Origin: Sulfuricurvum sp.
Lineage (GTDB): Bacteria > Campylobacterota > Campylobacteria > Campylobacterales > Sulfurimonadaceae
DNA length: 64,000 bases
Assembly (NCBI GenBank): GCA_020721585.1
Contig: DYMK01000009.1
Location: 1-64,000 of the forward strand
Direction of reading: 5' to 3'
The notes under the pieces are model-generated. The model was not told where the DNA came from. It was given only the letters and a program-made list of their open reading frames with translations, and made no database searches. The position numbers were made by a program, and so were the translations under genes. Shown piece after piece: positions 1-64,000 of this stretch; positions within the stretch are counted from its first letter, which is position 1; each line of letters opens with the position of its first letter.

Positions 1-15
1 AACAACAAAAATTAA

Positions 16-840
16 CTAACTTTTAGGGGTATTCCTTTGCAATGCGAATTCGCCTTTAACTATTCGATAGCTGCATGGGATGCGCTTGGCGCACCGAGTA
101 TTGTGTATAAGGTCGGAGAAAATCCCTATTTTCATTCTTTTTATAGTCAGTTAAAACAAGAGTATGTCTCCGCACGATGGGGCATGTTTGAAGGGCTAAA
201 TCTTGAGAATGTACACTTTTCCGATCGTGATACTGCTTTGGATGAAACTTATGATAATGGAGTCTATTGTTTAGCAATTGAAAAAATAAAATCAGCTTTT
301 AGGGTTCAATACGCTATTTTTGACAAAATAGCATTTTTTATTGCCAAATATTTTCAGATAGATGATCTCAAAGATCATCAAATTGATTTTAAAACCATTT
401 GGTATTCAGATCAAAAAACTAGGAAAAAATTAAGAGAAATTTTTGATAGAAGAGAAAATTTACCCTTATTGGCACTTTTTAGAATGAGTAAGGATTTTAT
501 GGTTACAAGACAACCTACCGATTTTGATACTGAAGAACCAATAGATCCTTTGGCGCAAAGATTGTGGGAAATTAGAAACACCATGGAGCATAAATATCTC
601 CGAGTTGTGTATTATCCATCTTTTGGAGAAGAAGTAAAAGATATTAGCGAGATTATTACCCTTGATGAATTGACTGAACTTACAATGAATATTACTAAAA
701 AAGCAAGAGCAGCATTAATTTACTTGTCTTTGGCTATTCATAAAGAAGAAGAATGTAAAAAAAGTTTACGTAACGATCTTGTCGGAGAAATGGGTGGTGG
801 TGACATGATTCCTGATAGTTGTAAGAAAAAAAGTAGGTGA
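16..840 (+). pseudogene. LA2681-type HEPN domain protein, N-terminally truncated
   Basis: The open frame runs from just after a stop at 13-15. The first plausible start is TTG at 37, with no clear ribosome site, giving 267 residues. The central part resembles the C-terminal domain of LA2681-family HEPN proteins. It has a conserved stretch around DKIAFFIAKYF (97-107), an IWY motif (121-123) and a HEPN R-x4-H motif, RNTMEH, at 180-185. HEPN proteins of this kind are predicted RNA-binding or RNA-cleaving stress or defence proteins, and full-length members carry a longer N-terminal region that is missing here. This suggests a deletion or frameshift remnant, although the preceding sequence lies outside the window. 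The DNA is more AT-rich than the core genes downstream. Domain call moderately sure; loss of function is inferred. Confidence 0.55.
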
Positions 841-860
841 GAAGTATAATCATAGCAATC

Positions 861-888
861 CGAAGGGGTGATTAAGCCCTTCGTTTTT
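861..888 (+). terminator. Rho-independent terminator after the HEPN gene
   Basis: A perfect seven-base stem, CGAAGGG with CCCTTCG (861-867 and 877-883), is followed by five T. It starts 21 bases after the HEPN stop codon, so it most likely ends that transcript. There is no good T-tract on the other strand. Confidence 0.7.
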
Positions 889-934
889 GATTAATGCAAA
901 GCGGGTGCGAACACCATTAGCACTAAAAAGATCA

Positions 935-1039
935 CTATGTAAATTGATAACAAAGATTTCCCTTTGAGTGAGTTCCCACCCACCCCAACCTTATTTTTTT
1001 ACATAAAAAAAGGGCGATGACCAAAAAGTCACCACCCAT
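935..1039 (-). CDS. possible 34-residue hydrophobic peptide
   Basis: A minus-strand ATG at 1039, preceded by GGATAGGTGAG, opens a 34-codon frame ending at 935. The N-terminus is hydrophobic (FLVIALFLC at 5-13) and followed by KK, the layout of small membrane-active peptides such as type I toxins. The start of the gene overlaps a strong hairpin. I do not recognise the sequence. It lies in an otherwise gene-free stretch (841-1260), so it may equally be chance coding potential over a decayed gene. Confidence 0.2.
   Translation of the reverse strand: MGGDFLVIALFLCKKIRLGWVGTHSKGNLCYQFT
1005..1037 (-). terminator. hairpin with T-tract, minus strand
   Basis: Read on the minus strand, GGGTGGTGAC and GTCATCGCCC form a ten-pair stem with two G-U pairs, followed by seven T. 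The plus-strand version has two mismatches, so the signal belongs to minus-strand transcription. It sits within the candidate small ORF 935-1039, which is odd for a simple terminator. Confidence 0.45.
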
Positions 1040-1260
1040 CTCACCTATCCGTTAATCAGACAGAAAGGATTTCTTTGTATCAATTACAAGGAAAGTATAG
1101 CATAACTAAAATGTCAGTGTGTTTGCTTTTTTACCAATGAGATAAAGATATCAAAGAGTAAGGGAAGAATGCTCTTTCTCACGATCAAAACCGGGATCGT
1201 TAGAAAAAACTGCAGAATTTAACTCCGCGCTTGACAGGATAAAGTAGCAAATGGAGGTGG

Positions 1261-1743
1261 AAATTAATTAGGCTGAAAAGTTGTCTTGATTTTTCAGACC
1301 ATTATAAAATTCCCGTTCTTGGGGTCGTGTATGCCCCTGCATTGGAAGAGATGTATTGGGCGAAAAAGGGGGAAGGGGCATTTAAAAATGGGGTTGCTTT
1401 ACCCTTAAAAGTGAATTCAACTCCTGAAAAAATTGTGACCGTGGTCGCTTCCAAATCGCACCTTTCCGAAGAGACCCAAGCCTTTATTGAGAATGTACGG
1501 TCTTCGACCGAGGTATTACATTTTAGCTCACGAGGCAGTTCCCTAAAAGTGTGCATGGTCGCAGAGGGGAGCGCCGATATTTATCCCCGTTTGGCTCCGA
1601 CGATGGAGTGGGATACCGCAGCTGCTGATGCGATCGTCCGTGAAAGCGGGAAGATGACGTATCAATACGCTACCACGCTCTCCCTTGACTATAACAAAGA
1701 AAATCTCCTTAATCCGTGGTTTGTGGTGACTAAAAGGTTTTAA
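1261..1743 (+). pseudogene. cysQ: cysQ remnant (3'(2'),5'-bisphosphate nucleotidase), 5' half missing
   Basis: The frame from about 1261 encodes only the C-terminal half of a CysQ/inositol monophosphatase-family protein. Visible hallmarks are PVLGVVYAPALEEMYWA near the join, the KGEGAF-N-G strand, a VVASKSH segment and WDTAAADAIVRESG, which matches the family's W-D-x-A-A-A motif. The N-terminal metal-binding motifs (GExxE and DPLDGT) are absent upstream, where the sequence does not read as CysQ. The longest internal start is GTG at 1327. I infer a deletion that removed the 5' half; the product would lack most of the active site. CysQ normally hydrolyses PAP from sulfate assimilation and sits near surface polysaccharide genes in some relatives. 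Confidence 0.75.
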
Positions 1744-1794
1744 AGAGATGATTTTCGTTAAAATAGGGGGATTAAAACGTGGGAAAGAGAGATT

Positions 1795-2967
1795 ATGAAT
1801 TTTAAAACTATTTTTGTGTTGTCGAGTATTGTGAGTGCTTTAATGTTGGGGGGATGTACCAGTACGTCGTCGTTTCTCTCTTCCAGTGGTCCTAGTTACA
1901 CTGCGGTGGGGAGTACCAATCATGTGAATGATGCTATGGCGATTCAGGTCATTGATGTTAATGATAATATTGCACGTCATTTGGCAACGACAAAGGCTCA
2001 GGCGAACTTTTCTGAAGCATTTGGAACCAAGACCAGTTCCAATTATCCCGTAGCTTCGGGGGATGCCCTACAAGTATCCATTTGGGAAGCACCCCCTGCT
2101 ACCCTTTTTGGAGGGGGAATTTTAATGCCTACAGGGGTCTCTACCAGTGCAGTTAATACCTTTCCTGAACAAGTGGTTCAAAGCAATGGGATGATTAATA
2201 TCCCTTTTGCGGGACAAATTATGGTAGCGGGGAAATCGCTCAAAGAGATCGAAAAAGAGATCGTCCAACGTTTGCATGGCAAAGCCAATCAGCCTCAGGC
2301 AATGGTTTTGCTAACCAAAAATATGTCAGCTAATGTCACGGTTGTCGGAGAAGTGAACGCCAATCTTCGGATGCCTCTAAGCCCACGGGGAGAACGATTA
2401 TTGGATGCGCTTGCTGCTGCTGGAGGGGTCAAACAACCCATTCATAAAACCACCATGCAATTAACACGGGGGGATAAAGTCCGTGCAATGTCGTTGGAAA
2501 ATATCATTTTAGACCCCAAACAAAACATCGTATTGCAACCGGGCGATGTGTTGACTGCGATGTATCAACCCCTTAGCTTTACGATATTAGGGGCATTGGG
2601 AAAAAATGAAGAACAAAGTTTTGAAGCACAGGGGATTACCCTTGCGCAAGCACTGGCGCGCGCAGGAGGCTTACAAGATGCCCGTTCGGATGCCAAAGGG
2701 GTTTTTATCTTCCGCTTTGAAGATAAAGATGCCCTTGAATGGACCTCTAACCCAACCGCAACCGCGGATGGAAAAGTTCCTGTGGTCTATCGGATCGATC
2801 TACGTAATCCAGCGACCTTTTTTGTCGCGCAAAACTTTTTGATGCACAACAAAGATATTTTGTATGTCTCCAATGCTCCTGCAGCGGAAATGCAAAAATT
2901 TCTTAATATCGTGACCTCAACCCTCTTTACCATTACGGCACCTTTTAGCTCAGGATTAGTTAAATAG
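1795..2967 (+). CDS. polysaccharide export outer-membrane lipoprotein (Wza/KpsD-like)
   Basis: The 390-residue protein begins with a lipoprotein signal ending LMLGGC, with the lipidated Cys at 21. It is followed by a polysaccharide-export domain (YPVASGDALQVSIWE, then NGMINIPFAGQI with KSLKEIEKEI) and SLBB-like domains (VVGEVNANLRMPL, ILGALGKNEEQSF). Members form the outer-membrane channel for capsule or exopolysaccharide. The start follows AAAGAGAG. The glycosyltransferase starts 3 bases after its stop, so the two are co-transcribed. No polymerase, Wzc or ABC exporter is visible here, so this is probably the end of a larger or eroded locus. The family is clear; which polysaccharide is exported is unknown. 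Confidence 0.85.
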   Translation: MNFKTIFVLSSIVSALMLGGCTSTSSFLSSSGPSYTAVGSTNHVNDAMAIQVIDVNDNIARHLATTKAQANFSEAFGTKTSSNYPVASGDALQVSIWEAPPATLFGGGILMPTGVSTSAVNTFPEQVVQSNGMINIPFAGQIMVAGKSLKEIEKEIVQRLHGKANQPQAMVLLTKNMSANVTVVGEVNANLRMPLSPRGERLLDALAAAGGVKQPIHKTTMQLTRGDKVRAMSLENIILDPKQNIVLQPGDVLTAMYQPLSFTILGALGKNEEQSFEAQGITLAQALARAGGLQDARSDAKGVFIFRFEDKDALEWTSNPTATADGKVPVVYRIDLRNPATFFVAQNFLMHNKDILYVSNAPAAEMQKFLNIVTSTLFTITAPFSSGLVK

Positions 2968-2969
2968 CG

Positions 2970-4115
2970 ATGGTCATTGATGTCACCCGCTTGGTAGGTC
3001 GCTTTTTACAAAAACGGCTCCCCACGGGGGTGGATCGTGTTGACATTGAGTATGTGCGCGTGTATGGCGCTGATGCTCAAGCGTTGATTCGGTATCATGG
3101 ACGATGGCTTTTTTGTTCGTTAAACGATTCTAAACGCATTTATGATGCCTTGATTCATCGTCGTTTTGCATCTCATTGGCGCATTCGTTTCCTTATTCTT
3201 AAGGCGTATTATTTCTCATTTTGGTACACTCCCCCGAAAGACTCACTCCTGTTTAATCTTAGTCACAGTGGTCTGCATCAATCTGCTTACGAAGAGCAGG
3301 TGCAACGATATGGATTGAGGCTTATTGTGTTTATCCATGATCTGATCCCCATTACCCATCCTGAGTATGGTCGTTTGGATGGATATCCTTTGCACGTGCG
3401 TCGGATTGAGAGAGTTTTACGTTGCGCTAAAGGGATCATTGTAAACTCAAACGATACGTTAATGCAACTGCAAAGCTATGCACAGAGACACGTTTTTGTC
3501 ATGCCACCTTCGGTTACTGCCCATTTGGCTTCTGCCCCTTTGTTTCGTAGTGAGGATCACAAGAACGAAAAATCTCCCTATTTTGTGATGTTAGGTACCA
3601 TCGAACCGCGTAAAAATCATTGGTTAATCCTCCATATTTGGCGTAAAATGGTAGAAGAGATGGGAGAATTGACCCCTCAATTAGTGATTATTGGTCAGCG
3701 GGGTTGGGAATGTGAAAATATTGTTGCTTTATTGGAGCAATGCGCATCAATTCACCCCTATATTATTGAAAAAACCAAGTGTTCGGATGAGGAGCTTTCC
3801 CATTATTTGACGTTTGCCCAAGCGTTATTATTTCCTTCATTTGTCGAGGGGTATGGATTACCTTTGGCGGAAGCTTTGTCATTAAAAACACCCGTTATTG
3901 CCAGTAATTTAGGCGTTTTTCGTGAAATTGCTCAGGATATCCCCCACTATCTTGAACCATTGGATGGCAAAGGGTGGGAAGCGATGATACGTGAGTATAT
4001 GAAACCCGATTCTCTCCAACGAGCCGCGCAAATCACGCGGATGGAAAAGTTCCAACCCACGACATGGGAAGAACATTTTGGATGTGTGAATGATTTTTTG
4101 GAGACGTTAGCGTAA
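2970..4115 (+). CDS. GT-B fold glycosyltransferase, family 4 type
   Basis: 381 residues with the two-domain GT-B layout. The C-terminal nucleotide-sugar domain shows FVMLGTIEPRKNH, where the donor-binding loop begins. It also shows the E-x7-E signature region in FVEGYGLPLAEAL, followed by KTPVIASN and VFREIA. It should transfer a sugar from an activated donor onto a growing surface polysaccharide or lipid-linked acceptor at the inner face of the membrane. It is coupled to the export lipoprotein upstream (2-base gap). Donor and acceptor cannot be deduced. The next gene lies on the opposite strand. Confidence 0.85.
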   Translation: MVIDVTRLVGRFLQKRLPTGVDRVDIEYVRVYGADAQALIRYHGRWLFCSLNDSKRIYDALIHRRFASHWRIRFLILKAYYFSFWYTPPKDSLLFNLSHSGLHQSAYEEQVQRYGLRLIVFIHDLIPITHPEYGRLDGYPLHVRRIERVLRCAKGIIVNSNDTLMQLQSYAQRHVFVMPPSVTAHLASAPLFRSEDHKNEKSPYFVMLGTIEPRKNHWLILHIWRKMVEEMGELTPQLVIIGQRGWECENIVALLEQCASIHPYIIEKTKCSDEELSHYLTFAQALLFPSFVEGYGLPLAEALSLKTPVIASNLGVFREIAQDIPHYLEPLDGKGWEAMIREYMKPDSLQRAAQITRMEKFQPTTWEEHFGCVNDFLETLA

Positions 4116-4143
4116 CACGTTAGGGCTTTAGCCTCAAAAAGTA

Positions 4144-4911
4144 TTACAATCCAATAATAATATGCAGTGGAGAGATAAGTGCATACGCACGCGTCCCGAT
4201 ATGGAGGGGGAGGGTGGTATCGGTTAGGGCGATAAATGAGGTTCCACCATCGAGTTGGAGGGTCACTTCCATCTGATCTTCTAGCTCCTCAAGGGCGATA
4301 ATTGTCCCCTCAAGGAGATTGTTTTTCCCCGATTTTGGTGGAGAGGTAACGATACGAATATCACTGGATTTGATAATCGCGTAGGTATCACACCCTATCT
4401 CTAGCCCCATGTTTTCGACTGATTTAGCGGTAATGGTCGAGCGAAGGTGATCTAAGTCACTTAAGGCAAGGGTGAGGGTGGCATGGAGTCCATGGTGTTC
4501 GATAGCGATAAGTTTGGTGGGGAGTTGATTACGTGCGCTGGTGGTCAAAAAGGTACGGCTAAGGATGCGAGCGAGGTGTTGGGGGTCATCACCTGCTTGG
4601 GCAAAACGGTCGATAAATTGGCGGTGAAGTTCATTGAGACGATAAAACGTAGCAATGAGTTCATGGGCGTAGGGGGTAAGTTTGGTTCCACCGCCCCCGC
4701 GTCCCCCTGTGGTACGCTCGATGAGGGGAGAATCGGCTAAGAGATTCATCCCATTAATCCGTTCCCATGCGGCCTTGTAACTCATTTTCATCGCTTTGGC
4801 AGCGGCATTGATTGAACCGGTTTTGTCCACCCACTCTAAAAGATGGATTCTCCCCGCTCCTAGAAAGTTTTGGGATTCTTTGGTGAGCCAAAAACGTCCA
4901 TCAATCTGCAT
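4144..4911 (-). CDS. modE: ModE-type molybdate-responsive regulator
   Basis: 255 residues. The N-terminal LysR-like winged helix (about 28-75) reads TGSINAAAKAMKMSYKAAWE, then the glycine-rich wing GGRGGGGTKLT (69-79) typical of ModE. A TSARNQL motif follows, then two Mop/TOBE repeats that bind molybdate. In the family the molybdate-bound dimer represses the Mo transporter and can activate molybdoenzyme genes. It is the last gene of the minus-strand operon, 8 bases after the preceding hypothetical gene. No mod transporter is in the window, so its targets are elsewhere. Confidence 0.9.
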   Translation of the reverse strand: MQIDGRFWLTKESQNFLGAGRIHLLEWVDKTGSINAAAKAMKMSYKAAWERINGMNLLADSPLIERTTGGRGGGGTKLTPYAHELIATFYRLNELHRQFIDRFAQAGDDPQHLARILSRTFLTTSARNQLPTKLIAIEHHGLHATLTLALSDLDHLRSTITAKSVENMGLEIGCDTYAIIKSSDIRIVTSPPKSGKNNLLEGTIIALEELEDQMEVTLQLDGGTSFIALTDTTLPLHIGTRAYALISPLHIIIGL

Positions 4912-4919
4912 TTAAGGGG

Positions 4920-5429
4920 TCACTCCGCTGTCTCTTTCTTCGTAAAACTAAGTATTTTTTTGATGATTGTAATCGGACAAAAGAAGAGAATCTCAAAAAA
5001 TGGGTTGAGTAAAGTGGTCGTTTCATCGGGAATATCGAACGCTTTAAGGGTAAAGCCTTCCCCTTCTTCGGTGCCATTAAGGGTGACTCTAATGGTAAGT
5101 GTCCCCAATGCACGGAGCATATTAGTGATTGACTTAAAGAGTTTGTGCTTTTCATCCACCATAAGATTTTGATTTTCCTCGGTGCGTCCTTTTATCTGAG
5201 TGGAAAGCAACGCAAAATTATCCCGATGGATCGATTTATTCCACTGAATTGCCCCTTTGGGAAAGCGTAAAAGGGAGGTTTTGGACAAGAGCGGATGGGG
5301 TGAAGTATGACGAATGGTCTCGACAATACGCAAAAAAGCGTTTTTTCCCCCGACCGTATTGGCATAGCGGATCAGTTGGTCGCGAAGAAGAATTTTTTCC
5401 GCATCACTAAGCTGAGAGAAACGGCACAT
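4920..5429 (-). CDS. hypothetical protein between aroE and modE
   Basis: 169 residues that I do not recognise. The N-terminus (SDAEKILLRDQLIRYANTVG) looks helical. The centre has a helix-rich RTEENQNLMVDEKHKLFKSI segment, and the C-terminus ends with a hydrophobic stretch (FFEILFFCPITIIKKILSF, about 144-162) that could be a membrane anchor or amphipathic tail. It sits 8 bases upstream of modE and 40 bases downstream of aroE on the same strand. It is therefore likely expressed with ModE, but nothing ties it to molybdenum by motif. Confidence 0.6.
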   Translation of the reverse strand: MCRFSQLSDAEKILLRDQLIRYANTVGGKNAFLRIVETIRHTSPHPLLSKTSLLRFPKGAIQWNKSIHRDNFALLSTQIKGRTEENQNLMVDEKHKLFKSITNMLRALGTLTIRVTLNGTEEGEGFTLKAFDIPDETTTLLNPFFEILFFCPITIIKKILSFTKKETAE

Positions 5430-5469
5430 AAGACGACCCTTTGGAGTTAAGATGCGCCATTATACCGTG

Positions 5470-6261
5470 TTAGTATAAAAAACTTTGGCGTATCGCGTTG
5501 CGAATGGTTTCGTGGGAGAGTTGATGGTCGATAAAGAGGGCATTGGCTAAAACCCCCTGTTCTTGGAGCATATCCAGTCCATCTTTGTAGGGGAGAGAGG
5601 CATTCTTGACCATCGTTAAAAAGGGGGTCTCTTTCCCATAAATCACATCCACCGCCCCTTTAGCTGATTCAAGGAGAGGAATGAGTAGAGAATGGGGGAG
5701 GGGAAGTTCCTGATCACTTAATCCCGCCGAAGTGGTATTGATGATAAGATTAAAGGATTGAGGGGTAAGGGTTTGAGCTGTGTACGTCTCAAACCCTTTA
5801 CGCTTAAAATAATCCAATCGTCCGGAAGAACGGTTGACAATAGTGGGGGTGATACCCTTGTGACGCAGTGCAATGGCAAGGGCTTTGGCGGTTCCTCCCG
5901 CTCCGATGATGAGGGCAGTGGAGAGGAACCCAAACGACTGAATCGCGGCGATAAACCCATCGGCATCGGTATTGTAGCCAATGAGTCGATCCCCTTCACG
6001 GCATAAGGTATTTACCGCCCCTATCTCTTGGGCAATCCCCCGTACTTCGTCACACAAAGCAAAAGCGACCTCTTTGTGGGGGACGGTGACATTGGCACCG
6101 TTTAGGCATTGAGCAAAAAACACGTTGCGCAGTTGTTTCCCATCGGTGAGGTGCGTTCGGGTGTAGCATCCTGATATCCCATGCAGCGTAAACACGGTGT
6201 TGTGCATCAACGGTGAGCGCGAGTGGGTAATGGGATCCCCAAAAATCGTGAAAAGTTTCAT
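5470..6261 (-). CDS. aroE: shikimate dehydrogenase
   Basis: 263 residues, normal for the family. It reduces 3-dehydroshikimate to shikimate with NADPH in aromatic amino acid synthesis. The substrate site shows SRSP (14-17) and VTVPHKE with catalytic Lys63; the partner Asp is in GYNTDADG (D99). The nucleotide-binding loop is GAGGTAKA (120-127). The start codon overlaps the stop of trpE by 4 bases, so the two aromatic-pathway genes are translationally coupled. Confidence 0.95.
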   Translation of the reverse strand: MKLFTIFGDPITHSRSPLMHNTVFTLHGISGCYTRTHLTDGKQLRNVFFAQCLNGANVTVPHKEVAFALCDEVRGIAQEIGAVNTLCREGDRLIGYNTDADGFIAAIQSFGFLSTALIIGAGGTAKALAIALRHKGITPTIVNRSSGRLDYFKRKGFETYTAQTLTPQSFNLIINTTSAGLSDQELPLPHSLLIPLLESAKGAVDVIYGKETPFLTMVKNASLPYKDGLDMLQEQGVLANALFIDHQLSHETIRNAIRQSFLY

Positions 6262-7670
6262 GCGGGATTGATGAGATCATCAAGGGTACTGGTCAATGCC
6301 CCAAGCTTGTTGGTCACTTCCAAATATTCCAGTTCATGTACCGAATCTGCCACAATCCCTGCACCCGCTTGGAGGATGATTGCATCGGGTTTGATCAACG
6401 CGGTACGGATGGTGATGGCGGTATCCATATTCCCATCAAAACCAAAATAGCCAATAGTTCCGCTGTAAAAACTTCGCTTAACCCCCTCAAGTTGGGCGAT
6501 AAGCTCCATCGAACGGATTTTGGGCGCACCCGTCATCGTCCCCGCCGTAAAGGTCGCCGCAAGGAGATCAAACATATCTTTATCCTCCCGAAGATGGGCA
6601 TGGACATCGGAGACAATGTGCATCACGTGCGAATAACGCTCCACGTGCATCATCTCTTCGACTTTGACACTTCCTGTGACTGCAACCCGTCCCACATCGT
6701 TGCGCCCCAAATCGATGAGCATGAGATGTTCGGACAGCTCTTTGGGATCGGAGAGTAACTCCTCTTCGAGGGCTTTATCCCGCACTTTGTCTTTGCCCCG
6801 TTTACGGGTCCCTGCGATGGGACGAAGGAGAATCTCCCCATCGGTCAATCGTACCATCACTTCAGGGGAACTTCCAACAATACTAAAATCGCCATACTCC
6901 ATGAGATACATATACGGCGAGGGATTTTTGACCCGTAATACACGGTAAAAGCTCAAGGGATCGACATCGGCGTGTCGAATATAACGGTTGGTCATGAGAA
7001 TTTGGAACACATCACCACTGCGAATCATCGCTTTGGACGCATCAATCATGCTAAAAAAATGCTCTTTGGTGTGGATAAAATTGCCCCCGTGATCGTTTTG
7101 AATCGCAACAAGGGGGGTATAAGTGTAGGGCGATTTAAGGGAAATTTCCAATGCATTAAAGCGTTCGTGTATGGACTCAAGGGTGGTAATCAACGTAATG
7201 GTTAACTCCCGATGGGAGAGGATAGCGACCAGTTTGGGTAAAATCAAATCCATATCGGGGATAGTAGTTTGATCCTCAAGATTTTTCATTGCGTGGGTGA
7301 GGGTCGGCTCGAACACTTGCACCACATCGTATCCGACATACCCCATAAAACCATCAATGTACCCCAGTGCGAGTTCTTTGGCTTGGGTAGCATAATAGGC
7401 TGAATCGATGTTGTGGTAATACGCTTTGAGAAAAGCAAACGGAGATTGGGTAAGGGTGGTCTCTTCTCCCGCAGCGTTGGTGTAGTGGGTCACTCCATTG
7501 GTATAGCGCAGACGCTCCCGTGCACCTAAGGCGATAATGCTGTAGTTGCCATGGCTATTGCCCGCACTTTCCAGTAAAAAGGAGAGTTCATGAGGAAAGC
7601 TCTTTTTGAGCTTTTCATAGATAGCGATGGGGGCGAATTGATCTTGAAAAAAACGGTGCGAATATATCAC
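6258..7670 (-). CDS. trpE: anthranilate synthase component I
   Basis: 470 residues. It converts chorismate to anthranilate with a glutaminase partner. The tryptophan feedback motif LLES is at 32-35, and the chorismate-binding core shows NPSPYMY (249-255), GSSPE (266-270) and PIAGTRKRG. LLES favours TrpE over PabB. The glutamine amidotransferase trpG/trpD is not adjacent, which is unusual compared with canonical trp operons. It is coupled to aroE downstream and lies 9 bases from the SPOR gene upstream. Confidence 0.9.
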   Translation of the reverse strand: MIYSHRFFQDQFAPIAIYEKLKKSFPHELSFLLESAGNSHGNYSIIALGARERLRYTNGVTHYTNAAGEETTLTQSPFAFLKAYYHNIDSAYYATQAKELALGYIDGFMGYVGYDVVQVFEPTLTHAMKNLEDQTTIPDMDLILPKLVAILSHRELTITLITTLESIHERFNALEISLKSPYTYTPLVAIQNDHGGNFIHTKEHFFSMIDASKAMIRSGDVFQILMTNRYIRHADVDPLSFYRVLRVKNPSPYMYLMEYGDFSIVGSSPEVMVRLTDGEILLRPIAGTRKRGKDKVRDKALEEELLSDPKELSEHLMLIDLGRNDVGRVAVTGSVKVEEMMHVERYSHVMHIVSDVHAHLREDKDMFDLLAATFTAGTMTGAPKIRSMELIAQLEGVKRSFYSGTIGYFGFDGNMDTAITIRTALIKPDAIILQAGAGIVADSVHELEYLEVTNKLGALTSTLDDLINPA

Positions 7671-7679
7671 GATAATCCC

Positions 7680-8588
7680 TTATTTGACGCGGAATGCTTG
7701 AGCTTCAATGTTTTTACGTACATTGGCTAGCCCCTCTTTAGCAGCTTGTTCCCCTTGATAGGGACCTACGAGGAGTTTGGTCATATCCCCTACTTTTCGA
7801 GTGGTATATTTTAGACCACTGGCATTAAGGTGATTAATTAAAGTAGGATTAGGCTCTTTACTAAATGACCCCACTTGAATATAATAGGTGGTAGTATCTC
7901 CTACCGTAGCCTCTTTTGGCGTTGCTTTTGGGGTAAGGGGAGGTTTGGGTTCAGAAACTTTTTTTACCACACTGGGGGCTTTAACCTCAGAGGTCACTTT
8001 TTTGGGCTGAACGATGGGTTTAGCCTCTTTTTTGGGTTCTTCTTTTTTAGTCGGCTCTTTTTTGTTCTCTTCTTTTTTTGGTTTTTCGGCAATTACGTGT
8101 GGTTTTTTCTCCACAATGGCATTGGCTTGAGCTGTTTTTTTATCACTGTCCGATTTTTTTTCAGGGGCTTTTGCCACAGGTGCCGGCTGGATAATGGTTT
8201 TAGTAGGGGTTTCCTCCAATACCTCTTTGGGTGCGGAGGGGGAAATGGTTTTTTCTTGGATCGCTGGAATCACTTCTGTCGGTGCTGCTTGAATGACCTC
8301 TTTTGGCTCATTATCCATAGGGGTGAGCGTTGAATCGGTATTTTTTTCAGCTCCTTTTACCGGTTCTACAATGGGATCATTAATCACTTCGGTAGGAGCA
8401 TTAGGCTCAGGGGGAAGAACGCTTTGAAGCACTTTTTGAATATCATCACTTTTAAGTGATCGCATCCCTACGACAATTGCGACTAAGATAAGGGTTAATA
8501 GAAGAATAATCAGAAGCCATTTTTGTCTCCCTGATTTTAAACCGCTCTTGTTTAAGATAATATCGTTGAGTTCATTTAGTTCTTCCAT
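7680..8588 (-). CDS. membrane-anchored SPOR-domain protein
   Basis: 302 residues. A short cytoplasmic tail precedes one membrane segment (about 24-43). A long low-complexity linker rich in Pro, Lys and Glu (about 60-230, with repeated KKEEPKKEAK-like units) follows, then a C-terminal SPOR domain starting near YYIQVGSFSKEPN. SPOR domains bind denuded glycan strands at the division septum, so the protein likely sits in the inner membrane with its tip on septal peptidoglycan, like FtsN or DamX. It lies between glyA and trpE in the operon. Confidence 0.85.
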   Translation of the reverse strand: MEELNELNDIILNKSGLKSGRQKWLLIILLLTLILVAIVVGMRSLKSDDIQKVLQSVLPPEPNAPTEVINDPIVEPVKGAEKNTDSTLTPMDNEPKEVIQAAPTEVIPAIQEKTISPSAPKEVLEETPTKTIIQPAPVAKAPEKKSDSDKKTAQANAIVEKKPHVIAEKPKKEENKKEPTKKEEPKKEAKPIVQPKKVTSEVKAPSVVKKVSEPKPPLTPKATPKEATVGDTTTYYIQVGSFSKEPNPTLINHLNASGLKYTTRKVGDMTKLLVGPYQGEQAAKEGLANVRKNIEAQAFRVK

Positions 8589-8610
8589 CGAGTACTCCTA
8601 CGGGCAATTT

Positions 8611-9858
8611 TTAGTACGTTGGCTGTTGGTAAATCACGAAATTTTGGGCTAACGCTTTTAACTCTTCTTTGATAGCCACTTGTTTCTCAACATTTTCAAT
8701 ATCGTCCAAAACATCGGCGATTTTATTGGCAATGCGTTCAAACTCAGCTTCTTTCATCCCACGAGAGGTCAAAGCAGGGCTTCCGATACGTACCCCTGAA
8801 GTGACAAACGGTGAGCGTGTTTCCCCTGGAACGGTGTTTTTATTGACCGTAATCCCAGCACGACCAAGGGCTGCATCGGCTTCTTTCCCACTAAAAGGTT
8901 TATTCAAAAAGGAGACCAATACAAGATGGTTATCCGTTCCACCGCTGACGATGTCATAACCACGTTTCATGAGGACTTCAGCGAGAACGGCAGCATTGGC
9001 TTTGACTTGTTTGGCATACACTTTCCACTCGCTTGAGAGGTTGTATTTAAACCCTACCGCTTTTGCTGCGATCACGTGTACCAAGGGTCCCCCTTGAAGG
9101 GCAGGAAAAATCGCCGAATTGATTTTTTTGGCAATCTCTTCATTGTTGGTCATAATCATTCCCCCACGAGGTCCGGCAAGGGTTTTGTGGGTTGTAGTAG
9201 TGACGACATCGGCGTATGGGAAAGGGCTTGGGTGTTCCCCTGCACAAACCAATCCTGCAATATGGGCGATGTCGGCAAACAACAATGCCCCTACTGCATC
9301 AGCGATTTCACGGAACTTAGCGAAATCAATTTCACGGGCGTAGGCTGATGCACCACACACGATGATTTTGGGTTGAACAATTTTGGCAATATCGAGTACG
9401 CGATCGTAGTTGATACGACCATCAAGCTCTACTCCATACGAAAAACTGTGATAATTTTTACCCGAAAAACTCACCTTGGAACCATGCGTCAAGTGTCCAC
9501 CGTGACTTAAGTCCATCCCCAAAAGTTTATCACCCGCTTGAAGCAAAGCCGCATACACCGCGCCATTGGCTGAAGAACCTGAATGGGGTTGCACATTGGC
9601 AAACTGACAGCCAAATAATGCACACGCACGATCAATCGCCAATTGTTCAACGCTATCAGCGTATTCACATCCCCCATAATAGCGTTTAGCGGGGTACCCT
9701 TCAGCGTATTTGTTGGTGAACACGCTTCCCATTGCTTCCATGACCGCTGGAAGGGTGAAGTTTTCAGAGGCAATCATTTCCAAATGGTCGGTTTGACGCA
9801 CTAACTCTTGCTCACAAAGGGCATAAATCTCACTATCGTACTCTTGTAAAAAACTCAT
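8611..9858 (-). CDS. glyA: serine hydroxymethyltransferase
   Basis: 415 residues, the bacterial length. It interconverts serine and glycine, charging tetrahydrofolate with a one-carbon unit. The PLP-binding lysine is K225 in [14 protein letters not shown], and other conserved blocks are [20 protein letters not shown] and SGSSAN. The start overlaps the lysS stop by 4 bases. The fur-lysS-glyA order matches Campylobacter jejuni. Confidence 0.97.
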
Positions 9859-11369
9859 TCTTCGTCTCCATTGTTGATTTGGTTGTGGTGGGGTTTCATA
9901 GCTGGGAAGAGCAATACATCCCGAATCGAGTGTTGATTGGTGAGCATCATCACCAATCGATCAATTCCAATCCCTTGACCCGCAGTGGGTGCCATTCCGT
10001 AGCTTAGAGCGGTGACGAAATCTTCATCCATTTCATGCGCTTCATCATCACCGCTCTCTTTGGCTGCCATTTGCCCCTCAAAACGCGCTAATTGATCGAG
10101 TGGATCGTTAAGCTCACTAAAGGCATTGGCAATTTCACGTCCTGCGATGAACAATTCAAATCGATCGGTTAACTCAGGACGCGCATCGTTACGACGTGCT
10201 AGAGGTGAAATTTCCACAGGATAGTGGGTGATAAAGGTGGGATTGATGAGTTTGGATTCGACAAACTCATCAAACAATTCCCCTTGCAATTGTCCCAAAT
10301 TCATCGTGGCTTTGGCTTCGAGGTTTTTGGAACGTAAAAATGCCAAAATGGCCTCTTTGTCGTTGACAATTGCTTTTGGGACTCCCCCAATGACGCTAAG
10401 GCTTTCGATCAATTCGATTTCAGTAAACTGATCAAAATCGACCTCAAGTTCCCCATACGGAAGGCGTTTTGGGAGATTAAGATGGTCAAAAAGGTATTCA
10501 AAATATTCTTTGGTAATCGCGATCAAATCTTTATAGGTTTTGTATGCCCAATAAAACTCAATTGAGGTAAATTCAGGGTTATGGGTCGCATCCATCCCCT
10601 CATTACGAAAATTGCGATTAATCTCAAAAACGGCTTCAAATCCCCCAACGATGAGACGTTTGAGGTACAACTCAGGAGCGATACGCAAATAGCGATCGAT
10701 TCCAAGGGCATTATGATGGGTCACAAACGGTTTGGCATTGGCTCCCCCTGCAATGGGGTGCATCATAGGAGTTTCTACTTCGAGGAACCCTTTGTCTTCA
10801 AAAAATCGGCGGGTAAGACTGATCACTTTGGAACGGATATGAAACGTTTTACGTACTTCAGAATTCATAATCAAATCCAAATAGCGTTGACGATAGCGCA
10901 TCTCTTTATCTTGGATACCATGAAATTTTTCAGGCAAGGGGGAGATGGCTTTGGTCAACATCGTAAGGCGATTGGCGTGAAGGGAGAGTTCTCCATGTTG
11001 GGTCACAAAAGGGTAACCGCTCACTTCAATAATATCACCCACTTCAAACAATTTTTTAAAGACATCGTTATAAAAATTTTCGGGAAGATTGTCACGGGCA
11101 ACGTATACTTGCAAAAGACCACTTTCGTCTTCAATTTTAATAAAACTGGCTTTTCCCATGAGACGGTACAACTTAATACGACCACTGAGGGTGTAGTGGC
11201 GATGTTCATCCCGTTTTTCTTCTTTATGGAGTAAATCTGAGTTGACGGTATTAAATTTTTCCACCGTGGTATTGCGATTGGAGGTATTGGCATACGGATC
11301 AATCCCCATTTGGCGTAATTGATTGGCTTTCTCGATCCGTTGAAGGACGTATTGATTATCAAATGTCAC
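9855..11369 (-). CDS. lysS: lysyl-tRNA synthetase, class II
   Basis: 504 residues. It charges tRNA-Lys. The N-terminal OB-fold anticodon domain (about 60-150, [19 protein letters not shown]) is followed by the class II core: motif 2 around [20 protein letters not shown] and motif 3 [12 protein letters not shown] near the end. It overlaps glyA by 4 bases and follows fur by 16 bases. Confidence 0.97.
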
Positions 11370-11385
11370 TATGATTTCCCTTGTA

Positions 11386-11859
11386 TTATGGAGTTATTTT
11401 TTGGCAACTATGACAGATACCGTAAATTTGCATGGAGTGTTCTTTCATCAAAAATCCCAATGCTTGGGTAATCTTGTGTTGCTGCTGTTCGATTTGTTCA
11501 TCAACAAATTCAGTAATGGAGCCACATTGGGTACAGATAATATGGTCATGGTGATCTTTTGCCCCCAACTCATATTTTTTTCCTTGCGCCCCAAACGAGA
11601 GTGATGTTACCATTTCTGACTCCTCAAGCAACGTAAGGGTACGGTAAACCGTTGCAATTCCTGTCTTTAATTCAGGATGTTTCTCTTGGATACGATGATG
11701 CAACGCTTCAGGAGTAAGATGCTCATTGCAATTGTAGAGCATCTCCAAAATAACTTCCCGTTGAATGGTAAATTTAAGCCCATTATTTTTGAGCAACTGC
11801 TTGAAGTCAACAAGCAGTTTGTCGTAATCAAGGGTTCGATGATTCATAGAAGAACTCAT
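11386..11859 (-). CDS. fur: Fur-family metal-responsive repressor
   Basis: 157 residues. The winged helix is followed by the metal and dimer domain HHDHIICTQCG and a second Cys pair, ICHSCQ, at the C-terminus, forming the structural zinc site. The sequence TGIATVYRTLTLLEE is the Fur recognition-helix region. Context (fur-lysS-glyA) identifies it as the main Fur rather than PerR, though motif alone does not separate them. It represses iron-uptake genes when loaded with Fe2+. Confidence 0.9.
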   Translation of the reverse strand: MSSSMNHRTLDYDKLLVDFKQLLKNNGLKFTIQREVILEMLYNCNEHLTPEALHHRIQEKHPELKTGIATVYRTLTLLEESEMVTSLSFGAQGKKYELGAKDHHDHIICTQCGSITEFVDEQIEQQQHKITQALGFLMKEHSMQIYGICHSCQKITP

Positions 11860-11863
11860 GCGC

Positions 11864-12430
11864 TTAATGCTTAGGGGAAATATCTTGAAGCTGAGAAAAA
11901 TTCTTATGACTTAAATTTTCATCCATTAAGCTTTTTATATCATCCACTTGCATATGGACAATAAAATTTCCCGTCATAAACATGGGTTTAAAAAAGAAGC
12001 CATGTTTCATTCGCTCTCCAAAATGTTCGCGGATCATTGTAACGCTAAAAAAGGCGTAAACGATCACCGAAAAGATCAAAAAGAACTTTCCACCCCCAAC
12101 AAAAAAGCCCAAAATTTTATCCACAGGGGTTAATCCACTCATAGCAATAACGTGTTTTTTAAACGCTTTTCCCAAGGTATTCATAATAAAGGCAAAAATG
12201 ACCAATGTGAACATAAAACCCAAAAAGTTAATGGCCTTGGTCTCATGAAATTTAAAAATAAAATTATTCAGCAATTGACCGATCATTCCCCCAATTTGGA
12301 AAGCGACAAAAAGCCCTCCAACTACCCCTACTAAACCAAAAAGTTCTCGTGAAAAACCATTCAAGACCCCCTTGATCCCAAGGACGATAATGATCGTTCC
12401 GACAACGACATCAAAATAGGTTATTTCCAT
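11864..12430 (-). CDS. cvpA: CvpA-family membrane protein
   Basis: 188 residues from ATG 12430, chosen because the family begins close to the first helix (MEITYFDVVVGTIIIVLG). An upstream in-frame ATG at 12448 has a poorer ribosome site. Four hydrophobic segments are visible, with the typical GLVGVVGGLFVAFQIG and LGFFVGGGKFFLIFSVIVYAFF. CvpA proteins are inner-membrane proteins linked to envelope robustness and biofilm formation; the molecular function is unsettled. It is the first gene of the fur-lysS-glyA operon. Confidence 0.8.
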   Translation of the reverse strand: MEITYFDVVVGTIIIVLGIKGVLNGFSRELFGLVGVVGGLFVAFQIGGMIGQLLNNFIFKFHETKAINFLGFMFTLVIFAFIMNTLGKAFKKHVIAMSGLTPVDKILGFFVGGGKFFLIFSVIVYAFFSVTMIREHFGERMKHGFFFKPMFMTGNFIVHMQVDDIKSLMDENLSHKNFSQLQDISPKH

Positions 12431-12591
12431 ACCATTCCATCCATTCATTACTACGCTAAAGTGACCGAATTATACTTTTTAAAACCTAAAGATAGCTTTT
12501 GATCCTCTTAATCAGTCCCTTTTTAGGATAAAACGATAGAATTGCCCCTCATAATTTAAAAAAGAACTTTAATGTATAGTAGGAGAAGCGT

Positions 12592-13938
12592 ATGAGTGCA
12601 TGGAACCGATCCAGTTGGAGAGATAAACCGATCAAACAACAGCCAACCTATCCCGATGGGGTTAGTCTCAAAGCCATTGAAGAACAACTCAAGAACTATC
12701 CTCCTTTGGTCTTTGCAGGGGAAGTGCGCAATTTGAAAAAAAATCTTGCTGAGGTTTCCCAGGGGAGAGCGTTTTTACTTCAGGGAGGGGATTGCGCAGA
12801 GAGTTTTTCGGAATTTCATGCCCATAATATCCGCGACACGTTCAAGGTAATGATGCAAATGGCGGTCGTCATGACCTTTGCCGGTGGGGTTCCTGTGGTC
12901 AAGGTGGGACGTTTGGGGGGGCAGTTTGCCAAACCACGTTCGGCAGATATGGAGACCATCGAGGGTGTTAGTCTTCCCAGTTACCGCGGGGATATTATCA
13001 ATGGAGTAGAGTTTAACGAAGCAGCACGTATCCCTGATCCGTATCGTATGGTGCAAGCGTATAACCAATCCGCTGCGACATTGAATCTTTTGCGGGCGTT
13101 TGCCTCGGGGGGATTAGCCGATTTGCACCAAGTCCATGCGTGGAATTTGGGCTTCGTGGGACAAAATGCGTTGACGAAGAAATATGAGGAGCTTTCAGGT
13201 CAAATTGATAGCTCGTTACGCTTTATGGCGGCGTGCGGTATCACCTCCGATAGCTATCGCACGTTGCGTGAGACCGATTTTTATACCTCACATGAAGCGT
13301 TATTGCTCAATTACGAAGAGGCATTTACCCGCCAAGACTCCCTTACTGGGGGATGGTACGATGTCTCTTCCCATATGTTGTGGATTGGGGATCGTACCCG
13401 TCAGCTTGATGGGGCGCACGTTGAATTTATGCGTGGTATTCAAAATCCTATCGGGGTTAAAGCAGGTCCTTCGATGGATCCTGAAGATTTGATCCGATTG
13501 TGCGATATTCTTAACCCTACCAATGAATCGGGACGACTTAATGTGATCGTCCGTATGGGTGCGGATAAAGTTGCTGATGGGATGCCAGCCCTCATTCGTG
13601 CCGTGGAGCGAGAAGGGAAAAATGTCTTATGGAGCTGTGATCCGATGCACGGGAATACCATCACCAGCGGGGGATACAAAACCCGCCCCGTTGATGCGGT
13701 ACTCAAAGAGATGAAGCAATTTTTCCAAGTGCATAAATCTGAGGGAACCTACGCAGGGGGCGTTCATTTGGAGATGACGGGTAAAGATGTGACCGAGTGT
13801 TTGGGAGGGGCGTTTGAAATTACCTCTGAAAATCTCAAAAGCCGTTATCACACCCATTGTGATCCACGTCTCAATGCAGATCAATCGCTTGAATTGGCAT
13901 TTCTCATCGCCGATACCCTAAAAGAAGCGCATCCCTAA
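12592..13938 (+). CDS. aroF: class II 3-deoxy-7-phosphoheptulonate synthase
   Basis: 448 residues, matching plant/actinobacterial-type class II DAHP synthases. It condenses PEP and erythrose-4-phosphate, the first step to chorismate. Signature blocks are [52 protein letters not shown] and [18 protein letters not shown], which carry the metal Cys, His, Glu and Asp ligands. The start follows TAGGAGAAGCGT. It is a single gene divergent from cvpA. The symbol is by function; naming varies for class II enzymes. Confidence 0.93.
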
Positions 13939-13959
13939 GCGCATATAATTTTCTTTGTC

Positions 13960-13980
13960 ACCCTGAATATGATTCAGGGT
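13960..13980. repeat. short perfect palindrome
   Basis: ACCCTGAAT and ATTCAGGGT form a nine-base perfect inverted repeat with a three-base loop. It is followed by CTTATATATA, not a T-tract. ATTCAGGGTCT recurs beside the repeat at 21195, so it is probably part of the same dispersed family rather than only a terminator. Confidence 0.55.
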
Positions 13981-14020
13981 CTTATATATACAACGGGGAA
14001 CGCAGATAAGTACTTTAAAC

Positions 14021-14043
14021 TCTCCCACTTGGAAAGCGGGAGA
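14021..14043. terminator. weak hairpin between convergent genes
   Basis: TCTCCC and GGGAGA bracket an 11-base loop between the convergent DAHP synthase and pilT genes. The stem is short and the T/A tracts are poor, so it is a possible bidirectional transcription end only. Confidence 0.3.
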
Positions 14044-14056
14044 AAAGTGAAGAGAA

Positions 14057-15127
14057 TTAGAGCGTGGCGAGAATTTTTGCTAATTCGTCCGGTTTATTGG
14101 AGTATTGCAGTGCAGTCTCTTTACTGACCAGTTTTTTACGGACATACTCGACAATCTCTTGGGTTTGGGTTGTCATCCCTGTAGAGGTTTGATTGAGTTG
14201 CATTTGAGAGTAGAGTTGATGCACTTTATCTTCCCGAATCAAGTTGCCAATCGCGGGATTATTAATCATAATCTCTTGAGCAGCAACCCGTCCCCCTCCG
14301 ATTTTGGGTAAAAGCATTTGGGAAATAGCGGCAATCAACGTTCCTGCTAATTGGGCGCGCACTTGGGGACGCTCATCCCCTCCGAAAACGTCGATAATAC
14401 GGTTAATGGTTCCAGGGGCTGAGTTGGTATGGAGGGTTCCAAACACCAAGTGACCGGTCTCTGCGGCACTCAATCCTGCCGAAATGGTTTCCCGATCCCG
14501 CATCTCCCCAATCAAAATAACATCGGGATCTTGTCGAAGGGCGTATTTGAGTGCATGAGCAAAACTTTTGGTATCGCTTCCGACGTTACGATGGGAAAAG
14601 AGCGATTTTTTGTTTTGATGTACAAACTCTACGGGATCCTCTACGGTGATAATGTGGCGTGATTCGGTGAGGTTAATTTCATTAATCATCGCTGAGAGGG
14701 TGGTGGATTTACCACTTCCTGTAGGACCTGTGACCAAAATAAGCCCTTTTTCCCGTTTAATCAACTCTTTAAAGATTTTTTTGGCATTCAAATCATCCAA
14801 TGAAGGGATGGTCGTGGGAATGATACGAAACGCACACGCTACATCATCCATGGTTTTATAGTAGTTTCCCCGAAACCGACCGACATCAGGGATGACCATC
14901 GAAAAGTCCAGCTCATTATGCTCTTCAAAGGCTTTTTTTTGTTTTTCCGTCAAGAGGGTATACGCCATCTCTTGAATTTGCTTCCCATCCAATACGGGGA
15001 GGTTTAGGGCGACAAGCCGTCCATCAATACGAATTTGAGGTTCAGAACGGCTAACAAGGTGCAAATCCGAAGATTTGTAGGCAATAACGCTTTTGAGTAG
15101 TTTTTGAATATCGAGGACTTCACTCAT
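14057..15127 (-). CDS. pilT: PilT-type twitching motility ATPase
   Basis: 356 residues, the PilT length. It is the hexameric retraction motor of type IV pili on the cytoplasmic side. Walker A is GPTGSGKST, the Asp box region is HIITVEDPVEF, Walker B is DVILIGEMRD, and the His box is GHLVFGTLHTN. The PilT-specific AIRE-type region is degenerate. It starts 4 bases inside the arsC-like gene. No pilin genes are in the window. Confidence 0.92.
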   Translation of the reverse strand: MSEVLDIQKLLKSVIAYKSSDLHLVSRSEPQIRIDGRLVALNLPVLDGKQIQEMAYTLLTEKQKKAFEEHNELDFSMVIPDVGRFRGNYYKTMDDVACAFRIIPTTIPSLDDLNAKKIFKELIKREKGLILVTGPTGSGKSTTLSAMINEINLTESRHIITVEDPVEFVHQNKKSLFSHRNVGSDTKSFAHALKYALRQDPDVILIGEMRDRETISAGLSAAETGHLVFGTLHTNSAPGTINRIIDVFGGDERPQVRAQLAGTLIAAISQMLLPKIGGGRVAAQEIMINNPAIGNLIREDKVHQLYSQMQLNQTSTGMTTQTQEIVEYVRKKLVSKETALQYSNKPDELAKILATL

Positions 15128-15468
15128 AGTAAAAAGGCTCCTTCATAAGTAGAGAGATTAAAACCGACAATTAGCTGGTCGTTGTATTCTATCACAGGAC
15201 GCTTAATCAGACGATTCTCTTTGGTCATCCAGACAATTTTTTCATTATCGCTGAGGGTGAGTGATTTAAGATCAAGGGTTCGATAGGTCGTCCCTTTGGT
15301 GTTGAGCAAAAGGGGGATGCCCACTGTTTTAACCCACTGGGTAATTTTTGGGGTATCGACAGGGGAAGTTTTGAAATCGACAAAGGTATATTCAAGGGCG
15401 TGATCGGTAAAAAACTGCATCGCTTTTTTTACTGAGCCACAGTTTTTGATGCCATAAAGGGTAATCAT
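15124..15468 (-). CDS. ArsC/Spx-family thioredoxin-fold protein (YffB-like)
   Basis: 114 residues from ATG 15468. The start is set by the family N-terminus MITLYGIKNCGSVKKA, whose Cys and Lys correspond to the CX3K-type redox motif. The rest (TPKITQWVKTVGIPLLLNTKGTTYR, in parts, and RLIKRPVIEY) matches the small arsenate-reductase-like proteins often named YffB. Real arsenate reduction is unproven for this group. It lies between gatC and pilT with tight spacing. Confidence 0.8.
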   Translation of the reverse strand: MITLYGIKNCGSVKKAMQFFTDHALEYTFVDFKTSPVDTPKITQWVKTVGIPLLLNTKGTTYRTLDLKSLTLSDNEKIVWMTKENRLIKRPVIEYNDQLIVGFNLSTYEGAFLL

Positions 15469-15472
15469 CGTC

Positions 15473-15763
15473 TTACTCAATAATCTTAGGTACGATAAAA
15501 AAATGGTCTTGGGCATGAGGAGCATGTTCCAAAATGTCATTATTAATCGTTTTATCGACGATGCCATGGTCGTCACGTAGCAACGTGGAAGCACCTTCCA
15601 TTGAGAAAGTGGGATCAATCGTATCGGTGTTCAACGCAGAGAGGTTATCGACAAAAGAGACAATTTCGCTAAGTTGGTCAATCATCTCTTGGCGATCTTC
15701 TGGGGGAATTTGGAGAAAAGAGAGTTTTTCTAACCGTTGTAAAAGGGTTTCATCGACATGCAT
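15473..15763 (-). CDS. gatC: Asp/Glu-tRNA amidotransferase subunit C
   Basis: 96 residues, the usual GatC length. GatC bridges GatA and GatB in the complex that amidates Glu-tRNA(Gln) or Asp-tRNA(Asn). The N-terminal helical half (LQRLEKLSFLQIPPEDRQEM) and the C-terminal segment with LRDD and APHAQDHFFIVPKIIE are characteristic. gatA and gatB are not adjacent. It is the first gene of the gatC-arsC-pilT run and divergent from the next operon. Confidence 0.92.
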   Translation of the reverse strand: MHVDETLLQRLEKLSFLQIPPEDRQEMIDQLSEIVSFVDNLSALNTDTIDPTFSMEGASTLLRDDHGIVDKTINNDILEHAPHAQDHFFIVPKIIE

Positions 15764-15892
15764 GGGTAAAGACCTTCAGGGGGAAATTATAGAGCCTTAT
15801 TGTAGCGAAAAATAATACTCTTTACGGAATTTTAACCACAGTTGAGTTATTATTGTGGCAAAACACACACGTACTACGCAATAGGAGTCCTT

Positions 15893-16489
15893 TTGAACCT
15901 AAAAGAGAATATGCAAGCCCTCAAAGAGGAGCTAAATTCGGAAGAAAAATTTTTCGAAAGTGCCGTTAGAACGGAGCGTTTTGTTAAGAAATACCAAAAA
16001 CCGATGATTGCGTTGGGGGTGGTAGTCCTTTTAGGAATTGGGGGTAGTATGGTGTACCAAATGGTACGCGATGCCAAAAAAGAGCGGGCGAATGAGGCGC
16101 TAACGACCCTTTTAATGCACCCCAATGATTCCAAAGCGTTGAAAGAACTCTCTGCTAACAATGCGTCGTTGTACGAACTTTATACCCTTTCTCATGCCCT
16201 GCGTACCAAAGACCTGAAAGCACTTGAGACACTTCGCCGTGCCAATTCTGCTGAAATTGCGGATATTGCCTCCTACGAGCATGCTGTGATGTCCAAAGAT
16301 GCTAAAGCGTTGGATGTCTACAGTAAAACACAAGGATCGATGTACCAAGAGTTAGCCTTGGTCGATGTAGCCGTGTTAGCGATTCAAAAAGGGGATGTGA
16401 AAGCAGCCCATGCCTCATTAAGTGGGGTCAAAGAAGATTCTGCTGTCTATCCTTTAGCACGAATGTTAAACCATTATGGAGTGAAATAA
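15893..16489 (+). CDS. YfgM/TPR-like single-span membrane protein
   Basis: 198 residues from TTG 15893, chosen because AGGAG lies 5 bases upstream; a longer frame opens at 15842 without a ribosome site. A cytoplasmic N-terminus is followed by one membrane span (about 40-58, ALGVVVLLGIGGSMVYQMV) and a periplasmic helical-repeat domain. It overlaps the following lipoprotein gene by one base. In E. coli, yfgM directly precedes bamB. Architecture and order match that pair, so a periplasmic chaperone-like role is inferred. Confidence 0.65.
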   Translation: MNLKENMQALKEELNSEEKFFESAVRTERFVKKYQKPMIALGVVVLLGIGGSMVYQMVRDAKKERANEALTTLLMHPNDSKALKELSANNASLYELYTLSHALRTKDLKALETLRRANSAEIADIASYEHAVMSKDAKALDVYSKTQGSMYQELALVDVAVLAIQKGDVKAAHASLSGVKEDSAVYPLARMLNHYGVK

Positions 16490-17484
16490 TGAAATTTTTA
16501 TGGATGAGTGTCAGTGTTATAGGTCTCCTTTTATTCAGTGGGTGTTCATCAAGACAATATTATAAGCCTGATCGTGTTAAGGGTGAATGGCGCAGTGCGG
16601 GTCAATTAAGTGCCCCTATCGCCCAAGTGACCCCTAATGGTGCGGTATTGGAAAATGGGCATCTTCTGAGCAAAAGTGGGGAGAAAAAAGCGACCATTGG
16701 TAAAAATCTTCGTCTTTTGAACCTAAGTGATGGATGGATTATCACCCAAAATGGTGCCAATAACTTGGAACTTATCCCCCAAGAAGGAAATACTGCTTCG
16801 GTAGTGATTGATGTCAACAAAACTGTTGCCTCCGCCAGCGTTCAAGGGGATACGTTGGCGGTGTTATTTGGCAGCAATGAGATGGCGTTGTACTCTTTAG
16901 CGGGGAAGCAAATGACATTCAAAGAGAGCGCCAGTGGCGCGGTTGCCGTTGATGCACGGATTCAAAGCCCCTATTTTTTGAAAAATTTGGTGATCTTCCC
17001 TACGCTTGATGGTAAATTGGTGATCGTTGATGGCACCGAAAAGAAACTTTTGCGTTCCCTTATCGTGGGATCAGATGAATATTTTAACAATACTACCTAC
17101 GTTAATATGATCGACAATACGATGGTCGCTGCAACCGGAAGCTCAATTTTAGCCCTTTCCCAAAAAGAGGGTCGTGAAAAATACGATATTCGTGACGTTG
17201 TTTATACCCAAGAGGGTGTGTGGTTAACAACCAAACAAGGGGAAGTGATTGCCCTTACCCCAACGTTACAGTACAAAGCCAAAAAGAAATTCCCTTTTGC
17301 CCATTTTGTAGGATTAAGTGTGAGTCATGACCGTGTGTACGTGTTGGAACAAGGGGGATATTTGATCGCTTTGAGCAAAAATTTACTCTCTTCGGATATT
17401 TACCGTATTGATATGGATAATGATACGATTTTTATGGGAGAGGGAAAAGCCTATTTTAATGATCGTTACATCGACATTAAGTAA
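16489..17484 (+). CDS. outer-membrane beta-propeller lipoprotein (BamB-like)
   Basis: 331 residues with a lipobox LLLFSGC (Cys at 19). The body has repeated beta-strand units such as DGWIITQNGANNLELI, GDTLAVLFGSNEMALY and LDGKLVIVDGTEKKLL, fitting a PQQ-type propeller. It follows a YfgM-like gene as bamB does in E. coli, which suggests a role in outer-membrane protein assembly. The sequence itself is too divergent for certainty. The next gene (Xer recombinase) starts within its stop. Confidence 0.6.
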   Translation: MKFLWMSVSVIGLLLFSGCSSRQYYKPDRVKGEWRSAGQLSAPIAQVTPNGAVLENGHLLSKSGEKKATIGKNLRLLNLSDGWIITQNGANNLELIPQEGNTASVVIDVNKTVASASVQGDTLAVLFGSNEMALYSLAGKQMTFKESASGAVAVDARIQSPYFLKNLVIFPTLDGKLVIVDGTEKKLLRSLIVGSDEYFNNTTYVNMIDNTMVAATGSSILALSQKEGREKYDIRDVVYTQEGVWLTTKQGEVIALTPTLQYKAKKKFPFAHFVGLSVSHDRVYVLEQGGYLIALSKNLLSSDIYRIDMDNDTIFMGEGKAYFNDRYIDIK

Positions 17485-18365
17485 TGTCCTCAGAGATTGA
17501 GGCATTTTTAGAATATGCCCTCATCGTTCAATCGCTCAACCCCAAAACGATTGAGGCGTATCGGAGTGATTTGACCCAAATCGAATCCCTCCTCGCGCAA
17601 AAACTTATTTCTGTGGAGAGTGGTGCGATCGTGGAAGCGCTCTCTCGCATTAATAATAAACGAACCCTCAACCGAAAACTCTCAGCGATTAATTCTTTTC
17701 TTACATTTTGTCACTCGCACCATTTTCACGCACAAGCTTCTAAATTTTCTTTGGCAAAGCTTCCCCAAAAACTCCCCCAATATCTCCCTTTTGAGACGAT
17801 TATGGCGCGATTAAACGACATTGATTGTACCGTTTGGTTGGGGCAACGTGATTATGCATTGATCCTTTTTTTGTACGCTACAGGGATGCGCATTAGCGAA
17901 TGTTTGGCACTACGAGAAGGAGATATTGAGGAGGAATGGGTACGCGTACGTCATGGAAAAGGTCAAAAAGAGCGATACGTCCCCCTTGCGCACGAAGCGT
18001 TAGGAGCATTACGTACGTATCAGCGACATTGTCCGAGGGAAAAATCGGGTTCGTTGTGGCTGAATTATCGCTACGAACCCTTAAGCCGCATCTCTGCGTT
18101 TAAAATCACCCAAAAATATTTAGGAGTCTCTCCCCATACGTTGCGTCATTCCTATGCGACGGGATTGATTTTAGGGGGGGCAGATGTTCGGGTTGTCCAA
18201 GAGCTTTTGGGTCACGCTTCCTTAATAACGACCCAAATTTATACTCATGTCCAAAAACACCATTTGCACGCTACGGTATTAGCGTGTCATCCTATGGCAA
18301 TATCGTCTCTTCTAGCACCTCAAACCCAATCCCCCGTTGGGTTAAATCCTCCACAAACAGATTAA
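17484..18365 (+). CDS. Xer-family tyrosine recombinase
   Basis: 293 residues. An N-terminal SAM-like DNA-binding domain (about 1-90) is followed by the catalytic domain with TGMRISECLALREGDI (Arg), GKGQKERYVP (Lys), SPHTLRHSYATG (His-x-x-Arg) and LLGHASLITTQIYTHV (His and nucleophilic Tyr). All catalytic residues are present. Size and sequence suit chromosome-dimer resolution (XerD/XerH-like), but no dif site is evident here. Its last 74 bases overlap the 3' end of the convergent cinA-like gene. Confidence 0.85.
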   Translation: MSSEIEAFLEYALIVQSLNPKTIEAYRSDLTQIESLLAQKLISVESGAIVEALSRINNKRTLNRKLSAINSFLTFCHSHHFHAQASKFSLAKLPQKLPQYLPFETIMARLNDIDCTVWLGQRDYALILFLYATGMRISECLALREGDIEEEWVRVRHGKGQKERYVPLAHEALGALRTYQRHCPREKSGSLWLNYRYEPLSRISAFKITQKYLGVSPHTLRHSYATGLILGGADVRVVQELLGHASLITTQIYTHVQKHHLHATVLACHPMAISSLLAPQTQSPVGLNPPQTD

Positions 18366-19050
18366 AACTCTCCTGACACAGTCGCTCATCCATTGAGGCG
18401 ACCGAAATATCGACATAAGGATTACCATGGTTAAGCATCGGAAGGGAGGAAAAATCGACGCGAGGATCCAAGCGTGTCATGATGTGCATCAAATCATTTT
18501 CACTCTCATGCACCCGTAAAGTCATTCGATAGGTTTGAGGTGCCACAGGGTAAAAATGCCCCAACGCATAGGTGACCATCGGGTGCGCCATCTCAGGAAA
18601 ACCGGGCATAAAAAAGTAACGATTCTCCAAATAAAATCCCGACATATTATTGACCACATTGGGAAGTAAGTGCGCTTTTTTAGGGAGATGGGACATGAAA
18701 ATACGGTGGGGAAACGCTTTGTCTGCGTAACGCGCAATAATATCGTCGTAAAATTGGGGATGGGCAATGAGGTGACCATCATCGAAAACTTCACTGGCAA
18801 GGGCGCGGGTAAGATCATCGGGGGTGGAACCAATCCCCCCAAAACTAAACAAAACCGCTTCAGGATCATTTTTGATCAGGGTAAAAACAGCGCGGATAAG
18901 ATTAGGGTCATCTTTGATAATAAACGTGGAAAAGAGGGTGTGACCACGCGCTAAAAGGGCATCACGGATAAAGTCGAAATGTTTATCATGACGACGACCA
19001 TTGAGGATTTCAGAGCCGATAATAATGGCGTAAAAATGAGGTGTTTTCAT
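18292..19050 (-). CDS. CinA N-terminal/molybdopterin-binding-like protein
   Basis: 252 residues with the MoaB/MogA-like fold at the N-terminus: FYAIIIGSEILNGRR, then GGIGSTPDDLTRALA. This equals the N-terminal COG1058 part of CinA; the C-terminal nicotinamide-nucleotide deamidase domain is absent. Members act on or bind nucleotide cofactors, and the activity here is unknown. The tail overlaps the Xer gene by 74 bases in the opposite orientation. Confidence 0.8.
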   Translation of the reverse strand: MKTPHFYAIIIGSEILNGRRHDKHFDFIRDALLARGHTLFSTFIIKDDPNLIRAVFTLIKNDPEAVLFSFGGIGSTPDDLTRALASEVFDDGHLIAHPQFYDDIIARYADKAFPHRIFMSHLPKKAHLLPNVVNNMSGFYLENRYFFMPGFPEMAHPMVTYALGHFYPVAPQTYRMTLRVHESENDLMHIMTRLDPRVDFSSLPMLNHGNPYVDISVASMDERLCQESFNLFVEDLTQRGIGFEVLEETILP

Positions 19051-19136
19051 CCCAAGAGTATAGCATAACAGCGATTTTTAACCAAGATAGCGGTAAAATT
19101 GACCCCTATAAAATAATGGCAAATGGGATAAAAATA

Positions 19137-21161
19137 ATGGTTGAACCTCTTTTAATTGAAATCGGTGTTGAAGAACTTCCTGCGGTTCCGTTGCTCAAAG
19201 AATTGCCTGAAATAGAGAAAAAATGGGCGACCATTTTGGAAAAAAATGGTCTTTTGTGTGAGTTTGAATTTTATTACACCCCTCGTCGGTTGGTTGTGTG
19301 GCATCGGGAGTTTAAAACATCTCAAGAAGACAGCGTCGAAGAATTTTTTGGCGCGCCTGTGGAAATGGCGATCAAAGAGGGGCTTCCCACTCCTGCAGCG
19401 TTGGGGTTTGCAAAAAAATGTGGCGTACCGTTTGAAGAACTCTCCCGTGGTACCAAAGGGGGAAAAGAGGTGTTGTATTACGCCAAAAATCTCCAAGGAA
19501 AACCAAGCGCGCAACTGTTGCATGGGATGATTGAACAGTGGATTAAATCGCTCAATTTCGGTAAATCGATGCGTTGGGGGAGCAATACGGAGAGCTTCAT
19601 CCGCCCCATCCGTTGGCTTAATGTGATGTTGGGGGAGAAGTGTGTGGAGGCGACCCTCTTTGGCGTAGCTTCCCATTCTTCCACCTACGTTCATCGGATT
19701 AGCCATTTTTACGCCAAACCCATTGAGTCGATTCACCACTATTTTGAGGTACTTAAACAAGGTTCGGTGAGCTTGTTCCCCCAAGAACGACGTGACATGA
19801 TCTTGAAAGCCTTTGCGACCTTGGAAGAGAATCATGGAATTACCATCGAAGTGGATGAGGATTTATTAGCCGAAGTGGTCGCCATTACCGAACATCCCAC
19901 CCCGCTATTGGGAAATTTTGATGACCATTTTTTAGAATTGCCTCCTGAAGTGATTATCACCTCAATGAAAGAGCATCAACGCTATTTTCCTGTGTTTAAA
20001 GAGGGAAAATTGACCAACGCTTTTGTGGTGGTCTCCAATGCGCTGAGTGAGAATTTTAGCCACGTTATTGAGGGAAACGAGCGGGTATTGCGCCCCCGTT
20101 TGAGCGATGCACTCTTTTTCTATCGCAACGACCTCAAAAAAGGGTTAAGTACGGCAGGATTGGAAAAAGTGGTCTTTATGAACGGATTGGGAACCGTTGC
20201 AGAGAAAATCCAACGGGAAAAAATCGTTGCCCAAAAACTTTTAGCGCAGAGCAAAGCGTATGGTCTTTTTACTGATGATGAGACGATTAAGGGGGATTTA
20301 GAGCGTGCAATGGGGTTAGCCAAAGCCGATTTGATGTCCGAAATGGTCTACGAATTCACCGAACTTCAGGGGATTATGGGGTATTACTACGCCCTTGCAT
20401 TGGGGGAAAACGATCGCGTTGCCCAAGCGATCAAAGAGCAATACCATTTTACCGGTGAGCCTATCTCATCTCCTTTGAGTGCGATTGTTAACATGGCGAT
20501 GAAACTGGATACCTTGATCGGGATGTTTAGCATCGGGGAGATTCCGACGGGGTCGCGTGACCCTTTTGCGTTACGTCGTGCGGTCAATGGGATTATGAGC
20601 ATTGCCCTCAAACACGCCATACCGTTGAATTTTTCCACCTTTATCCCCTCGGTCAAAGGACTTTATGGGACGGATCGTGACTACCTCTCCACCCTTGAGA
20701 CCTTTATCACCGAGCGTTTAGCAGGGGTGTATCCTGAGGTGAATCCTTCCATTATCCAAGCGGTAGTCAATCGGGAAAGCCCCTTTTTGGACGTGCTAGC
20801 GTTGGACAGTAAGATTCAAAAAGTGGATGAAATGGCAAAAAGTGATGATGCTAAAGCGTCGTTTTCCCTCATCAAACGTCTTGCCAATATTCTCAAAGAG
20901 GAGTATGTTGATGGAGATCCCGATGCGGAAAGGTTCAATGACCATGAACGCGCGCTGTACGCTAAATTTTCCCTTATTATTGAGCAGTTTGGGGATAATT
21001 TGGAGACATTATTTGATATTAAAACGGCACTTGATGCCTTCTTTGTCAATGTCATGGTCAATGATGAGAATGTGGATATTCGTGCCAATCGTAAAAAACT
21101 GCTCAATACGATCTACCAAAAATTCGCCCTCTACGCCGATTTTAAACAAATTACCCTCTAA
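19137..21161 (+). CDS. glyS: glycyl-tRNA synthetase beta subunit
   Basis: 674 residues from ATG 19137. The start is chosen to match the family opening PLLIEIGVEELPA; an in-frame ATG at 19116 is also possible. With GlyQ it forms the bacterial tetrameric glycyl-tRNA synthetase, contributing tRNA recognition. Other conserved blocks are FIRPIRWLN, HEHxRYF-like KEHQRYFPV, and SRDPFALRRAVNG. The alpha-subunit gene glyQ is not adjacent. Confidence 0.93.
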   Translation: MVEPLLIEIGVEELPAVPLLKELPEIEKKWATILEKNGLLCEFEFYYTPRRLVVWHREFKTSQEDSVEEFFGAPVEMAIKEGLPTPAALGFAKKCGVPFEELSRGTKGGKEVLYYAKNLQGKPSAQLLHGMIEQWIKSLNFGKSMRWGSNTESFIRPIRWLNVMLGEKCVEATLFGVASHSSTYVHRISHFYAKPIESIHHYFEVLKQGSVSLFPQERRDMILKAFATLEENHGITIEVDEDLLAEVVAITEHPTPLLGNFDDHFLELPPEVIITSMKEHQRYFPVFKEGKLTNAFVVVSNALSENFSHVIEGNERVLRPRLSDALFFYRNDLKKGLSTAGLEKVVFMNGLGTVAEKIQREKIVAQKLLAQSKAYGLFTDDETIKGDLERAMGLAKADLMSEMVYEFTELQGIMGYYYALALGENDRVAQAIKEQYHFTGEPISSPLSAIVNMAMKLDTLIGMFSIGEIPTGSRDPFALRRAVNGIMSIALKHAIPLNFSTFIPSVKGLYGTDRDYLSTLETFITERLAGVYPEVNPSIIQAVVNRESPFLDVLALDSKIQKVDEMAKSDDAKASFSLIKRLANILKEEYVDGDPDAERFNDHERALYAKFSLIIEQFGDNLETLFDIKTALDAFFVNVMVNDENVDIRANRKKLLNTIYQKFALYADFKQITL

Positions 21162-21194
21162 GTTTCTAAGCCAAATTATTTTTACTTTATCGTC

Positions 21195-21218
21195 ATTCCC
21201 GCGAAGGCGGGAATCCAG
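21195..21218. repeat. REP-like palindromic repeat, copy 1
   Basis: ATTCCCGCGAAGGCGGGAAT followed by CCAG forms a hairpin and is repeated identically at 60667-60690. This is a widespread bacterial intergenic palindrome family. Here it lies 33 bases after glyS, between convergent genes, where it may also act as a terminator or RNA stabiliser. ATTCAGGGTCT follows directly. Confidence 0.75.
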
Positions 21219-21287
21219 CATTCAGGGTCTAAGATTGCGGATCGAGTTTACGTTTTAAAAACACGTTCACCCTTTGTCCAACGTTAA

Positions 21288-23027
21288 CTAACTCCCAAAC
21301 CCACTTTTAACATTATCTTTAGCAACGACAATTTGTTTTTGCTTCTCTTTGCGCGCCGTATCTTTTTCGACAAAGATTTTTTCTCGGGTTTTAGGATCCA
21401 TCTCAGTGTAATACATGACCGCTGAATAGGTTCCCGGCGTTGGGGTAAAGACCTGCGCTTGTTCAGGGTTCATTTTGAGTTCGTCGCTCGTAAAGCGTTT
21501 GAGATCGTGCATATCTTTCTCGGTACACCCCGGATGGGCGGCGATGAGATAATAGGTCAAAAATTGCTTTTTCCCCTCTTCGCGGTTGAGTTTATCATAG
21601 AGCTTTTTAAAATCAACAAGAGTTTGTTTCCCCGGTTTGTTCATCAGATGGAGGACATGGTCGGAGGTGTGTTCGGGGGCGACTTTCATCTGTCCTGAGA
21701 TATGGTGACGCACCATCTCTTTGAGGTACTCATACCCCTGACGTTTGTCTTCGTTGATGAGATCATAGCGCACCCCTGAAGCGACAAACGCTTTTTTAAT
21801 TCCCCGCACTTCACGAAGCCTTCTAAGGAGATTGATGACACGGGTATGATCCACTTTCATCTTTTTACACAGATGGGTATCGTTCACGCATCGTTGATGC
21901 GCACACGTCCCGTGTTTGAGTTTTTTACTGCACTCATAGCCGTACATATTCGCCGTTGGCCCTCCGACATCGCTGATGATCCCTTTGAAATCTTTGTACT
22001 GGGTAAACTGGGTCGCTTCGGCTAAAATCGATGTTTCACTGCGGGTGCGGATGGTACGCCCCTGATGCACCCCAATGGCACAAAAATTACACTCTCCCCA
22101 ACACCCTTGATGGGTCATGATCGAAAATTTAATCGTTTCCAAACATTTGACCGCCCCTTTGGGACGGTGATACGGGTGAAGTTCACGGGTAAAGGGCAAG
22201 GCACTCACCGCATCCATCTCGTTTTCATCCAAATAATCAGCGGGGGGATTTTGGATCGCGTAACGACCATCAACCGCTTGGCACAACCCTTTGGCAGAAA
22301 TAGGGTCATTGTTATCGTAAAACGCATCAAAAAGGTCGATATAACGCTCTTTGTTCTCCAAACACTCCGCATGAGAGGGTAAGGTCAGATAGCCCTCACG
22401 CGGTGCTTTGGCAATATAACACACTCCGCGAATATCTTCTACCGATTCGCCACGCTCTAAGGCTTTGGGCAAAGCGATAATCGCCCCTTCCCCCATCCCA
22501 TAGATCACATAATCGGCTTTGGCATCGAATAAAATGGGTTTGCGTAGCTTATTCGTCCAATAGTCATAATGGGTTACACGGCGTAAACTCGCCTCAATTC
22601 CCCCCAATACAATCGGAACCGTATTCTTGAAATGTTTACGGATAAGATTGGTATAGACGAGCGTTGCACGATCGGGTCGCGCATTGTTAACGCCACCGGG
22701 GGTATAGTCATCGCTGTTGCGGAATTTTTTGGTGGCGGTGTAGTTGGAGACCATCGAATCGACGCTTCCGCCGCTCACCCCCCAAAAAAGGCGCGGTTCC
22801 CCAAGACGCATCACATCATCCGTCGTAATGTTAGGCTGTCCGATAATCCCGACTCGATACCCCTCACGCTCCAAAATGCGCCCAACGACCGCCACCCCGA
22901 TAAAGGGGGAATCGATATAGGCATCGCCAGAGATGAGGATCACATCGCAGTACTCCCATCCACGTGCGTCCATTTCAGCACGGGTGGTGGGTAAATAGTT
23001 TAAAAGTTCGGGGATTAGGGTTTTCAT
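21288..23027 (-). CDS. ygiQ: YgiQ-family radical SAM protein
   Basis: 579 residues from ATG 23027 (MKTLIPELL...), preferred over a TTG at 23054 that has no ribosome site. The N-terminal UPF0313 domain has LISGDAYIDSPFIGVAVVGR. The radical SAM cluster motif is CWGECNFC (C-x3-C-x2-C), and the C-terminal part includes APEHTSDHVLHLMNKPG. It should bind a 4Fe-4S cluster and cleave SAM; the substrate is unknown. Its start is 129 bases from the left end of the integrative element, so it is the first core gene outside it. Confidence 0.92.
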   Translation of the reverse strand: MKTLIPELLNYLPTTRAEMDARGWEYCDVILISGDAYIDSPFIGVAVVGRILEREGYRVGIIGQPNITTDDVMRLGEPRLFWGVSGGSVDSMVSNYTATKKFRNSDDYTPGGVNNARPDRATLVYTNLIRKHFKNTVPIVLGGIEASLRRVTHYDYWTNKLRKPILFDAKADYVIYGMGEGAIIALPKALERGESVEDIRGVCYIAKAPREGYLTLPSHAECLENKERYIDLFDAFYDNNDPISAKGLCQAVDGRYAIQNPPADYLDENEMDAVSALPFTRELHPYHRPKGAVKCLETIKFSIMTHQGCWGECNFCAIGVHQGRTIRTRSETSILAEATQFTQYKDFKGIISDVGGPTANMYGYECSKKLKHGTCAHQRCVNDTHLCKKMKVDHTRVINLLRRLREVRGIKKAFVASGVRYDLINEDKRQGYEYLKEMVRHHISGQMKVAPEHTSDHVLHLMNKPGKQTLVDFKKLYDKLNREEGKKQFLTYYLIAAHPGCTEKDMHDLKRFTSDELKMNPEQAQVFTPTPGTYSAVMYYTEMDPKTREKIFVEKDTARKEKQKQIVVAKDNVKSGFGS

Positions 23028-23155
23028 AACGCGATTGTACCACAAGCTCGTCATCCTCGGAGATAATCCAGCTCATTCAAGTTCAAAATACGAGAAAATA
23101 CAGAAGATACAAAGAGATTTTTTTGAAGTATTTTTAGATTAATTTAACTGTAGGG

Positions 23156-23178
23156 GTGGTACCAGTGGGCGGACTCGA
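23156..23178. repeat. left attachment-site repeat
   Basis: A 23-bp exact copy of the tRNA-Leu 3' end, beginning GTGGTACCAGTGGGCGG. It diverges right after ...GACTCGA, so the copy does not form a tRNA. The stretch 23028-23459 otherwise holds only this repeat, the arm-site pair and the hipBA promoter region. Confidence 0.92.
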
Positions 23179-23222
23179 CATGTTCGTATTTTAGGACTTT
23201 ATTTGATAGTTTTAATAATTAG

Positions 23223-23242
23223 TATCCCTAAAAATATCCCTA
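23223..23242 (+). promoter_or_regulatory. paired TATCCCTA boxes, left end (putative integrase arm sites)
   Basis: TATCCCTA occurs at 23223-23230 and again at 23235-23242, 12 bases apart. The same pair at the same spacing is at 51574-51593 near the other end of the island. Such paired short repeats inside both ends are the usual layout of arm-type sites bound by the integrase N-terminal domain. Confidence 0.6.
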
Positions 23243-23397
23243 TTTTCCTCAACAGTTTGTAGCATGGGCGTTGTGAGTCCGTCTCAAATCTTTAAAATAT
23301 GCGGATGTTATATTAATCATGACTTAGACAATTCTATCATAAGTATCACCTTCTCATAGTAAATTACAAAACTTCTATATAGTCAGTAAATAAAATC

Positions 23398-23450
23398 ATA
23401 TTTGATTAAATATTAAATAAATAGTACAATATTAATAATATTTGATTAAA
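23398..23450 (+). promoter_or_regulatory. direct repeats upstream of hipB (putative operator)
   Basis: ATATTTGATTAAA is present at 23398-23410 and 23438-23450, 40 bases apart, ending 9 bases before the hipB start at 23460. The interval is very AT-rich. HipB-type antitoxins bind repeats in their own promoter, so autoregulation here is likely but inferred. Confidence 0.4.
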
Positions 23451-23459
23451 GGTTTCACG

Positions 23460-23714
23460 ATGGACAGCTTCGAGCTTCATTCTTCCATAGAAATAGCGCA
23501 TGAAATAGGTCGCAGAGCTAAAGCATTACGAAAAGCTACCAAAATGACCCAAAAAGAGTTTGCCGAATTTTCCGGAATACCCTTCGGAACCTATATGCGA
23601 TTCGAACAAAGTGGAGAGATCTCGTTTCAAAATTTTATCATTATCATGCAAAGACTCGGACGCATCGAAGAACTTGAATCGATGCTTTTGCCTAGAAAGG
23701 CGATTAAATGGTAA
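23460..23714 (+). CDS. hipB: HipB-like XRE antitoxin
   Basis: 84 residues from ATG 23460, which has AAAGG 8 bases upstream; a TTG six codons earlier lies inside the repeat. The XRE helix-turn-helix spans about 16-75 (ALRKATKMTQKEFAEFSG...TYMRFEQSG). It binds DNA and should neutralise the downstream HipA kinase. Its stop overlaps the hipA start (ATGGTAA), the usual coupling for this toxin-antitoxin pair. It is the first gene inside the left end of the island. Confidence 0.8.
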   Translation: MDSFELHSSIEIAHEIGRRAKALRKATKMTQKEFAEFSGIPFGTYMRFEQSGEISFQNFIIIMQRLGRIEELESMLLPRKAIKW

Positions 23715-24991
23715 ATGATACACTTATAGTCAAAGCATGGGGTGAAACCGTAGCCAAAATTATCGAAAACGATAAGGGAACCTATGATTTCATCATGAAT
23801 CCTACGAATACGCTTCCGTTCTCCCCGATTAAAATCACTAAGATGGGAGAAGTGTATAATTTTTCTCATCTTGAGCATCAATACGGCCTACCGGGACTTA
23901 TCAGTGACAGCTTACCGGGAAAATATGGGAACACTTTTTTGGAAGAGTTTTTTATCCGTCATTTTAAAAAGACACCAACAACTATTGAAAAATTACAAAT
24001 TCTCGGCAGCAATACGATGGGAGCATTGATTTACGAGCCTGAAAAATTGCATGAGCGCTCCAAAAATACTCAAGCTATTTTTCAGATGGCAGAACTCTAC
24101 GAAGAGACCAAAAAAGCACTCTTCGGTGAAAGTGAATTTGAGCTTGAAAAAATCATCGCCCTATCCAACTCGGCAGCTGGCGGTGCTCAACCCAAAGCGA
24201 TCGTCGGATTGAATCCAGATCAAAAAAGCATGTATGTCGGCAAAAAAAGTGACCCATTACCTAATGGATTCGTCCACGCGATCGTAAAATTTGATAATTT
24301 ACTCTATACCCGTGAACCGCAATCTAAAACGTTTTACGATGAACTTAATATCTCAAAAACACTAACGGAATATACATACTCCATCCTCGCACGCAAATGC
24401 GGCATCACAATCTCGGATAGCTACCTAATCGAAGACGGCAATGGCGGTATCCATTTTGCTGTAGAGAGATTCGACATTCTGAAACAAAATGACAATGTAG
24501 AACGATTGCATATGCATTCCCTCTCAGGGCTCATGCATCATAATCCAGCTGAAACGACATTTGATTATAGCAATCTTTTCCGAGTCGGATTAAAACTCAA
24601 CATTCCCCATTCGGATATGGAAAATATGTATCGAATTATGATCTTTAACATTGTTTTCGCCAATAGAGATGATCATTCCAAAAACTTTTCGTATCTCATG
24701 GATAAAAACGGTACATGGAGAGCAGCACCTGCTTACGACCTGACATTTGCCCCATCGGCGAAACATCAGATGCTATTCGATTATAAACCAGTGAGTGAAA
24801 TCAATCGTAAGCATTTGATTAAAATCGCCGATGAGTTCAATATTCGAAATGCGGGTGAAATGATCGATCATACTCTTACAGTCAAAAACCATTATTTACC
24901 TCTCATGAGTGTCGAATACGGTATTAACCCGGTATGGGCGGATCGAATATTCAAATTAACACAAAACACTGACCAATCGATCGCTATTTAA
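23708..24991 (+). CDS. hipA: HipA-family Ser/Thr kinase toxin
   Basis: 427 residues, the HipA length. Motifs: SAAGGAQPKA (Ser/Gly loop, about 154-163), catalytic NRDDHSKNFSYL (about 318-329) and the metal-binding AYDLTF. HipA of E. coli phosphorylates glutamyl-tRNA synthetase and induces dormancy; targets vary among homologues. The set of catalytic residues looks complete, so it is likely active. Placed at the edge of the island it may stabilise it or act as a defence module. Confidence 0.88.
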   Translation: MVNDTLIVKAWGETVAKIIENDKGTYDFIMNPTNTLPFSPIKITKMGEVYNFSHLEHQYGLPGLISDSLPGKYGNTFLEEFFIRHFKKTPTTIEKLQILGSNTMGALIYEPEKLHERSKNTQAIFQMAELYEETKKALFGESEFELEKIIALSNSAAGGAQPKAIVGLNPDQKSMYVGKKSDPLPNGFVHAIVKFDNLLYTREPQSKTFYDELNISKTLTEYTYSILARKCGITISDSYLIEDGNGGIHFAVERFDILKQNDNVERLHMHSLSGLMHHNPAETTFDYSNLFRVGLKLNIPHSDMENMYRIMIFNIVFANRDDHSKNFSYLMDKNGTWRAAPAYDLTFAPSAKHQMLFDYKPVSEINRKHLIKIADEFNIRNAGEMIDHTLTVKNHYLPLMSVEYGINPVWADRIFKLTQNTDQSIAI

Positions 24992-24996
24992 TAACA

Positions 24997-25305
24997 TCAT
25001 TCGTATCCATTTTCAGGATGACTCCAATATGAAAGTATTTTTACGATTTCAATCGTAATATCGATAGGAAATATGATTCCAAATTCATCATCGAAGTAGA
25101 TTTGAATCGATTCGGCTAATTCATTTTGTTCCGCTATAGCATCCGTAAAATCGCTTTTATTATATCTACACAAAAAAGGACGTGTAAATAGAAATACAAT
25201 CTCTTCATACACATATAATGCGAACGGACGATCCAAGTTATCATTCACATATTCCTGTAAGCGTATTGCTACCGTTTCTATTGATTCTGTAATCACATTA
25301 TCCAT
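24997..25305 (-). CDS. hypothetical acidic protein
   Basis: 102 residues, unrecognised, strongly acidic, with a central LDRPFALYVYEEIVFLFTRPF segment and a DDEFGIIFPIDITIEIVKIL stretch that read as beta/alpha units. It is convergent with hipA, 5 bases apart, and 26 bases downstream of the second recombinase gene, so it may be the second gene of that operon. A ribosome site AAAGGAAATGAATT precedes the start. Function unknown. Confidence 0.55.
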   Translation of the reverse strand: MDNVITESIETVAIRLQEYVNDNLDRPFALYVYEEIVFLFTRPFLCRYNKSDFTDAIAEQNELAESIQIYFDDEFGIIFPIDITIEIVKILSYWSHPENGYE

Positions 25306-25331
25306 AATTCATTTCCTTTTATTAATTAATA

Positions 25332-26249
25332 TCATCCTAGGTAATGTTCTGTTATCGAGCTTCTGAAGTGCTTCATTTCCCATGAAACACCTTGAAGTGC
25401 TTCTTCATAAGAATACCCTGCCCTCTGATACTCTCGGACTCTGCGTTGAGCCGCCGTCCAACGAAATCCGTGTGATCCATGACACTCTATCTGCAATGTC
25501 GCACAAGTATTTCGAATATCTTCCGCATAACTTTTGTAGTTGACTTTAAATCGTCCTTCTTTTTTGATGATTTCCTCGATTTGTCGATACGTGTCGACAT
25601 CGACAAATACATCACCAACTTTCCCTCCCTTTTCTTTGGTTTGAATAACTCCAATCTCTTTTTTAGAAATAGGATCAATGCGATATCCATGCATCTGTTC
25701 AGAACGAATCAACGTGCATCCCTCTGCCCTTGCGAGTCCATGTAATTGTACATGTGCTGAACACCTATGTTTATGGTTTGCAAGCATTCCAATCAATTGT
25801 TCCGGTTCTTTATAAATTCGGCTGTGGTATCCGTCATACACACGATTTAGATTCCTGGCTAAATTGAGTTGAATTTGACGTACTCCAAAATCATAATTAC
25901 GCGGTTCGCCGTATTTTTGTTGTGTATAACGTTTGAGAGCAATTTCAAGTTTTCCAAGAGCTGCTGAAATTTTTTCAAGATACGCTTTTGATGGGTAATA
26001 TTCAATTTTATAAAGCATATAGGCTTCAATATGTTCGGCAGTAATTTGTTCAAAATCTTTAATGCTATAACATTCTTTCATCCAGTGCCCAGCGTTGTTC
26101 CAAACGGATCGATACGTTTCCATCGTCATAAAACTTGCTACACAATTATGATTAGGATGACATGGGTCAATGCGTTCTTCTTTTTTGGTACCTTCTACGA
26201 AAATTGCTTTTACCAATTCGGCACTCTGCCAGTCGACTGATCCTCTCAT
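25332..26249 (-). CDS. second, divergent tyrosine recombinase
   Basis: 305 residues. The catalytic core can be aligned by eye: Arg174 in GLARAEGCTLIRSEQM, Lys at 207/210 in KEKGGKVGD, His260-x-x-Arg263 in SHGFRWTAAQRR, Trp290 at the His/Trp position, and Tyr303 three residues from the C-terminus (TEHYLG). The N-terminal half is helical and could be a core-binding domain. The unusually early end after the nucleophile and the distance from the P4-type integrase suggest a separate role, such as excision, resolution or relic of an earlier insertion. No accompanying att repeat was seen. Confidence 0.6.
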   Translation of the reverse strand: MRGSVDWQSAELVKAIFVEGTKKEERIDPCHPNHNCVASFMTMETYRSVWNNAGHWMKECYSIKDFEQITAEHIEAYMLYKIEYYPSKAYLEKISAALGKLEIALKRYTQQKYGEPRNYDFGVRQIQLNLARNLNRVYDGYHSRIYKEPEQLIGMLANHKHRCSAHVQLHGLARAEGCTLIRSEQMHGYRIDPISKKEIGVIQTKEKGGKVGDVFVDVDTYRQIEEIIKKEGRFKVNYKSYAEDIRNTCATLQIECHGSHGFRWTAAQRRVREYQRAGYSYEEALQGVSWEMKHFRSSITEHYLG

Positions 26250-26480
26250 GTTTGTCTCTGTAATTGAAATCGTTTATTCCTATCTCTGTCATAGGTTTGA
26301 TGTTGAGTCACTATAAATTTTGTTACCCCAAAATCGGAAACGGGTTTTGTCTGATTTTGAAATAATCCGATAAAGCGCAGATCAATAACTGAGCGAACCG
26401 ATGCCTGCTTCCAAGACGAGGCTACACTTATCACAACGAGATTAAAAAAATAAAATATGAGAAATTTTAGAAGATTTTTT

Positions 26481-26664
26481 GTAAAGTGCAGCAAGGTGCA
26501 CTTTACTTGTCTGCATAATGCACCGTTTTTACTCCGTTTCCTTCTGGAGTTTTTGGTCCTCTACAAACTTCGGTATGAAGGGAGTTAGATCACATAAACT
26601 TTACATTTTATATGTTTGTCAACATTACACAAAACTTTACATATAGTTTACACATCACTTTACA
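26481..26664. repeat. inverted repeat and ACTTTACA boxes upstream of the second recombinase
   Basis: Between 26250 and 26742 I see no convincing gene. GTAAAGTGCA (26481-26490) and TGCACTTTAC (26497-26506) form a perfect ten-base inverted repeat. ACTTTACA recurs at 26598, 26634 and 26657, and shares its core with the inverted repeat. The cluster lies upstream of the recombinase gene and downstream of the HNH gene. It could be an operator array or a small iteron set. Confidence 0.5.
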
Positions 26665-26742
26665 AATTTTTCCATAATTTTATGGGGATCAATCACGATT
26701 TTGAAAATTTTAGCAGTTGAAAAGGAGTTTGTGAAGAGGGAT

Positions 26743-27732
26743 TTATTCCGTCTGTTCTAAGACAATTAATTTATACAAATCTTGTTTGAGCTTATACAAA
26801 AGCTCTCGTTTTTTGCTCATAAATTCATACTCAAAAAAGACAATTTTTTTGATTTCAGAGGCTGATAGCCCCATTGTATATTTAGCAATATCTTCAATTT
26901 TTGATTTTCTATACTTTTGAGCTTTGTTGATAATAGATTTAAGGACTTCTGTATGAGAAGCATAAACCTCTTGTATTAAAAACGTTTCTAAATGAGTTTT
27001 GTATTCTGGTCTTGAAATTAATTGTCCATAGTTTTTGATATATATTTTATTCATATAGACATCGAAATCAAACTCTATTTCATCAAATATTTTTTGTGGG
27101 GGATATATTGAAGATTTATAAAAGTCTACACTACTTTTAGCTCTTTGATTACAAAATAAACATGCTGGCACTAAATTAGACAGCGTAACAGCTAAAAATG
27201 GATATCTCGATTTTGGATAAAAGTGATCTAAATCAGGAGTTATAGATTTTGAATTTTTCTCAGATTCAATTACACCAATATAGCTTCTCGAACAATATGG
27301 GCAAATAAATAGTTCACTAGATTGAATCAATTTTTTTCCATAAATATTCCTCATGTTTTTATACATTCTTGAATACTTTTTGATGAGAAACTTTTTTATA
27401 CATTTTACTTGTTCATCAACATTCAGGGAACTAAAATCACAAACAACATCTTCAGACGTTGTTATAAAAATATCTCTTGCATTAGCACCATATTGAGCTA
27501 TTAAATTTGTAAAAAAAGTTTCAATAATTAATGAATTTTTTACTTGGTCGGAAAACAAAACATCTTCTTTGATTCTTCCATTTTCTTCGAAAGACAGATT
27601 AAGTAAAAACTTTTTTGTAGCAGGCATAATATAGGCAAATATGGGGTCTTTTAGGATCTCATTTGTATCATAATCTTTTTTATGAAAATACTTAAGTAAA
27701 TCTTTTTGATCCTGTTTATCTACCTTTATCAT
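26743..27732 (-). CDS. HNH endonuclease, PtuB-like partner of the ATPase (Septu-like)
   Basis: 329 residues. The C-terminal half has a zinc-bound HNH fold: CPYC (144-147), LDHFYPKSRYP (168-178) with the catalytic His, and LVPACLFCNQRAKS (187-200). The N-terminal half is unrecognised and helical. It starts 4 bases inside the stop of the ATPase gene, a fixed pairing seen in Septu (PtuA ATPase/PtuB HNH) anti-phage systems, where the pair cuts nucleic acid on infection. It is longer than typical PtuB, so it may belong to a Septu variant. Confidence 0.75.
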   Translation of the reverse strand: MIKVDKQDQKDLLKYFHKKDYDTNEILKDPIFAYIMPATKKFLLNLSFEENGRIKEDVLFSDQVKNSLIIETFFTNLIAQYGANARDIFITTSEDVVCDFSSLNVDEQVKCIKKFLIKKYSRMYKNMRNIYGKKLIQSSELFICPYCSRSYIGVIESEKNSKSITPDLDHFYPKSRYPFLAVTLSNLVPACLFCNQRAKSSVDFYKSSIYPPQKIFDEIEFDFDVYMNKIYIKNYGQLISRPEYKTHLETFLIQEVYASHTEVLKSIINKAQKYRKSKIEDIAKYTMGLSASEIKKIVFFEYEFMSKKRELLYKLKQDLYKLIVLEQTE

Positions 27733-29753
27733 GATTGGTCACTATCTTGCAAATAAAAATACATTTTAAATAGATGATGTCTCACAACATCCTCACCAAT
27801 ATTATCAATGATTTTTTTAGCTTCTGAGGCGAATTCATGATTCCGATAAGCTACAAAATATTTATTTTTTATTATTTTGTCATATTTGTCTATTTCTTCC
27901 GACGTTTCACCTCTTAAGAATCTCTCCGTCATTCCAATCAGCTCTTTATTTTCTTCTTCTTTATTTTCTGTATTGATATACATCCAATCCAAAAAATCTC
28001 TCAACATAAAAAAGTTCAACTCCGTCTTAGCTTTTTTATATACGAAGAGAAAATATAAAAACTCTGAGAGTTCTTGAATTACGGATTCACTAAATGCTCC
28101 AATCGTATTCGTCACATAGAAGTCATCTTTAAAAATATCAAAAATATTACCGCCGAAAGTTTTTGTTCCTTTATCAGTGTCTCCCAAATAAATAACATTT
28201 TGATTATAGATATCACTAACGACAAAAGGAGAATGTGTAGCAATAATAAATTGAAATTTGATGCCAACATGGCTTGTTTGAAAAAAATCGTTGATATATT
28301 TAATAAAATTTCTTTGCCATTCAGGGTGTAGATGTAGTTCAACTTCATCAATTAAAATCATAAATGTTCTATTTTTGAGATTATTATATGTTGCATCTTC
28401 AGATTGGATATCAAGAAGCTCATTGACCCTACCCACAATGTTGGCAAAGTAAGATAATAAAGTTTTTTCGCCAGAACTCAATCTGAAAAAGTTAATTTCA
28501 TTTTCATTTTTCAATAAATAAATATTAAAATCAATTATATTTTTTGCCGTCAAGCTTTTTAAGTTTTTTAGCATCTTCGGAAGCTCTTTATTTTCTACAA
28601 TTTGCCGGAGTGCCTCATTATCCGTTAAAGATCTTAATTGAAGAAATTTATCTTTTTCAGTAATCAGTCGGGATAAAAATGGATATTGTTTGGAATCAAA
28701 AAGATCTTTTATATCGATATTTTTTTGAAGATCAAGTAAAAAAGTATCGATTATTTTGATAATATCAGTCTCTGTTGTATTTCTTTGAAGTGCATAACTC
28801 AAAAATAATATGAATCTTTTTGGACTTTTAATATTAAGATATTTGCGTAGAATCAAATTAAAAAAATCATCATCAAATAGTGTTGGTATAGAAAAAAAGT
28901 CAAAAGATTCTTGAAGAGTTTCATAGAGCTCTTCTGTAAAATAATTTTCCAATAATTTTTTTTCTTCCCCCTTAAAACTATTGAAATCAGGAAGATCTAC
29001 TGAAAATTCAAAAAATTCATTATTTAGTTCCAATTCAATATTTTTAAAAAAATAACCAAGCTGATTCATGATTTGCTTACGATTTTCATTAAAAAATAAT
29101 GAGATAAGATTGACGATCGTCATATGCTCATATTTAACTTCATTATTACCAATTTGGTTGATACCAATATACTTAAAACGCTTATGATAATGTTTTACTT
29201 GAGCAGATGAAGAAGAAAGTTTTTCTTTGATTAACGTATAAATTCTATCAAATGGTGACAAGCTATGAAAAATAATACTTGTTTGAAAAGGCAATACTGA
29301 AAATCCATTATCTGACAAAGGAAATTTTTCATTTTTATCTGTAATGTATTTATCTTGCTGAAATTTATTTTTTACCAAATTTTTTGAAATACCATCAACA
29401 ATAAATATCCAATTATGTGCATCATTAATATAACTTTCAATCAAAAATTCATCTGCATTTTGATCATAAAATAAAAGATGAAGTTTCCCTTCTAACATAC
29501 TTCCATCAAGCCTCCACAACAAAGGAGCGATGAGTAACTCAAAAAAAGTAGTTTTCCCTATCCCATTTCTTCCAACAATACACGTAATATTTGAGATTGA
29601 ATCATTGAATGGATTGTGATAATTTTGGTTCGTAATGGCAGTAATATTTTTAGTTGCTCGATTTAATTCTATTTGAAATTCATTATCAAAATAATACCCA
29701 CCAGCAGGGATATTTTTATAACCGTCTTCAAGAAACATATACAATAATTTCAA
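27729..29753 (-). CDS. AAA/ABC-type ATPase, PtuA-like (Septu-like)
   Basis: 674 residues. Walker A GRNGIGKT (61-68), ABC-like signature FFRLSSGEKTLLSYF, Walker B MILIDEVELHLHPEW and switch IIATHSPFVVSD are intact. A long insert lies between Walker A and the signature. There is no TOPRIM domain, so it is not an OLD nuclease. The coupled HNH gene downstream supports a Septu-like defence pair: ATPase sensor plus nuclease effector. No reverse transcriptase or ncRNA suggests a retron here. The gene is notably AT-rich. It is 79 bases from the upstream gene, the widest gap in this stretch. Confidence 0.75.
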   Translation of the reverse strand: MKLLYMFLEDGYKNIPAGGYYFDNEFQIELNRATKNITAITNQNYHNPFNDSISNITCIVGRNGIGKTTFFELLIAPLLWRLDGSMLEGKLHLLFYDQNADEFLIESYINDAHNWIFIVDGISKNLVKNKFQQDKYITDKNEKFPLSDNGFSVLPFQTSIIFHSLSPFDRIYTLIKEKLSSSSAQVKHYHKRFKYIGINQIGNNEVKYEHMTIVNLISLFFNENRKQIMNQLGYFFKNIELELNNEFFEFSVDLPDFNSFKGEEKKLLENYFTEELYETLQESFDFFSIPTLFDDDFFNLILRKYLNIKSPKRFILFLSYALQRNTTETDIIKIIDTFLLDLQKNIDIKDLFDSKQYPFLSRLITEKDKFLQLRSLTDNEALRQIVENKELPKMLKNLKSLTAKNIIDFNIYLLKNENEINFFRLSSGEKTLLSYFANIVGRVNELLDIQSEDATYNNLKNRTFMILIDEVELHLHPEWQRNFIKYINDFFQTSHVGIKFQFIIATHSPFVVSDIYNQNVIYLGDTDKGTKTFGGNIFDIFKDDFYVTNTIGAFSESVIQELSEFLYFLFVYKKAKTELNFFMLRDFLDWMYINTENKEEENKELIGMTERFLRGETSEEIDKYDKIIKNKYFVAYRNHEFASEAKKIIDNIGEDVVRHHLFKMYFYLQDSDQS

Positions 29754-29832
29754 TTTTTAACTCCTCATACTTTTCATGACAATTATCGATTCCGACAATC
29801 TACTCTGCATCATTCGTATCAATCTCAAAATT

Positions 29833-30750
29833 TCAATCAACTAAAATCTTTTCACGCATTATTTGTTTCCATCGTCTTGAATGGATAATTCGTGCTTCTT
29901 GCAATTGCTCTGCTAATATTTCTGCCTTTGTATATTGTGACAGCATTTCCCAGTTATTACTAAAAATATAGGTTGCATTGCCTGATTTTGAATTTTCGAG
30001 CACATACAGATTGCGTTCACGGAATCCAAAAACCACATATTCATTAAATGCACCATTGCCAATGGCTACAAAATCAGGACTAAAATTATTCATGAACTCA
30101 AATCTATTGAGTGCGTCCTCTTTATTTTCGATATTTGTCTTGGTAAGTAATTCGGTTAATGGTTCTCTCATGCTTTGCCAAGGCATTTGTCCCTCTGGCA
30201 AAACCCGCCAATTTAGTCTGATTATTGGTGTCTGTTGTCTACTTAAAAAATCCACATCAACAATTTCACATTCATTACATATTTCCAAAAACACATTGAC
30301 TATATGTTGTATTAGAAGCTTATTTCCGCCATTAATTTCAATAGTATCTGAAGAAAGAACCTTGCTACCATCGATTGCTTCCACGACTGATAATTCTTGC
30401 GACGGTGCATCGATAAAACGGGTTCTGTATCGTTCATAATCTCTCAAACCTGTAACAGTATGAGGATTACTATGCCAATCATAAATTGTGCGTGTTTGCA
30501 ATACACTAAAAGTCTCTTTTGGCTCATCCAGCAATTTTTCTTCACGTCCATTGGCATTGTATTCTGTTCCAGGGCCTATGACAGCTGGCAAAATCCTAGA
30601 ACCAACAGCCATGCTCTCATCAAACCCCAAAGAAATCAGCCTATCCTGAAAACGCTCTATATCTCGAAGAATAATCTTTATCGACTCACCTTCTTGAAAA
30701 TGAGTCAAATAGCTATCTATTTTTCGAATTCTTGATTTTGTAATAATCAT
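29833..30750 (-). CDS. unrecognised protein, second of an abutting pair
   Basis: 305 residues without a motif I recognise. It is soluble, with mixed alpha/beta character and a C-terminal half that includes FVAIGNGAFNEYVVFGFRE and LYVLENSKSGNATYIF, beta-rich segments that could form a small fold. Its start codon follows the stop of the upstream 284-residue gene without a single intervening base, so the pair is translationally linked. It lies inside the defence run, between the DUF6236-like gene and the Septu-like pair. A defence role is inference from position only. Confidence 0.65.
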   Translation of the reverse strand: MIITKSRIRKIDSYLTHFQEGESIKIILRDIERFQDRLISLGFDESMAVGSRILPAVIGPGTEYNANGREEKLLDEPKETFSVLQTRTIYDWHSNPHTVTGLRDYERYRTRFIDAPSQELSVVEAIDGSKVLSSDTIEINGGNKLLIQHIVNVFLEICNECEIVDVDFLSRQQTPIIRLNWRVLPEGQMPWQSMREPLTELLTKTNIENKEDALNRFEFMNNFSPDFVAIGNGAFNEYVVFGFRERNLYVLENSKSGNATYIFSNNWEMLSQYTKAEILAEQLQEARIIHSRRWKQIMREKILVD

Positions 30751-31605
30751 TTATACCTCCAAGACATTGATCAACTTGCCTTCGCGTGTTTCAACCAATG
30801 TTCCCATTTTGACGATAGGTTCTATTTCTATTTTGATAGATTTTTTGTCTCTGAAGTAGTCACTGATTACAGTAAGTTGTTCGTCATTGGCTCGGACTTT
30901 AACTTTTCCCATAAAGTTAACATCCATGATAAACGATTTGCTTCCTCTAGACAATTTATCTGGAACGCCACTGATGATAAGATTTTCAAGTTTGATAGTA
31001 TCAGATTCATGTGCATTAATAAGATCTTTAATAGAGGCATCAATTTCAAGTCTCTCCGAGACTTCCTCATCTGCATAACTGAATGAAATCGATGAAGGCT
31101 TTAGGTATGATTCTCCCTCTGAAGATCTTACAATAGAAGCAATTGATTTGACTGCATTGAAAGAAGCAAATTCACTATTAAGTATTTGAATATTTTGTTC
31201 AACTTTTTTCTTTTTTCGTTCTAAATTAACATCGTAATATTCAGCCTCTGCGAGTGATACCGCAAGCTCAAATGTTTGATCTAGTAGCTGTTTAAGCTCT
31301 GCACGCTTTTCAGTAAATAAAATGTACGATCGCATACCTTTAATTAAGTCATATAAAATAGCTGCACCAATACCTTCTTTTAATGCCTGAACCGTTGCCG
31401 GATCGAGTAATCCAAGAATGATTTCAAAACTACCTTCTCTATTTGCCTGAATATAAATTTCTTGTTGCTTGGTTCCGTATCGTTGATATTCTAGATTGTA
31501 TGAAAGTTTTTGAAGCGCATCGGAGAGTTTTGCCATATCGGAGAGAGACATCATATGGGCATCAGAAGCACCGCCATTGAGTTTAATAATCACAACATGC
31601 CCCAA
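30751..31605 (-). CDS. unrecognised protein, first of an abutting pair
   Basis: 284 residues. The N-terminal part has a short beta-helix unit (VVIIKLNGG, then LSDMAKLSDALQKLSYNLEY) and a motif ANREGSFEIILGLLDPAT, followed by a weakly hydrophobic helix (GIGAAILYDLIKGMRSYI, about 96-113). A charged helix with KKKKVEQNIQ follows and the C-terminus is beta-rich. The GSFE motif plus LYDL helix recalls a class of uncharacterised bacterial proteins, but I cannot name it safely. It abuts the 305-residue gene and follows the DUF6236-like gene by 24 bases. Confidence 0.65.
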   Translation of the reverse strand: MGHVVIIKLNGGASDAHMMSLSDMAKLSDALQKLSYNLEYQRYGTKQQEIYIQANREGSFEIILGLLDPATVQALKEGIGAAILYDLIKGMRSYILFTEKRAELKQLLDQTFELAVSLAEAEYYDVNLERKKKKVEQNIQILNSEFASFNAVKSIASIVRSSEGESYLKPSSISFSYADEEVSERLEIDASIKDLINAHESDTIKLENLIISGVPDKLSRGSKSFIMDVNFMGKVKVRANDEQLTVISDYFRDKKSIKIEIEPIVKMGTLVETREGKLINVLEV

Positions 31606-31629
31606 AATTCTTCTTCATAGATGCGCTTT

Positions 31630-32685
31630 TCATTTTCGCATACCATAAATCAAATTACCTGCTCTATCAATAATACCATTTTCGGTCAATTCTGCATTAA
31701 TATTCAAAAGATATGATAATGGTTGCTTGCGGATTTCTAATATTTTTTCGTGACGATTAGTCAAATGAGTGATAACACCATACATGAGTCCAGTAGCATA
31801 TGCAATTAATTTAAATTTCTCTGGAATAAAATTCATCAAGCTCTCAATATATGCAGGAGTACCTATATTTATAGTACCTCTAATCGTAATGATTCCATTC
31901 AACTCATATTGTTTTTTTAATTCCCCAGTTTGCCGTGCTAATGATCGACTATAATGATGAATCGCATCTTGAAGCGCAGATTCATTATCTATAGTTTGAA
32001 TATGGTCAGATAGCTTGTTAATTTCATCAAAGTACGCATACCTTTCAGCCGAATATTTTTCTTTAAAAAGAATCAGCTCATCATATGAAATATTATGCAT
32101 ATTATCAGGTAGAACTACATTTATCATCAAACTTCCAACTCTACTGATAAGTTCCTCCTGAAAAAGACTCGGTGTTCGGTGCGAACTTGTACTAAAATCA
32201 TTTGGATGTGTCATCGTGTCAGTTACATAGGGAACAGAAAATTCTTCTGCAATATTTGCAGCCAAAAGCTTCATGTAAATATCACCAATCTCTTTATCAA
32301 CAGTAATCCACCCATTTATTTTTGGATGTCTAATATTTTTTTGAATCAACTTTACAACAGAATCATTCATTTTATCACTATGAATATATGATACTTCACC
32401 AAGTCTTGCTTTTGATGATTTCAGTTGATCAAAATATTCTATATTTTTATCAAAATATTGTGACAAATCTTCAGCTGTTTTATAAAGTATACTACCTTGT
32501 CTTGGATCAATATTTTCAATAAAACGTGTTTTATCATTGAAGTTTCTAACAAGTCTTTCATCATCCGGAGTAACTGAAGCAGGCACAATCCGAGAGATTT
32601 TATCCCAAAATAAATATGCTTGCTTGAGCCATTCTTCACTTTGAATATGAATATACGGATAATAAAGTGCATGACCAAAACTCAT
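31630..32685 (-). CDS. DUF6236-like protein
   Basis: 351 residues. The opening FGHALYYPYIHIQSEEWLK followed by AYLFWDKISRIVP is the pattern of the DUF6236 family, proteins of unknown function found in accessory and defence-type gene clusters. The body is helix-rich with several charged helices (NKLSDHIQTIDNESALQDAI) and ends with short hydrophobic helices (FKLIAYATGLMYGVI). It sits 64 bases downstream of the ABC-3C ATPase and 24 bases upstream of the next gene, so it probably belongs to a three-gene module with the abutting pair. Confidence 0.6.
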   Translation of the reverse strand: MSFGHALYYPYIHIQSEEWLKQAYLFWDKISRIVPASVTPDDERLVRNFNDKTRFIENIDPRQGSILYKTAEDLSQYFDKNIEYFDQLKSSKARLGEVSYIHSDKMNDSVVKLIQKNIRHPKINGWITVDKEIGDIYMKLLAANIAEEFSVPYVTDTMTHPNDFSTSSHRTPSLFQEELISRVGSLMINVVLPDNMHNISYDELILFKEKYSAERYAYFDEINKLSDHIQTIDNESALQDAIHHYSRSLARQTGELKKQYELNGIITIRGTINIGTPAYIESLMNFIPEKFKLIAYATGLMYGVITHLTNRHEKILEIRKQPLSYLLNINAELTENGIIDRAGNLIYGMRK

Positions 32686-32749
32686 GATAAAAAGACCTTG
32701 CCTGATTTAAAAAAACTGAAATATTTTTTCTCTTTTCTCATATGAAAAT

Positions 32750-34588
32750 TCATTTTTCAATCTTTTTTACGTGTGGAATAAAACCATAACGTCCAAATTC
32801 ATCATTTTTTGTAAATTCGATATGATTAATTTCAGTATCACCATTTGGTGGAGGGGTGTTTTCGATTACGATCATCTGTAGATCCTTAAAATGTTGAGCC
32901 AAATAATGATAAAAATTTTCTGCCAAATCTACTGAAATGAGATCATCTGTATTCATCTTTGGTTTTTTATAAGTAACCAAAGGCGAATCAAAAACTGCCA
33001 AACCAATTTGATACGTTTTTGTTTTTAACAACTGAATAAGACTGACAATAAATGCTGCATAGGTGATAGCCCTATAACCTTTTCCAAATTCTTGTCTATT
33101 TTTGTCATTGATCACAAAATCATGCAATCCTTCCGAGTAACTTAATTTTGTTAAATTTGGAAAGTTAATTTCTTTTAATAGTGCTTCATAAATGCTCAGC
33201 AAAGGGAGCACAGTTGATACGTCAAGATCTATAAACCCTGTTGATTCTTGATCTTTCACTTTATCTAAAAATTTTTCTATTGTTGTCTTGTCAGACTCGT
33301 ATTGTGTAATTCTCTTCATTATCAGTTGCGCTTTTGATAAATCTGCCTTTTTATCTCCATAAAGGTTCAAAAAGTTTGAAATTCTTGCCATTTCATTATT
33401 AATTTGATGTTCAATAACTTCAGTAATAGAATCTGCTATATTTTGATCTTCTTCTAATTTGGATACAAGTAGTCTTTTTTCATCGTTAAACATTCTTTTA
33501 GTATCGATTAACTCATTAAGTAATGCAGTTATTTTCTCAATTTCTGCATGGCTTGACTGCACAACCATATCCATATTGATTTCTATTCTACTCTCAAGCT
33601 TACTATGGCACATAGGACATGATGAACTATCTAAAGAACTCAATGTTAAACTTGTTTCAATTGTCGAACGTAATCGAGCGATATCACTCATATATTGTTC
33701 TGAAAGGATGTCAGCTCTTATGAGTAAATCATCCAAGTAAACAATTCTTGATTGTTTTTCTCTAATGTTTTGCTCTATAGTTTTCTTTTCTTGATAATGT
33801 TCATCAAAAATCTTTTTAAATTGCGCATATTCCTGACTCAATGTTGTCATACTATTATTTAATTTGTCAAGTTGACTATTTATCTGAGGTTCTGTTATAG
33901 CACCACTGATTCCTGATAGTTCTTCATATGAAGAGGCTATAAACTCATCCAAGAGTTCCATTTTAACCTTACGGTTGGCAACTGTATTTTTATCAGCTTT
34001 TACAATAATGTTACCATCATCTTGCCCTGTTAACAAATACTTAAAGACATTTTCCAAATATGTCTTATCTACATATTGTTCTTTTTGTATAGGAGACATT
34101 TCAGACTGAAGTTCGATTTCACCCAAAAGAAAAAAATTATGCAATACTCTAAAAGTAATATTTTTTGTTTCTCCTTTTTGATTTTTTCTTGCCTTTTTAC
34201 CTTTCATTCCTCCGAGTGAAAGTAAAAAATCAGAAAGTTCTATTTCGCTGAATTTTTCATGTTTAGTACTATCATCAATTTCCGAGAGTTCAAAATCATA
34301 TTTTTTAAAATCACCGCCTTTTAAACTTCGTTCTAATGTATAATTTTTGCCTAAATAGGTCTGAATTTGGAGAAAAGATTTTGTGTACTTTCTTGCTTCA
34401 GGCACATTTTTTGGAGGTCTAGATCTTCCTAATAAAAATTCAATACATTGAAAAATAAATGTTTTACCTGTATCAGAAGGTCCTGATATTACATTTAAAC
34501 CTTTTTTTAAAGTCACTATAGCGGGTTCAAGGTCTATACCAGTTAATCGTAATTCTTTTAAAAAAAATCCTTGATTGGAATTACTCAT
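32750..34588 (-). CDS. ABC-3C system SMC-like ATPase
   Basis: 612 residues. Walker A GPSDTGKT (36-43) is followed by a coiled-coil arm, a zinc-hook-like CPMC motif near the middle, a second coil and a C-terminal Walker B-like LAVFDSPLVTYKKPK. This is the layout of the Rad50/SMC-like ATPases of ABC three-component systems (DUF3732 group). It starts inside the stop of the middle component (ATGAGTAA overlap). The ATPase is thought to sense foreign DNA or replication intermediates and license the effector; that is family-level prediction. Confidence 0.8.
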   Translation of the reverse strand: MSNSNQGFFLKELRLTGIDLEPAIVTLKKGLNVISGPSDTGKTFIFQCIEFLLGRSRPPKNVPEARKYTKSFLQIQTYLGKNYTLERSLKGGDFKKYDFELSEIDDSTKHEKFSEIELSDFLLSLGGMKGKKARKNQKGETKNITFRVLHNFFLLGEIELQSEMSPIQKEQYVDKTYLENVFKYLLTGQDDGNIIVKADKNTVANRKVKMELLDEFIASSYEELSGISGAITEPQINSQLDKLNNSMTTLSQEYAQFKKIFDEHYQEKKTIEQNIREKQSRIVYLDDLLIRADILSEQYMSDIARLRSTIETSLTLSSLDSSSCPMCHSKLESRIEINMDMVVQSSHAEIEKITALLNELIDTKRMFNDEKRLLVSKLEEDQNIADSITEVIEHQINNEMARISNFLNLYGDKKADLSKAQLIMKRITQYESDKTTIEKFLDKVKDQESTGFIDLDVSTVLPLLSIYEALLKEINFPNLTKLSYSEGLHDFVINDKNRQEFGKGYRAITYAAFIVSLIQLLKTKTYQIGLAVFDSPLVTYKKPKMNTDDLISVDLAENFYHYLAQHFKDLQMIVIENTPPPNGDTEINHIEFTKNDEFGRYGFIPHVKKIEK

Positions 34589-35069
34589 AAATATTTGCTC
34601 CTATACTACAAAAAGTAAACTCACCACCCCATTTATCGAGATTATTTTTGATGAATTTTTCCAACTCTTCAGTTGCTTTATATTGAAATTCACACACAAC
34701 CCATTGAGCACGCTCCATGAGTTCGAGCGTATAATGTTCATTTAGCATATCAAGAAAGGGACTTGCATTTTCTGTTGCTCTGTACTCTATGCCTTGTAGA
34801 GTAAACACTTTTTCAATCAATCCGTTTGAAATGAATAGTTCAAGACCATCTTCTAAAATTTTCCTACGCACAAAAAGTTCACCTGATCGATTGGGCACTT
34901 GAGGATGAAGACTCTTTGGTCCATCCTTTACATCGCCACTATGAACTGTCAAATAATCGTAATATAAAATTTGTTGTAAATCCAAAGTATTAGGAAAAGC
35001 AGTACGTAAAATCACCAGTACTCTCAAACCTGTTTCAATTGCATTATTAAAAACATAAATTCTATTCAT
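34581..35069 (-). CDS. ABC-3C middle component (MC2-like)
   Basis: 162 residues from ATG 35069; in-frame ATG 35075 is an alternative. Hallmarks of the MC2 group are visible: an N-terminal helix pair (IETGLRVLVILRTAFP), YLTVHSGDV, LHPQVPNRSGELFVRR and a compact C-terminus. It links the ATPase and effector in ABC-3C systems. Both ends overlap neighbours by 8 bases (ATGAATAG with the effector, ATGAGTAA with the ATPase), indicating strict co-translation. Confidence 0.8.
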   Translation of the reverse strand: MNRIYVFNNAIETGLRVLVILRTAFPNTLDLQQILYYDYLTVHSGDVKDGPKSLHPQVPNRSGELFVRRKILEDGLELFISNGLIEKVFTLQGIEYRATENASPFLDMLNEHYTLELMERAQWVVCEFQYKATEELEKFIKNNLDKWGGEFTFCSIGANIYE

Positions 35070-36126
35070 CGTCATCAATCCATGTTAATTTTCCATCGTT
35101 AGCAAGCTGATGACATATACCTTTTTTATCTTGTGTAATACACCTTTCTTTTAAAGGATTTGAATCAATATTTATATGCGTAGCTTGCAACTCTACTTTT
35201 TTTACTTTTTCAAATCCACTGTAAAAGCTTTCATCTTCAGCCATATCGACAACTCCATGAAATATTTCCTGCTGAAAGTCGTCAAAAACTTTCTCACCTA
35301 AATTATCTCTACTAAAATTTCTCAGCTGTTCAGCAATATGAAAATTCTCGCGGGCTCTTGCAAAATGCTTGCTATATATCTTGTGACTTATGATCTCTTC
35401 AAGCGTTTTAAAATCATTTTCCGGTTTGTCAGATTTATATGCAAGAATTAATTGTTGAATATATCTATTCTCATTGGATTGAATAGTATTAGGAATTACT
35501 TGAGGTTTTTCACGAGGAGGCAACCCTCCTCCGAATCTAGTTATATATTGAGAATGGGATTTATATTCTTCAATAATTTCTTTTGGAAGTTTCTTATCAA
35601 ATATTGAAAAATCAAAGGCTTCAAAGTATTTGAGCAACTCTCCTTCTAATGGTATTGATTTTGTCTTAGTAATTTTATCTTTACAATGTGAATCCCAATG
35701 ATCTTTGATTTCTTGTTTCAATTTATCAGGCTTATTTAACAGATTTGATAGGCTAGTTCCAACACTTTTCGGAGCAACAAAAAAATATTTATTAGGGATA
35801 GGATATTCTTCCATAAATGTATAATAGATAATTTTGCCAAATTCCTGCCATACATCACTAGGTGCTAATGAATTAGCATAATGTTTACATTGATAACAAT
35901 TCCATTTATAGTTTGGTTTACGTTCATCAATGTAGGCAACTACATCCCGCCCCATATCTCCAGCTCCGCCAAGTCTTTCTACCCTTACATATTCTTTGCG
36001 TTTAATATCTAGCCACTCTTCAGTAAATTCTTCCCATTCTTGCGCAGAATAAAGTGAAATACGCTGGATAGGCTTAATATATGGTCCTATCGCAACTTCT
36101 TCTGAGGATAAAAAATAACTGTTCAT
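35062..36126 (-). CDS. ABC-3C effector with Mrr-like nuclease domain
   Basis: 354 residues. The N-terminal domain has the PD-(D/E)xK restriction-like signature of Mrr-type nucleases: LGGAGDMGRDVVAY (Asp61) and WNCYQCKHY (Gln79-x-Lys81), preceded by a helix EWEEFTEEWLD. The C-terminal half is the variable system-specific domain expected to contact the middle component. It follows hsdS by 11 bases, and so is placed as if it were a fourth gene of the R-M operon. It should cut DNA when released by the ATPase; this is inferred from the family. Confidence 0.8.
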   Translation of the reverse strand: MNSYFLSSEEVAIGPYIKPIQRISLYSAQEWEEFTEEWLDIKRKEYVRVERLGGAGDMGRDVVAYIDERKPNYKWNCYQCKHYANSLAPSDVWQEFGKIIYYTFMEEYPIPNKYFFVAPKSVGTSLSNLLNKPDKLKQEIKDHWDSHCKDKITKTKSIPLEGELLKYFEAFDFSIFDKKLPKEIIEEYKSHSQYITRFGGGLPPREKPQVIPNTIQSNENRYIQQLILAYKSDKPENDFKTLEEIISHKIYSKHFARARENFHIAEQLRNFSRDNLGEKVFDDFQQEIFHGVVDMAEDESFYSGFEKVKKVELQATHINIDSNPLKERCITQDKKGICHQLANDGKLTWIDDDE

Positions 36127-36137
36127 TGTTGCTCCAT

Positions 36138-37418
36138 TTAATCAAACGCCTCTTTAAGAATAGTCTGCATCAATCGATCAGCTTTAGCACGACTTTTAGC
36201 AACTTCCGCTTCTATCGCATCGCAGGTAGTCATAAGCTGTTCAATTTTAGTAACGATACGGTGTTGTTCGACAAATGGTGGAATCGGAATTAACGTATTT
36301 TTTAGCTTAGTTCCGTTGTAATTTGCCTGCCCACATTGCTTTACAATTTGAGGCTCTATCTGTGTTTCTCTAAAATATGATGATCCCATACAAAAATTAT
36401 AGAATTTTGCATTTACACAAGAAGATAACCGAACTCTAATTAAGTATGATGCGAATGTGTATTTGTTATTTTCACCTTCAAATAAAGCTGTTTTTCCAAC
36501 AAGTTCATAACTATTAGTTCTATTAAAAACTAGATCATTCTGCTGTAAAAAAAGTTTTGGTAAATCACTATTATCAGATCTAAGAAACTTGAAGTTTCTA
36601 CTTAATATTTTTCCATTTTGGATATGACCCATGCTGATTACGGGAACATCACCAACTTCATTTGCTTTACATGAAGTGCCAAATTCAACAAGGTTAGCGA
36701 TATCTCCAAGTCTGCCCCACATCCACCCAACAGGCAACTCATAAGGAATTTCATCAGCAGAAATTGGAAAAAGAGGTTTGTCTAGCTTGAGTTCACCCTC
36801 TTTAATTAATCGCTCTTTTTCAGCTTTGATCCGTTTCAATAGTACACTGGCAGGTTCATCAGTGGGGTCTTGCAGAACGAGACGGCCACTTACCGCATCA
36901 CTGAGAATAGAACTGCGGAGTTTAGAAATTAGTGCAGATTGAGTTTGTAGTTCAGCCGAAAATTCTTGCTGTATCGGATGAATTATTCCAAGCTTTTTTC
37001 TGACAGTTTCTTGATGTTCTTTATCAAAAAATGGAATTTCAAAATTCCCAAAATTTGCTCTATTGATAGATATTTTGGATGTTCCAGTTGCTGTTTGTTT
37101 GACAATACTTTCTCGAAGATCATTAAAAATAGTATGATAAAACTTCAAATCAATCTGATCTTTGTATTTTTCTTTTGGAGTGAGTATGAAGCATAGATCA
37201 CTAGAAATAAATTTTCCATTAAAATAATGAGTACGTCCTAGTGAGCCAGAAGCCGCCATCGCAAAAATTAAAGCTTCGCAATCATGAGTATACGTTTCAT
37301 GTGTTTTCCATTCTGCTGAAGCTGTGATAAAAGTATATTCTCCAGCTGTATTTTTACTGCTTTGGAGCTGTCCTTTTTCAAAATCAAAAAGTGCTTTAAT
37401 GGGCACTAAATTGCTCAT
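36138..37418 (-). CDS. hsdS: type I restriction enzyme specificity subunit
   Basis: 426 residues with two target-recognition domains separated by conserved helical spacers: SALISKLRSSILSDAVSGRLV in the middle and VEQHRIVTKIEQLMTTCDAIEAE near the end, each a typical HsdS helix. TRD2 begins with the LPVGWMWGRLGDIA pattern. It dictates the bipartite methylation and cleavage site. It overlaps hsdM by 4 bases. TRD sequences are more AT-rich than hsdM, as usual for recombining specificity modules. Confidence 0.93.
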   Translation of the reverse strand: MSNLVPIKALFDFEKGQLQSSKNTAGEYTFITASAEWKTHETYTHDCEALIFAMAASGSLGRTHYFNGKFISSDLCFILTPKEKYKDQIDLKFYHTIFNDLRESIVKQTATGTSKISINRANFGNFEIPFFDKEHQETVRKKLGIIHPIQQEFSAELQTQSALISKLRSSILSDAVSGRLVLQDPTDEPASVLLKRIKAEKERLIKEGELKLDKPLFPISADEIPYELPVGWMWGRLGDIANLVEFGTSCKANEVGDVPVISMGHIQNGKILSRNFKFLRSDNSDLPKLFLQQNDLVFNRTNSYELVGKTALFEGENNKYTFASYLIRVRLSSCVNAKFYNFCMGSSYFRETQIEPQIVKQCGQANYNGTKLKNTLIPIPPFVEQHRIVTKIEQLMTTCDAIEAEVAKSRAKADRLMQTILKEAFD

Positions 37419-38842
37419 TTCAACTCACTTTTTAGTGTAACTAATAATTCATCACATTTCAAAAATGATGCATGGAGTTTTTCGACAATTTCATCAGTTG
37501 TATAAATATGCTCTTCTTCCCCTCGGTGAGAATTCTTGACATCAAGATTATAATTATTTGCCTTGATGGTATCGATACTGACTTTCCACGCCAGTTCATT
37601 TTCTATACGGTTATCCCACCACTCACTCAATCCAGCGAAATCATCGATACGAACTGGCTTGGTCTTGGTGTATTTTTTGTACCCTTCCGGAAGCGGCTGT
37701 TCATAATACCAAATCTCTTTGGTCGGTTCACCCTTGGTAAAAAAGAGGAGATTGGTATTGATGTCGGTATAGGGTGCGAAGATACCATTAGGGAGTCGGA
37801 CGATTGTGTGGAGATTACACTCTTCTAAGAGCTTTTCTTTTATCCGCGCCGTTACACCATCACCGAAGAGCGTTCCATCGGGCAAGACGATCCCTGCACG
37901 ACCACGAGGTTTTAGCATCTGGATAAAGAGGAGTAAAAAGAGGTCCGCCGTTTCACGGGTACGATAGGCAGCGGGGAAATTGTTCTCGATACCGGGTTCT
38001 TCTGTCCCTCCGAAGGGAGGATTCGCAACGATACAATCTACTCGCTCAGCTGGGGTGATGTCTTTTAGCGGTCGAATGAGAGAGTTGTCATGACGAATAT
38101 CGGGACGCTCGATGTCGTGCAAGATTAGGTTTGTCATAGCGAGCATATATGGGAGCTGTTTTTTCTCGATACCGTGGATGGTTTTTTCCAACGTTACACG
38201 ATCATCAGCCGTTTTGACACCGTGACGCATAATATGGTTAATCGAACTGATCAAAAATCCACCTGTTCCACATGCAGGGTCAAATACTTTTTCTCCCAGT
38301 TTTGGATCGACGGTGCGAACAATGAACTCGGTTACAGCGCGAGGGGTATAGTATTCACCCGCATTACCGGCACTTTGGAGATCACGCAAGATACGCTCAT
38401 ACATGTCGTTAAAGAGATGACGTTCGGAGAGACTGTCAAAATGGATCGCACTTAGCTTGTTGACCACTTGACGTAAAAGTGTCCCTGATTTCATGTAGTT
38501 GTAGGCGTCTGCAAACATCCCTTTGATCAGCGGGGCATACGGGTTATCCATCGTTACATCGAGCTCTTTTAGTGTCGGGAAAAGATCGTTGTTGATGAAG
38601 TTGATCAGATCATCGCCCGTCATCCCTTCATCATTTGCCGCCCAATTGCGCCAACGTAGCGGTTCTGGGATTGGGGAACGATAATTAGGCTTTTCGAGTT
38701 CGAATTCTTCTTCTTTGGTATCAAAGACTTTTAGAAAGAGCATCCATACGAGCTGACTGATACGCTGTGCGTCACCATCAACTCCTGTATCGGTACGCAT
38801 GATGTTTTGGATCGATTTTACGATGTTTGAAATGTCGGCCAT
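37415..38842 (-). CDS. hsdM: type I DNA adenine methyltransferase
   Basis: 475 residues. SAM-binding motif I DPACGTGGF and catalytic motif IV NPPF are intact, after the N-terminal helical HsdM domain. It methylates adenine in host DNA and forms the core of the HsdR2M2S complex. Tight spacing to hsdR (15 bases) and overlap with hsdS show a single operon. Base composition is clearly less AT-rich than the genes downstream, which suggests a different origin from the ABC-3C and Septu genes. Confidence 0.95.
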   Translation of the reverse strand: MADISNIVKSIQNIMRTDTGVDGDAQRISQLVWMLFLKVFDTKEEEFELEKPNYRSPIPEPLRWRNWAANDEGMTGDDLINFINNDLFPTLKELDVTMDNPYAPLIKGMFADAYNYMKSGTLLRQVVNKLSAIHFDSLSERHLFNDMYERILRDLQSAGNAGEYYTPRAVTEFIVRTVDPKLGEKVFDPACGTGGFLISSINHIMRHGVKTADDRVTLEKTIHGIEKKQLPYMLAMTNLILHDIERPDIRHDNSLIRPLKDITPAERVDCIVANPPFGGTEEPGIENNFPAAYRTRETADLFLLLFIQMLKPRGRAGIVLPDGTLFGDGVTARIKEKLLEECNLHTIVRLPNGIFAPYTDINTNLLFFTKGEPTKEIWYYEQPLPEGYKKYTKTKPVRIDDFAGLSEWWDNRIENELAWKVSIDTIKANNYNLDVKNSHRGEEEHIYTTDEIVEKLHASFLKCDELLVTLKSELK

Positions 38843-38857
38843 AATATAGTTAATTCC

Positions 38858-41230
38858 TTAAGATGCGTATAGGTGATGTTCGATGGTTTTGATTAGGCTT
38901 TCATAGCCTTCTCTGCCGTTTCCGAAGAGACGGGCAAGTTCGATAGAAGTTCCGATCTCATTAAATGGGCGGACTTTGAGTATCCCGATGTCTTCGATAC
39001 TCTCGATCCCTTCTTCAGTGTATTTATCCAGCAGTGCGTTGATGACGGTTCTAGCTTTATCGCCATAGGTGTCGAAGTAGTTACCGCCTTTGAGCTTTCC
39101 GGCACGCTGAGCACGTGTGAGAGCAGGACGCTCGTAAGCAATATGGCAGATAAGATCGAATGGATCAAGCCCCTCTTTGCCAACTTCTCGTTCCAGCTCA
39201 TCGAAGAAGATACCCTGAGACTGAAGTTCAGAGATAATTGCCTCTTTTTGCTCGGCTTTATTCCACTCTTGTAAAAACTCATCGAGGCTTGCAAAGCGGT
39301 TGTGAATATTTTTACGGCTGTAGTCGATGAGTGATTCTGTAATGAGTTTGCCATTAGCTCCGACGAATTGTACCCGCGTTCCCAGAACAGCCACCTGAAC
39401 GTTGCCTACGGTATGACGAGTGGGTTTTGTCGTCTCATCACCATTGATGGTAATATCAGGAACATCGTGGATCAGTATTGTTTCATCCATCGGTGTAATT
39501 TCAGAGTCATCTTCATCCTCTGGAGGAACAACGGGGTCATCCCCTTTTGGTTCATAAATCTGTACCGGATCACCGTCAAAATCGGGATCTGCAAAATGGT
39601 GCGTGACATTGCGAAAATCCATGATCGTAAAGAAAAACTTGCCATAAATCTCGTTGATTCGTGTACCACGCCCAATGATCTGTTTAAATTCAGTCATAGA
39701 ACCGATATTGGAGTCGAGAACAATCAATCCTGTCGTCTGTGCATCCACCCCCGTCGTCATGAGTTTAGACGTTGTAGCGATGACGGGATACGTGGATTCT
39801 GGGTCGATGAAGTTATCCAGCTCTTTTTTCCCTTCCTCATTGTCACCCGTGATACGCATCACGTATTTTCGGCTTTTTTTAGCCATTTCAGGAGCAGCAT
39901 TCACCAGCGCTTGACGCATCCGTTCCGCGTGGTCGATATCGACACAAAAGACGATCGTTTTCATGTAAGGATCGGTTTCGTTCAAAAACTCAGTTACCTT
40001 GCGGGCGACAAGATCGGTACGCTGTGTCAGGATAACATTCCGATCAAAGTCTTTGGTATTGTATTCACGATCTTCGATTACATTGCCATAATCATCTTTT
40101 TGCCCTTCATATGGTCTCCATCCCTCAACGTCACGATCAAGTGAAAAACGGATAACTTTGTATGGAGCGAGGAATCCATCATCGATCCCCTGTTTAAGCG
40201 AATAGGTGTACACCGGTTCACCAAAATAGGAGATGTTGCTCACGTATTTAGTCTCTTTAGGAGTAGCGGTCAAACCTACCTGTACGGCAGTAGTGAAATA
40301 ATCTAAAATCTCACGCCATTGACTATCTTCAGCAGCACTTCCGCGATGTGCTTCATCAATAACGATAAGATCGAAAAAATCAGGGCTAAACTCCTTAAAA
40401 ATCTTTTTCTCTTCGCTCACACCGGTAATCGCTTGATAGAGTGAGAGATAGATTTCAAAAGACTTATCAACCGTACGGTTGGTAATCTTAGTCATTTTGT
40501 CACCGAAGTGCTTGAAATCACCGATTTTAGTCTGGTCCACGAGGATATTACGATCGGCAAGAAAAAGGATACGTTTGGCTCGTCCGGCTTTATAAAGGCG
40601 ATAGATGATTTGAAAAGCAGTGTAAGTTTTCCCTGTCCCAGTCGCCATGACCAGTAACACTCGTTTTTGACCACAGGCTACCGCTTCTACGGTACGGTTA
40701 ACGGCATTTTTTTGATAATAACGAGGTTCACGGCGAGGATCATCGATGTAATACGGAGCAAGAGCAATTTTTTCCGATTCTTCTTCAATGATCCCTTTGT
40801 GGATTTTATACCGACGCCAAAGTTCATCGGGTGACGGGAAAGCATCCATAGGAATTTCTCGTTCTAATGCGCCATTAGATTGCGTTGGGTCATACTCTAA
40901 AAAGCCATCACCATTGCTGCTAAATACAAATGGAATATCAAGAATTTCTGCATATCCAAGCCCCTGTTGCATACCAGCGCCAACACTATGCTTATTGTCT
41001 TTAGCTTCAATGATAGCAATGGGGATATTGGGTTTGAAATAAAGGACGTAATCGGCTCGCTTTTGTTCACCGCGTCTAATGATTTTGCCCTGCACATGTA
41101 TCCGTCCAGCAGTAAAGCCAACTTCTTCACGAATTTGAGAATGCAAGTTCCAACCGGCTGATATTAACGCAGGGGTAATATGCTTTGTACAGATATCGCG
41201 TTCAGATAAATCTTTTTTAGAAGCCATCAC
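38858..41230 (-). CDS. hsdR: type I restriction enzyme R subunit (EcoAI-type)
   Basis: 790 residues. The N-terminal nuclease domain has ADYVLYFKPNIPIAIIEAKDNK, in parts, containing the D...ExK residues. The SF2 translocase shows MATGTGKT, VIDEAHRGSA, GLTATP and QIIGRGTR, and the C-terminus is the EcoEI-type R domain. It cleaves unmethylated DNA after translocation. It opens the long minus-strand defence run; the 115 bases upstream presumably hold the promoter. Confidence 0.95.
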   Translation of the reverse strand: MMASKKDLSERDICTKHITPALISAGWNLHSQIREEVGFTAGRIHVQGKIIRRGEQKRADYVLYFKPNIPIAIIEAKDNKHSVGAGMQQGLGYAEILDIPFVFSSNGDGFLEYDPTQSNGALEREIPMDAFPSPDELWRRYKIHKGIIEEESEKIALAPYYIDDPRREPRYYQKNAVNRTVEAVACGQKRVLLVMATGTGKTYTAFQIIYRLYKAGRAKRILFLADRNILVDQTKIGDFKHFGDKMTKITNRTVDKSFEIYLSLYQAITGVSEEKKIFKEFSPDFFDLIVIDEAHRGSAAEDSQWREILDYFTTAVQVGLTATPKETKYVSNISYFGEPVYTYSLKQGIDDGFLAPYKVIRFSLDRDVEGWRPYEGQKDDYGNVIEDREYNTKDFDRNVILTQRTDLVARKVTEFLNETDPYMKTIVFCVDIDHAERMRQALVNAAPEMAKKSRKYVMRITGDNEEGKKELDNFIDPESTYPVIATTSKLMTTGVDAQTTGLIVLDSNIGSMTEFKQIIGRGTRINEIYGKFFFTIMDFRNVTHHFADPDFDGDPVQIYEPKGDDPVVPPEDEDDSEITPMDETILIHDVPDITINGDETTKPTRHTVGNVQVAVLGTRVQFVGANGKLITESLIDYSRKNIHNRFASLDEFLQEWNKAEQKEAIISELQSQGIFFDELEREVGKEGLDPFDLICHIAYERPALTRAQRAGKLKGGNYFDTYGDKARTVINALLDKYTEEGIESIEDIGILKVRPFNEIGTSIELARLFGNGREGYESLIKTIEHHLYAS

Positions 41231-41344
41231 TCACCTTAGAAGAATAGTTGATAGATTTTAGCCAATATTAGCTTATGCATCATCCTATAACCTAAAAAAA
41301 TATATAAGGTGTTTCAATCATAGAAAGACCTTTTGTTGTAACAT

Positions 41345-41752
41345 TCATTGAGAGCCATTCTCCAAATCCAACTTACTAATAATTTTTGAGAGCTTGTTGG
41401 CAATCAACAATGTTTCATATTTTGAGTAATGACAATTCAAAGCTTCTTGACCTGAACGATACATAAAAGCATTTAACTTAGGTGGCTTATCTTTATTTGC
41501 AACCAATCTAAACCTTACTTCACCTACGTGATAATCCATACTACCAGAAAGTGAATTTCGATTAAATGCATCAAAAACTGACACAAAATCAACTAGTTCA
41601 TCCCATGATTGAGCAACAATTTTTGAATGAAAATATAGTTCTCTTAATTGATATCGTTTGGCTAACTTATTTGCTTCAAAAAGCACCATTAAATGGCACT
41701 TTATCTCAGAAGTAATTGGTATTACAATAGCTTTATTTTTCAATATGACCAT
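41345..41752 (-). CDS. hypothetical protein
   Basis: 135 residues, unrecognised. It is basic, with a helix MVLFEANKLAKRYQLRELYFH and a beta-strand pair (YHVGEVRFRLVANKDKPPK). It overlaps the upstream helix-turn-helix gene by 20 bases, so the two are co-expressed. It lies between the replication-like module and hsdR. A role in element maintenance is possible but not shown. Confidence 0.5.
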   Translation of the reverse strand: MVILKNKAIVIPITSEIKCHLMVLFEANKLAKRYQLRELYFHSKIVAQSWDELVDFVSVFDAFNRNSLSGSMDYHVGEVRFRLVANKDKPPKLNAFMYRSGQEALNCHYSKYETLLIANKLSKIISKLDLENGSQ

Positions 41753-42239
41753 TCTCCTTCAATTCTCTGTGAAAGCGTGAAATCTCGGTATGCGAAATAT
41801 TTAATTTCTTTTTGCTTGATATCATTTCCGCAATCGAGCGATCGGAAAGTCCTTCTTGAATCCACGTAATAATGTTATTTTGTAAATTAATTAACTTATC
41901 ACGTTTTGGGGTTTTTCTAACTTTTTTGCATTGTATAGCCTGATTTCGCGCTATTTTCCGTAACCGTGCTAAGTCATTTGAACGATTCTTTTTTGTAGGA
42001 AGTTTTGTCGATTCAAGCAACTCTTTAACTGCAAAGAAAAATGCAATCATATCAAGCAAAATCAGATCAGTAATAACACCACCCGATTTAAGTTTATGAA
42101 AATGATTTTTCTTTAGTTTAAAGACTTCATAGACCATAAGACTGTTTTGCTTGGCAAGCCAACGGATATTTTCTTTACGCACATCCGCACTTATTAACGT
42201 TATTTCAACAATCGTTTTTTCTAATTCATTTAATTCCAT
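41733..42239 (-). CDS. hypothetical DNA-binding-like protein
   Basis: 168 residues from ATG 42239, chosen for AGAAGG upstream. The C-terminal half resembles a helix-turn-helix: NIITWIQEGLSDRSIAEMIS then ISHTEISRFHRELKENG. The middle is highly basic (LPTKKNRSNDLARLRKIARN). Such proteins often regulate or assist replication of mobile elements. It sits downstream of the inverted-repeat region next to the DUF3987 gene. Confidence 0.55.
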   Translation of the reverse strand: MELNELEKTIVEITLISADVRKENIRWLAKQNSLMVYEVFKLKKNHFHKLKSGGVITDLILLDMIAFFFAVKELLESTKLPTKKNRSNDLARLRKIARNQAIQCKKVRKTPKRDKLINLQNNIITWIQEGLSDRSIAEMISSKKKLNISHTEISRFHRELKENGHIEK

Positions 42240-42261
42240 TTTATTTCCTTCTAAACAATCC

Positions 42262-42441
42262 ACCGACAGCCGACAAAAGTGTGTAACTCCCTTAGATTAG
42301 GGGTAAACATGTCAGTTGATTAGTATTTATAGATCTCGACACAACCGACTAAGGTCGGCTCTTGTCGGTATACCACTTTTCATTCTTAACATTTATTAAG
42401 TCCCAAATCATTGGGATTTATGCACTTTTGTCGGTGTCGGT
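42262..42441. repeat. 19/20-bp inverted repeat with GTCGG boxes, beside the DUF3987 gene
   Basis: ACCGACAGCCGACAAAAGTG (42262-42281) recurs in inverted orientation with one base missing at 42423-42441, where it encodes the last codons of the DUF3987 gene. Between them are ACCGAC (42344), GTCGGC (42354) and TGTCGGT (42363). The cluster could be an origin-like iteron region, operators, or a MITE-like insertion that supplied the gene's stop. CCCAA/TTGGG at 42402-42417 may end the DUF3987 transcript. Confidence 0.5.
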
Positions 42442-43794
42442 TATATCCTTAGTATAAGTATTACCATTACCTCTTTTTGCCCATCGAATTTCTACTAAAT
42501 GTTCTAAAATTGTCTGAACTTCAGTAGTCGTAGCAGGACTTACATTACGGACAATTGTCCGTAAAACTTGAGGTTCATCTTTGTTCAGCTGTTTTTTGAT
42601 TTTTTCTTCAAGTGTTGTTTTTCCAGTTGTTTTTTCCTGCGCATACAAAAGCACTTTCTGAAAGTGTTTTTGATGCAGATAATTCAGCATTTGGACAGCA
42701 CGTCCCATAGCATTTCCACTGATTTCGATGATGTGCGGTGACGCATTTTCTATATTGATACATACTTGCAATAGCATTGCGATTCGCTGCACAATCGTTA
42801 AAAGTCGGATTTCAAAGCCGGCCGTATCGTCAAACATGTCGTATTTTTGGCGGAATCGTTTATTAATTGACTGATGAAACTGCTGATAAATCTCTGTAGC
42901 TTCATGTCCCAAATAAAATGATTTTTCAGACGCGTACTCATGAAAAGTGCGCGCAAAGCGTTCTATCGATTCTGCATCGCTTTTCGATAGTTCTTGACGG
43001 ATAGGAATCTCTTTGAACTCGCCGAAAATGACTAAAAAACGGTTCAGCATACCATCACTAATCATATCTCTCATATCTGATTGCGTCAGATTTGATGGGC
43101 CTATCGTACTTGCAGCATATAGCCCCATGCCTTGTACCATCAGATGTTGAGAACGCTTACTGTCTTTGAGTTTTCGGGTGATCAAAACACCTGAATCAAA
43201 AATCTGCATGAGTGCTCTTAATAAACTAGCTTTTACTGTGTCATTCTTGGATGCTCTATAAAACTTCCCGTATTCATCCAAAAAAGAATGTAATGCACTC
43301 TTGGCAAAAATCGATTGCTCAAATCCCTCAGCCGAAGCAGCATCCAGAAACACATCTGGATATACTGTATCTTTTGATTTTTTCTCTGCCTTTGAGTACT
43401 GATCATCTAACCAATATAACAAATATTTTCGCGCGGTATTAGCTAATACCGATTTTCCCATGCCCGATCTTGCAAAATAGGCAAAAAACAAGATGATCGG
43501 TCGCCCTTTTGCATCTTTTTCTTGACTAACTGTTGCACCGCTACATAACGCCGGCAATGCACACAATATACTTAACACAATACTATCTATACTTGCTTGC
43601 GTAATTTTGTCAAATGACCGTACAATTTGATAAAATTGCTTGGTCAATATTTTTTCCCAAATAGGATTGTTGTATACTTCCTTAGTTCTTTCGCCAGAAC
43701 CTTCACAAGAAGAGATAGTTGCCGCTGTCTCTTCATCTACTTCTTTATTTAACATTCCAGTTTCCTGCGATGAATGCTCTAATCTCCGACTCAT
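42418..43794 (-). CDS. DUF3987-family helicase/primase-like protein
   Basis: 458 residues. It shows the DUF3987 pattern: an N-terminal segment IWEKILTKQFYQIVR, then a P-loop ARSGMGKS (108-115), SLHSF-like ALHSFLDEYGKFYRA and conserved SDMRDMISDGMLNRFLVIFG. These proteins are common in satellites, plasmids and islands and are assumed to help replication. The C-terminal 50 residues form a small winged-helix-like unit (TTTEVQTILEHLVEIRWAKR). It overlaps the AlpA gene by 50 bases. Confidence 0.75.
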   Translation of the reverse strand: MSRRLEHSSQETGMLNKEVDEETAATISSCEGSGERTKEVYNNPIWEKILTKQFYQIVRSFDKITQASIDSIVLSILCALPALCSGATVSQEKDAKGRPIILFFAYFARSGMGKSVLANTARKYLLYWLDDQYSKAEKKSKDTVYPDVFLDAASAEGFEQSIFAKSALHSFLDEYGKFYRASKNDTVKASLLRALMQIFDSGVLITRKLKDSKRSQHLMVQGMGLYAASTIGPSNLTQSDMRDMISDGMLNRFLVIFGEFKEIPIRQELSKSDAESIERFARTFHEYASEKSFYLGHEATEIYQQFHQSINKRFRQKYDMFDDTAGFEIRLLTIVQRIAMLLQVCINIENASPHIIEISGNAMGRAVQMLNYLHQKHFQKVLLYAQEKTTGKTTLEEKIKKQLNKDEPQVLRTIVRNVSPATTTEVQTILEHLVEIRWAKRGNGNTYTKDITDTDKSA

Positions 43795-43930
43795 GCCATA
43801 CCGTCACACTTGCTGCCAACTTCTTTCCTTTAGGAAATCGCCCTTGCTTAATCCACAACCATATGGTGCTTCTACCTAGCCCTACACGCCGTTGTACCTC
43901 TGATATTCGAACGAGTCTTTCCTGATCCAT
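43745..43930 (-). CDS. AlpA-type regulator/excisionase
   Basis: 61 residues, the AlpA length: RISEVQRRVGLGRSTIWLWI then GRFPKGKKL and WHESEIRAFI. This is a MerR-like winged helix that in P4-like satellites activates the integrase or acts in excision. AAGGAT precedes its start. It overlaps the DUF3987 gene and is divergent from the next gene, which places a promoter region at 43931-44047. Confidence 0.8.
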   Translation of the reverse strand: MDQERLVRISEVQRRVGLGRSTIWLWIKQGRFPKGKKLAASVTVWHESEIRAFIAGNWNVK

Positions 43931-44047
43931 ATGAATCCTTGTGTAATGAATTAATCCGATTTGGACTGCACAATTATGAAGTTTTTTTAATCTAAAAAAT
44001 TGTAAAATTCTGACGAAAACATCCTCATATTTTTTTAAGGTTTATAA

Positions 44048-44974
44048 ATGGGTGCATATGATTTAAGATTAACTGGTTATCAAAATATTTTTGGAATTAC
44101 TCGAAGAAATGCTGGAAATAGGCTTCGAAAAGACAAGAAGAAAATGAAACCTATAGAAAAATTTATTGCTATGCTTTCGACTGAAGACATTGAAGAGATA
44201 TGTAAAATTGTGGAAGGCAGTTCGCACGCAAAATCTTTAAACGTTTCTGAATACACCCTTTATACTGCTGAACACATACCTATTGAAAAACTTAATATTT
44301 ATGAAAAACATTCAGATTTCACTCTTCTCTACGATCCCTCAATCGCATCATCAGAAAAAACCAAAAAAAATCGTAAGAAAAAGACCGAAGCTCATTTCGA
44401 GCATCAAATGGAACTACAAGTAAATGATATTATTGCAAGGCATGAATTTGACAATTGGATTCAAAATATTGAGAAGGAATATGGTGATATTGAGCCTCGT
44501 TTAAAATCAATTGCTTTAGACTGTTTCTTAAACCAAGACAAACGTAGTCTTAAAGAAATTGAACTCGAAATGAATTACCAAAAAGAATTACGTATCAAAA
44601 ATTTAGTAGTGATAAACAACAAAGATGCATTTGATACAAATAAGCTATTTATTGAACAAAAATGTACTGATTTTTTCAAAAATATAACTGATCATGATAT
44701 TGAAATTAAAAACTTTAATCCTTTCGACATTGAAACATCTATATCATATGAAAATGAAAGAAATCAATTTTTTTTGCTTATCCATAGGCAAAAGCATGAA
44801 AGACATTTAGATAAAAATCAAATCATAAATTTTTTACTTCAGCATTTTCATCTATTGAGATCATCATTTATAGCTGAAGCAATTCAGCTTGATAAATTGA
44901 CAATTAAATTTCTTGCTAGAAAAAAATTTACTGAACTTATTGATCGTTATCTTATTAACTTAGAATACGAATAA
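44048..44974 (+). CDS. hypothetical protein
   Basis: 308 residues, unrecognised. The N-terminus looks like a short helix-turn-helix-like basic stretch (FGITRRNAGNRLRKDKKK) and the rest is highly charged and helical. A lysine-rich linker (KTKKNRKKKTEAHFE) sits near 116-130. AAGG precedes the ATG; a second start at 44144 is possible. It is divergent from alpA and followed by a 268-base leader region, so it is transcribed alone. AT-rich, unlike the following cluster. Confidence 0.5.
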   Translation: MGAYDLRLTGYQNIFGITRRNAGNRLRKDKKKMKPIEKFIAMLSTEDIEEICKIVEGSSHAKSLNVSEYTLYTAEHIPIEKLNIYEKHSDFTLLYDPSIASSEKTKKNRKKKTEAHFEHQMELQVNDIIARHEFDNWIQNIEKEYGDIEPRLKSIALDCFLNQDKRSLKEIELEMNYQKELRIKNLVVINNKDAFDTNKLFIEQKCTDFFKNITDHDIEIKNFNPFDIETSISYENERNQFFLLIHRQKHERHLDKNQIINFLLQHFHLLRSSFIAEAIQLDKLTIKFLARKKFTELIDRYLINLEYE

Positions 44975-45141
44975 AACCCTCTTGAATTTCCTTTGATTCA
45001 CTGCTAAAATTTTCCCAGTCGCGACCGAGAACGTTCTCACTTTTTGGAAAAGAGCCGTGTAAGACTAACGCACTCTTTTCACCTTACAGCCAAAGATCCT
45101 GATCAGATTTTTGTCACTGTCGAATTGTAAAAAAAGGCCCA

Positions 45142-45218
45142 ATCAGAGGAGGATCTTCTGATGTCTGATTTCGGATAAAACGAAGTCATTTTGTGAAGAG
45201 TGATCTTTGATTGCTCTT
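45142..45218 (+). promoter_or_regulatory. leader with five-codon minigene and hairpins upstream of the membrane cluster
   Basis: In the gene-free stretch 44975-45242, ATCAGA (45142-45147) pairs with TCTGAT (45157-45162), presenting a perfect AGGAGG Shine-Dalgarno in the loop. The ATG at 45161 opens a five-codon frame ending at TAA 45178. A second hairpin, AAGAGTGATC with GATTGCTCTT (45196-45218, two G-U pairs), lies between it and the first cluster gene. This looks like a translated leader or attenuator, but no ligand or mechanism is shown. Confidence 0.4.
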
Positions 45219-45242
45219 CTTGTAAACGAAAGGGGAACGGCT

Positions 45243-45743
45243 ATGAATATGGCTATGTTTCAAGAGAGTACAGCAGTACATCCTGAGTTTGGAAGTGCGG
45301 CTATCTTTATCGGGATTATCGGTTTATTGATAATCGCATTTTCTCGTGAGAGCGGAACAATGATGTTAGGGATATTGATCAGTGTGCTTGCACCCGTCCT
45401 ACTGCAAGAGGATTACCATAAAGAGGCGGAGAAGCAATTCGTATTGGAGCGCTTTGATAGAGGTGACACCATTGAATGCACATTGTACCGGGGAGAACAT
45501 AAACGGCTTAGTATGGATAGAGGCTGGTATCGTGAAGATGAGAACTTTGTCCGTGGTGAAGATCTCTTTAGTGATCCCCTGTTATGTAAAGTAATCGGCA
45601 AGGATTCCCCGACACCGATTCTATGGCTAGGTTGGATTTTTTATACGCTCTATTTGCTGATTGCCTTTTCCAGCAGGGCATGGATGAGCGATCGACGAAA
45701 AAATGAAGAAGCAGAAAATATCAAAGGAATTGACCATGACTAG
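45243..45743 (+). CDS. small-cluster membrane protein 1
   Basis: 166 residues from ATG 45243 (AGGGGA upstream). Two N-terminal hydrophobic segments (SAAIFIGIIGLLIIAFS and MMLGILISVLAPVLLQ) frame a soluble loop. A third near the C-terminus (ILWLGWIFYTLYLLIAF) follows a domain with a single Cys. I do not recognise a family. It heads a chain of overlapping genes; its stop overlaps the next start by 8 bases (ATGACTAG). Confidence 0.6.
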   Translation: MNMAMFQESTAVHPEFGSAAIFIGIIGLLIIAFSRESGTMMLGILISVLAPVLLQEDYHKEAEKQFVLERFDRGDTIECTLYRGEHKRLSMDRGWYREDENFVRGEDLFSDPLLCKVIGKDSPTPILWLGWIFYTLYLLIAFSSRAWMSDRRKNEEAENIKGIDHD

Positions 45744-46116
45744 TATGAATATCATAATGACAATCCTAATATCGGGGATGACAATCGGGGCGCTCTGGTT
45801 GATGCTCAACACCTTCGGTCTGATCAGACGTCCTAAAACACTCAGCAACCAAGAGCTCATTGCCCTTATCGATGAGCGAATAGCCCATCACACCCGAGGC
45901 GATGAGATGGAGCAGATTATTTTCGGAGGTCAGGATAGCGTTTGGAACGCTCCACACTACGCAAAGCTCAAAGGGGAAGTGAGTGAGCATCTTCGAGAAG
46001 CAGAACTGGACAGCGTCATTGTACTAATCGAGCATCAGCGTTTAAAGACGCTCCAGATCGAGGAGTTGAAGCTAAAACTGCAATTGATGGAGAAACACGG
46101 AGAGAAAAATGTGTAA
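45736..46116 (+). CDS. small-cluster membrane protein 2
   Basis: 126 residues from ATG 45736, preceded by AAAGGA. One N-terminal span (IIMTILISGMTIGALWLML) is followed by a charged soluble domain ending in a coiled-coil-like helix (LQIEELKLKLQLMEKHGEK). Unrecognised. It overlaps both neighbours by 8 bases (ATGACTAG and ATGTGTAA). Confidence 0.6.
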   Translation: MTSMNIIMTILISGMTIGALWLMLNTFGLIRRPKTLSNQELIALIDERIAHHTRGDEMEQIIFGGQDSVWNAPHYAKLKGEVSEHLREAELDSVIVLIEHQRLKTLQIEELKLKLQLMEKHGEKNV

Positions 46117-46483
46117 TATATTCGTATGGATTACTACTATTGTTCTGATTGCTGTGATGGCGTATGCCCTATACATGAGAAATGCAAGAGGAAAACACAA
46201 AGCAGCGCGATTGGAAAAAATCAGACAAGGGTGTGAGGAAATGGCAGCGCTTTATCGCGATGATCCTGATCTAAGAGAACTCAATGCGTTTGTCGGAGAT
46301 ATCCCCGAAACCTATACACGAAGTGAGATTTATGCGTACGATGAGTTTGCTGTTAATATCGAAGCAGTGCTGGAAAAACTTTCCTCCGGTGAACTCGAAA
46401 AAATAGGGATTGGTTACAACGATACCCTTTTTGCTGTTGTACTGCCTATTAGAAAAAAAGGAGAAGATCATGAAAAACTCTAA
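46109..46483 (+). CDS. small-cluster membrane protein 3
   Basis: 124 residues. One N-terminal span (IFVWITTIVLIAVMAYALYM) and a helical soluble domain (RQGCEEMAALYRDDPDLREL). Unrecognised. It starts inside the stop of protein 2 and overlaps protein 4 by 14 bases, so the chain is translationally coupled. The domain organisation repeats that of protein 2 (one span, then a helical tail), but the sequences are not obviously related. Confidence 0.6.
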   Translation: MCNIFVWITTIVLIAVMAYALYMRNARGKHKAARLEKIRQGCEEMAALYRDDPDLRELNAFVGDIPETYTRSEIYAYDEFAVNIEAVLEKLSSGELEKIGIGYNDTLFAVVLPIRKKGEDHEKL

Positions 46484-46685
46484 AACACTTTATTTGATCA
46501 TTGCTATCGGCTGCGGGATAGCATCCGGGTATTGGATGAAAACCCCTTCAGCAGAAAGCAGTCAAGCGGTATTAATCGCGGCACTCTCGTTGGTCTTTAT
46601 CGGCATTGCCGGTTTGATCGGGAAACGTTTGAATAAAACCCATAATCACCCTTATGAAAACAACCCTGAGCAGAGCGGTCAATAA
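46470..46685 (+). CDS. small-cluster membrane protein 4
   Basis: 71 residues from ATG 46470 with AAAGGAG upstream. Two membrane spans, LYLIIAIGCGIASGYWM and AVLIAALSLVFIGIAGLIG, and a short polar tail. Unrecognised. It overlaps the upstream gene by 14 bases and the WGR gene by 32. Confidence 0.6.
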   Translation: MKNSKTLYLIIAIGCGIASGYWMKTPSAESSQAVLIAALSLVFIGIAGLIGKRLNKTHNHPYENNPEQSGQ

Positions 46686-46875
46686 CCGCTTGCGATACTA
46701 CCGTATCGAACTGATCGATAACCTCTTTGGAGAAAGTCTGCTCATCCGCACGTACGGAAGCCTCCTGCGCTCTTGTGCGACCCGAACCATAACAGAGGTC
46801 TATTCGAACCGATTCGATGCACACAGAGCCTATGAGAAGCTACTAGAGCACAAAACCCGCAAGGGCTATCGATAA
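46654..46875 (+). CDS. stand-alone WGR-domain protein
   Basis: 73 residues. The pattern NNRLRYYRIELIDNLFGESLL, in parts, then IRTYGSLL and FDAHRAYEKLLEHKTRKGY, matches a WGR domain (the strand-strand-helix unit named after Trp-Gly-Arg in PARPs and bacterial relatives). The Trp-Gly-Arg core is replaced by RTYG, but the terminal KLLxxKTxKGY helix is well kept. WGR domains bind nucleic acid. A free-standing one nested among membrane proteins is unusual. It overlaps protein 4 by 32 bases. Confidence 0.6.
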   Translation: MKTTLSRAVNNRLRYYRIELIDNLFGESLLIRTYGSLLRSCATRTITEVYSNRFDAHRAYEKLLEHKTRKGYR

Positions 46876-46888
46876 AAAAGAGCGAATT

Positions 46889-47068
46889 ATGAAACGGCTC
46901 ATCATCTGGGGAGGATTCTATCTCCCTGCATTTGTATTAGCATGGCATGCCCAAACATTCACCGACTATCTGCAAAGCATTGTCGGTGTGCTACTCGGAG
47001 CTCTATTGTGCTATCTCCTCACCCATAGAGAGACTCCTTGGGTGAGAAATTTGTTAGAGCGTTTCTAA
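46889..47068 (+). CDS. small-cluster membrane protein 5
   Basis: 59 residues. It starts 13 bases after the WGR gene. Two spans, LIIWGGFYLPAFVLAW and LQSIVGVLLGALLCYLL, and a basic C-terminal tail. Unrecognised. Its position in the chain and good hydrophobic pattern support a real gene despite its size. A competing 92-codon frame overlaps its end (47038-47316) but lacks membrane or domain character. Confidence 0.55.
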   Translation: MKRLIIWGGFYLPAFVLAWHAQTFTDYLQSIVGVLLGALLCYLLTHRETPWVRNLLERF

Positions 47069-47125
47069 TCGCTCCGGCACAATATAGAAAGATTCACACA
47101 ACGATGAAACAACAAAGGAAAAAAG

Positions 47126-47443
47126 ATGCTAAAACTATTCGTATTGATCGCACTGGTCTATCTGTTTATTCGTATGCTCCTAAATTACAAAGCGTCATTA
47201 TCTACTACGAAGACGTGGAAGCAGAACAGCCACAGCTTTATCAACGATTTCGATCTCTTCACCAAGAACGAGAATTCGTTTGGATATCACCAAGGATATC
47301 AAGGGAGAAGGATTAATCCCTCTTCCGGCTTGCCGATGATGGGGAATGTCGACGTTTGCGGCAACCCTTATGGGGTTGATATGCATTGTTGTGGCAGCAG
47401 TCATGGGATAAGTTCTTGCGGAGGATATAGTCATGATGATTAA
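47126..47443 (+). CDS. small-cluster membrane protein 6, Cys/Gly-rich tail
   Basis: 105 residues with GGAAAAAAG directly before the ATG. One span at the N-terminus (LFVLIALVYLFIRMLL) and a polar middle. The Cys/Gly-rich C-terminus has NPSSGLPMMGNVDVCGNPYG, then HCCGSSHG and SCGGYSHDD. The NP-(S/T)-GLPM...G-NPYG motif looks like a conserved short tail, with metal or disulphide potential. It overlaps the next gene by 11 bases. Confidence 0.55.
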   Translation: MLKLFVLIALVYLFIRMLLNYKASLSTTKTWKQNSHSFINDFDLFTKNENSFGYHQGYQGRRINPSSGLPMMGNVDVCGNPYGVDMHCCGSSHGISSCGGYSHDD

Positions 47444-47540
47444 AATCAAACGTATCGCCGGAGTATTGGTCCTGATTGATATGATCGTGTTTGGTTCCGG
47501 TGCTCTGTATGCGCTGGTCATGAACACCTACGGAGGATAA
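47433..47540 (+). CDS. very small membrane protein 7
   Basis: 35 residues: a basic start (MMIKIKR) and a single span (IAGVLVLIDMIVFGSGALYALVM). Its last codons supply the GGAGG ribosome site of the next gene, whose ATG is one base after its stop. Unrecognised, but consistent with coupling of the chain. Confidence 0.45.
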   Translation: MMIKIKRIAGVLVLIDMIVFGSGALYALVMNTYGG

Positions 47541-47541
47541 G

Positions 47542-47865
47542 ATGACTATTGTCCTCACTCACCATGCATTAAAGCGGCTAAAAAAACGGTTCGGCATTAA
47601 ATCCAAACCCACGGCGGAGCGTTATGCCGAGTCGATTGTACGGGGCGGTAAGTCATTTGAGTTAGAGAACGGATGTGTTCGCTATCTCTATCTGGGACAC
47701 AGTTATATTTTTACCCATACAACCAATTCTGAGGATGAACCGGTATTGCTGATGCTCACCGCGTGCAATGATGAAAAAAGCAGTGAATACTTGATTTATT
47801 ACCAAGGGGAGCGTAAAAAACACTCCACCCCAAAACGATCTCACTTACAGCGATACATCGCCTAA
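47542..47865 (+). CDS. small RelE/DUF4258-like protein
   Basis: 107 residues. The N-terminus LTHHALKRLKKRFGI recalls the first helix of DUF4258/BrnT-type proteins, which share the RelE-like fold. The beta-strand pattern CVRYLYLGHSYIF and EPVLLMLTACND follows, then a basic C-terminus. Key RNase residues cannot be assigned. It is the last gene of the cluster and is convergent with the XRE gene 8 bases away. It may be a toxin-like or merely a structural member. Confidence 0.45.
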   Translation: MTIVLTHHALKRLKKRFGIKSKPTAERYAESIVRGGKSFELENGCVRYLYLGHSYIFTHTTNSEDEPVLLMLTACNDEKSSEYLIYYQGERKKHSTPKRSHLQRYIA

Positions 47866-47873
47866 AGAGAGAA

Positions 47874-48128
47874 TTAATCGACTTTAAAAAAATCGGTGAT
47901 GTCGCATTCGAGAATATGGGCGATCTGATAGAGGTGCTTAATATTAAAGTGCTGTTTGTCGAGATAGAGCTCACTTTGAGAGATCAGACCCGGAGATTTG
48001 AGATTCATCGCAAATGAGAGATCAAGCTGAGTTAAACCGTTGAGTTCACGAAGCGCTTTGACGTTTTTTCCGATACGTTTATATAGCTCATCGACATCCT
48101 CTTGACTCAGATCTTCCAGTGTTCTCAA
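47874..48128 (-). CDS. XRE-type repressor
   Basis: 84 residues with an XRE helix-turn-helix: IGKNVKALRELNGLTQLDLS (18-37), then LISQSELY and FNIKHLYQIAHILECDITDFF. The helix pattern fits a phage-repressor fold. It is divergent from the secreted repeat protein gene, and the shared intergenic region contains two operator-like palindromes, so it likely controls itself and that gene. Confidence 0.75.
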   Translation of the reverse strand: MRTLEDLSQEDVDELYKRIGKNVKALRELNGLTQLDLSFAMNLKSPGLISQSELYLDKQHFNIKHLYQIAHILECDITDFFKVD

Positions 48129-48144
48129 TGCAGCTCCAAATAAT

Positions 48145-48204
48145 TAGTAATTACTATTTAGAGTGTACTTATGTTATACTACTTCACACAAATAGTAATA
48201 GCTA
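48145..48204. promoter_or_regulatory. two operator-like palindromes and a promoter
   Basis: TAGTAATTACTA (48145-48156) is a perfect 12-base palindrome. TAGTAATAGCTA (48193-48204) is its imperfect copy, 48 bases downstream. A good -10 box, TATACT (48175-48180), lies between them, directed toward the secreted protein gene. This fits repression by the divergent XRE protein. Confidence 0.5.
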
Positions 48205-48237
48205 TGTAAGCAGAAAAAGAAAGGAAAAAACTGCACT

Positions 48238-49608
48238 ATGAATTCAAGAAATATACTTATAGCCTTAGCGCTAAGCAGCGCATTATATGCCGATCAACAG
48301 CCTATTTCTAATTCCTTTATCGCTGGAATGAAAGAGATGAAGATTGAAGTAAAAACGACCGATGCGTCTAATACCATTGAAGTAGTCACACCGATTGAAG
48401 AACTTCCCCTTATTGGAGGGGGAACAACGTATAAAACCCGGAGTGAGGATGCTAAAGATATGCTGGAGCGTCAATGCTTCGCATACGGGGGAGATGTCTA
48501 TTTTACAATCAAGGACAGTTTCGGAGATACGGTAGACGCACACAGCCTTGATCATGCTAAAGTCAAAGCACTCTCAAGCGAACAACGAAATGAATATACC
48601 AAACTCAAACCCGAAGATAAATATTTCTTTGTTAAATCACGCAGTGACTTTCGAGAGTACTTTAGCGATCAGCGTCTCAAACGAGGTTTTATATTTGATG
48701 CTGATGCTCTAAGACCTCAGAACTTTTATTACGACACGACATGTAAATCGATCGATACCGGTAAAACCATCTATACGGCTAAAACCAAACGCTATCCCGA
48801 TACTATGGTGGTCACGTTTAGTGAAGCGGTAGCGACAGAGAACTTTGCGAAGCCGAAGGTCTCTAAAACGATTGAATCACTATTTGCCGAGTATGTAACG
48901 GAGCAAAAAGGGAATAAATACCTAATCAAGTACGCACCATTTAAAAGTCAAACGGAAATGGCAAGAGCATTCTGCGAAGAGGCATCAGGTAAACTCATAG
49001 TCGATGGCGGTGAAACGAATATCTATAGCAAACCGGTAATGATGAAAAGAGAGATGGGATGTATCGATATCGAGCATCCGTTTGTGTTTCGTACGATTGA
49101 TACGTTTAAATATATGCTTCTTACCGATACCGCTCCAGCGTATGCAAAAAACAACCGTGTCATTGATCAAAGTGACGTATCGTATATCCAGATGCAAGGG
49201 CTTGCTCTCTCAACCTCAATGCTTCCATTAGGGGCTCAAAGTGAAAACAATATCGGCAATCGAAAATTGGTTTCTACCGTCTATAGCGACACAGGAACAA
49301 TGAAGCTGGTAAACATCCAAGAAATAGGTGGAAATAAGACCTACAAAAACTATAAAGTGCAAAACAATGAAGCCCGAGATATTACGGATGAACGGTTTGT
49401 TTATTCTAATCTCAAACTTCCTCAATCGATACAAAACGCTAAAGGATCATTGGTTCAGCAATGCAGTCAATACGGTGCGGGAAAAGTATCGATCGATGGT
49501 TATACGGCTACATGCAGCAGACAAGCGTATGGGAATCAGTGCAGTGTGAATCTGATCTATATGCGTAATGATCAGTTTGCCGGGCGTGAAGCGATGAATT
49601 GTAAGTAG
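48238..49608 (+). CDS. secreted protein with three Cys-containing repeats
   Basis: 456 residues. Signal peptide with likely cleavage after ALYA (about 18). The mature part has eight Cys and three related units: LERQCFAYGGDVYF (near 79), MARAFCEEASGKLIVDGG (near 240) and VQQCSQYGAGKVSIDG (near 405). Each is followed by further Cys (TTCKS, MGCID, ATCSR/NQCSV/MNCK), suggesting disulphide-bonded repeats in the periplasm or outside. No family recognised. AAAGGAAAAAAC precedes the ATG. It is under the presumed XRE operators. Confidence 0.65.
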   Translation: MNSRNILIALALSSALYADQQPISNSFIAGMKEMKIEVKTTDASNTIEVVTPIEELPLIGGGTTYKTRSEDAKDMLERQCFAYGGDVYFTIKDSFGDTVDAHSLDHAKVKALSSEQRNEYTKLKPEDKYFFVKSRSDFREYFSDQRLKRGFIFDADALRPQNFYYDTTCKSIDTGKTIYTAKTKRYPDTMVVTFSEAVATENFAKPKVSKTIESLFAEYVTEQKGNKYLIKYAPFKSQTEMARAFCEEASGKLIVDGGETNIYSKPVMMKREMGCIDIEHPFVFRTIDTFKYMLLTDTAPAYAKNNRVIDQSDVSYIQMQGLALSTSMLPLGAQSENNIGNRKLVSTVYSDTGTMKLVNIQEIGGNKTYKNYKVQNNEARDITDERFVYSNLKLPQSIQNAKGSLVQQCSQYGAGKVSIDGYTATCSRQAYGNQCSVNLIYMRNDQFAGREAMNCK

Positions 49609-49623
49609 TATTGGATAAAGCTC

Positions 49624-50175
49624 ATGCGCGGAACGGTTAAATTTTACAACCCTGAAAAAGGATTCGGATTTATATTTTCGGAAGGGTTAAAAGAGGATAT
49701 CTTCTTTCGAATCGGTGAGTGGAAACACCCATCGGTCCCCTCGGGGAATGATGATGTTGAATTCGAACTGGGCGAAGATCAAAAAGGGTTTCGTGCCAAA
49801 AATATTCAGCTCATTTTTTCTGCACAGGATAAGCGAAATAAAGTACACGAATCCAAGCATAAAGATGATCGGATTACCTGTCCATCATGCGGTAGAAAAG
49901 TAGTACCGCGCATGGTTACCTATCGAGGAGAACCGGATAAAACTCTCTGTCCTTATTGTGGCACCGTAATTAAAACATTCGACAACAATGATTGCTTTCT
50001 AGTACATATCTATGGAGACCGTCATCATAAACATTTAAATTACATACGTGAGTTTAGAGACACACAATTGATGAGCAATGGGATAGGTAAAATGACAGTG
50101 AAGTTTTACTATTGGGTCTCGCCGTTTTTAATCAAAGCGGTTCCTATAAATCGTAAGGTTCAATATACGTTTTAA
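49624..50175 (+). CDS. cold-shock domain/zinc ribbon/CFI-box fusion protein
   Basis: 183 residues in three parts. The N-terminal cold-shock domain is RGTVKFYNPEKGFGFIFSE, with RNP1-like KGFGFI and IFFRI. A zinc ribbon has CPSCGRK and CPYCGTV (about 89-117). The C-terminal CFI-box-like segment is DCFLVHIYGDRHHKHLNYIREFRD plus KFYYWVSPFL. The CFI box is a C-terminal domain of unknown role usually on surface or stress proteins; here the usual CFIATA reads CFLVHI. The fusion with an RNA-binding cold-shock domain is noteworthy. It starts 15 bases after the repeat protein, so it is co-transcribed. Confidence 0.65.
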   Translation: MRGTVKFYNPEKGFGFIFSEGLKEDIFFRIGEWKHPSVPSGNDDVEFELGEDQKGFRAKNIQLIFSAQDKRNKVHESKHKDDRITCPSCGRKVVPRMVTYRGEPDKTLCPYCGTVIKTFDNNDCFLVHIYGDRHHKHLNYIREFRDTQLMSNGIGKMTVKFYYWVSPFLIKAVPINRKVQYTF

Positions 50176-50199
50176 CCTGAAGTCAAAAGGACAAAACAA

Positions 50200-50283
50200 G
50201 TGCTCAATGATGGGGAAGTTTGCCATTATGGCGGGTATCAGCGTGTTGAAGATTATTGTAAAATAGCATATTTTTATTCATAA
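50200..50283 (+). CDS. possible 27-residue peptide
   Basis: GTG 50200, with AAAGGA 8 bases upstream, opens 27 codons ending at TAA 50283. The peptide contains GGYQRVEDYCKIAYFYS, a composition that looks coding. It directly follows the cold-shock/CFI gene and is convergent with the integrase 8 bases away. It may be a decayed gene end. Confidence 0.25.
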   Translation: MLNDGEVCHYGGYQRVEDYCKIAYFYS

Positions 50284-50291
50284 AATTACTA

Positions 50292-51533
50292 CTAACGTTC
50301 TGATTTTAACTGGTCCAAGTAATCACTCCACCATTGCATGAGGGCTCTACGTTCATTCAAATATTCTGCGTGGTTATATGCATCTTTCACTTTATTACGT
50401 TCCCGATGATCAAGCTGGCGCTCAATGACTTCTGAAATCATCTTATGCTCCTGAAAATGTTCATAAGCCAGTGTGCTGAACATAGACCGTGCCCCATGAC
50501 TCACCATATCAGCATCAATCTTTTCGTTTTTCAAAACAATACGAATCCCTTTCGTCAAAGTGTTCTCACTCAAAGGATGATCGGTTCCTTTTGTTTGTGT
50601 AGAAAAAACATATTTTCCCTGTCCCGTCAAAGGTTCCATTATCTTGACAATGTTAATCATACTATCCGTCAATGGCACATAATGTTCAGAACCCATTTTA
50701 GTTTTTTCTGCTGGAATTCGCCAAATCTTTTTATCAAAATCAAATTCTTTCCACTCTGCCGCACGAATATTTGCAGGGCGTAGAGCAACAAAAGGCATAA
50801 GCTGTAGTGCTGTTTTGACCGCTAATGTCCCTCTGTAGCAATTAACACCTTTAAGAAAGAGTTTTATAATTTTTGGATCGATGATAGTTGGCATATGCTT
50901 AACAACAATTGGATTCAGTGCAAGGCGGGGATTAATATCAGCTGCAATGTTATGTTTTACGCGTCCAACAGCCAATCCGTATTGATATACTTGATCAATC
51001 AAATTTAAAATACGGTGAGCAGTCTCATTCTGCCCTTTTGCTTCGAGTTTCCGGATAATGGCTAAGATCTCTTGAACTGTGACATCGTCAATATTTTTTG
51101 AACCGATAGAACCAAATATATGATTTTTAAATCGTCCCTCCTTTTTCTGATACGTTTTTTCTCCAAGACGTAATTTTTGTTTTTCCAAAAACTCTTTTGC
51201 AATATTTTCAAAAGTATTTTGAACTTCATCTTGTTCTAGTTGTAATTTTATTTTATTTAATTTTCTCTCTTGTGATGGATCTATTCCTGAAGCAATCGCT
51301 TTTTTATACTCTTCACGCTTTGATCTGGCATCGGCTAAAGAAACTATGGGGTAGGTTCCAAGTGAAATACGCTTTTCATTTCCTTGAAAAAGATATTTCA
51401 GCCGCCACCCTTTCGAACCATTTGGTTGTACTGATAAATATAATCCGCCGCCATCAAATAATTTATACTCTTTTTCAGAAGATTTTGCATTTTTGATTTC
51501 TTTGTCAGATAGTGGAAGAGTTTTACGAGCCAT
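50292..51533 (-). CDS. int: P4-type tyrosine integrase of the island
   Basis: 413 residues. An N-terminal arm-binding DUF4102-like domain (LSDKEIKNAKSSEKEYKLFD; GGLYLSVQPNGSKGWR) is followed by the core-binding and catalytic domains. Catalytic residues are Arg in VALRPANIRAAEW, His-x-x-Arg in HGARSMFSTLA, His in RQLDHRE and Tyr in AYNHAEYL. It should insert and excise the element at the tRNA-Leu 3' end. Its start overlaps a TAGGGATA box, so binding there may repress its own expression. Confidence 0.92.
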   Translation of the reverse strand: MARKTLPLSDKEIKNAKSSEKEYKLFDGGGLYLSVQPNGSKGWRLKYLFQGNEKRISLGTYPIVSLADARSKREEYKKAIASGIDPSQERKLNKIKLQLEQDEVQNTFENIAKEFLEKQKLRLGEKTYQKKEGRFKNHIFGSIGSKNIDDVTVQEILAIIRKLEAKGQNETAHRILNLIDQVYQYGLAVGRVKHNIAADINPRLALNPIVVKHMPTIIDPKIIKLFLKGVNCYRGTLAVKTALQLMPFVALRPANIRAAEWKEFDFDKKIWRIPAEKTKMGSEHYVPLTDSMINIVKIMEPLTGQGKYVFSTQTKGTDHPLSENTLTKGIRIVLKNEKIDADMVSHGARSMFSTLAYEHFQEHKMISEVIERQLDHRERNKVKDAYNHAEYLNERRALMQWWSDYLDQLKSER

Positions 51534-51593
51534 AGGGATACCTCTGCAAAAGATAGGGATATTTTAAAATTTGTATCCCTAATCCTATCCCTA
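51533..51593. promoter_or_regulatory. four TATCCCTA boxes, right end (putative integrase arm sites)
   Basis: TAGGGATA occurs at 51533-51540 (on the int start) and 51554-51561. TATCCCTA in the opposite orientation occurs at 51574-51581 and 51586-51593, 12 bases apart, exactly as at the left end (23223-23242). Together they form a likely set of integrase and directionality sites. Confidence 0.6.
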
Positions 51594-51704
51594 AAAATCT
51601 TAGATAGTAGTGAATTATTGCGGATAGCCATAGACTAGAAGATTGGGTTAAAGTTCGTATTACTGGGGTTCTATGGACTTTTTTGGATTGTTTTAGATTA
51701 AGGA

Positions 51705-51727
51705 GTGGTACCAGTGGGCGGACTCGA
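51705..51727. repeat. right attachment-site repeat in the tRNA-Leu 3' end
   Basis: A 23-bp segment covering the T-arm half, the acceptor strand and the CCA end of tRNA-Leu (minus strand), identical to 23156-23178. Integration here restores the tRNA, as expected for a tRNA-targeting integrase. Confidence 0.92.
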
Positions 51728-51789
51728 ACCGCCACGACTCGCGCCACCGGATTTTGAATCCGGCGTGTCTACCATTTCACCACACTGGC
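51706..51789 (-). tRNA. tRNA-Leu(CAA), CCA encoded
   Basis: Read on the minus strand: acceptor GCCAGTG pairs with CACTGGT, the anticodon stem CCGGA/TCCGG holds loop TTCAAAA with anticodon CAA, a long variable arm follows, and the T-arm has GGTTCGAGTCC. Discriminator A and an encoded CCA end at 51706. Total 84 nt, typical for tRNA-Leu. It serves as the integration site of the island. Confidence 0.95.
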
Positions 51790-51903
51790 TTACTTTTGAA
51801 GAGGTGAAATTATAGTCATGCTTTGCTTAAAATTTTGTAAAACGTAAAAAAATTGTATTGAAAATAGGTTATACTCCTTTTTATGAAAAATGAGGTTAGT
51901 AAA

Positions 51904-52692
51904 ATGATGATTATTGATACCCATGTCCATTTGGATGATAAACGTTATGATGAGGATTTGGAGGAAGTACTAGCACGTGCGTTGGACGCGGGTGTTCACT
52001 CCTTTATTATTCCAGGAGCTGATCCTTTAAGCCTGCCTCGAGCCGTTGAATTGGCGGAAAAATACCCTTCAATCTATTTTGCCGTAGGGGTTCATCCGTA
52101 TGATTTAGCGGGGATGGATGCTCTTGATTTTATCCACTATGCGAATCATCCTAAATGTGTGGCGATTGGGGAGTGTGGATTGGATTATTACCGTCTTGAG
52201 GGGAGTGACGCGGAAAAGCACGCCGAAAAAAAGTCTCAAGAAGTGGCATTTCGTTTTCAAATTCGCGTAGCTAAAACCGTTAAAAAACCCCTTATCGTCC
52301 ATATTCGCGATGCCAGTCATGATGCCAAAAGAATTTTAGTGGAAGAAAATGCCCATGAAATTGGAGGGGTGCTTCATTGCTACAATGCGGATGAAGAACT
52401 CTTAAGCTTAGCCGATAAAAATTTTTATTTTGGTATTGGGGGGGTGGTGACCTTTAGCAATGCCAAAAAATTGGTGGCGGTACTGCCTAAAATTCCACGG
52501 GATAAACTCTTAATCGAAACTGATGCTCCTTATTTGACCCCCCATCCCCATCGAGGAGAGCGCAATGAACCTGCGTATACGGCATTGGTTGTCCAAAAAA
52601 TAGCGCAGATTTTAGGGACTTCGGAAGAAGAAATCGCTGACGTAACAACCCATAATAGTCAATGTCTTTTTAAAGAATTAATAATACATTAA
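51904..52692 (+). CDS. tatD: TatD-family metal-dependent hydrolase
   Basis: 262 residues from ATG 51904, chosen because GAGG lies 8 bases upstream; an in-frame ATG at 51883 has no good ribosome site. TatD hallmarks: IDTHVHLDD, VGVHPYD, GECGLDYYR, HIRDA, HCYN and ETDAPYLTPHP. It is a nuclease of the amidohydrolase fold acting on DNA ends. It starts the operon with mltD and rlpA just outside the island. Confidence 0.92.
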   Translation: MMIIDTHVHLDDKRYDEDLEEVLARALDAGVHSFIIPGADPLSLPRAVELAEKYPSIYFAVGVHPYDLAGMDALDFIHYANHPKCVAIGECGLDYYRLEGSDAEKHAEKKSQEVAFRFQIRVAKTVKKPLIVHIRDASHDAKRILVEENAHEIGGVLHCYNADEELLSLADKNFYFGIGGVVTFSNAKKLVAVLPKIPRDKLLIETDAPYLTPHPHRGERNEPAYTALVVQKIAQILGTSEEEIADVTTHNSQCLFKELIIH

Positions 52693-52740
52693 TTACATAG
52701 TGTTATACTTATCCCCTTTAGGTAATTTTTAGGGGGTGGG

Positions 52741-53940
52741 ATGCGTTGGCTTTTTTGGGTTATGACTCTGTATACTTTAAATCTTTTTGCCGTTTCATTG
52801 GACGTAAATGATACTAAAAAAGTTGAGGTATTAAAAGATTTCGACATCCCTGAATCTTTTTTAAACGATCCCTATTTACAAGATATGTATGATGAGCGAA
52901 AACGGTATTGTCTTATGAACGGTTTTGCTAATTCCATTGATAATGCTGATGTTTTTATCCCTATGCTCTCTTCGTTGCTTGCTCAATCCGATTTACCCCC
53001 AGAGTTTTTGTTTATTGTTCTTGCTGAATCGGGTCTGGATACCATGAGTACCTCCTCACGTGGGGCAGGGGGATTGTGGCAATTGATGCCACGAACGGGG
53101 CGTACACATGGGCTTATTATTGATCAATATGTGGATGAGCGTCGTGATCATGTTAAATCTACACGGGCCGCCATTAATTATCTTTCTCAATTGCACCGTA
53201 AATTTGGTAAATGGTATCTCGCTATTATTGCATACAACTGCGGTGAGAGTAAACTCTCCAGTGCCATGCGCAAAGCAGGAAGCGATGATTTAAGTATTCT
53301 TGCTAATCCCAATCAGCAATATCTTTCAGGTGAGACGAAGAAGTATGTTCGTCGTGTTGTTGCTCTTGCATTACTAGCAAGCGAAAAAGTCTTTTTGGAA
53401 CAAATTCAATACGATCATCTTATTGGAGTAGCGTCTCAAAATCCAATTACGACTCTTTATCTTCCTGAGGGTGAAGATATTAACGACATTGCTACAGTCT
53501 TAGAGATGCCTAAAAAAAATTTAACCATGCTCAATACCCATCTTCGCAGTGGTGTAACCCCTCCGAATCAAAATTTTTATCCGGTTTATATCCCCGAATC
53601 GAAATTAGATCTTTTTGAAGAGAAATATCAACCGCGTGGAGTCCAAAAATATTTTGTGATGCGCAAAATTAAGTTGGGGGAAACCTTTTCTAGTTTAACC
53701 AAACGGTATAAGACGGATCGTTCGGCTATTTTGGATGAAAATATGATGGGAGACCATGATGAATTAAAGGTCAATCGTATTCTAAAAATTCCTATAAGTA
53801 GCTCATTTATAAAAGCCAAACTATTTTTAAACGATAAAATACCCACTTCAGCCCCAAAAGTGTATAATTTTGAGATGGATCAATTCAGAATAAAAAATCC
53901 ATTCAATCCCGTAAAAACAGATGAAAAAAGGGGGAAATAA
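52741..53940 (+). CDS. mltD: membrane-bound lytic transglycosylase D-like, SLT plus LysM
   Basis: 399 residues. A signal peptide (LFWVMTLYTLNLFAVSL) is followed by a Slt domain with the catalytic Glu in AESGLDTMSTSSRGAGGLWQ and GAGGLWQLMPRTG, then IAYNCGESKL. A C-terminal LysM-like unit (YFVMRKIKLGETFSSLTKRY, then ILKIP) binds peptidoglycan. It cuts glycan strands to anhydro-muropeptides in the periplasm. It overlaps no neighbour; rlpA starts 3 bases later, consistent with co-action in septal wall cleavage. Confidence 0.9.
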   Translation: MRWLFWVMTLYTLNLFAVSLDVNDTKKVEVLKDFDIPESFLNDPYLQDMYDERKRYCLMNGFANSIDNADVFIPMLSSLLAQSDLPPEFLFIVLAESGLDTMSTSSRGAGGLWQLMPRTGRTHGLIIDQYVDERRDHVKSTRAAINYLSQLHRKFGKWYLAIIAYNCGESKLSSAMRKAGSDDLSILANPNQQYLSGETKKYVRRVVALALLASEKVFLEQIQYDHLIGVASQNPITTLYLPEGEDINDIATVLEMPKKNLTMLNTHLRSGVTPPNQNFYPVYIPESKLDLFEEKYQPRGVQKYFVMRKIKLGETFSSLTKRYKTDRSAILDENMMGDHDELKVNRILKIPISSSFIKAKLFLNDKIPTSAPKVYNFEMDQFRIKNPFNPVKTDEKRGK

Positions 53941-53942
53941 AG

Positions 53943-54758
53943 GTGTACATTAGAGTTTTTTTAGCGATACTTATTGTAATGATGAGTGGTTGTACGGCAT
54001 TTAATGGGGGAACGTATCTCAATAGTGATACCAAAGATTCCAATCTGTATCCAGCAGGAGATGTTCATAATCAAGCGTCTGCTACAGGTGTGGGGACGAC
54101 GATGGCTCCGTATATGATGATGGGTAAAGATTATTTTCCTGTCCCTGCAAAAATGGGAGATATTTCCGATGGTAGTGCGACATGGTATGACACAAAGCAT
54201 CAGGGTAATTTCACCTTTAGTCAAGAAAAATACAATATGTATGCCATGACTGCTGCCCATAAAACACTCCCTTTGAATACCTTGGTTAAAGTAACCAATT
54301 TGAAAAACAGTCGTTCTACGGTGGTTCGTATTAATGACCGTGGTCCTTTTGTGGATGGTAAAATCATTAGTTTGTCCTACGCAGCCGCAAAAGAGATCGA
54401 AGTTTTTGGGAATAATGATAACGATGTGAGTTTGGAAGTTGTGGGGCTAAACAGCCCTGTTAATCCTGTCATTAAAGGTGCTGTTGTAACCAACTCAACG
54501 ACAAAAACCGTTACGACGAATGGAAAATTCTCAGACACTTTTTCCGTCCAAGTAGGGGCATTTACTATCAAAAATGGGGCAACACTGACTCAACAAAAAT
54601 ACGCTACGTTTCATGGTTATACGGCAGTCATCAAAGAGACGCAGTATAAAGGAAAAGCGTTATTTCGTGTCTTATTACGTGGATTCAAAAGTGAAAGTGA
54701 AGCGCGTAACTTTGTAAAACAAGGGTATGTCGCCGGATCCTTTATTACCAAGGAATGA
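53943..54758 (+). CDS. rlpA: RlpA septal lipoprotein with SPOR domain
   Basis: 271 residues. Lipobox MMSGC near 15-19. The DPBB domain has GSATWYDTKHQGN, AAHKTLPLNTLVKVTNL and RINDRGPFVDGKIISLS with the catalytic Asp; the C-terminal SPOR domain begins FSVQVGAFT. In other bacteria RlpA is a lytic transglycosylase acting on denuded glycan at the septum. The start is GTG (RBS AAAGGT). It pairs with MltD upstream. Confidence 0.9.
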   Translation: MYIRVFLAILIVMMSGCTAFNGGTYLNSDTKDSNLYPAGDVHNQASATGVGTTMAPYMMMGKDYFPVPAKMGDISDGSATWYDTKHQGNFTFSQEKYNMYAMTAAHKTLPLNTLVKVTNLKNSRSTVVRINDRGPFVDGKIISLSYAAAKEIEVFGNNDNDVSLEVVGLNSPVNPVIKGAVVTNSTTKTVTTNGKFSDTFSVQVGAFTIKNGATLTQQKYATFHGYTAVIKETQYKGKALFRVLLRGFKSESEARNFVKQGYVAGSFITKE

Positions 54759-54759
54759 G

Positions 54760-55332
54760 ATGATTCATACCGAGCGTAAAACCAAAGAGACTGATATTTC
54801 TCTCTCCTTAACCATAGAAGGGGAGGGGACAAGTACGATTAGTACGGGGGTTGGCTTTTTAGACCATATGTTGGAAAGTTTTGCCAAGCACGCATGGATT
54901 GATTTAACCATCCATTGTAGTGGTGATACCCATATTGATGACCATCATAGCGTTGAAGATGTTGGGATCGTTTTGGGGCAAGCGTTGCGACAAGCGATCT
55001 ATCCCATTGGATCGGTAGAACGGTTTGGAAACAGTTCGGTCGTGATGGATGAAGCGTGTGTTTCGTGTGATTTGGATCTTAGTAATCGCCCTTTTTTGGT
55101 CTACACGTTAGAACTTGAAGGAAAAGTGGGAACTTTTGATGTCGAATTGGTAGAGGAATTTTTTCGTGCTGTTGTGCTCAATGCAGGATTAACACTTCAC
55201 CTCATTCAACAACGGGGACGCAATAAGCATCATATTATTGAAGCTGCATTTAAAGCGTTTGCAGTTGCTTTACGTCGTTCAATGATCTACAATGCACGCG
55301 CAGGGATTCCCAGTACTAAGGGTGTCTTATGA
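54760..55332 (+). CDS. hisB: imidazoleglycerol-phosphate dehydratase
   Basis: 190 residues from ATG 54760, one base after rlpA, with AAGGA upstream; an earlier frame would overlap rlpA. It dehydrates imidazole-glycerol phosphate in histidine synthesis. Two metal-binding motifs are visible: HIDDHHSVEDVG and NKHHIIEAAFKAFA. It is the monofunctional form. It overlaps kdsC by 4 bases. Confidence 0.95.
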   Translation: MIHTERKTKETDISLSLTIEGEGTSTISTGVGFLDHMLESFAKHAWIDLTIHCSGDTHIDDHHSVEDVGIVLGQALRQAIYPIGSVERFGNSSVVMDEACVSCDLDLSNRPFLVYTLELEGKVGTFDVELVEEFFRAVVLNAGLTLHLIQQRGRNKHHIIEAAFKAFAVALRRSMIYNARAGIPSTKGVL

Positions 55333-55820
55333 TTCGCTTGGTCATTTTGGATGTTGATGGATGTCTAAGTGATGGAAAAATATCGTACACCGAATCGGGC
55401 GTTGAATCAAAAAATTTCAATGTCAGAGATGGCTTTGGGATTAAGATGATTGCCAAAATGGGGTACACGGTGGCGATTATTACAGGTCGCAACTCCCCCA
55501 TTGTTGCCCATCGTGCCAAAGAGTTGGATATTTCCTACGTCTATCAAGGGGTCAAAGACAAATTAGCCGTAGCGCAAGCCCTGTGCGTTGAATTGAATCT
55601 TTTACCTCATGAAGTGGCTGCCATTGGGGATGATTTGAATGATTGTCGTTTATTACAGTGGGTGGGTAGAGCCTTTACCCCCGCCGATGGATCACGTCAT
55701 ACTAAATCGATAGCACAAATTTTGACCCTTTGTGGAGGGGATGGGTGCGTTCGCGAAATGATTGAGATAGTTCTTGAAGAAAACGGTGATCAAGAACGTT
55801 TTATCAATTTTTGGATGTAA
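55329..55820 (+). CDS. kdsC: KDO-8-phosphate phosphatase
   Basis: 163 residues, HAD superfamily C0 type. The nucleophile motif DVDGCLSDGKI (8-18) and the metal motif GDDLNDCRLL are intact, with Lys in the K-rich region between. It removes phosphate from KDO-8-P for lipopolysaccharide core. Its adjacency to lptC and lptA mirrors the E. coli kdsC-lptC-lptA order. Confidence 0.92.
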   Translation: MIRLVILDVDGCLSDGKISYTESGVESKNFNVRDGFGIKMIAKMGYTVAIITGRNSPIVAHRAKELDISYVYQGVKDKLAVAQALCVELNLLPHEVAAIGDDLNDCRLLQWVGRAFTPADGSRHTKSIAQILTLCGGDGCVREMIEIVLEENGDQERFINFWM

Positions 55821-55826
55821 TGTACG

Positions 55827-56336
55827 ATGTCCATTAACCTTTTTTTTGTGTTGTTATTGACCCTTTTGATTGGGATGTTTGGGTATTTTAAGCCTTTAAC
55901 GAATGGGTCTACTTCTGCCAAAGAACTTCCCCAATTTGAATTGGATACCTTTGTTATCTATGAAATTTCTCCCCATAGAGTGGATCATTTCTTTGAAGGG
56001 GAACATGGAAAACGGTTTGCCGATCGCTATGAAGTTCATTTGGCTAAATTTACCAATAACGAAAAAACGTTGCTAGAGTCGATCAGTGCGGAGAATGCGT
56101 TGTATAAAAATGATATTATTACCCTTCACAATAATGTCCATTATGGTCGGGAAGATGGATTGGAATTTCGTTCCAACGAAGGGTCGTATGACCAAAATCG
56201 CTCTGTGATTACCACCCAAGGGGGATTTGTGATTACCAAAGAGAACAACACGATTGAGGGAACACAACTCAATTATAATTTAACCCTCGATACGGTTTCT
56301 GCCAACCGCATTCGGGGTAGCTACCAACTTAATTAG
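55827..56336 (+). CDS. lptC: LptC, LPS export protein
   Basis: 169 residues: a single N-terminal membrane span (LFFVLLLTLLIGMFGYF) and a periplasmic beta-jellyroll with FVITKENNTIEGTQLNYN at the end, typical of LptC. It receives LPS from LptBFG and hands it to LptA. Sequence conservation is low in the family, and the call relies on fold pattern and position between kdsC and lptA. Confidence 0.8.
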   Translation: MSINLFFVLLLTLLIGMFGYFKPLTNGSTSAKELPQFELDTFVIYEISPHRVDHFFEGEHGKRFADRYEVHLAKFTNNEKTLLESISAENALYKNDIITLHNNVHYGREDGLEFRSNEGSYDQNRSVITTQGGFVITKENNTIEGTQLNYNLTLDTVSANRIRGSYQLN

Positions 56337-56348
56337 GAAGTTTAAACC

Positions 56349-56843
56349 ATGAATAAATACGTACTACTTTGTGTTACTCTCTTCGTCACGGTCGCGTGGG
56401 GTGGTCAAGAACTCAATGTCCTTTCGGATAATTTTAAAGGGGATCAGAGCAAAGGGATTTCGGTTTTTACGGGAAAAGTTAGACTGACCAAGGGAAGTGA
56501 TGAACTTAATGCGACGAAAGTGACCATTTACACGGATAAAGCGCGTAAACCTCTCAAATACATAGCAGAAGGGAATGTCTCTTTTTATATTGTAACCGAA
56601 GGGGGAGAGAAGTATAAAGGGGTTTCGCAAAGAGCGATTTATTTACCCAATGAATCCGAATATCAGTTTTATACGAAAGTTGATTTGATCCGTATTGATG
56701 ATTTCCGCCGTGTTAAAGGGGATAAAGTAGTGGTCAATGAGAATGAAGGATTTGCCAATGCCGATAGTAGTGGCGGCGAACCTGTCCTTATGACCTTTAC
56801 GTTAGAAGATAAAAATAGCACCAAAAAAAGTACCAAAAAATGA
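56349..56843 (+). CDS. lptA: LptA, periplasmic LPS transport protein
   Basis: 164 residues with a signal peptide (VLLCVTLFVTVAWG) and an OstA-like beta-jellyroll: GISVFTGKVRLTKGSDELNATKVTIY, in parts, then ADSSGGEPVLMTF. It bridges inner and outer membranes for LPS transport. It ends in a lysine-rich tail and overlaps ysxC by 4 bases. Confidence 0.88.
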   Translation: MNKYVLLCVTLFVTVAWGGQELNVLSDNFKGDQSKGISVFTGKVRLTKGSDELNATKVTIYTDKARKPLKYIAEGNVSFYIVTEGGEKYKGVSQRAIYLPNESEYQFYTKVDLIRIDDFRRVKGDKVVVNENEGFANADSSGGEPVLMTFTLEDKNSTKKSTKK

Positions 56844-57451
56844 TAGAGATTGTTGAATCGGTTTTTTTAACCTCAGCACCGACGATCCGTTTGGCTCCCG
56901 AAAATGAGTACCAAAATGAGATAGCGTTTATGGCACGTTCCAATACGGGAAAAAGCTCATTACTTAATACGTTGACTCAGCGTAAATCGTTGGCAAAAGT
57001 CTCCTCAACCCCAGGAAAAACACGGTTAATTAACTATTTTGATGTCCTCTTTTTAGATCGTGAATCGGGGAATAAAAAAAGTGCCGTTTTGGTTGATTTA
57101 CCGGGATTTGGGTATGCCAAAGTGGCAAAAAGTTTAAAAAGCGATTGGGAGAGCAATCTCACCAATTTTATCTCTCAGCGTAAACAAATACGGGTTTTTG
57201 TCCATTTGGTCGATTGCCGTCACCCCGATTTGGAGATTGATGCGTCGGTGGAACACTATTTGGAGGAGATTTGTGCTGAAAATCAACATATTGTCCGTGT
57301 GTATACCAAGATTGATAAATTGAACCAAAAAGAGCTGTCGGTCTTAAAAAAACGGTTTCCTGATGCCCTTATGATCTCGAATCTAAACCGTCGGGGGGTG
57401 GATAAAATTGTGGCTCACTTATATGCTCTTTTGGATGAGGACGTAGTGTGA
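56840..57451 (+). CDS. ysxC: ribosome-assembly GTPase YsxC/EngB
   Basis: 203 residues. G1 reads ARSNTGKSS, close to the family's GRSNVGKSS. G2 is around STPGKTRLIN, G3 is DLPGFGYAK, and G4 is TKIDK. It assists large ribosomal subunit maturation. It overlaps lptA and the following GNAT gene by 4 bases each. Confidence 0.95.
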   Translation: MIEIVESVFLTSAPTIRLAPENEYQNEIAFMARSNTGKSSLLNTLTQRKSLAKVSSTPGKTRLINYFDVLFLDRESGNKKSAVLVDLPGFGYAKVAKSLKSDWESNLTNFISQRKQIRVFVHLVDCRHPDLEIDASVEHYLEEICAENQHIVRVYTKIDKLNQKELSVLKKRFPDALMISNLNRRGVDKIVAHLYALLDEDVV

Positions 57452-57912
57452 GGGAGATAACCTACCAAAAAGGGTCATTATGGGATATTGAAGCGATGCA
57501 CGCATTGGTAGAGCCTGAAATTCAAAGCGGTGTGATCTTACCCCGCAGTAATGATGAAATTGCGACCAATATCCGCTCGTATACCTTAGCGATGGATGGA
57601 GACGAGCTAGTAGGATTTTGCGCTTTGCATATCCACTCTCCCCAATTGGCGGAGATACGCTCTATGGTGGTGCGAAGTGACTATCGTGGCTTTCATATTG
57701 GGAGTCATTTGGTCAAAAAAGTGTGCGATGAAGGATGTATGCTCGGGGTAAAACAGGTTTTGACCTTAACCTATCAACAACGTTTTTTTGAACGGCTTGG
57801 ATTTATAGAAATCCCAAAAGAGAGTTTGCCTGAACATAAAATTTGGGCAGATTGCATTAAATGCAAACATTTTCCGATATGCAACGAAGTATCTCTTATC
57901 AAAACACTTTAA
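57448..57912 (+). CDS. GNAT acetyltransferase, short ArgA-like
   Basis: 154 residues. GNAT acetyl-CoA motif VVRSDYRGFHIGSHL; the C-terminus IWADCIKCKHFPICNEVSLIK carries three Cys in the pattern of short N-acetylglutamate synthases. If so, it makes N-acetylglutamate, first step of arginine synthesis. The start is GTG overlapping ysxC. The substrate is inferred from this C-terminal signature. Confidence 0.72.
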   Translation: MREITYQKGSLWDIEAMHALVEPEIQSGVILPRSNDEIATNIRSYTLAMDGDELVGFCALHIHSPQLAEIRSMVVRSDYRGFHIGSHLVKKVCDEGCMLGVKQVLTLTYQQRFFERLGFIEIPKESLPEHKIWADCIKCKHFPICNEVSLIKTL

Positions 57913-58331
57913 GCGATTTTCTGTGGATTATTGCTTTTTGTTTGTACAGTCCGCTGACGAGTATTTACCTTTTTTTACCTCCAATGTTGGCGGTGATGGG
58001 ATACCTCTTTTACCGTGCTTTTTTACGCAATGACCTTTATGGTGTCGTGATTTTTTCGATCATGTTGCTGATGATTGAAGCCGAAAAAGGGTATTGGTTT
58101 GGGAGTTCTATTGTTTTTTTTACGTTGGTTAGTCGTTATGTGATGCCCTATTTGGAGCAAACCTTTCGGTGTAAGCTGTGTATTAAAGGGATTTTTGTTC
58201 TTTTAAGTTATCTTCTTTTTTGGGTTGTATTGATGTTGTTTAATGGCGTTTTTTTAGTAGAATCCCCCATATTGGATTGGCACGCATTTTTGTATATGAC
58301 CATTGAATTTTTTGTGATGATTGTGTTGTAA
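57879..58331 (+). CDS. MreD-like membrane protein upstream of mrdA
   Basis: About 150 residues from ATG 57879 (or 57861). Four to five membrane segments are visible (LWIIAFCLYSPLTSIYLFL, ML..YLF, VVIFSIMLLMI, IFVLLSYLLFWVVLMLF). It overlaps the end of the GNAT gene and its stop overlaps the mrdA start, a place where mreD often lies. MreD homology is inferred from this and topology; sequence is weakly conserved in the family. Confidence 0.6.
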   Translation: MQRSISYQNTLSDFLWIIAFCLYSPLTSIYLFLPPMLAVMGYLFYRAFLRNDLYGVVIFSIMLLMIEAEKGYWFGSSIVFFTLVSRYVMPYLEQTFRCKLCIKGIFVLLSYLLFWVVLMLFNGVFLVESPILDWHAFLYMTIEFFVMIVL

Positions 58332-60172
58332 TGAAAGTTAAAATTCTACTTATTTTTCTGAGTCTAACGTGGATCTCTTTGATCGTTCGGGTGTTTGATC
58401 TTTCGGTGAAATCGAATGAACATTACGAAATGCTCTCCAAAAACAACAGTATCAAAGCCGAACTTACCCCCCCCGTTCGGGGTGAAATATTGGATCGCCA
58501 ATTGGATCCCATGGCAATCAATGAGCTAGGATTTAAAATTTCATTCGCACCCCATTTAATCAAGGGCGATGATACCCATTTATTGGATGCTGAAATTGCG
58601 TATGTGATGTCGATGATCCCAAGCTTAGACCCAAAAGCGATGAAAAAAGCGTATAAACAAGAGGACTCTTATTACAACCATACGTTTATTGATGTGGTCG
58701 ATTTTATCCCTCACGATCGTATGATTCCTCTCTATGCACGGATGAATTTGCGCGAAACGATCAAAATTTCCCCCTCGCCCAAACGCCTTTATCCTTATGG
58801 AAATATGGCTTCCCATATCCTTGGATACGTTGCTAAAGCAAACCAAAAAGAGGTAGAGGGAAATGAACTTTTACAGCTTTTAGGGCATACGGGGAAGACG
58901 GGGATCGAAAAACAGTATAACATCTATTTGCAAGGGGAGGCGGGAGAACGACGGATTAAAGTCAATGCCCACAATCTTGAAGTGGAAGAGTTGGGGCGAA
59001 GTGCTACTAAAGAGAATCGAAATTTGGTTTTGAACATTGATATGCGTCTCCAAAAATATATGGGTGAACTTTTTGCAGGTAATGTTGGGGCGATTGTGGT
59101 CATGGATACCAAAGGGGCGATTTACGCAGCAGGAAGTTATCCTGAATACGATTTGAATGAGTTTGTCAATGGCGTTACCAAAGCGCAATGGGACTATTTG
59201 ATGAACAGCGTCAATGCCCCTTTTACAAATAAGATTGTTAATGGGTTATATCCCCCCGGATCAACGATTAAAACAGGTCTTGGACTCTTATATATTAGTT
59301 CTGGGATACTGAATGAAAATTCCAGTGTTCATTGTACGGGGACGTTTCGTTTAGGTAACCGATCGTTTCGATGTTGGAATAAACATGGGCATGGCGATGT
59401 CTCGATTCATCGAGCGATTGCGGAGAGTTGTGATGACTATTTTTATAAAGGGAGTCTTAATATAGGGATTGAACGGATCAGTGGGGGATTAATACGGATG
59501 GGATTGGGAAGTAAAACCCAAATTGATCTTCCCAATGAGTTTTTAGGAACCATTCCTAATCGACAATGGAAACGGAAAAAATTTAAACAACCATGGTACC
59601 GTGGAGAGACCCTTAATAGCTCTATTGGTCAAGGAAATGTCCTTGTAACTCCTATCCAAATTGCCCGTTATACGGCATTGATGGCGACGGGAAAATTACC
59701 CATTCCCCATGTTGCCCATAAAATGGGGAATATCCTTGTCGATCCCCAACCTCAAGATGTTCTGACCCCTTTGGAAAAACGGCAGCTTCCTCTTGTCCAA
59801 TCGGCGATGCGCTCGGTGTGTAATGATCCCAAAGGGACGGCTAAAGCTCATATGTCCAGCCGTTTTCCCGTTGCAGGAAAAACCGGAACGGCCCAAACGA
59901 CAGGAATCGGACAAAACGTTAGAAACCGTCTCAACGAAAATGAGATGGCGTATCTTCAACGGTCTCATGCGTGGTTTACCGCGTACGGACCTGCTGATAA
60001 CCCTCAATTTATTGTGACCGTTTTGATCGAACATGGGGGGCATGGAGGTGAAATGGCAGCCCCCATTGTCTCAGGAATTTACAATAAACTGCTTGAATTG
60101 GGGTATATCAAATTGGGACAACCCAAAGTCTCTACCCCTGCACCCGAACAATCAAACTTAGGGGTAAATTAA
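58331..60172 (+). CDS. mrdA: penicillin-binding protein 2
   Basis: 613 residues. An N-terminal membrane anchor and a PBP dimerisation domain (PPVRGEILDRQ, LYPYGNMASHILGY) are followed by the transpeptidase domain. Its Ser-x-x-Lys is PPGSTIKTG, its SxN-like motif is AESCDDYF (S replaced in the usual SxN form), and KTG sits in VAGKTGTAQTTG. It cross-links elongating cell wall with the MreBCD rod complex. Its last 41 bases overlap the convergent ybeY gene. Confidence 0.93.
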   Translation: MKVKILLIFLSLTWISLIVRVFDLSVKSNEHYEMLSKNNSIKAELTPPVRGEILDRQLDPMAINELGFKISFAPHLIKGDDTHLLDAEIAYVMSMIPSLDPKAMKKAYKQEDSYYNHTFIDVVDFIPHDRMIPLYARMNLRETIKISPSPKRLYPYGNMASHILGYVAKANQKEVEGNELLQLLGHTGKTGIEKQYNIYLQGEAGERRIKVNAHNLEVEELGRSATKENRNLVLNIDMRLQKYMGELFAGNVGAIVVMDTKGAIYAAGSYPEYDLNEFVNGVTKAQWDYLMNSVNAPFTNKIVNGLYPPGSTIKTGLGLLYISSGILNENSSVHCTGTFRLGNRSFRCWNKHGHGDVSIHRAIAESCDDYFYKGSLNIGIERISGGLIRMGLGSKTQIDLPNEFLGTIPNRQWKRKKFKQPWYRGETLNSSIGQGNVLVTPIQIARYTALMATGKLPIPHVAHKMGNILVDPQPQDVLTPLEKRQLPLVQSAMRSVCNDPKGTAKAHMSSRFPVAGKTGTAQTTGIGQNVRNRLNENEMAYLQRSHAWFTAYGPADNPQFIVTVLIEHGGHGGEMAAPIVSGIYNKLLELGYIKLGQPKVSTPAPEQSNLGVN

Positions 60173-60551
60173 ACATCTCAACCAGTTCTCCCTCACGGGT
60201 GCGCATCTCCCCTTGATCCACTTCGTGATCATACCCTAGTAAATGGAGCATCCCATGAATGAACAAAAGGGCAAGCTCATGATCGGGGGTATGCCCCAAG
60301 GTGTGGGCAACGCTTTGGACATAATCGACACTGATAAGGATGCTGCCCAAGGGTGCATTGGGAAAAGGGTCGCTGGGAAAACTCAACACATCGGTTGCTT
60401 TATCGATATGACGAAATTCACGGTTAATCGCGAGTATTGCCTCATCATGCAGAAGAATAAGTTCAATATCCTGAGTGGTTAAAACGTCACAAATGCGTTC
60501 CAAGAGGGTGAAGTCATAGTCGTAATGGGTTTGGTTGTCTAATTCTATCAT
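60132..60551 (-). CDS. ybeY: endoribonuclease YbeY
   Basis: 139 residues from ATG 60551 (an upstream ATG at 60629 would add an atypical N-terminus). The zinc motif HGMLHLLGYDH with three His is intact, preceded by ATDVLSFPSDP. YbeY matures 16S rRNA and guards ribosome quality. It is convergent with mrdA, overlapping by 41 bases. Confidence 0.93.
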   Translation of the reverse strand: MIELDNQTHYDYDFTLLERICDVLTTQDIELILLHDEAILAINREFRHIDKATDVLSFPSDPFPNAPLGSILISVDYVQSVAHTLGHTPDHELALLFIHGMLHLLGYDHEVDQGEMRTREGELVEMFNLPLSLIVRVQG

Positions 60552-60665
60552 GGTCGTATTGTACCATAAGGGGGAAGTGACTACTATTTTAGCCAGACGA
60601 TTGGGAAATTTTTTACCTAGAAAATTCACTTACTTAAATTGTTTTCAGTTGTATTTTCGTTTTTT

Positions 60666-60719
60666 CATTCCCGCGAAGGCGGGAATCCAGCTAGACTCCC
60701 GCCTTCGCGGGAGTGACGG
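60666..60719. repeat. REP-like palindromic repeat, copy 2 with an inverted partner
   Basis: The same palindrome as at 21195 is at 60667-60690. It is followed directly by ACTCCCGCCTTCGCGGGAGT (60695-60714), an inverted related copy, making a longer paired structure. It lies in the 235-base gap between divergent ybeY and queC, which otherwise shows only a TTGACT-like -35 near 60732. Confidence 0.75.
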
Positions 60720-60786
60720 AAATTCGTAATTTTGACTATAATTTTAGGATTTTTATGTAACATTTAGTAAATAAAAGGAAAAAATA

Positions 60787-61455
60787 ATGACAAAAAAAGC
60801 CTTATGTATTATGAGTGGGGGGATGGATTCAACGTTGGTTGCGTACATTATGCGTTCTCGTGGGTATACGATTGTGCCACTCCATTTTAATTATGGTCAA
60901 CGTACCCTAACCAAAGAACTTCACGCCTATCGGGCTATTTGTGAGGAATTAGGAGTCCGTGACCCTTATGAAATTGATCTGCCTTTTTTTACCACAATTG
61001 GGGCATCTGCCCTCACCGATCCTACCTTGGAAGTTCCTACTGGGGGGATTGAAGAAGGGGTTCCCATCACCTACGTCCCGTTTAGAAATGGGATTTTTTT
61101 GAGCATTGCCACAGCGATTGCCGAAAAAGAGGGGTGCAGTTGTATCGCCATTGGGGTAGTGGAAGAGGACAGCAGTGGGTATCCCGATTGTCGCAATGCG
61201 TTTATCCGAAGTTTTGAACGCAGTGCCAATCTTGGCACCAAAGAGACCACCCATCTGACCATCGAAATGCCTCTGGTGCATTTGCAAAAATCGGACATTG
61301 TGACCGAAGCGGTTAAACTTCACGTTCCCCTTCATCTGACGTGGAGCTGTTACCAAAATGAACAGCGTGCGTGCGGGGTTTGTGATAGCTGTCGTTTACG
61401 GCTTCGGGGATTTTCCCTTGCGGGTGTGTGTGATCCGATTGCGTATGTTGTTTGA
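60787..61455 (+). CDS. queC: 7-cyano-7-deazaguanine synthase
   Basis: 222 residues. PP-loop SGGMDSTL (10-17) and the C-terminal zinc site with four Cys: SCYQNEQRACGVCDSCRLR. It makes preQ0 for queuosine tRNA modification using ATP and ammonia. AAAGGAAAAAAT precedes the ATG. It overlaps the next gene by 11 bases. No preQ1 riboswitch was recognised upstream. Confidence 0.95.
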   Translation: MTKKALCIMSGGMDSTLVAYIMRSRGYTIVPLHFNYGQRTLTKELHAYRAICEELGVRDPYEIDLPFFTTIGASALTDPTLEVPTGGIEEGVPITYVPFRNGIFLSIATAIAEKEGCSCIAIGVVEEDSSGYPDCRNAFIRSFERSANLGTKETTHLTIEMPLVHLQKSDIVTEAVKLHVPLHLTWSCYQNEQRACGVCDSCRLRLRGFSLAGVCDPIAYVV

Positions 61456-62062
61456 TGCTGCTACCTCAGCCATAACGATTGAACATCGACCGCGTAATCG
61501 CCATACTTATATTGTTATCGATAAAACAGGGGAGGTTCGGGTACGAACTCCCCTTACCGATGTCCAAAAAATTCGTCGCCTACTCACGGCAAAAGAGGGA
61601 TGGATCACTACCAAAAGGGATCAGATACGCTCTCAAGCCTCTAACCACGCCATTATCGGAGAGACGATTTGGTTCCAAGGGGTTTTAGTGCCTTTGGAAC
61701 ATTTTCCTTTTTTTAAGGGGATTGAACTCATTGATGCGCACCATTATGATAGCTTTTACACCGCTGAAGCGTTAGACTATCTCCCCCAGCGTATGGCGTA
61801 CTACGCTGTACGTATGAACCTCTCTCCTGCGAATATTGTCTACAAACGGCTCAAACGACGGTGGGGGAGTTGCAACAGCTTGGGGGTAATTACCCTTAAC
61901 GTTTTGATGATGCAACTCTCGATTGAGGAGATCGATTACATTATTGTCCATGAATTAGCCCATTTGGTGCATTTGAACCATGCCCAAGCGTTTCATGCTT
62001 TGGTACGGAAATTTTTACCTCATGAACGACAGTTGCGACGGGGCTTAAAACATAAATTCTAA
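61445..62062 (+). CDS. YgjP-type zinc metallopeptidase-like protein
   Basis: 205 residues from ATG 61445, overlapping queC by 11 bases. The core matches YgjP/DUF45 family: RRWGSCNSLGVITLN, then the HExxH motif HELAHLVHLNHAQAFH with a third His, and a basic RRGLKHK end. The peptidase activity and substrate are unproven in this family. It is convergent with the MurE/MurF-N-like gene, overlapping by 18 bases. Confidence 0.85.
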   Translation: MLFDAATSAITIEHRPRNRHTYIVIDKTGEVRVRTPLTDVQKIRRLLTAKEGWITTKRDQIRSQASNHAIIGETIWFQGVLVPLEHFPFFKGIELIDAHHYDSFYTAEALDYLPQRMAYYAVRMNLSPANIVYKRLKRRWGSCNSLGVITLNVLMMQLSIEEIDYIIVHELAHLVHLNHAQAFHALVRKFLPHERQLRRGLKHKF

Positions 62063-63046
62063 TTGTTCCAAAGACGAAGCACGCGATGTTGTGGCGAATA
62101 AGAGTTCTTTGCTCACCCCAGCGACAAGGGCGAAATGAAACGGATGGGCTTTGAGGAGGGGGAGAATCTCTTCAACACAGTCGTAATAAACGCAATGATC
62201 CAGCGGAAGGCTATGGGAGGAGGGGAGGATATAAAGTTTTTGTGACCATTTGGCGTATTTTTCTAAAAAAGCACCCTCTTGGTCGATTAATTCAAGCGAT
62301 GGTTCAAAAATGACCACATGGTCACTGGCACCAAACTCTTTGATTTCCAATGACTGATTGGTAAAAACAGGGGTAAAATGGTTGATTTTGGCAAAATTTT
62401 TGAGTTGAAACGGGATTTCCATTTGATGATAAAAATTTAGGAGCGGTTCCAAATAGGGGAGAAAAAAAGGGGAGAGCATTTGACGCTCATAAAAAAGTTC
62501 CTGATGGGCAAACGAGGTTTCAAAAAGGGTTTTTTCAATGATCGTGATGGTTGTTGCATGAAAGCAGCTTAAGGGGGTAGTCTCAATAAAAAGGTCACTT
62601 TCACTGAGGCTAGGGGAAAAGAGGACGATCGAATTTTCCTCTAACGCCCACAGTTTATCCCACACTTTTGGGATATTTCCCTCGAAGGAATAACAGCTTT
62701 TTGGGGTGCTAATGTACTGAGAAAGGTGAAGGGTAAGCGGATCACACGTATAAACACGCAACCTTTTTGGTAAAAGGTAAAAGCGAAGGATTCGTTTAAG
62801 GGCAGCGTCTAATCCTTCAACTTTAATCCATGCGACTTCAGGATCCCCAATTTGGGTGGGTTTATCAAATAAAATCCCATAGGCACCATTTTTGAGTGCT
62901 TCGGGAATTTCTGATGGGGTATAGGCGACAAAAAGAGACCCTCGCTTGACTTTGGAAACGTCAAAAACAACACCCTCAAAAACATGAATGGTGGGGGTAC
63001 TGTAGAGTATCCCTTGTGTTAAGGCGAGGATATTCTCCAGTCTCAT
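62045..63046 (-). CDS. MurE/MurF N-terminal-like protein
   Basis: 333 residues from ATG 63046, which overlaps the metG stop. The N-terminal part (about 20-70, VVFDVSKVKRGSLFVAY then LKNGAYGILFDKP) has the substrate-binding pattern of MurE/MurF Mur ligases. The Mur ATP-binding GTNGKT loop is not visible in the rest. The remaining 250 residues are unrecognised, so it is not a working ligase by sequence. It follows metG as a coupled gene. Confidence 0.55.
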   Translation of the reverse strand: MRLENILALTQGILYSTPTIHVFEGVVFDVSKVKRGSLFVAYTPSEIPEALKNGAYGILFDKPTQIGDPEVAWIKVEGLDAALKRILRFYLLPKRLRVYTCDPLTLHLSQYISTPKSCYSFEGNIPKVWDKLWALEENSIVLFSPSLSESDLFIETTPLSCFHATTITIIEKTLFETSFAHQELFYERQMLSPFFLPYLEPLLNFYHQMEIPFQLKNFAKINHFTPVFTNQSLEIKEFGASDHVVIFEPSLELIDQEGAFLEKYAKWSQKLYILPSSHSLPLDHCVYYDCVEEILPLLKAHPFHFALVAGVSKELLFATTSRASSLEQLEFMF

Positions 63047-64000
63047 CCAATAGAACTTCCCGCACGACGCGATGTTGAGGGGCGAATAAGGCACAGTCCC
63101 TCACTATCTTTGGCAGCAAGGAGCATCCCCTCAGAGAGCATCCCCATCAATTTAGCGGGTTTTAGGTTGGCAACAACACACACTTGCGTCCCAATGAGCG
63201 ATTGGGCAGAGTAATATTCACGGATACCAGCGATAATTTGACGTGGAGTCTCTTCCCCAAGATCGACATGAAGTTTGAGCAGTTTGGTACTTTTGGGAAC
63301 CTCTTGGGCGTTAAGAACTGTTCCGATTTTAAGGGAGGTTTGAAAAAACTGATCGATGGTGATAAGCCCCTCAGGTGAAACAGTGGTGGTTTTTTTATCG
63401 TCCATTTTGGGAATTTCGACAACAAGGGGTTGTTCCTCACGCATAGCTTTGGGTGCTTCTTGCATAAGGGGTTCCTCGACGCGGGGGAAAAGAGGGGGGA
63501 TTTTTTTGATGGTAAAGGTTGCCAAAAGCCCTTTAGTGAGGATAAGATGGGTATAAGTTTGGGTGGTTATCTCAAACCCAAGGGCATCGGCAATGGTCGC
63601 AGTCGTTTTGGGCATAACCGCATGGAGCATAACGGAAGCTTTTGCCAAAAGATTGGCAACCAAGGCAACTGTGGCTAGGGCTTCATCCTTGCGCCCCTCT
63701 TTCATTTTTACCCATGGAGCGTGTTCTTCAATCGCTTTATTCCCGATGGTAAAGATTTTCCACAGCTCTTCGAGATAACGGTGCAGTTGAAGTTCGTGAA
63801 GATAATGGGGCAAAGAATCCAAAATCGTATGGGCATCGTCTATTTCTCGTGTATGGTATTGGGCAACATCCGAACTGTCGATGACAAAAGCAGAATATTT
63901 TTCACTCATCCCAATAACACGGTTTAAAAGATTCCCCAAATCATTGGAAAGATCCGAATTCATACGATCAATCAAGGCGCGTTGTGAAAAATCACCATCT
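63043..64000 (-). CDS. metG: methionyl-tRNA synthetase, 3' part
   Basis: The frame is open to the window end, so the N-terminal catalytic core (HIGH, KMSKS) lies outside. Visible are the anticodon-binding helical domain (LNRVIGMSEKYSA) and the C-terminal EMAP/Arc1p-like tRNA-binding domain (FQTSLKIGTVLNAQEV, then LKLHVDLGEETPRQIIAGIR), as in bacterial MetRS dimers. The gene overlaps the MurE/MurF-N-like gene by 4 bases. Confidence 0.93.
   Translation of the reverse strand, partial: DGDFSQRALIDRMNSDLSNDLGNLLNRVIGMSEKYSAFVIDSSDVAQYHTREIDDAHTILDSLPHYLHELQLHRYLEELWKIFTIGNKAIEEHAPWVKMKEGRKDEALATVALVANLLAKASVMLHAVMPKTTATIADALGFEITTQTYTHLILTKGLLATFTIKKIPPLFPRVEEPLMQEAPKAMREEQPLVVEIPKMDDKKTTTVSPEGLITIDQFFQTSLKIGTVLNAQEVPKSTKLLKLHVDLGEETPRQIIAGIREYYSAQSLIGTQVCVVANLKPAKLMGMLSEGMLLAAKDSEGLCLIRPSTSRRAGSSIG

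Follow-up and report, generated by a model that had tools for sequence, protein, structure and literature searches.

Background

The described protein that comes first in structural comparison with one of the genes studied here is ZorC of the Zorya system, which together with ZorD binds invading DNA and helps to process it (PMC12409349). We were not able to find literature on the EH signature, DUF6236 or GAPS6 in the collection searched.

Here we analyse a stretch of 64,000 nucleotides from Sulfuricurvum sp. (contig DYMK01000009.1, positions 1 to 64,000; the window). An earlier note had singled out three consecutive genes in it, a DUF6236-like gene and two unrecognised ones, as the best candidate for an undescribed defence system, lying between ABC-3C and a Septu-like pair. 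We call the middle gene A (280-284 aa) and the last gene B (305 aa). The candidate survives for A and B, and more strongly for B, whereas the DUF6236-like gene had to be removed from it.

Layout of the region

Three minus-strand open reading frames were verified at 31630-32685 (351 aa), 30751-31605 (284 aa) and 29833-30750 (305 aa). Every gene of the series that runs from hsdR at 41230 down to the PtuB-like gene at 26743 is on the minus strand, with gaps of -17 to 79 bp, and this shared strand and spacing are compatible with one long gene array. The region would then be a type I restriction-modification array with nested cassettes, namely Lamassu with the DUF6236-like gene, then the A-B pair, then the PtuAB-like pair:

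36138..41230, minus strand: type I restriction-modification genes hsdS, hsdM and hsdR at the array head (HsdS and HsdR from PADLOC/NCBIfam models, hsdM from sequence and place)
32750..36126, minus strand: Lamassu LmuA (Mrr-like), LmuC and LmuB (PADLOC and Pfam ABC-3C models)
31630..32685, minus strand: DUF6236-like protein, 351 aa (Pfam PF19749, E = 3e-5), put with the upstream Lamassu cassette
30751..31593, minus strand: gene A, 280 aa from a likely GTG (the frame opens at TTG 31605, 284 aa), judged from the starts of its relatives; lineage-specific partner of B
29833..30750, minus strand: gene B, 305 aa, of a widespread cargo-gene family with about 30 relatives (AlphaFold2 pLDDT 85)
26743..29753, minus strand: PtuAB-like ATPase/HNH pair (Septu-like), best PADLOC models PDC-M62A/B

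LmuA, LmuC and LmuB match their PADLOC models with E = 8e-115, 4e-55 and 8e-143, respectively, and the ABC-3C system is thus Lamassu; the Septu-like pair at 26743-29753 is fitted better by the PADLOC candidate PDC-M62A/B than by PtuA/PtuB. The GC content differs by cassette: 0.44-0.45 for the restriction and modification genes, 0.30-0.34 for Lamassu and the DUF6236-like gene, 0.36 for each of A and B, and 0.27 for the PtuAB-like pair. At the end of the defence array (23708-26249) are genes for a HipA-like kinase and for a recombinase/integrase-like protein.

Distribution and conserved residues of gene B

Gene B has a good ribosome-binding site (Shine-Dalgarno ggaggtataaATG). Weak ZorC scores aside, no known domain scored above threshold in its sequence with the Pfam, NCBIfam, PHROGs and PADLOC models. 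Using tblastn and profile scans we found about 30 relatives on plasmids, in prophages, on chromosomes and in defence islands of at least seven phyla (Campylobacterota, Spirochaetota, Bacillota, Deinococcota, Pseudomonadota, Bacteroidota and Actinomycetota), and also in viral contigs. Few plasmid records contain the gene (18 of 72,556). Partial, unannotated matches on the plasmids NZ_CP043896.1, NC_011061.1 and NZ_CP044363.1 suggest decayed copies.

B is mostly a single cargo gene with changing neighbours. In prophage contigs, those of Mu-like and P2-like phages included, it stands isolated among phage genes or beside an integrase, and it also occurs on small plasmids. Its immediate partner is A in four loci, and most loci have none. 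Elsewhere a KTSC-domain gene overlaps B by 4 bp (Deinococcus), a small ORF lies 14 bp upstream (phage record MT838181) or, in Lactococcus (L009), 17 bp separate B from an upstream helicase/restriction gene of 1569 aa. In L050 and L051 (approximately 4374-6951) we see a three-gene cassette by an integrase, consisting of a 359-aa protein (a shorter ORF in L050), a 177-aa membrane protein with two hydrophobic segments that ends 7 bp upstream of B, and B itself; such a membrane partner recalls Zorya. Defence and mobility genes, annotated as such or recognisable, are among the neighbours at several loci: type I restriction-modification (L018, L019, L060), the reverse transcriptase UG36 (L019), BglII-family restriction-modification (L015), Lit, AAA and helicase genes (L013) and an Abi protein (L044).

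The earlier note had seen no catalytic motif in the three genes. This does not hold for B, in which the core Y...E/D...N-A-x-Y...R..H...W is near-constant in 31 aligned relatives: Y238, A259, Y261, R287, H290 and W294 are kept in 31/31, N258 in 30/31, and position 252 is E in 28 and D in 3. We consider these residues, as judged from the alignment, a putative active-site set. The domains and two of the residues are located as follows:

30241..30750, minus strand: B N-terminal domain, aa 1-170, beta-rich, at best weakly like a CYTH/triphosphate-tunnel fold
29836..30210, minus strand: B C-terminal domain, aa 181-305, candidate divergent EH-signature-like domain (8r68 (ZorC) match; PADLOC ZorC1 in relatives)
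29995..29997, minus strand: E252 of B
29881..29883, minus strand: H290 of B

The cargo position of B is compatible with functions other than defence. B could be an accessory of the phage or plasmid that carries it and have no part in defence, serving e.g. for anti-defence, for the carrier's superinfection control or for DNA maintenance. Its occurrence beside integrases in prophages, within Mu-like and P2-like phages and on small plasmids would suit such a role. We regard this as somewhat unlikely, given that B is also found on chromosomes within restriction-modification and defence arrays and that its putative active-site set is strongly conserved.

Predicted structure of gene B

Structure prediction, which the earlier note had recommended for both proteins, worked for B only (AlphaFold2 mean pLDDT 85, as against 44 for A). 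The model of B has two domains and a low-confidence loop at 171-178. Residue 252 is at the end of a strand and N258-A-x-Y261 within the next one; H290 comes after a strand, and the last helix starts with W294. In VIA-align, 8r68 (ZorC) comes first with Z 6.4 (110 residues aligned at 3.3 A, residues 189-305 of the model with 313-469 of the chain), followed by the next row at Z 4.1; the former value is below the trust level of Z 8, and unrelated folds score alike. The PADLOC ZorC1 profile weakly matches two related members of the B family, L043 (E 6e-4) and L012 (E 2e-3), at profile positions 362-448 and within this same C-terminal part of the proteins. Two genuine ZorC proteins, the only ones we found for this comparison, carry VIEG.H...THS.....W, in which E375, H418 and W426 (numbered in L069) follow the same order E...H...W as in B. 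Residue 252 and H290 of B match E375 and H418 of ZorC in their order along the chain.

On the other hand, Pfam EH_Signature (PF15611) did not match B (scanned with 15 members at E 0.5 and with 10 at E 10), and a profile comparison of 31 B sequences with the two ZorC proteins did not confirm the likeness. Because of these two results we liken B to the ZorC EH domain and do not file it as an EH_Signature/ZorC member. Going by the model, the C-terminal domain is similar to ZorC's EH domain and may function in the same manner. Neither in the window nor at the B loci read did B have a recognised ZorA, ZorB or ZorD gene next to it, whereas the true Zorya loci fetched for comparison carry the ZorA/ZorB motor genes.

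Several CYTH-fold chains match the N-terminal domain at Z of about 3.8-4.1, which is in the chance range, and an ExExK motif is absent from the N-terminus; the resemblance to CYTH/class IV cyclases was not adopted. Foldseek gave nothing at E 0.001 or better for the model of B, and the rows it ranked highest were alpha-hemolysin pore toxins (E 0.01, TM about 0.1), which we set aside as beta-sheet noise. A BFVD search with the same model returned nothing.

The A-B pair

We searched 41 genomes of the genus with A and about 397 genomes of the class with B, and found the pair in three other Campylobacterota genomes (G022, G328 and G369); two of these relatives are an Aliarcobacter MAG and Arcobacter vandammei. 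In the window A and B abut with 0 bp between them, as the earlier note had stated, and 1, 1 and 5 bp separate them at the other loci. In G369 (L019/L026) hsdS directly precedes the pair, and a methyltransferase-like gene and an RT UG36 gene come after it; at L019:5023-7709, directly 3' of the pair, the methyltransferase-like gene overlaps this defence-group RT. In G328 (L018/L025) the pair is preceded by hsdR, hsdMS and an OLD/PtuA-type ATPase gene. In G022 (L017) its neighbours are a DUF4160/DUF2442 pair on one side and a MutS-HNH gene on the other, and the stretch read contains neither restriction nor Lamassu genes. The adjoining protein of G022 (L017:9425-12373) is MutS-like with a C-terminal HNH nuclease motif. 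One of the three loci is an ordinary chromosomal setting.

The pair therefore occurs without Lamassu or PtuAB-like pairs (L017, L019/L026; the ATPase upstream in L018/L025 is a different one) and escapes the objection, raised in the earlier note, that the genes might be found only with ABC-3C or Septu. We conclude that A-B is an independent two-gene cassette and a candidate system, and that the trio is not one module.

Gene A probably encodes 280 aa (30751-31593) and not 284, since its relatives begin at the residue equivalent to GTG 31593, four residues later than the TTG. It shares 51-53% identity with the gene that immediately precedes B in G022, G328 and G369. Across 397 genomes of the phylum there are three clear matches to A and five more at E 0.002-0.007; a search of genome contigs with narrow patterns gave Aliarcobacter and Arcobacter only, and none was found on plasmids or viral contigs. 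The relatives are too few for a usable structure model, and that of A (pLDDT 44) was unfit for structure search. The first 85-115 residues weakly match NCBIfam LAPAL_fam (E 1e-4) and Pfam DUF7946 (E 0.005), under both curated cut-offs (21.8 vs 60 bits and 17.2 vs 27 bits) and in the window's A alone of the four A proteins; we take this similarity as a possible lead. GapS6a was dropped as a relative of A (E 0.26, one member).

The four A-paired B proteins form one clade (support 0.999), and the unpaired campylobacterotal B of G293 belongs to a distant clade, which is the pattern that a mobile gene would give if it had acquired A a single time within the sample. In G293 an HNH endonuclease gene follows the unpaired B after 25 bp (L020:6180-6953), and further on there are a helicase and a 292-aa gene, Hachiman-like by sequence impression only. 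The confinement of A to one B clade suggests a lineage-specific sensor, regulator or adaptor. The remark in the earlier note that the genes may sense or be structural fits A at best, whereas B looks like an effector.

Tight spacing with the partner gene first, and toxin-antitoxin genes in the neighbourhood of several B loci, could also speak for a toxin-antitoxin or abortive-infection pair, in which B acts on a target in the host and A keeps it neutralised until infection occurs. However, most B loci have neither A nor any close same-strand partner, which means that B is tolerated alone, and no toxin fold was found. We consider such a pair unlikely.

The DUF6236-like gene

The DUF6236-like protein of the window scores 23.7 bits against PF19749, below the curated cut-off of 26.2 for membership; its relative in G403 is above it with 27.5 bits. 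The GC content of its gene is 0.316 (0.20 at third positions), close to LmuB (0.303 and 0.21), as against 0.36 and 0.28 for A/B. In G403 the DUF6236 gene abuts LmuB at 0 bp, and A and B are absent. This operon (L064:6457-12011) has LmuC, LmuB and the DUF6236 gene together with two genes of LmuA type, one trypsin-like and one MBL-type.

On account of the GC content and of this abutment we assign the gene to Lamassu. Genes for the LmuB ATPase, LmuC and LmuA are present beside it in the window and in G403, and they are not neighbours of A/B elsewhere. Tentatively, on these two loci, it is an accessory of the window's Lamassu cassette, and the G403 operon suggests that DUF6236 may be an accessory Lamassu component; the DUF6236 gene suits the Lamassu cassette or is found alone. 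No DUF6236 gene was found in viral contigs. The three genes had been placed outside both neighbour systems, and this holds for A and B but probably not for the DUF6236-like gene.

The check proposed in the earlier note, whether the trio recurs as a unit without its neighbours, gave the pair only: searches with A, B and DUF6236 did not find the full trio elsewhere. That DUF6236 is an obligate third component of one system is very improbable and the trio was rejected as a unit, for although the three genes share a strand and lie close together in the window (24-36 bp from DUF6236 to A), no DUF6236 gene is near A-B in G022, G328 or G369, neither A nor B is beside the DUF6236 relatives in the three other Campylobacterota loci read (G367, G003 and G403), and the base compositions are unlike.

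Proposed function

Gene structure, the recurrence of the pair, the distribution and invariant residues of B and its fold resemblance are observed directly; gene neighbourhood, cargo position and the same resemblance lead us to infer an anti-phage function of A-B, with DNA as the presumed target of B and A as a presumed sensor or regulator. We prefer, still tentatively, the reading that A-B is an independent cassette in which B, carrying a divergent EH-like domain, serves as a stand-alone defence effector aimed at DNA and is controlled or triggered by A. The core would be B, a mostly stand-alone cargo protein of about 300 aa in prophages and plasmids whose C-terminal domain is like the ZorC EH domain. 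By analogy, B would be a DNA-engaging effector that binds invading DNA and helps to process it as ZorC does with ZorD; A, in one B clade only, would control or trigger it. A wider claim, which we regard as doubtful, is that B founds a family of anti-phage effectors that has gone unrecognised, each encoded by a single gene and spread through prophages and plasmids. Its members would use a ZorC/EH-like DNA-handling domain but no Zorya motor, and a dedicated partner, A, would have been gained in Campylobacterota.

If the preferred reading is true, the EH-type domain, so far discussed within the multi-protein Zorya machine, also works as a compact, mobile, stand-alone defence, and the 300-residue B could be used to work out the role of the conserved E and H. 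A family of at least seven phyla, which the models searched (Pfam, NCBIfam, PHROGs, PADLOC) match only by weak ZorC scores, would in that case have a name and a hypothesis.

Comparison with known systems

A is comparable to LAPAL_fam (NF053583) and DUF7946 (PF25678) in the weak local match of its N-terminus and in length, the LAPAL model being 292 long; it differs in lying far below both curated cut-offs and in that one of four A proteins matches.

The Lamassu cassette of the window and that of G403 both have DUF6236 after LmuB, and both LmuB proteins match PADLOC PDLC03863. On the other hand, LmuA is Mrr-like in the window and trypsin-like plus MBL in G403, and the majority of the DUF6236 genes seen are located elsewhere.

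B differs from Zorya type I ZorC (PDB 8r68) in being a 305-aa protein with an unrelated beta-rich N-terminal domain, in having no ZorA, ZorB or ZorD nearby and no Pfam EH_Signature match, and in carrying NAxY where ZorC has G..H after the E. It is like ZorC in that 8r68 is the top structural match of its C-terminal domain, in the weak ZorC1 matches of two relatives, and in the same succession of a strand with E, a strand, a strand with H and a helix led by W.
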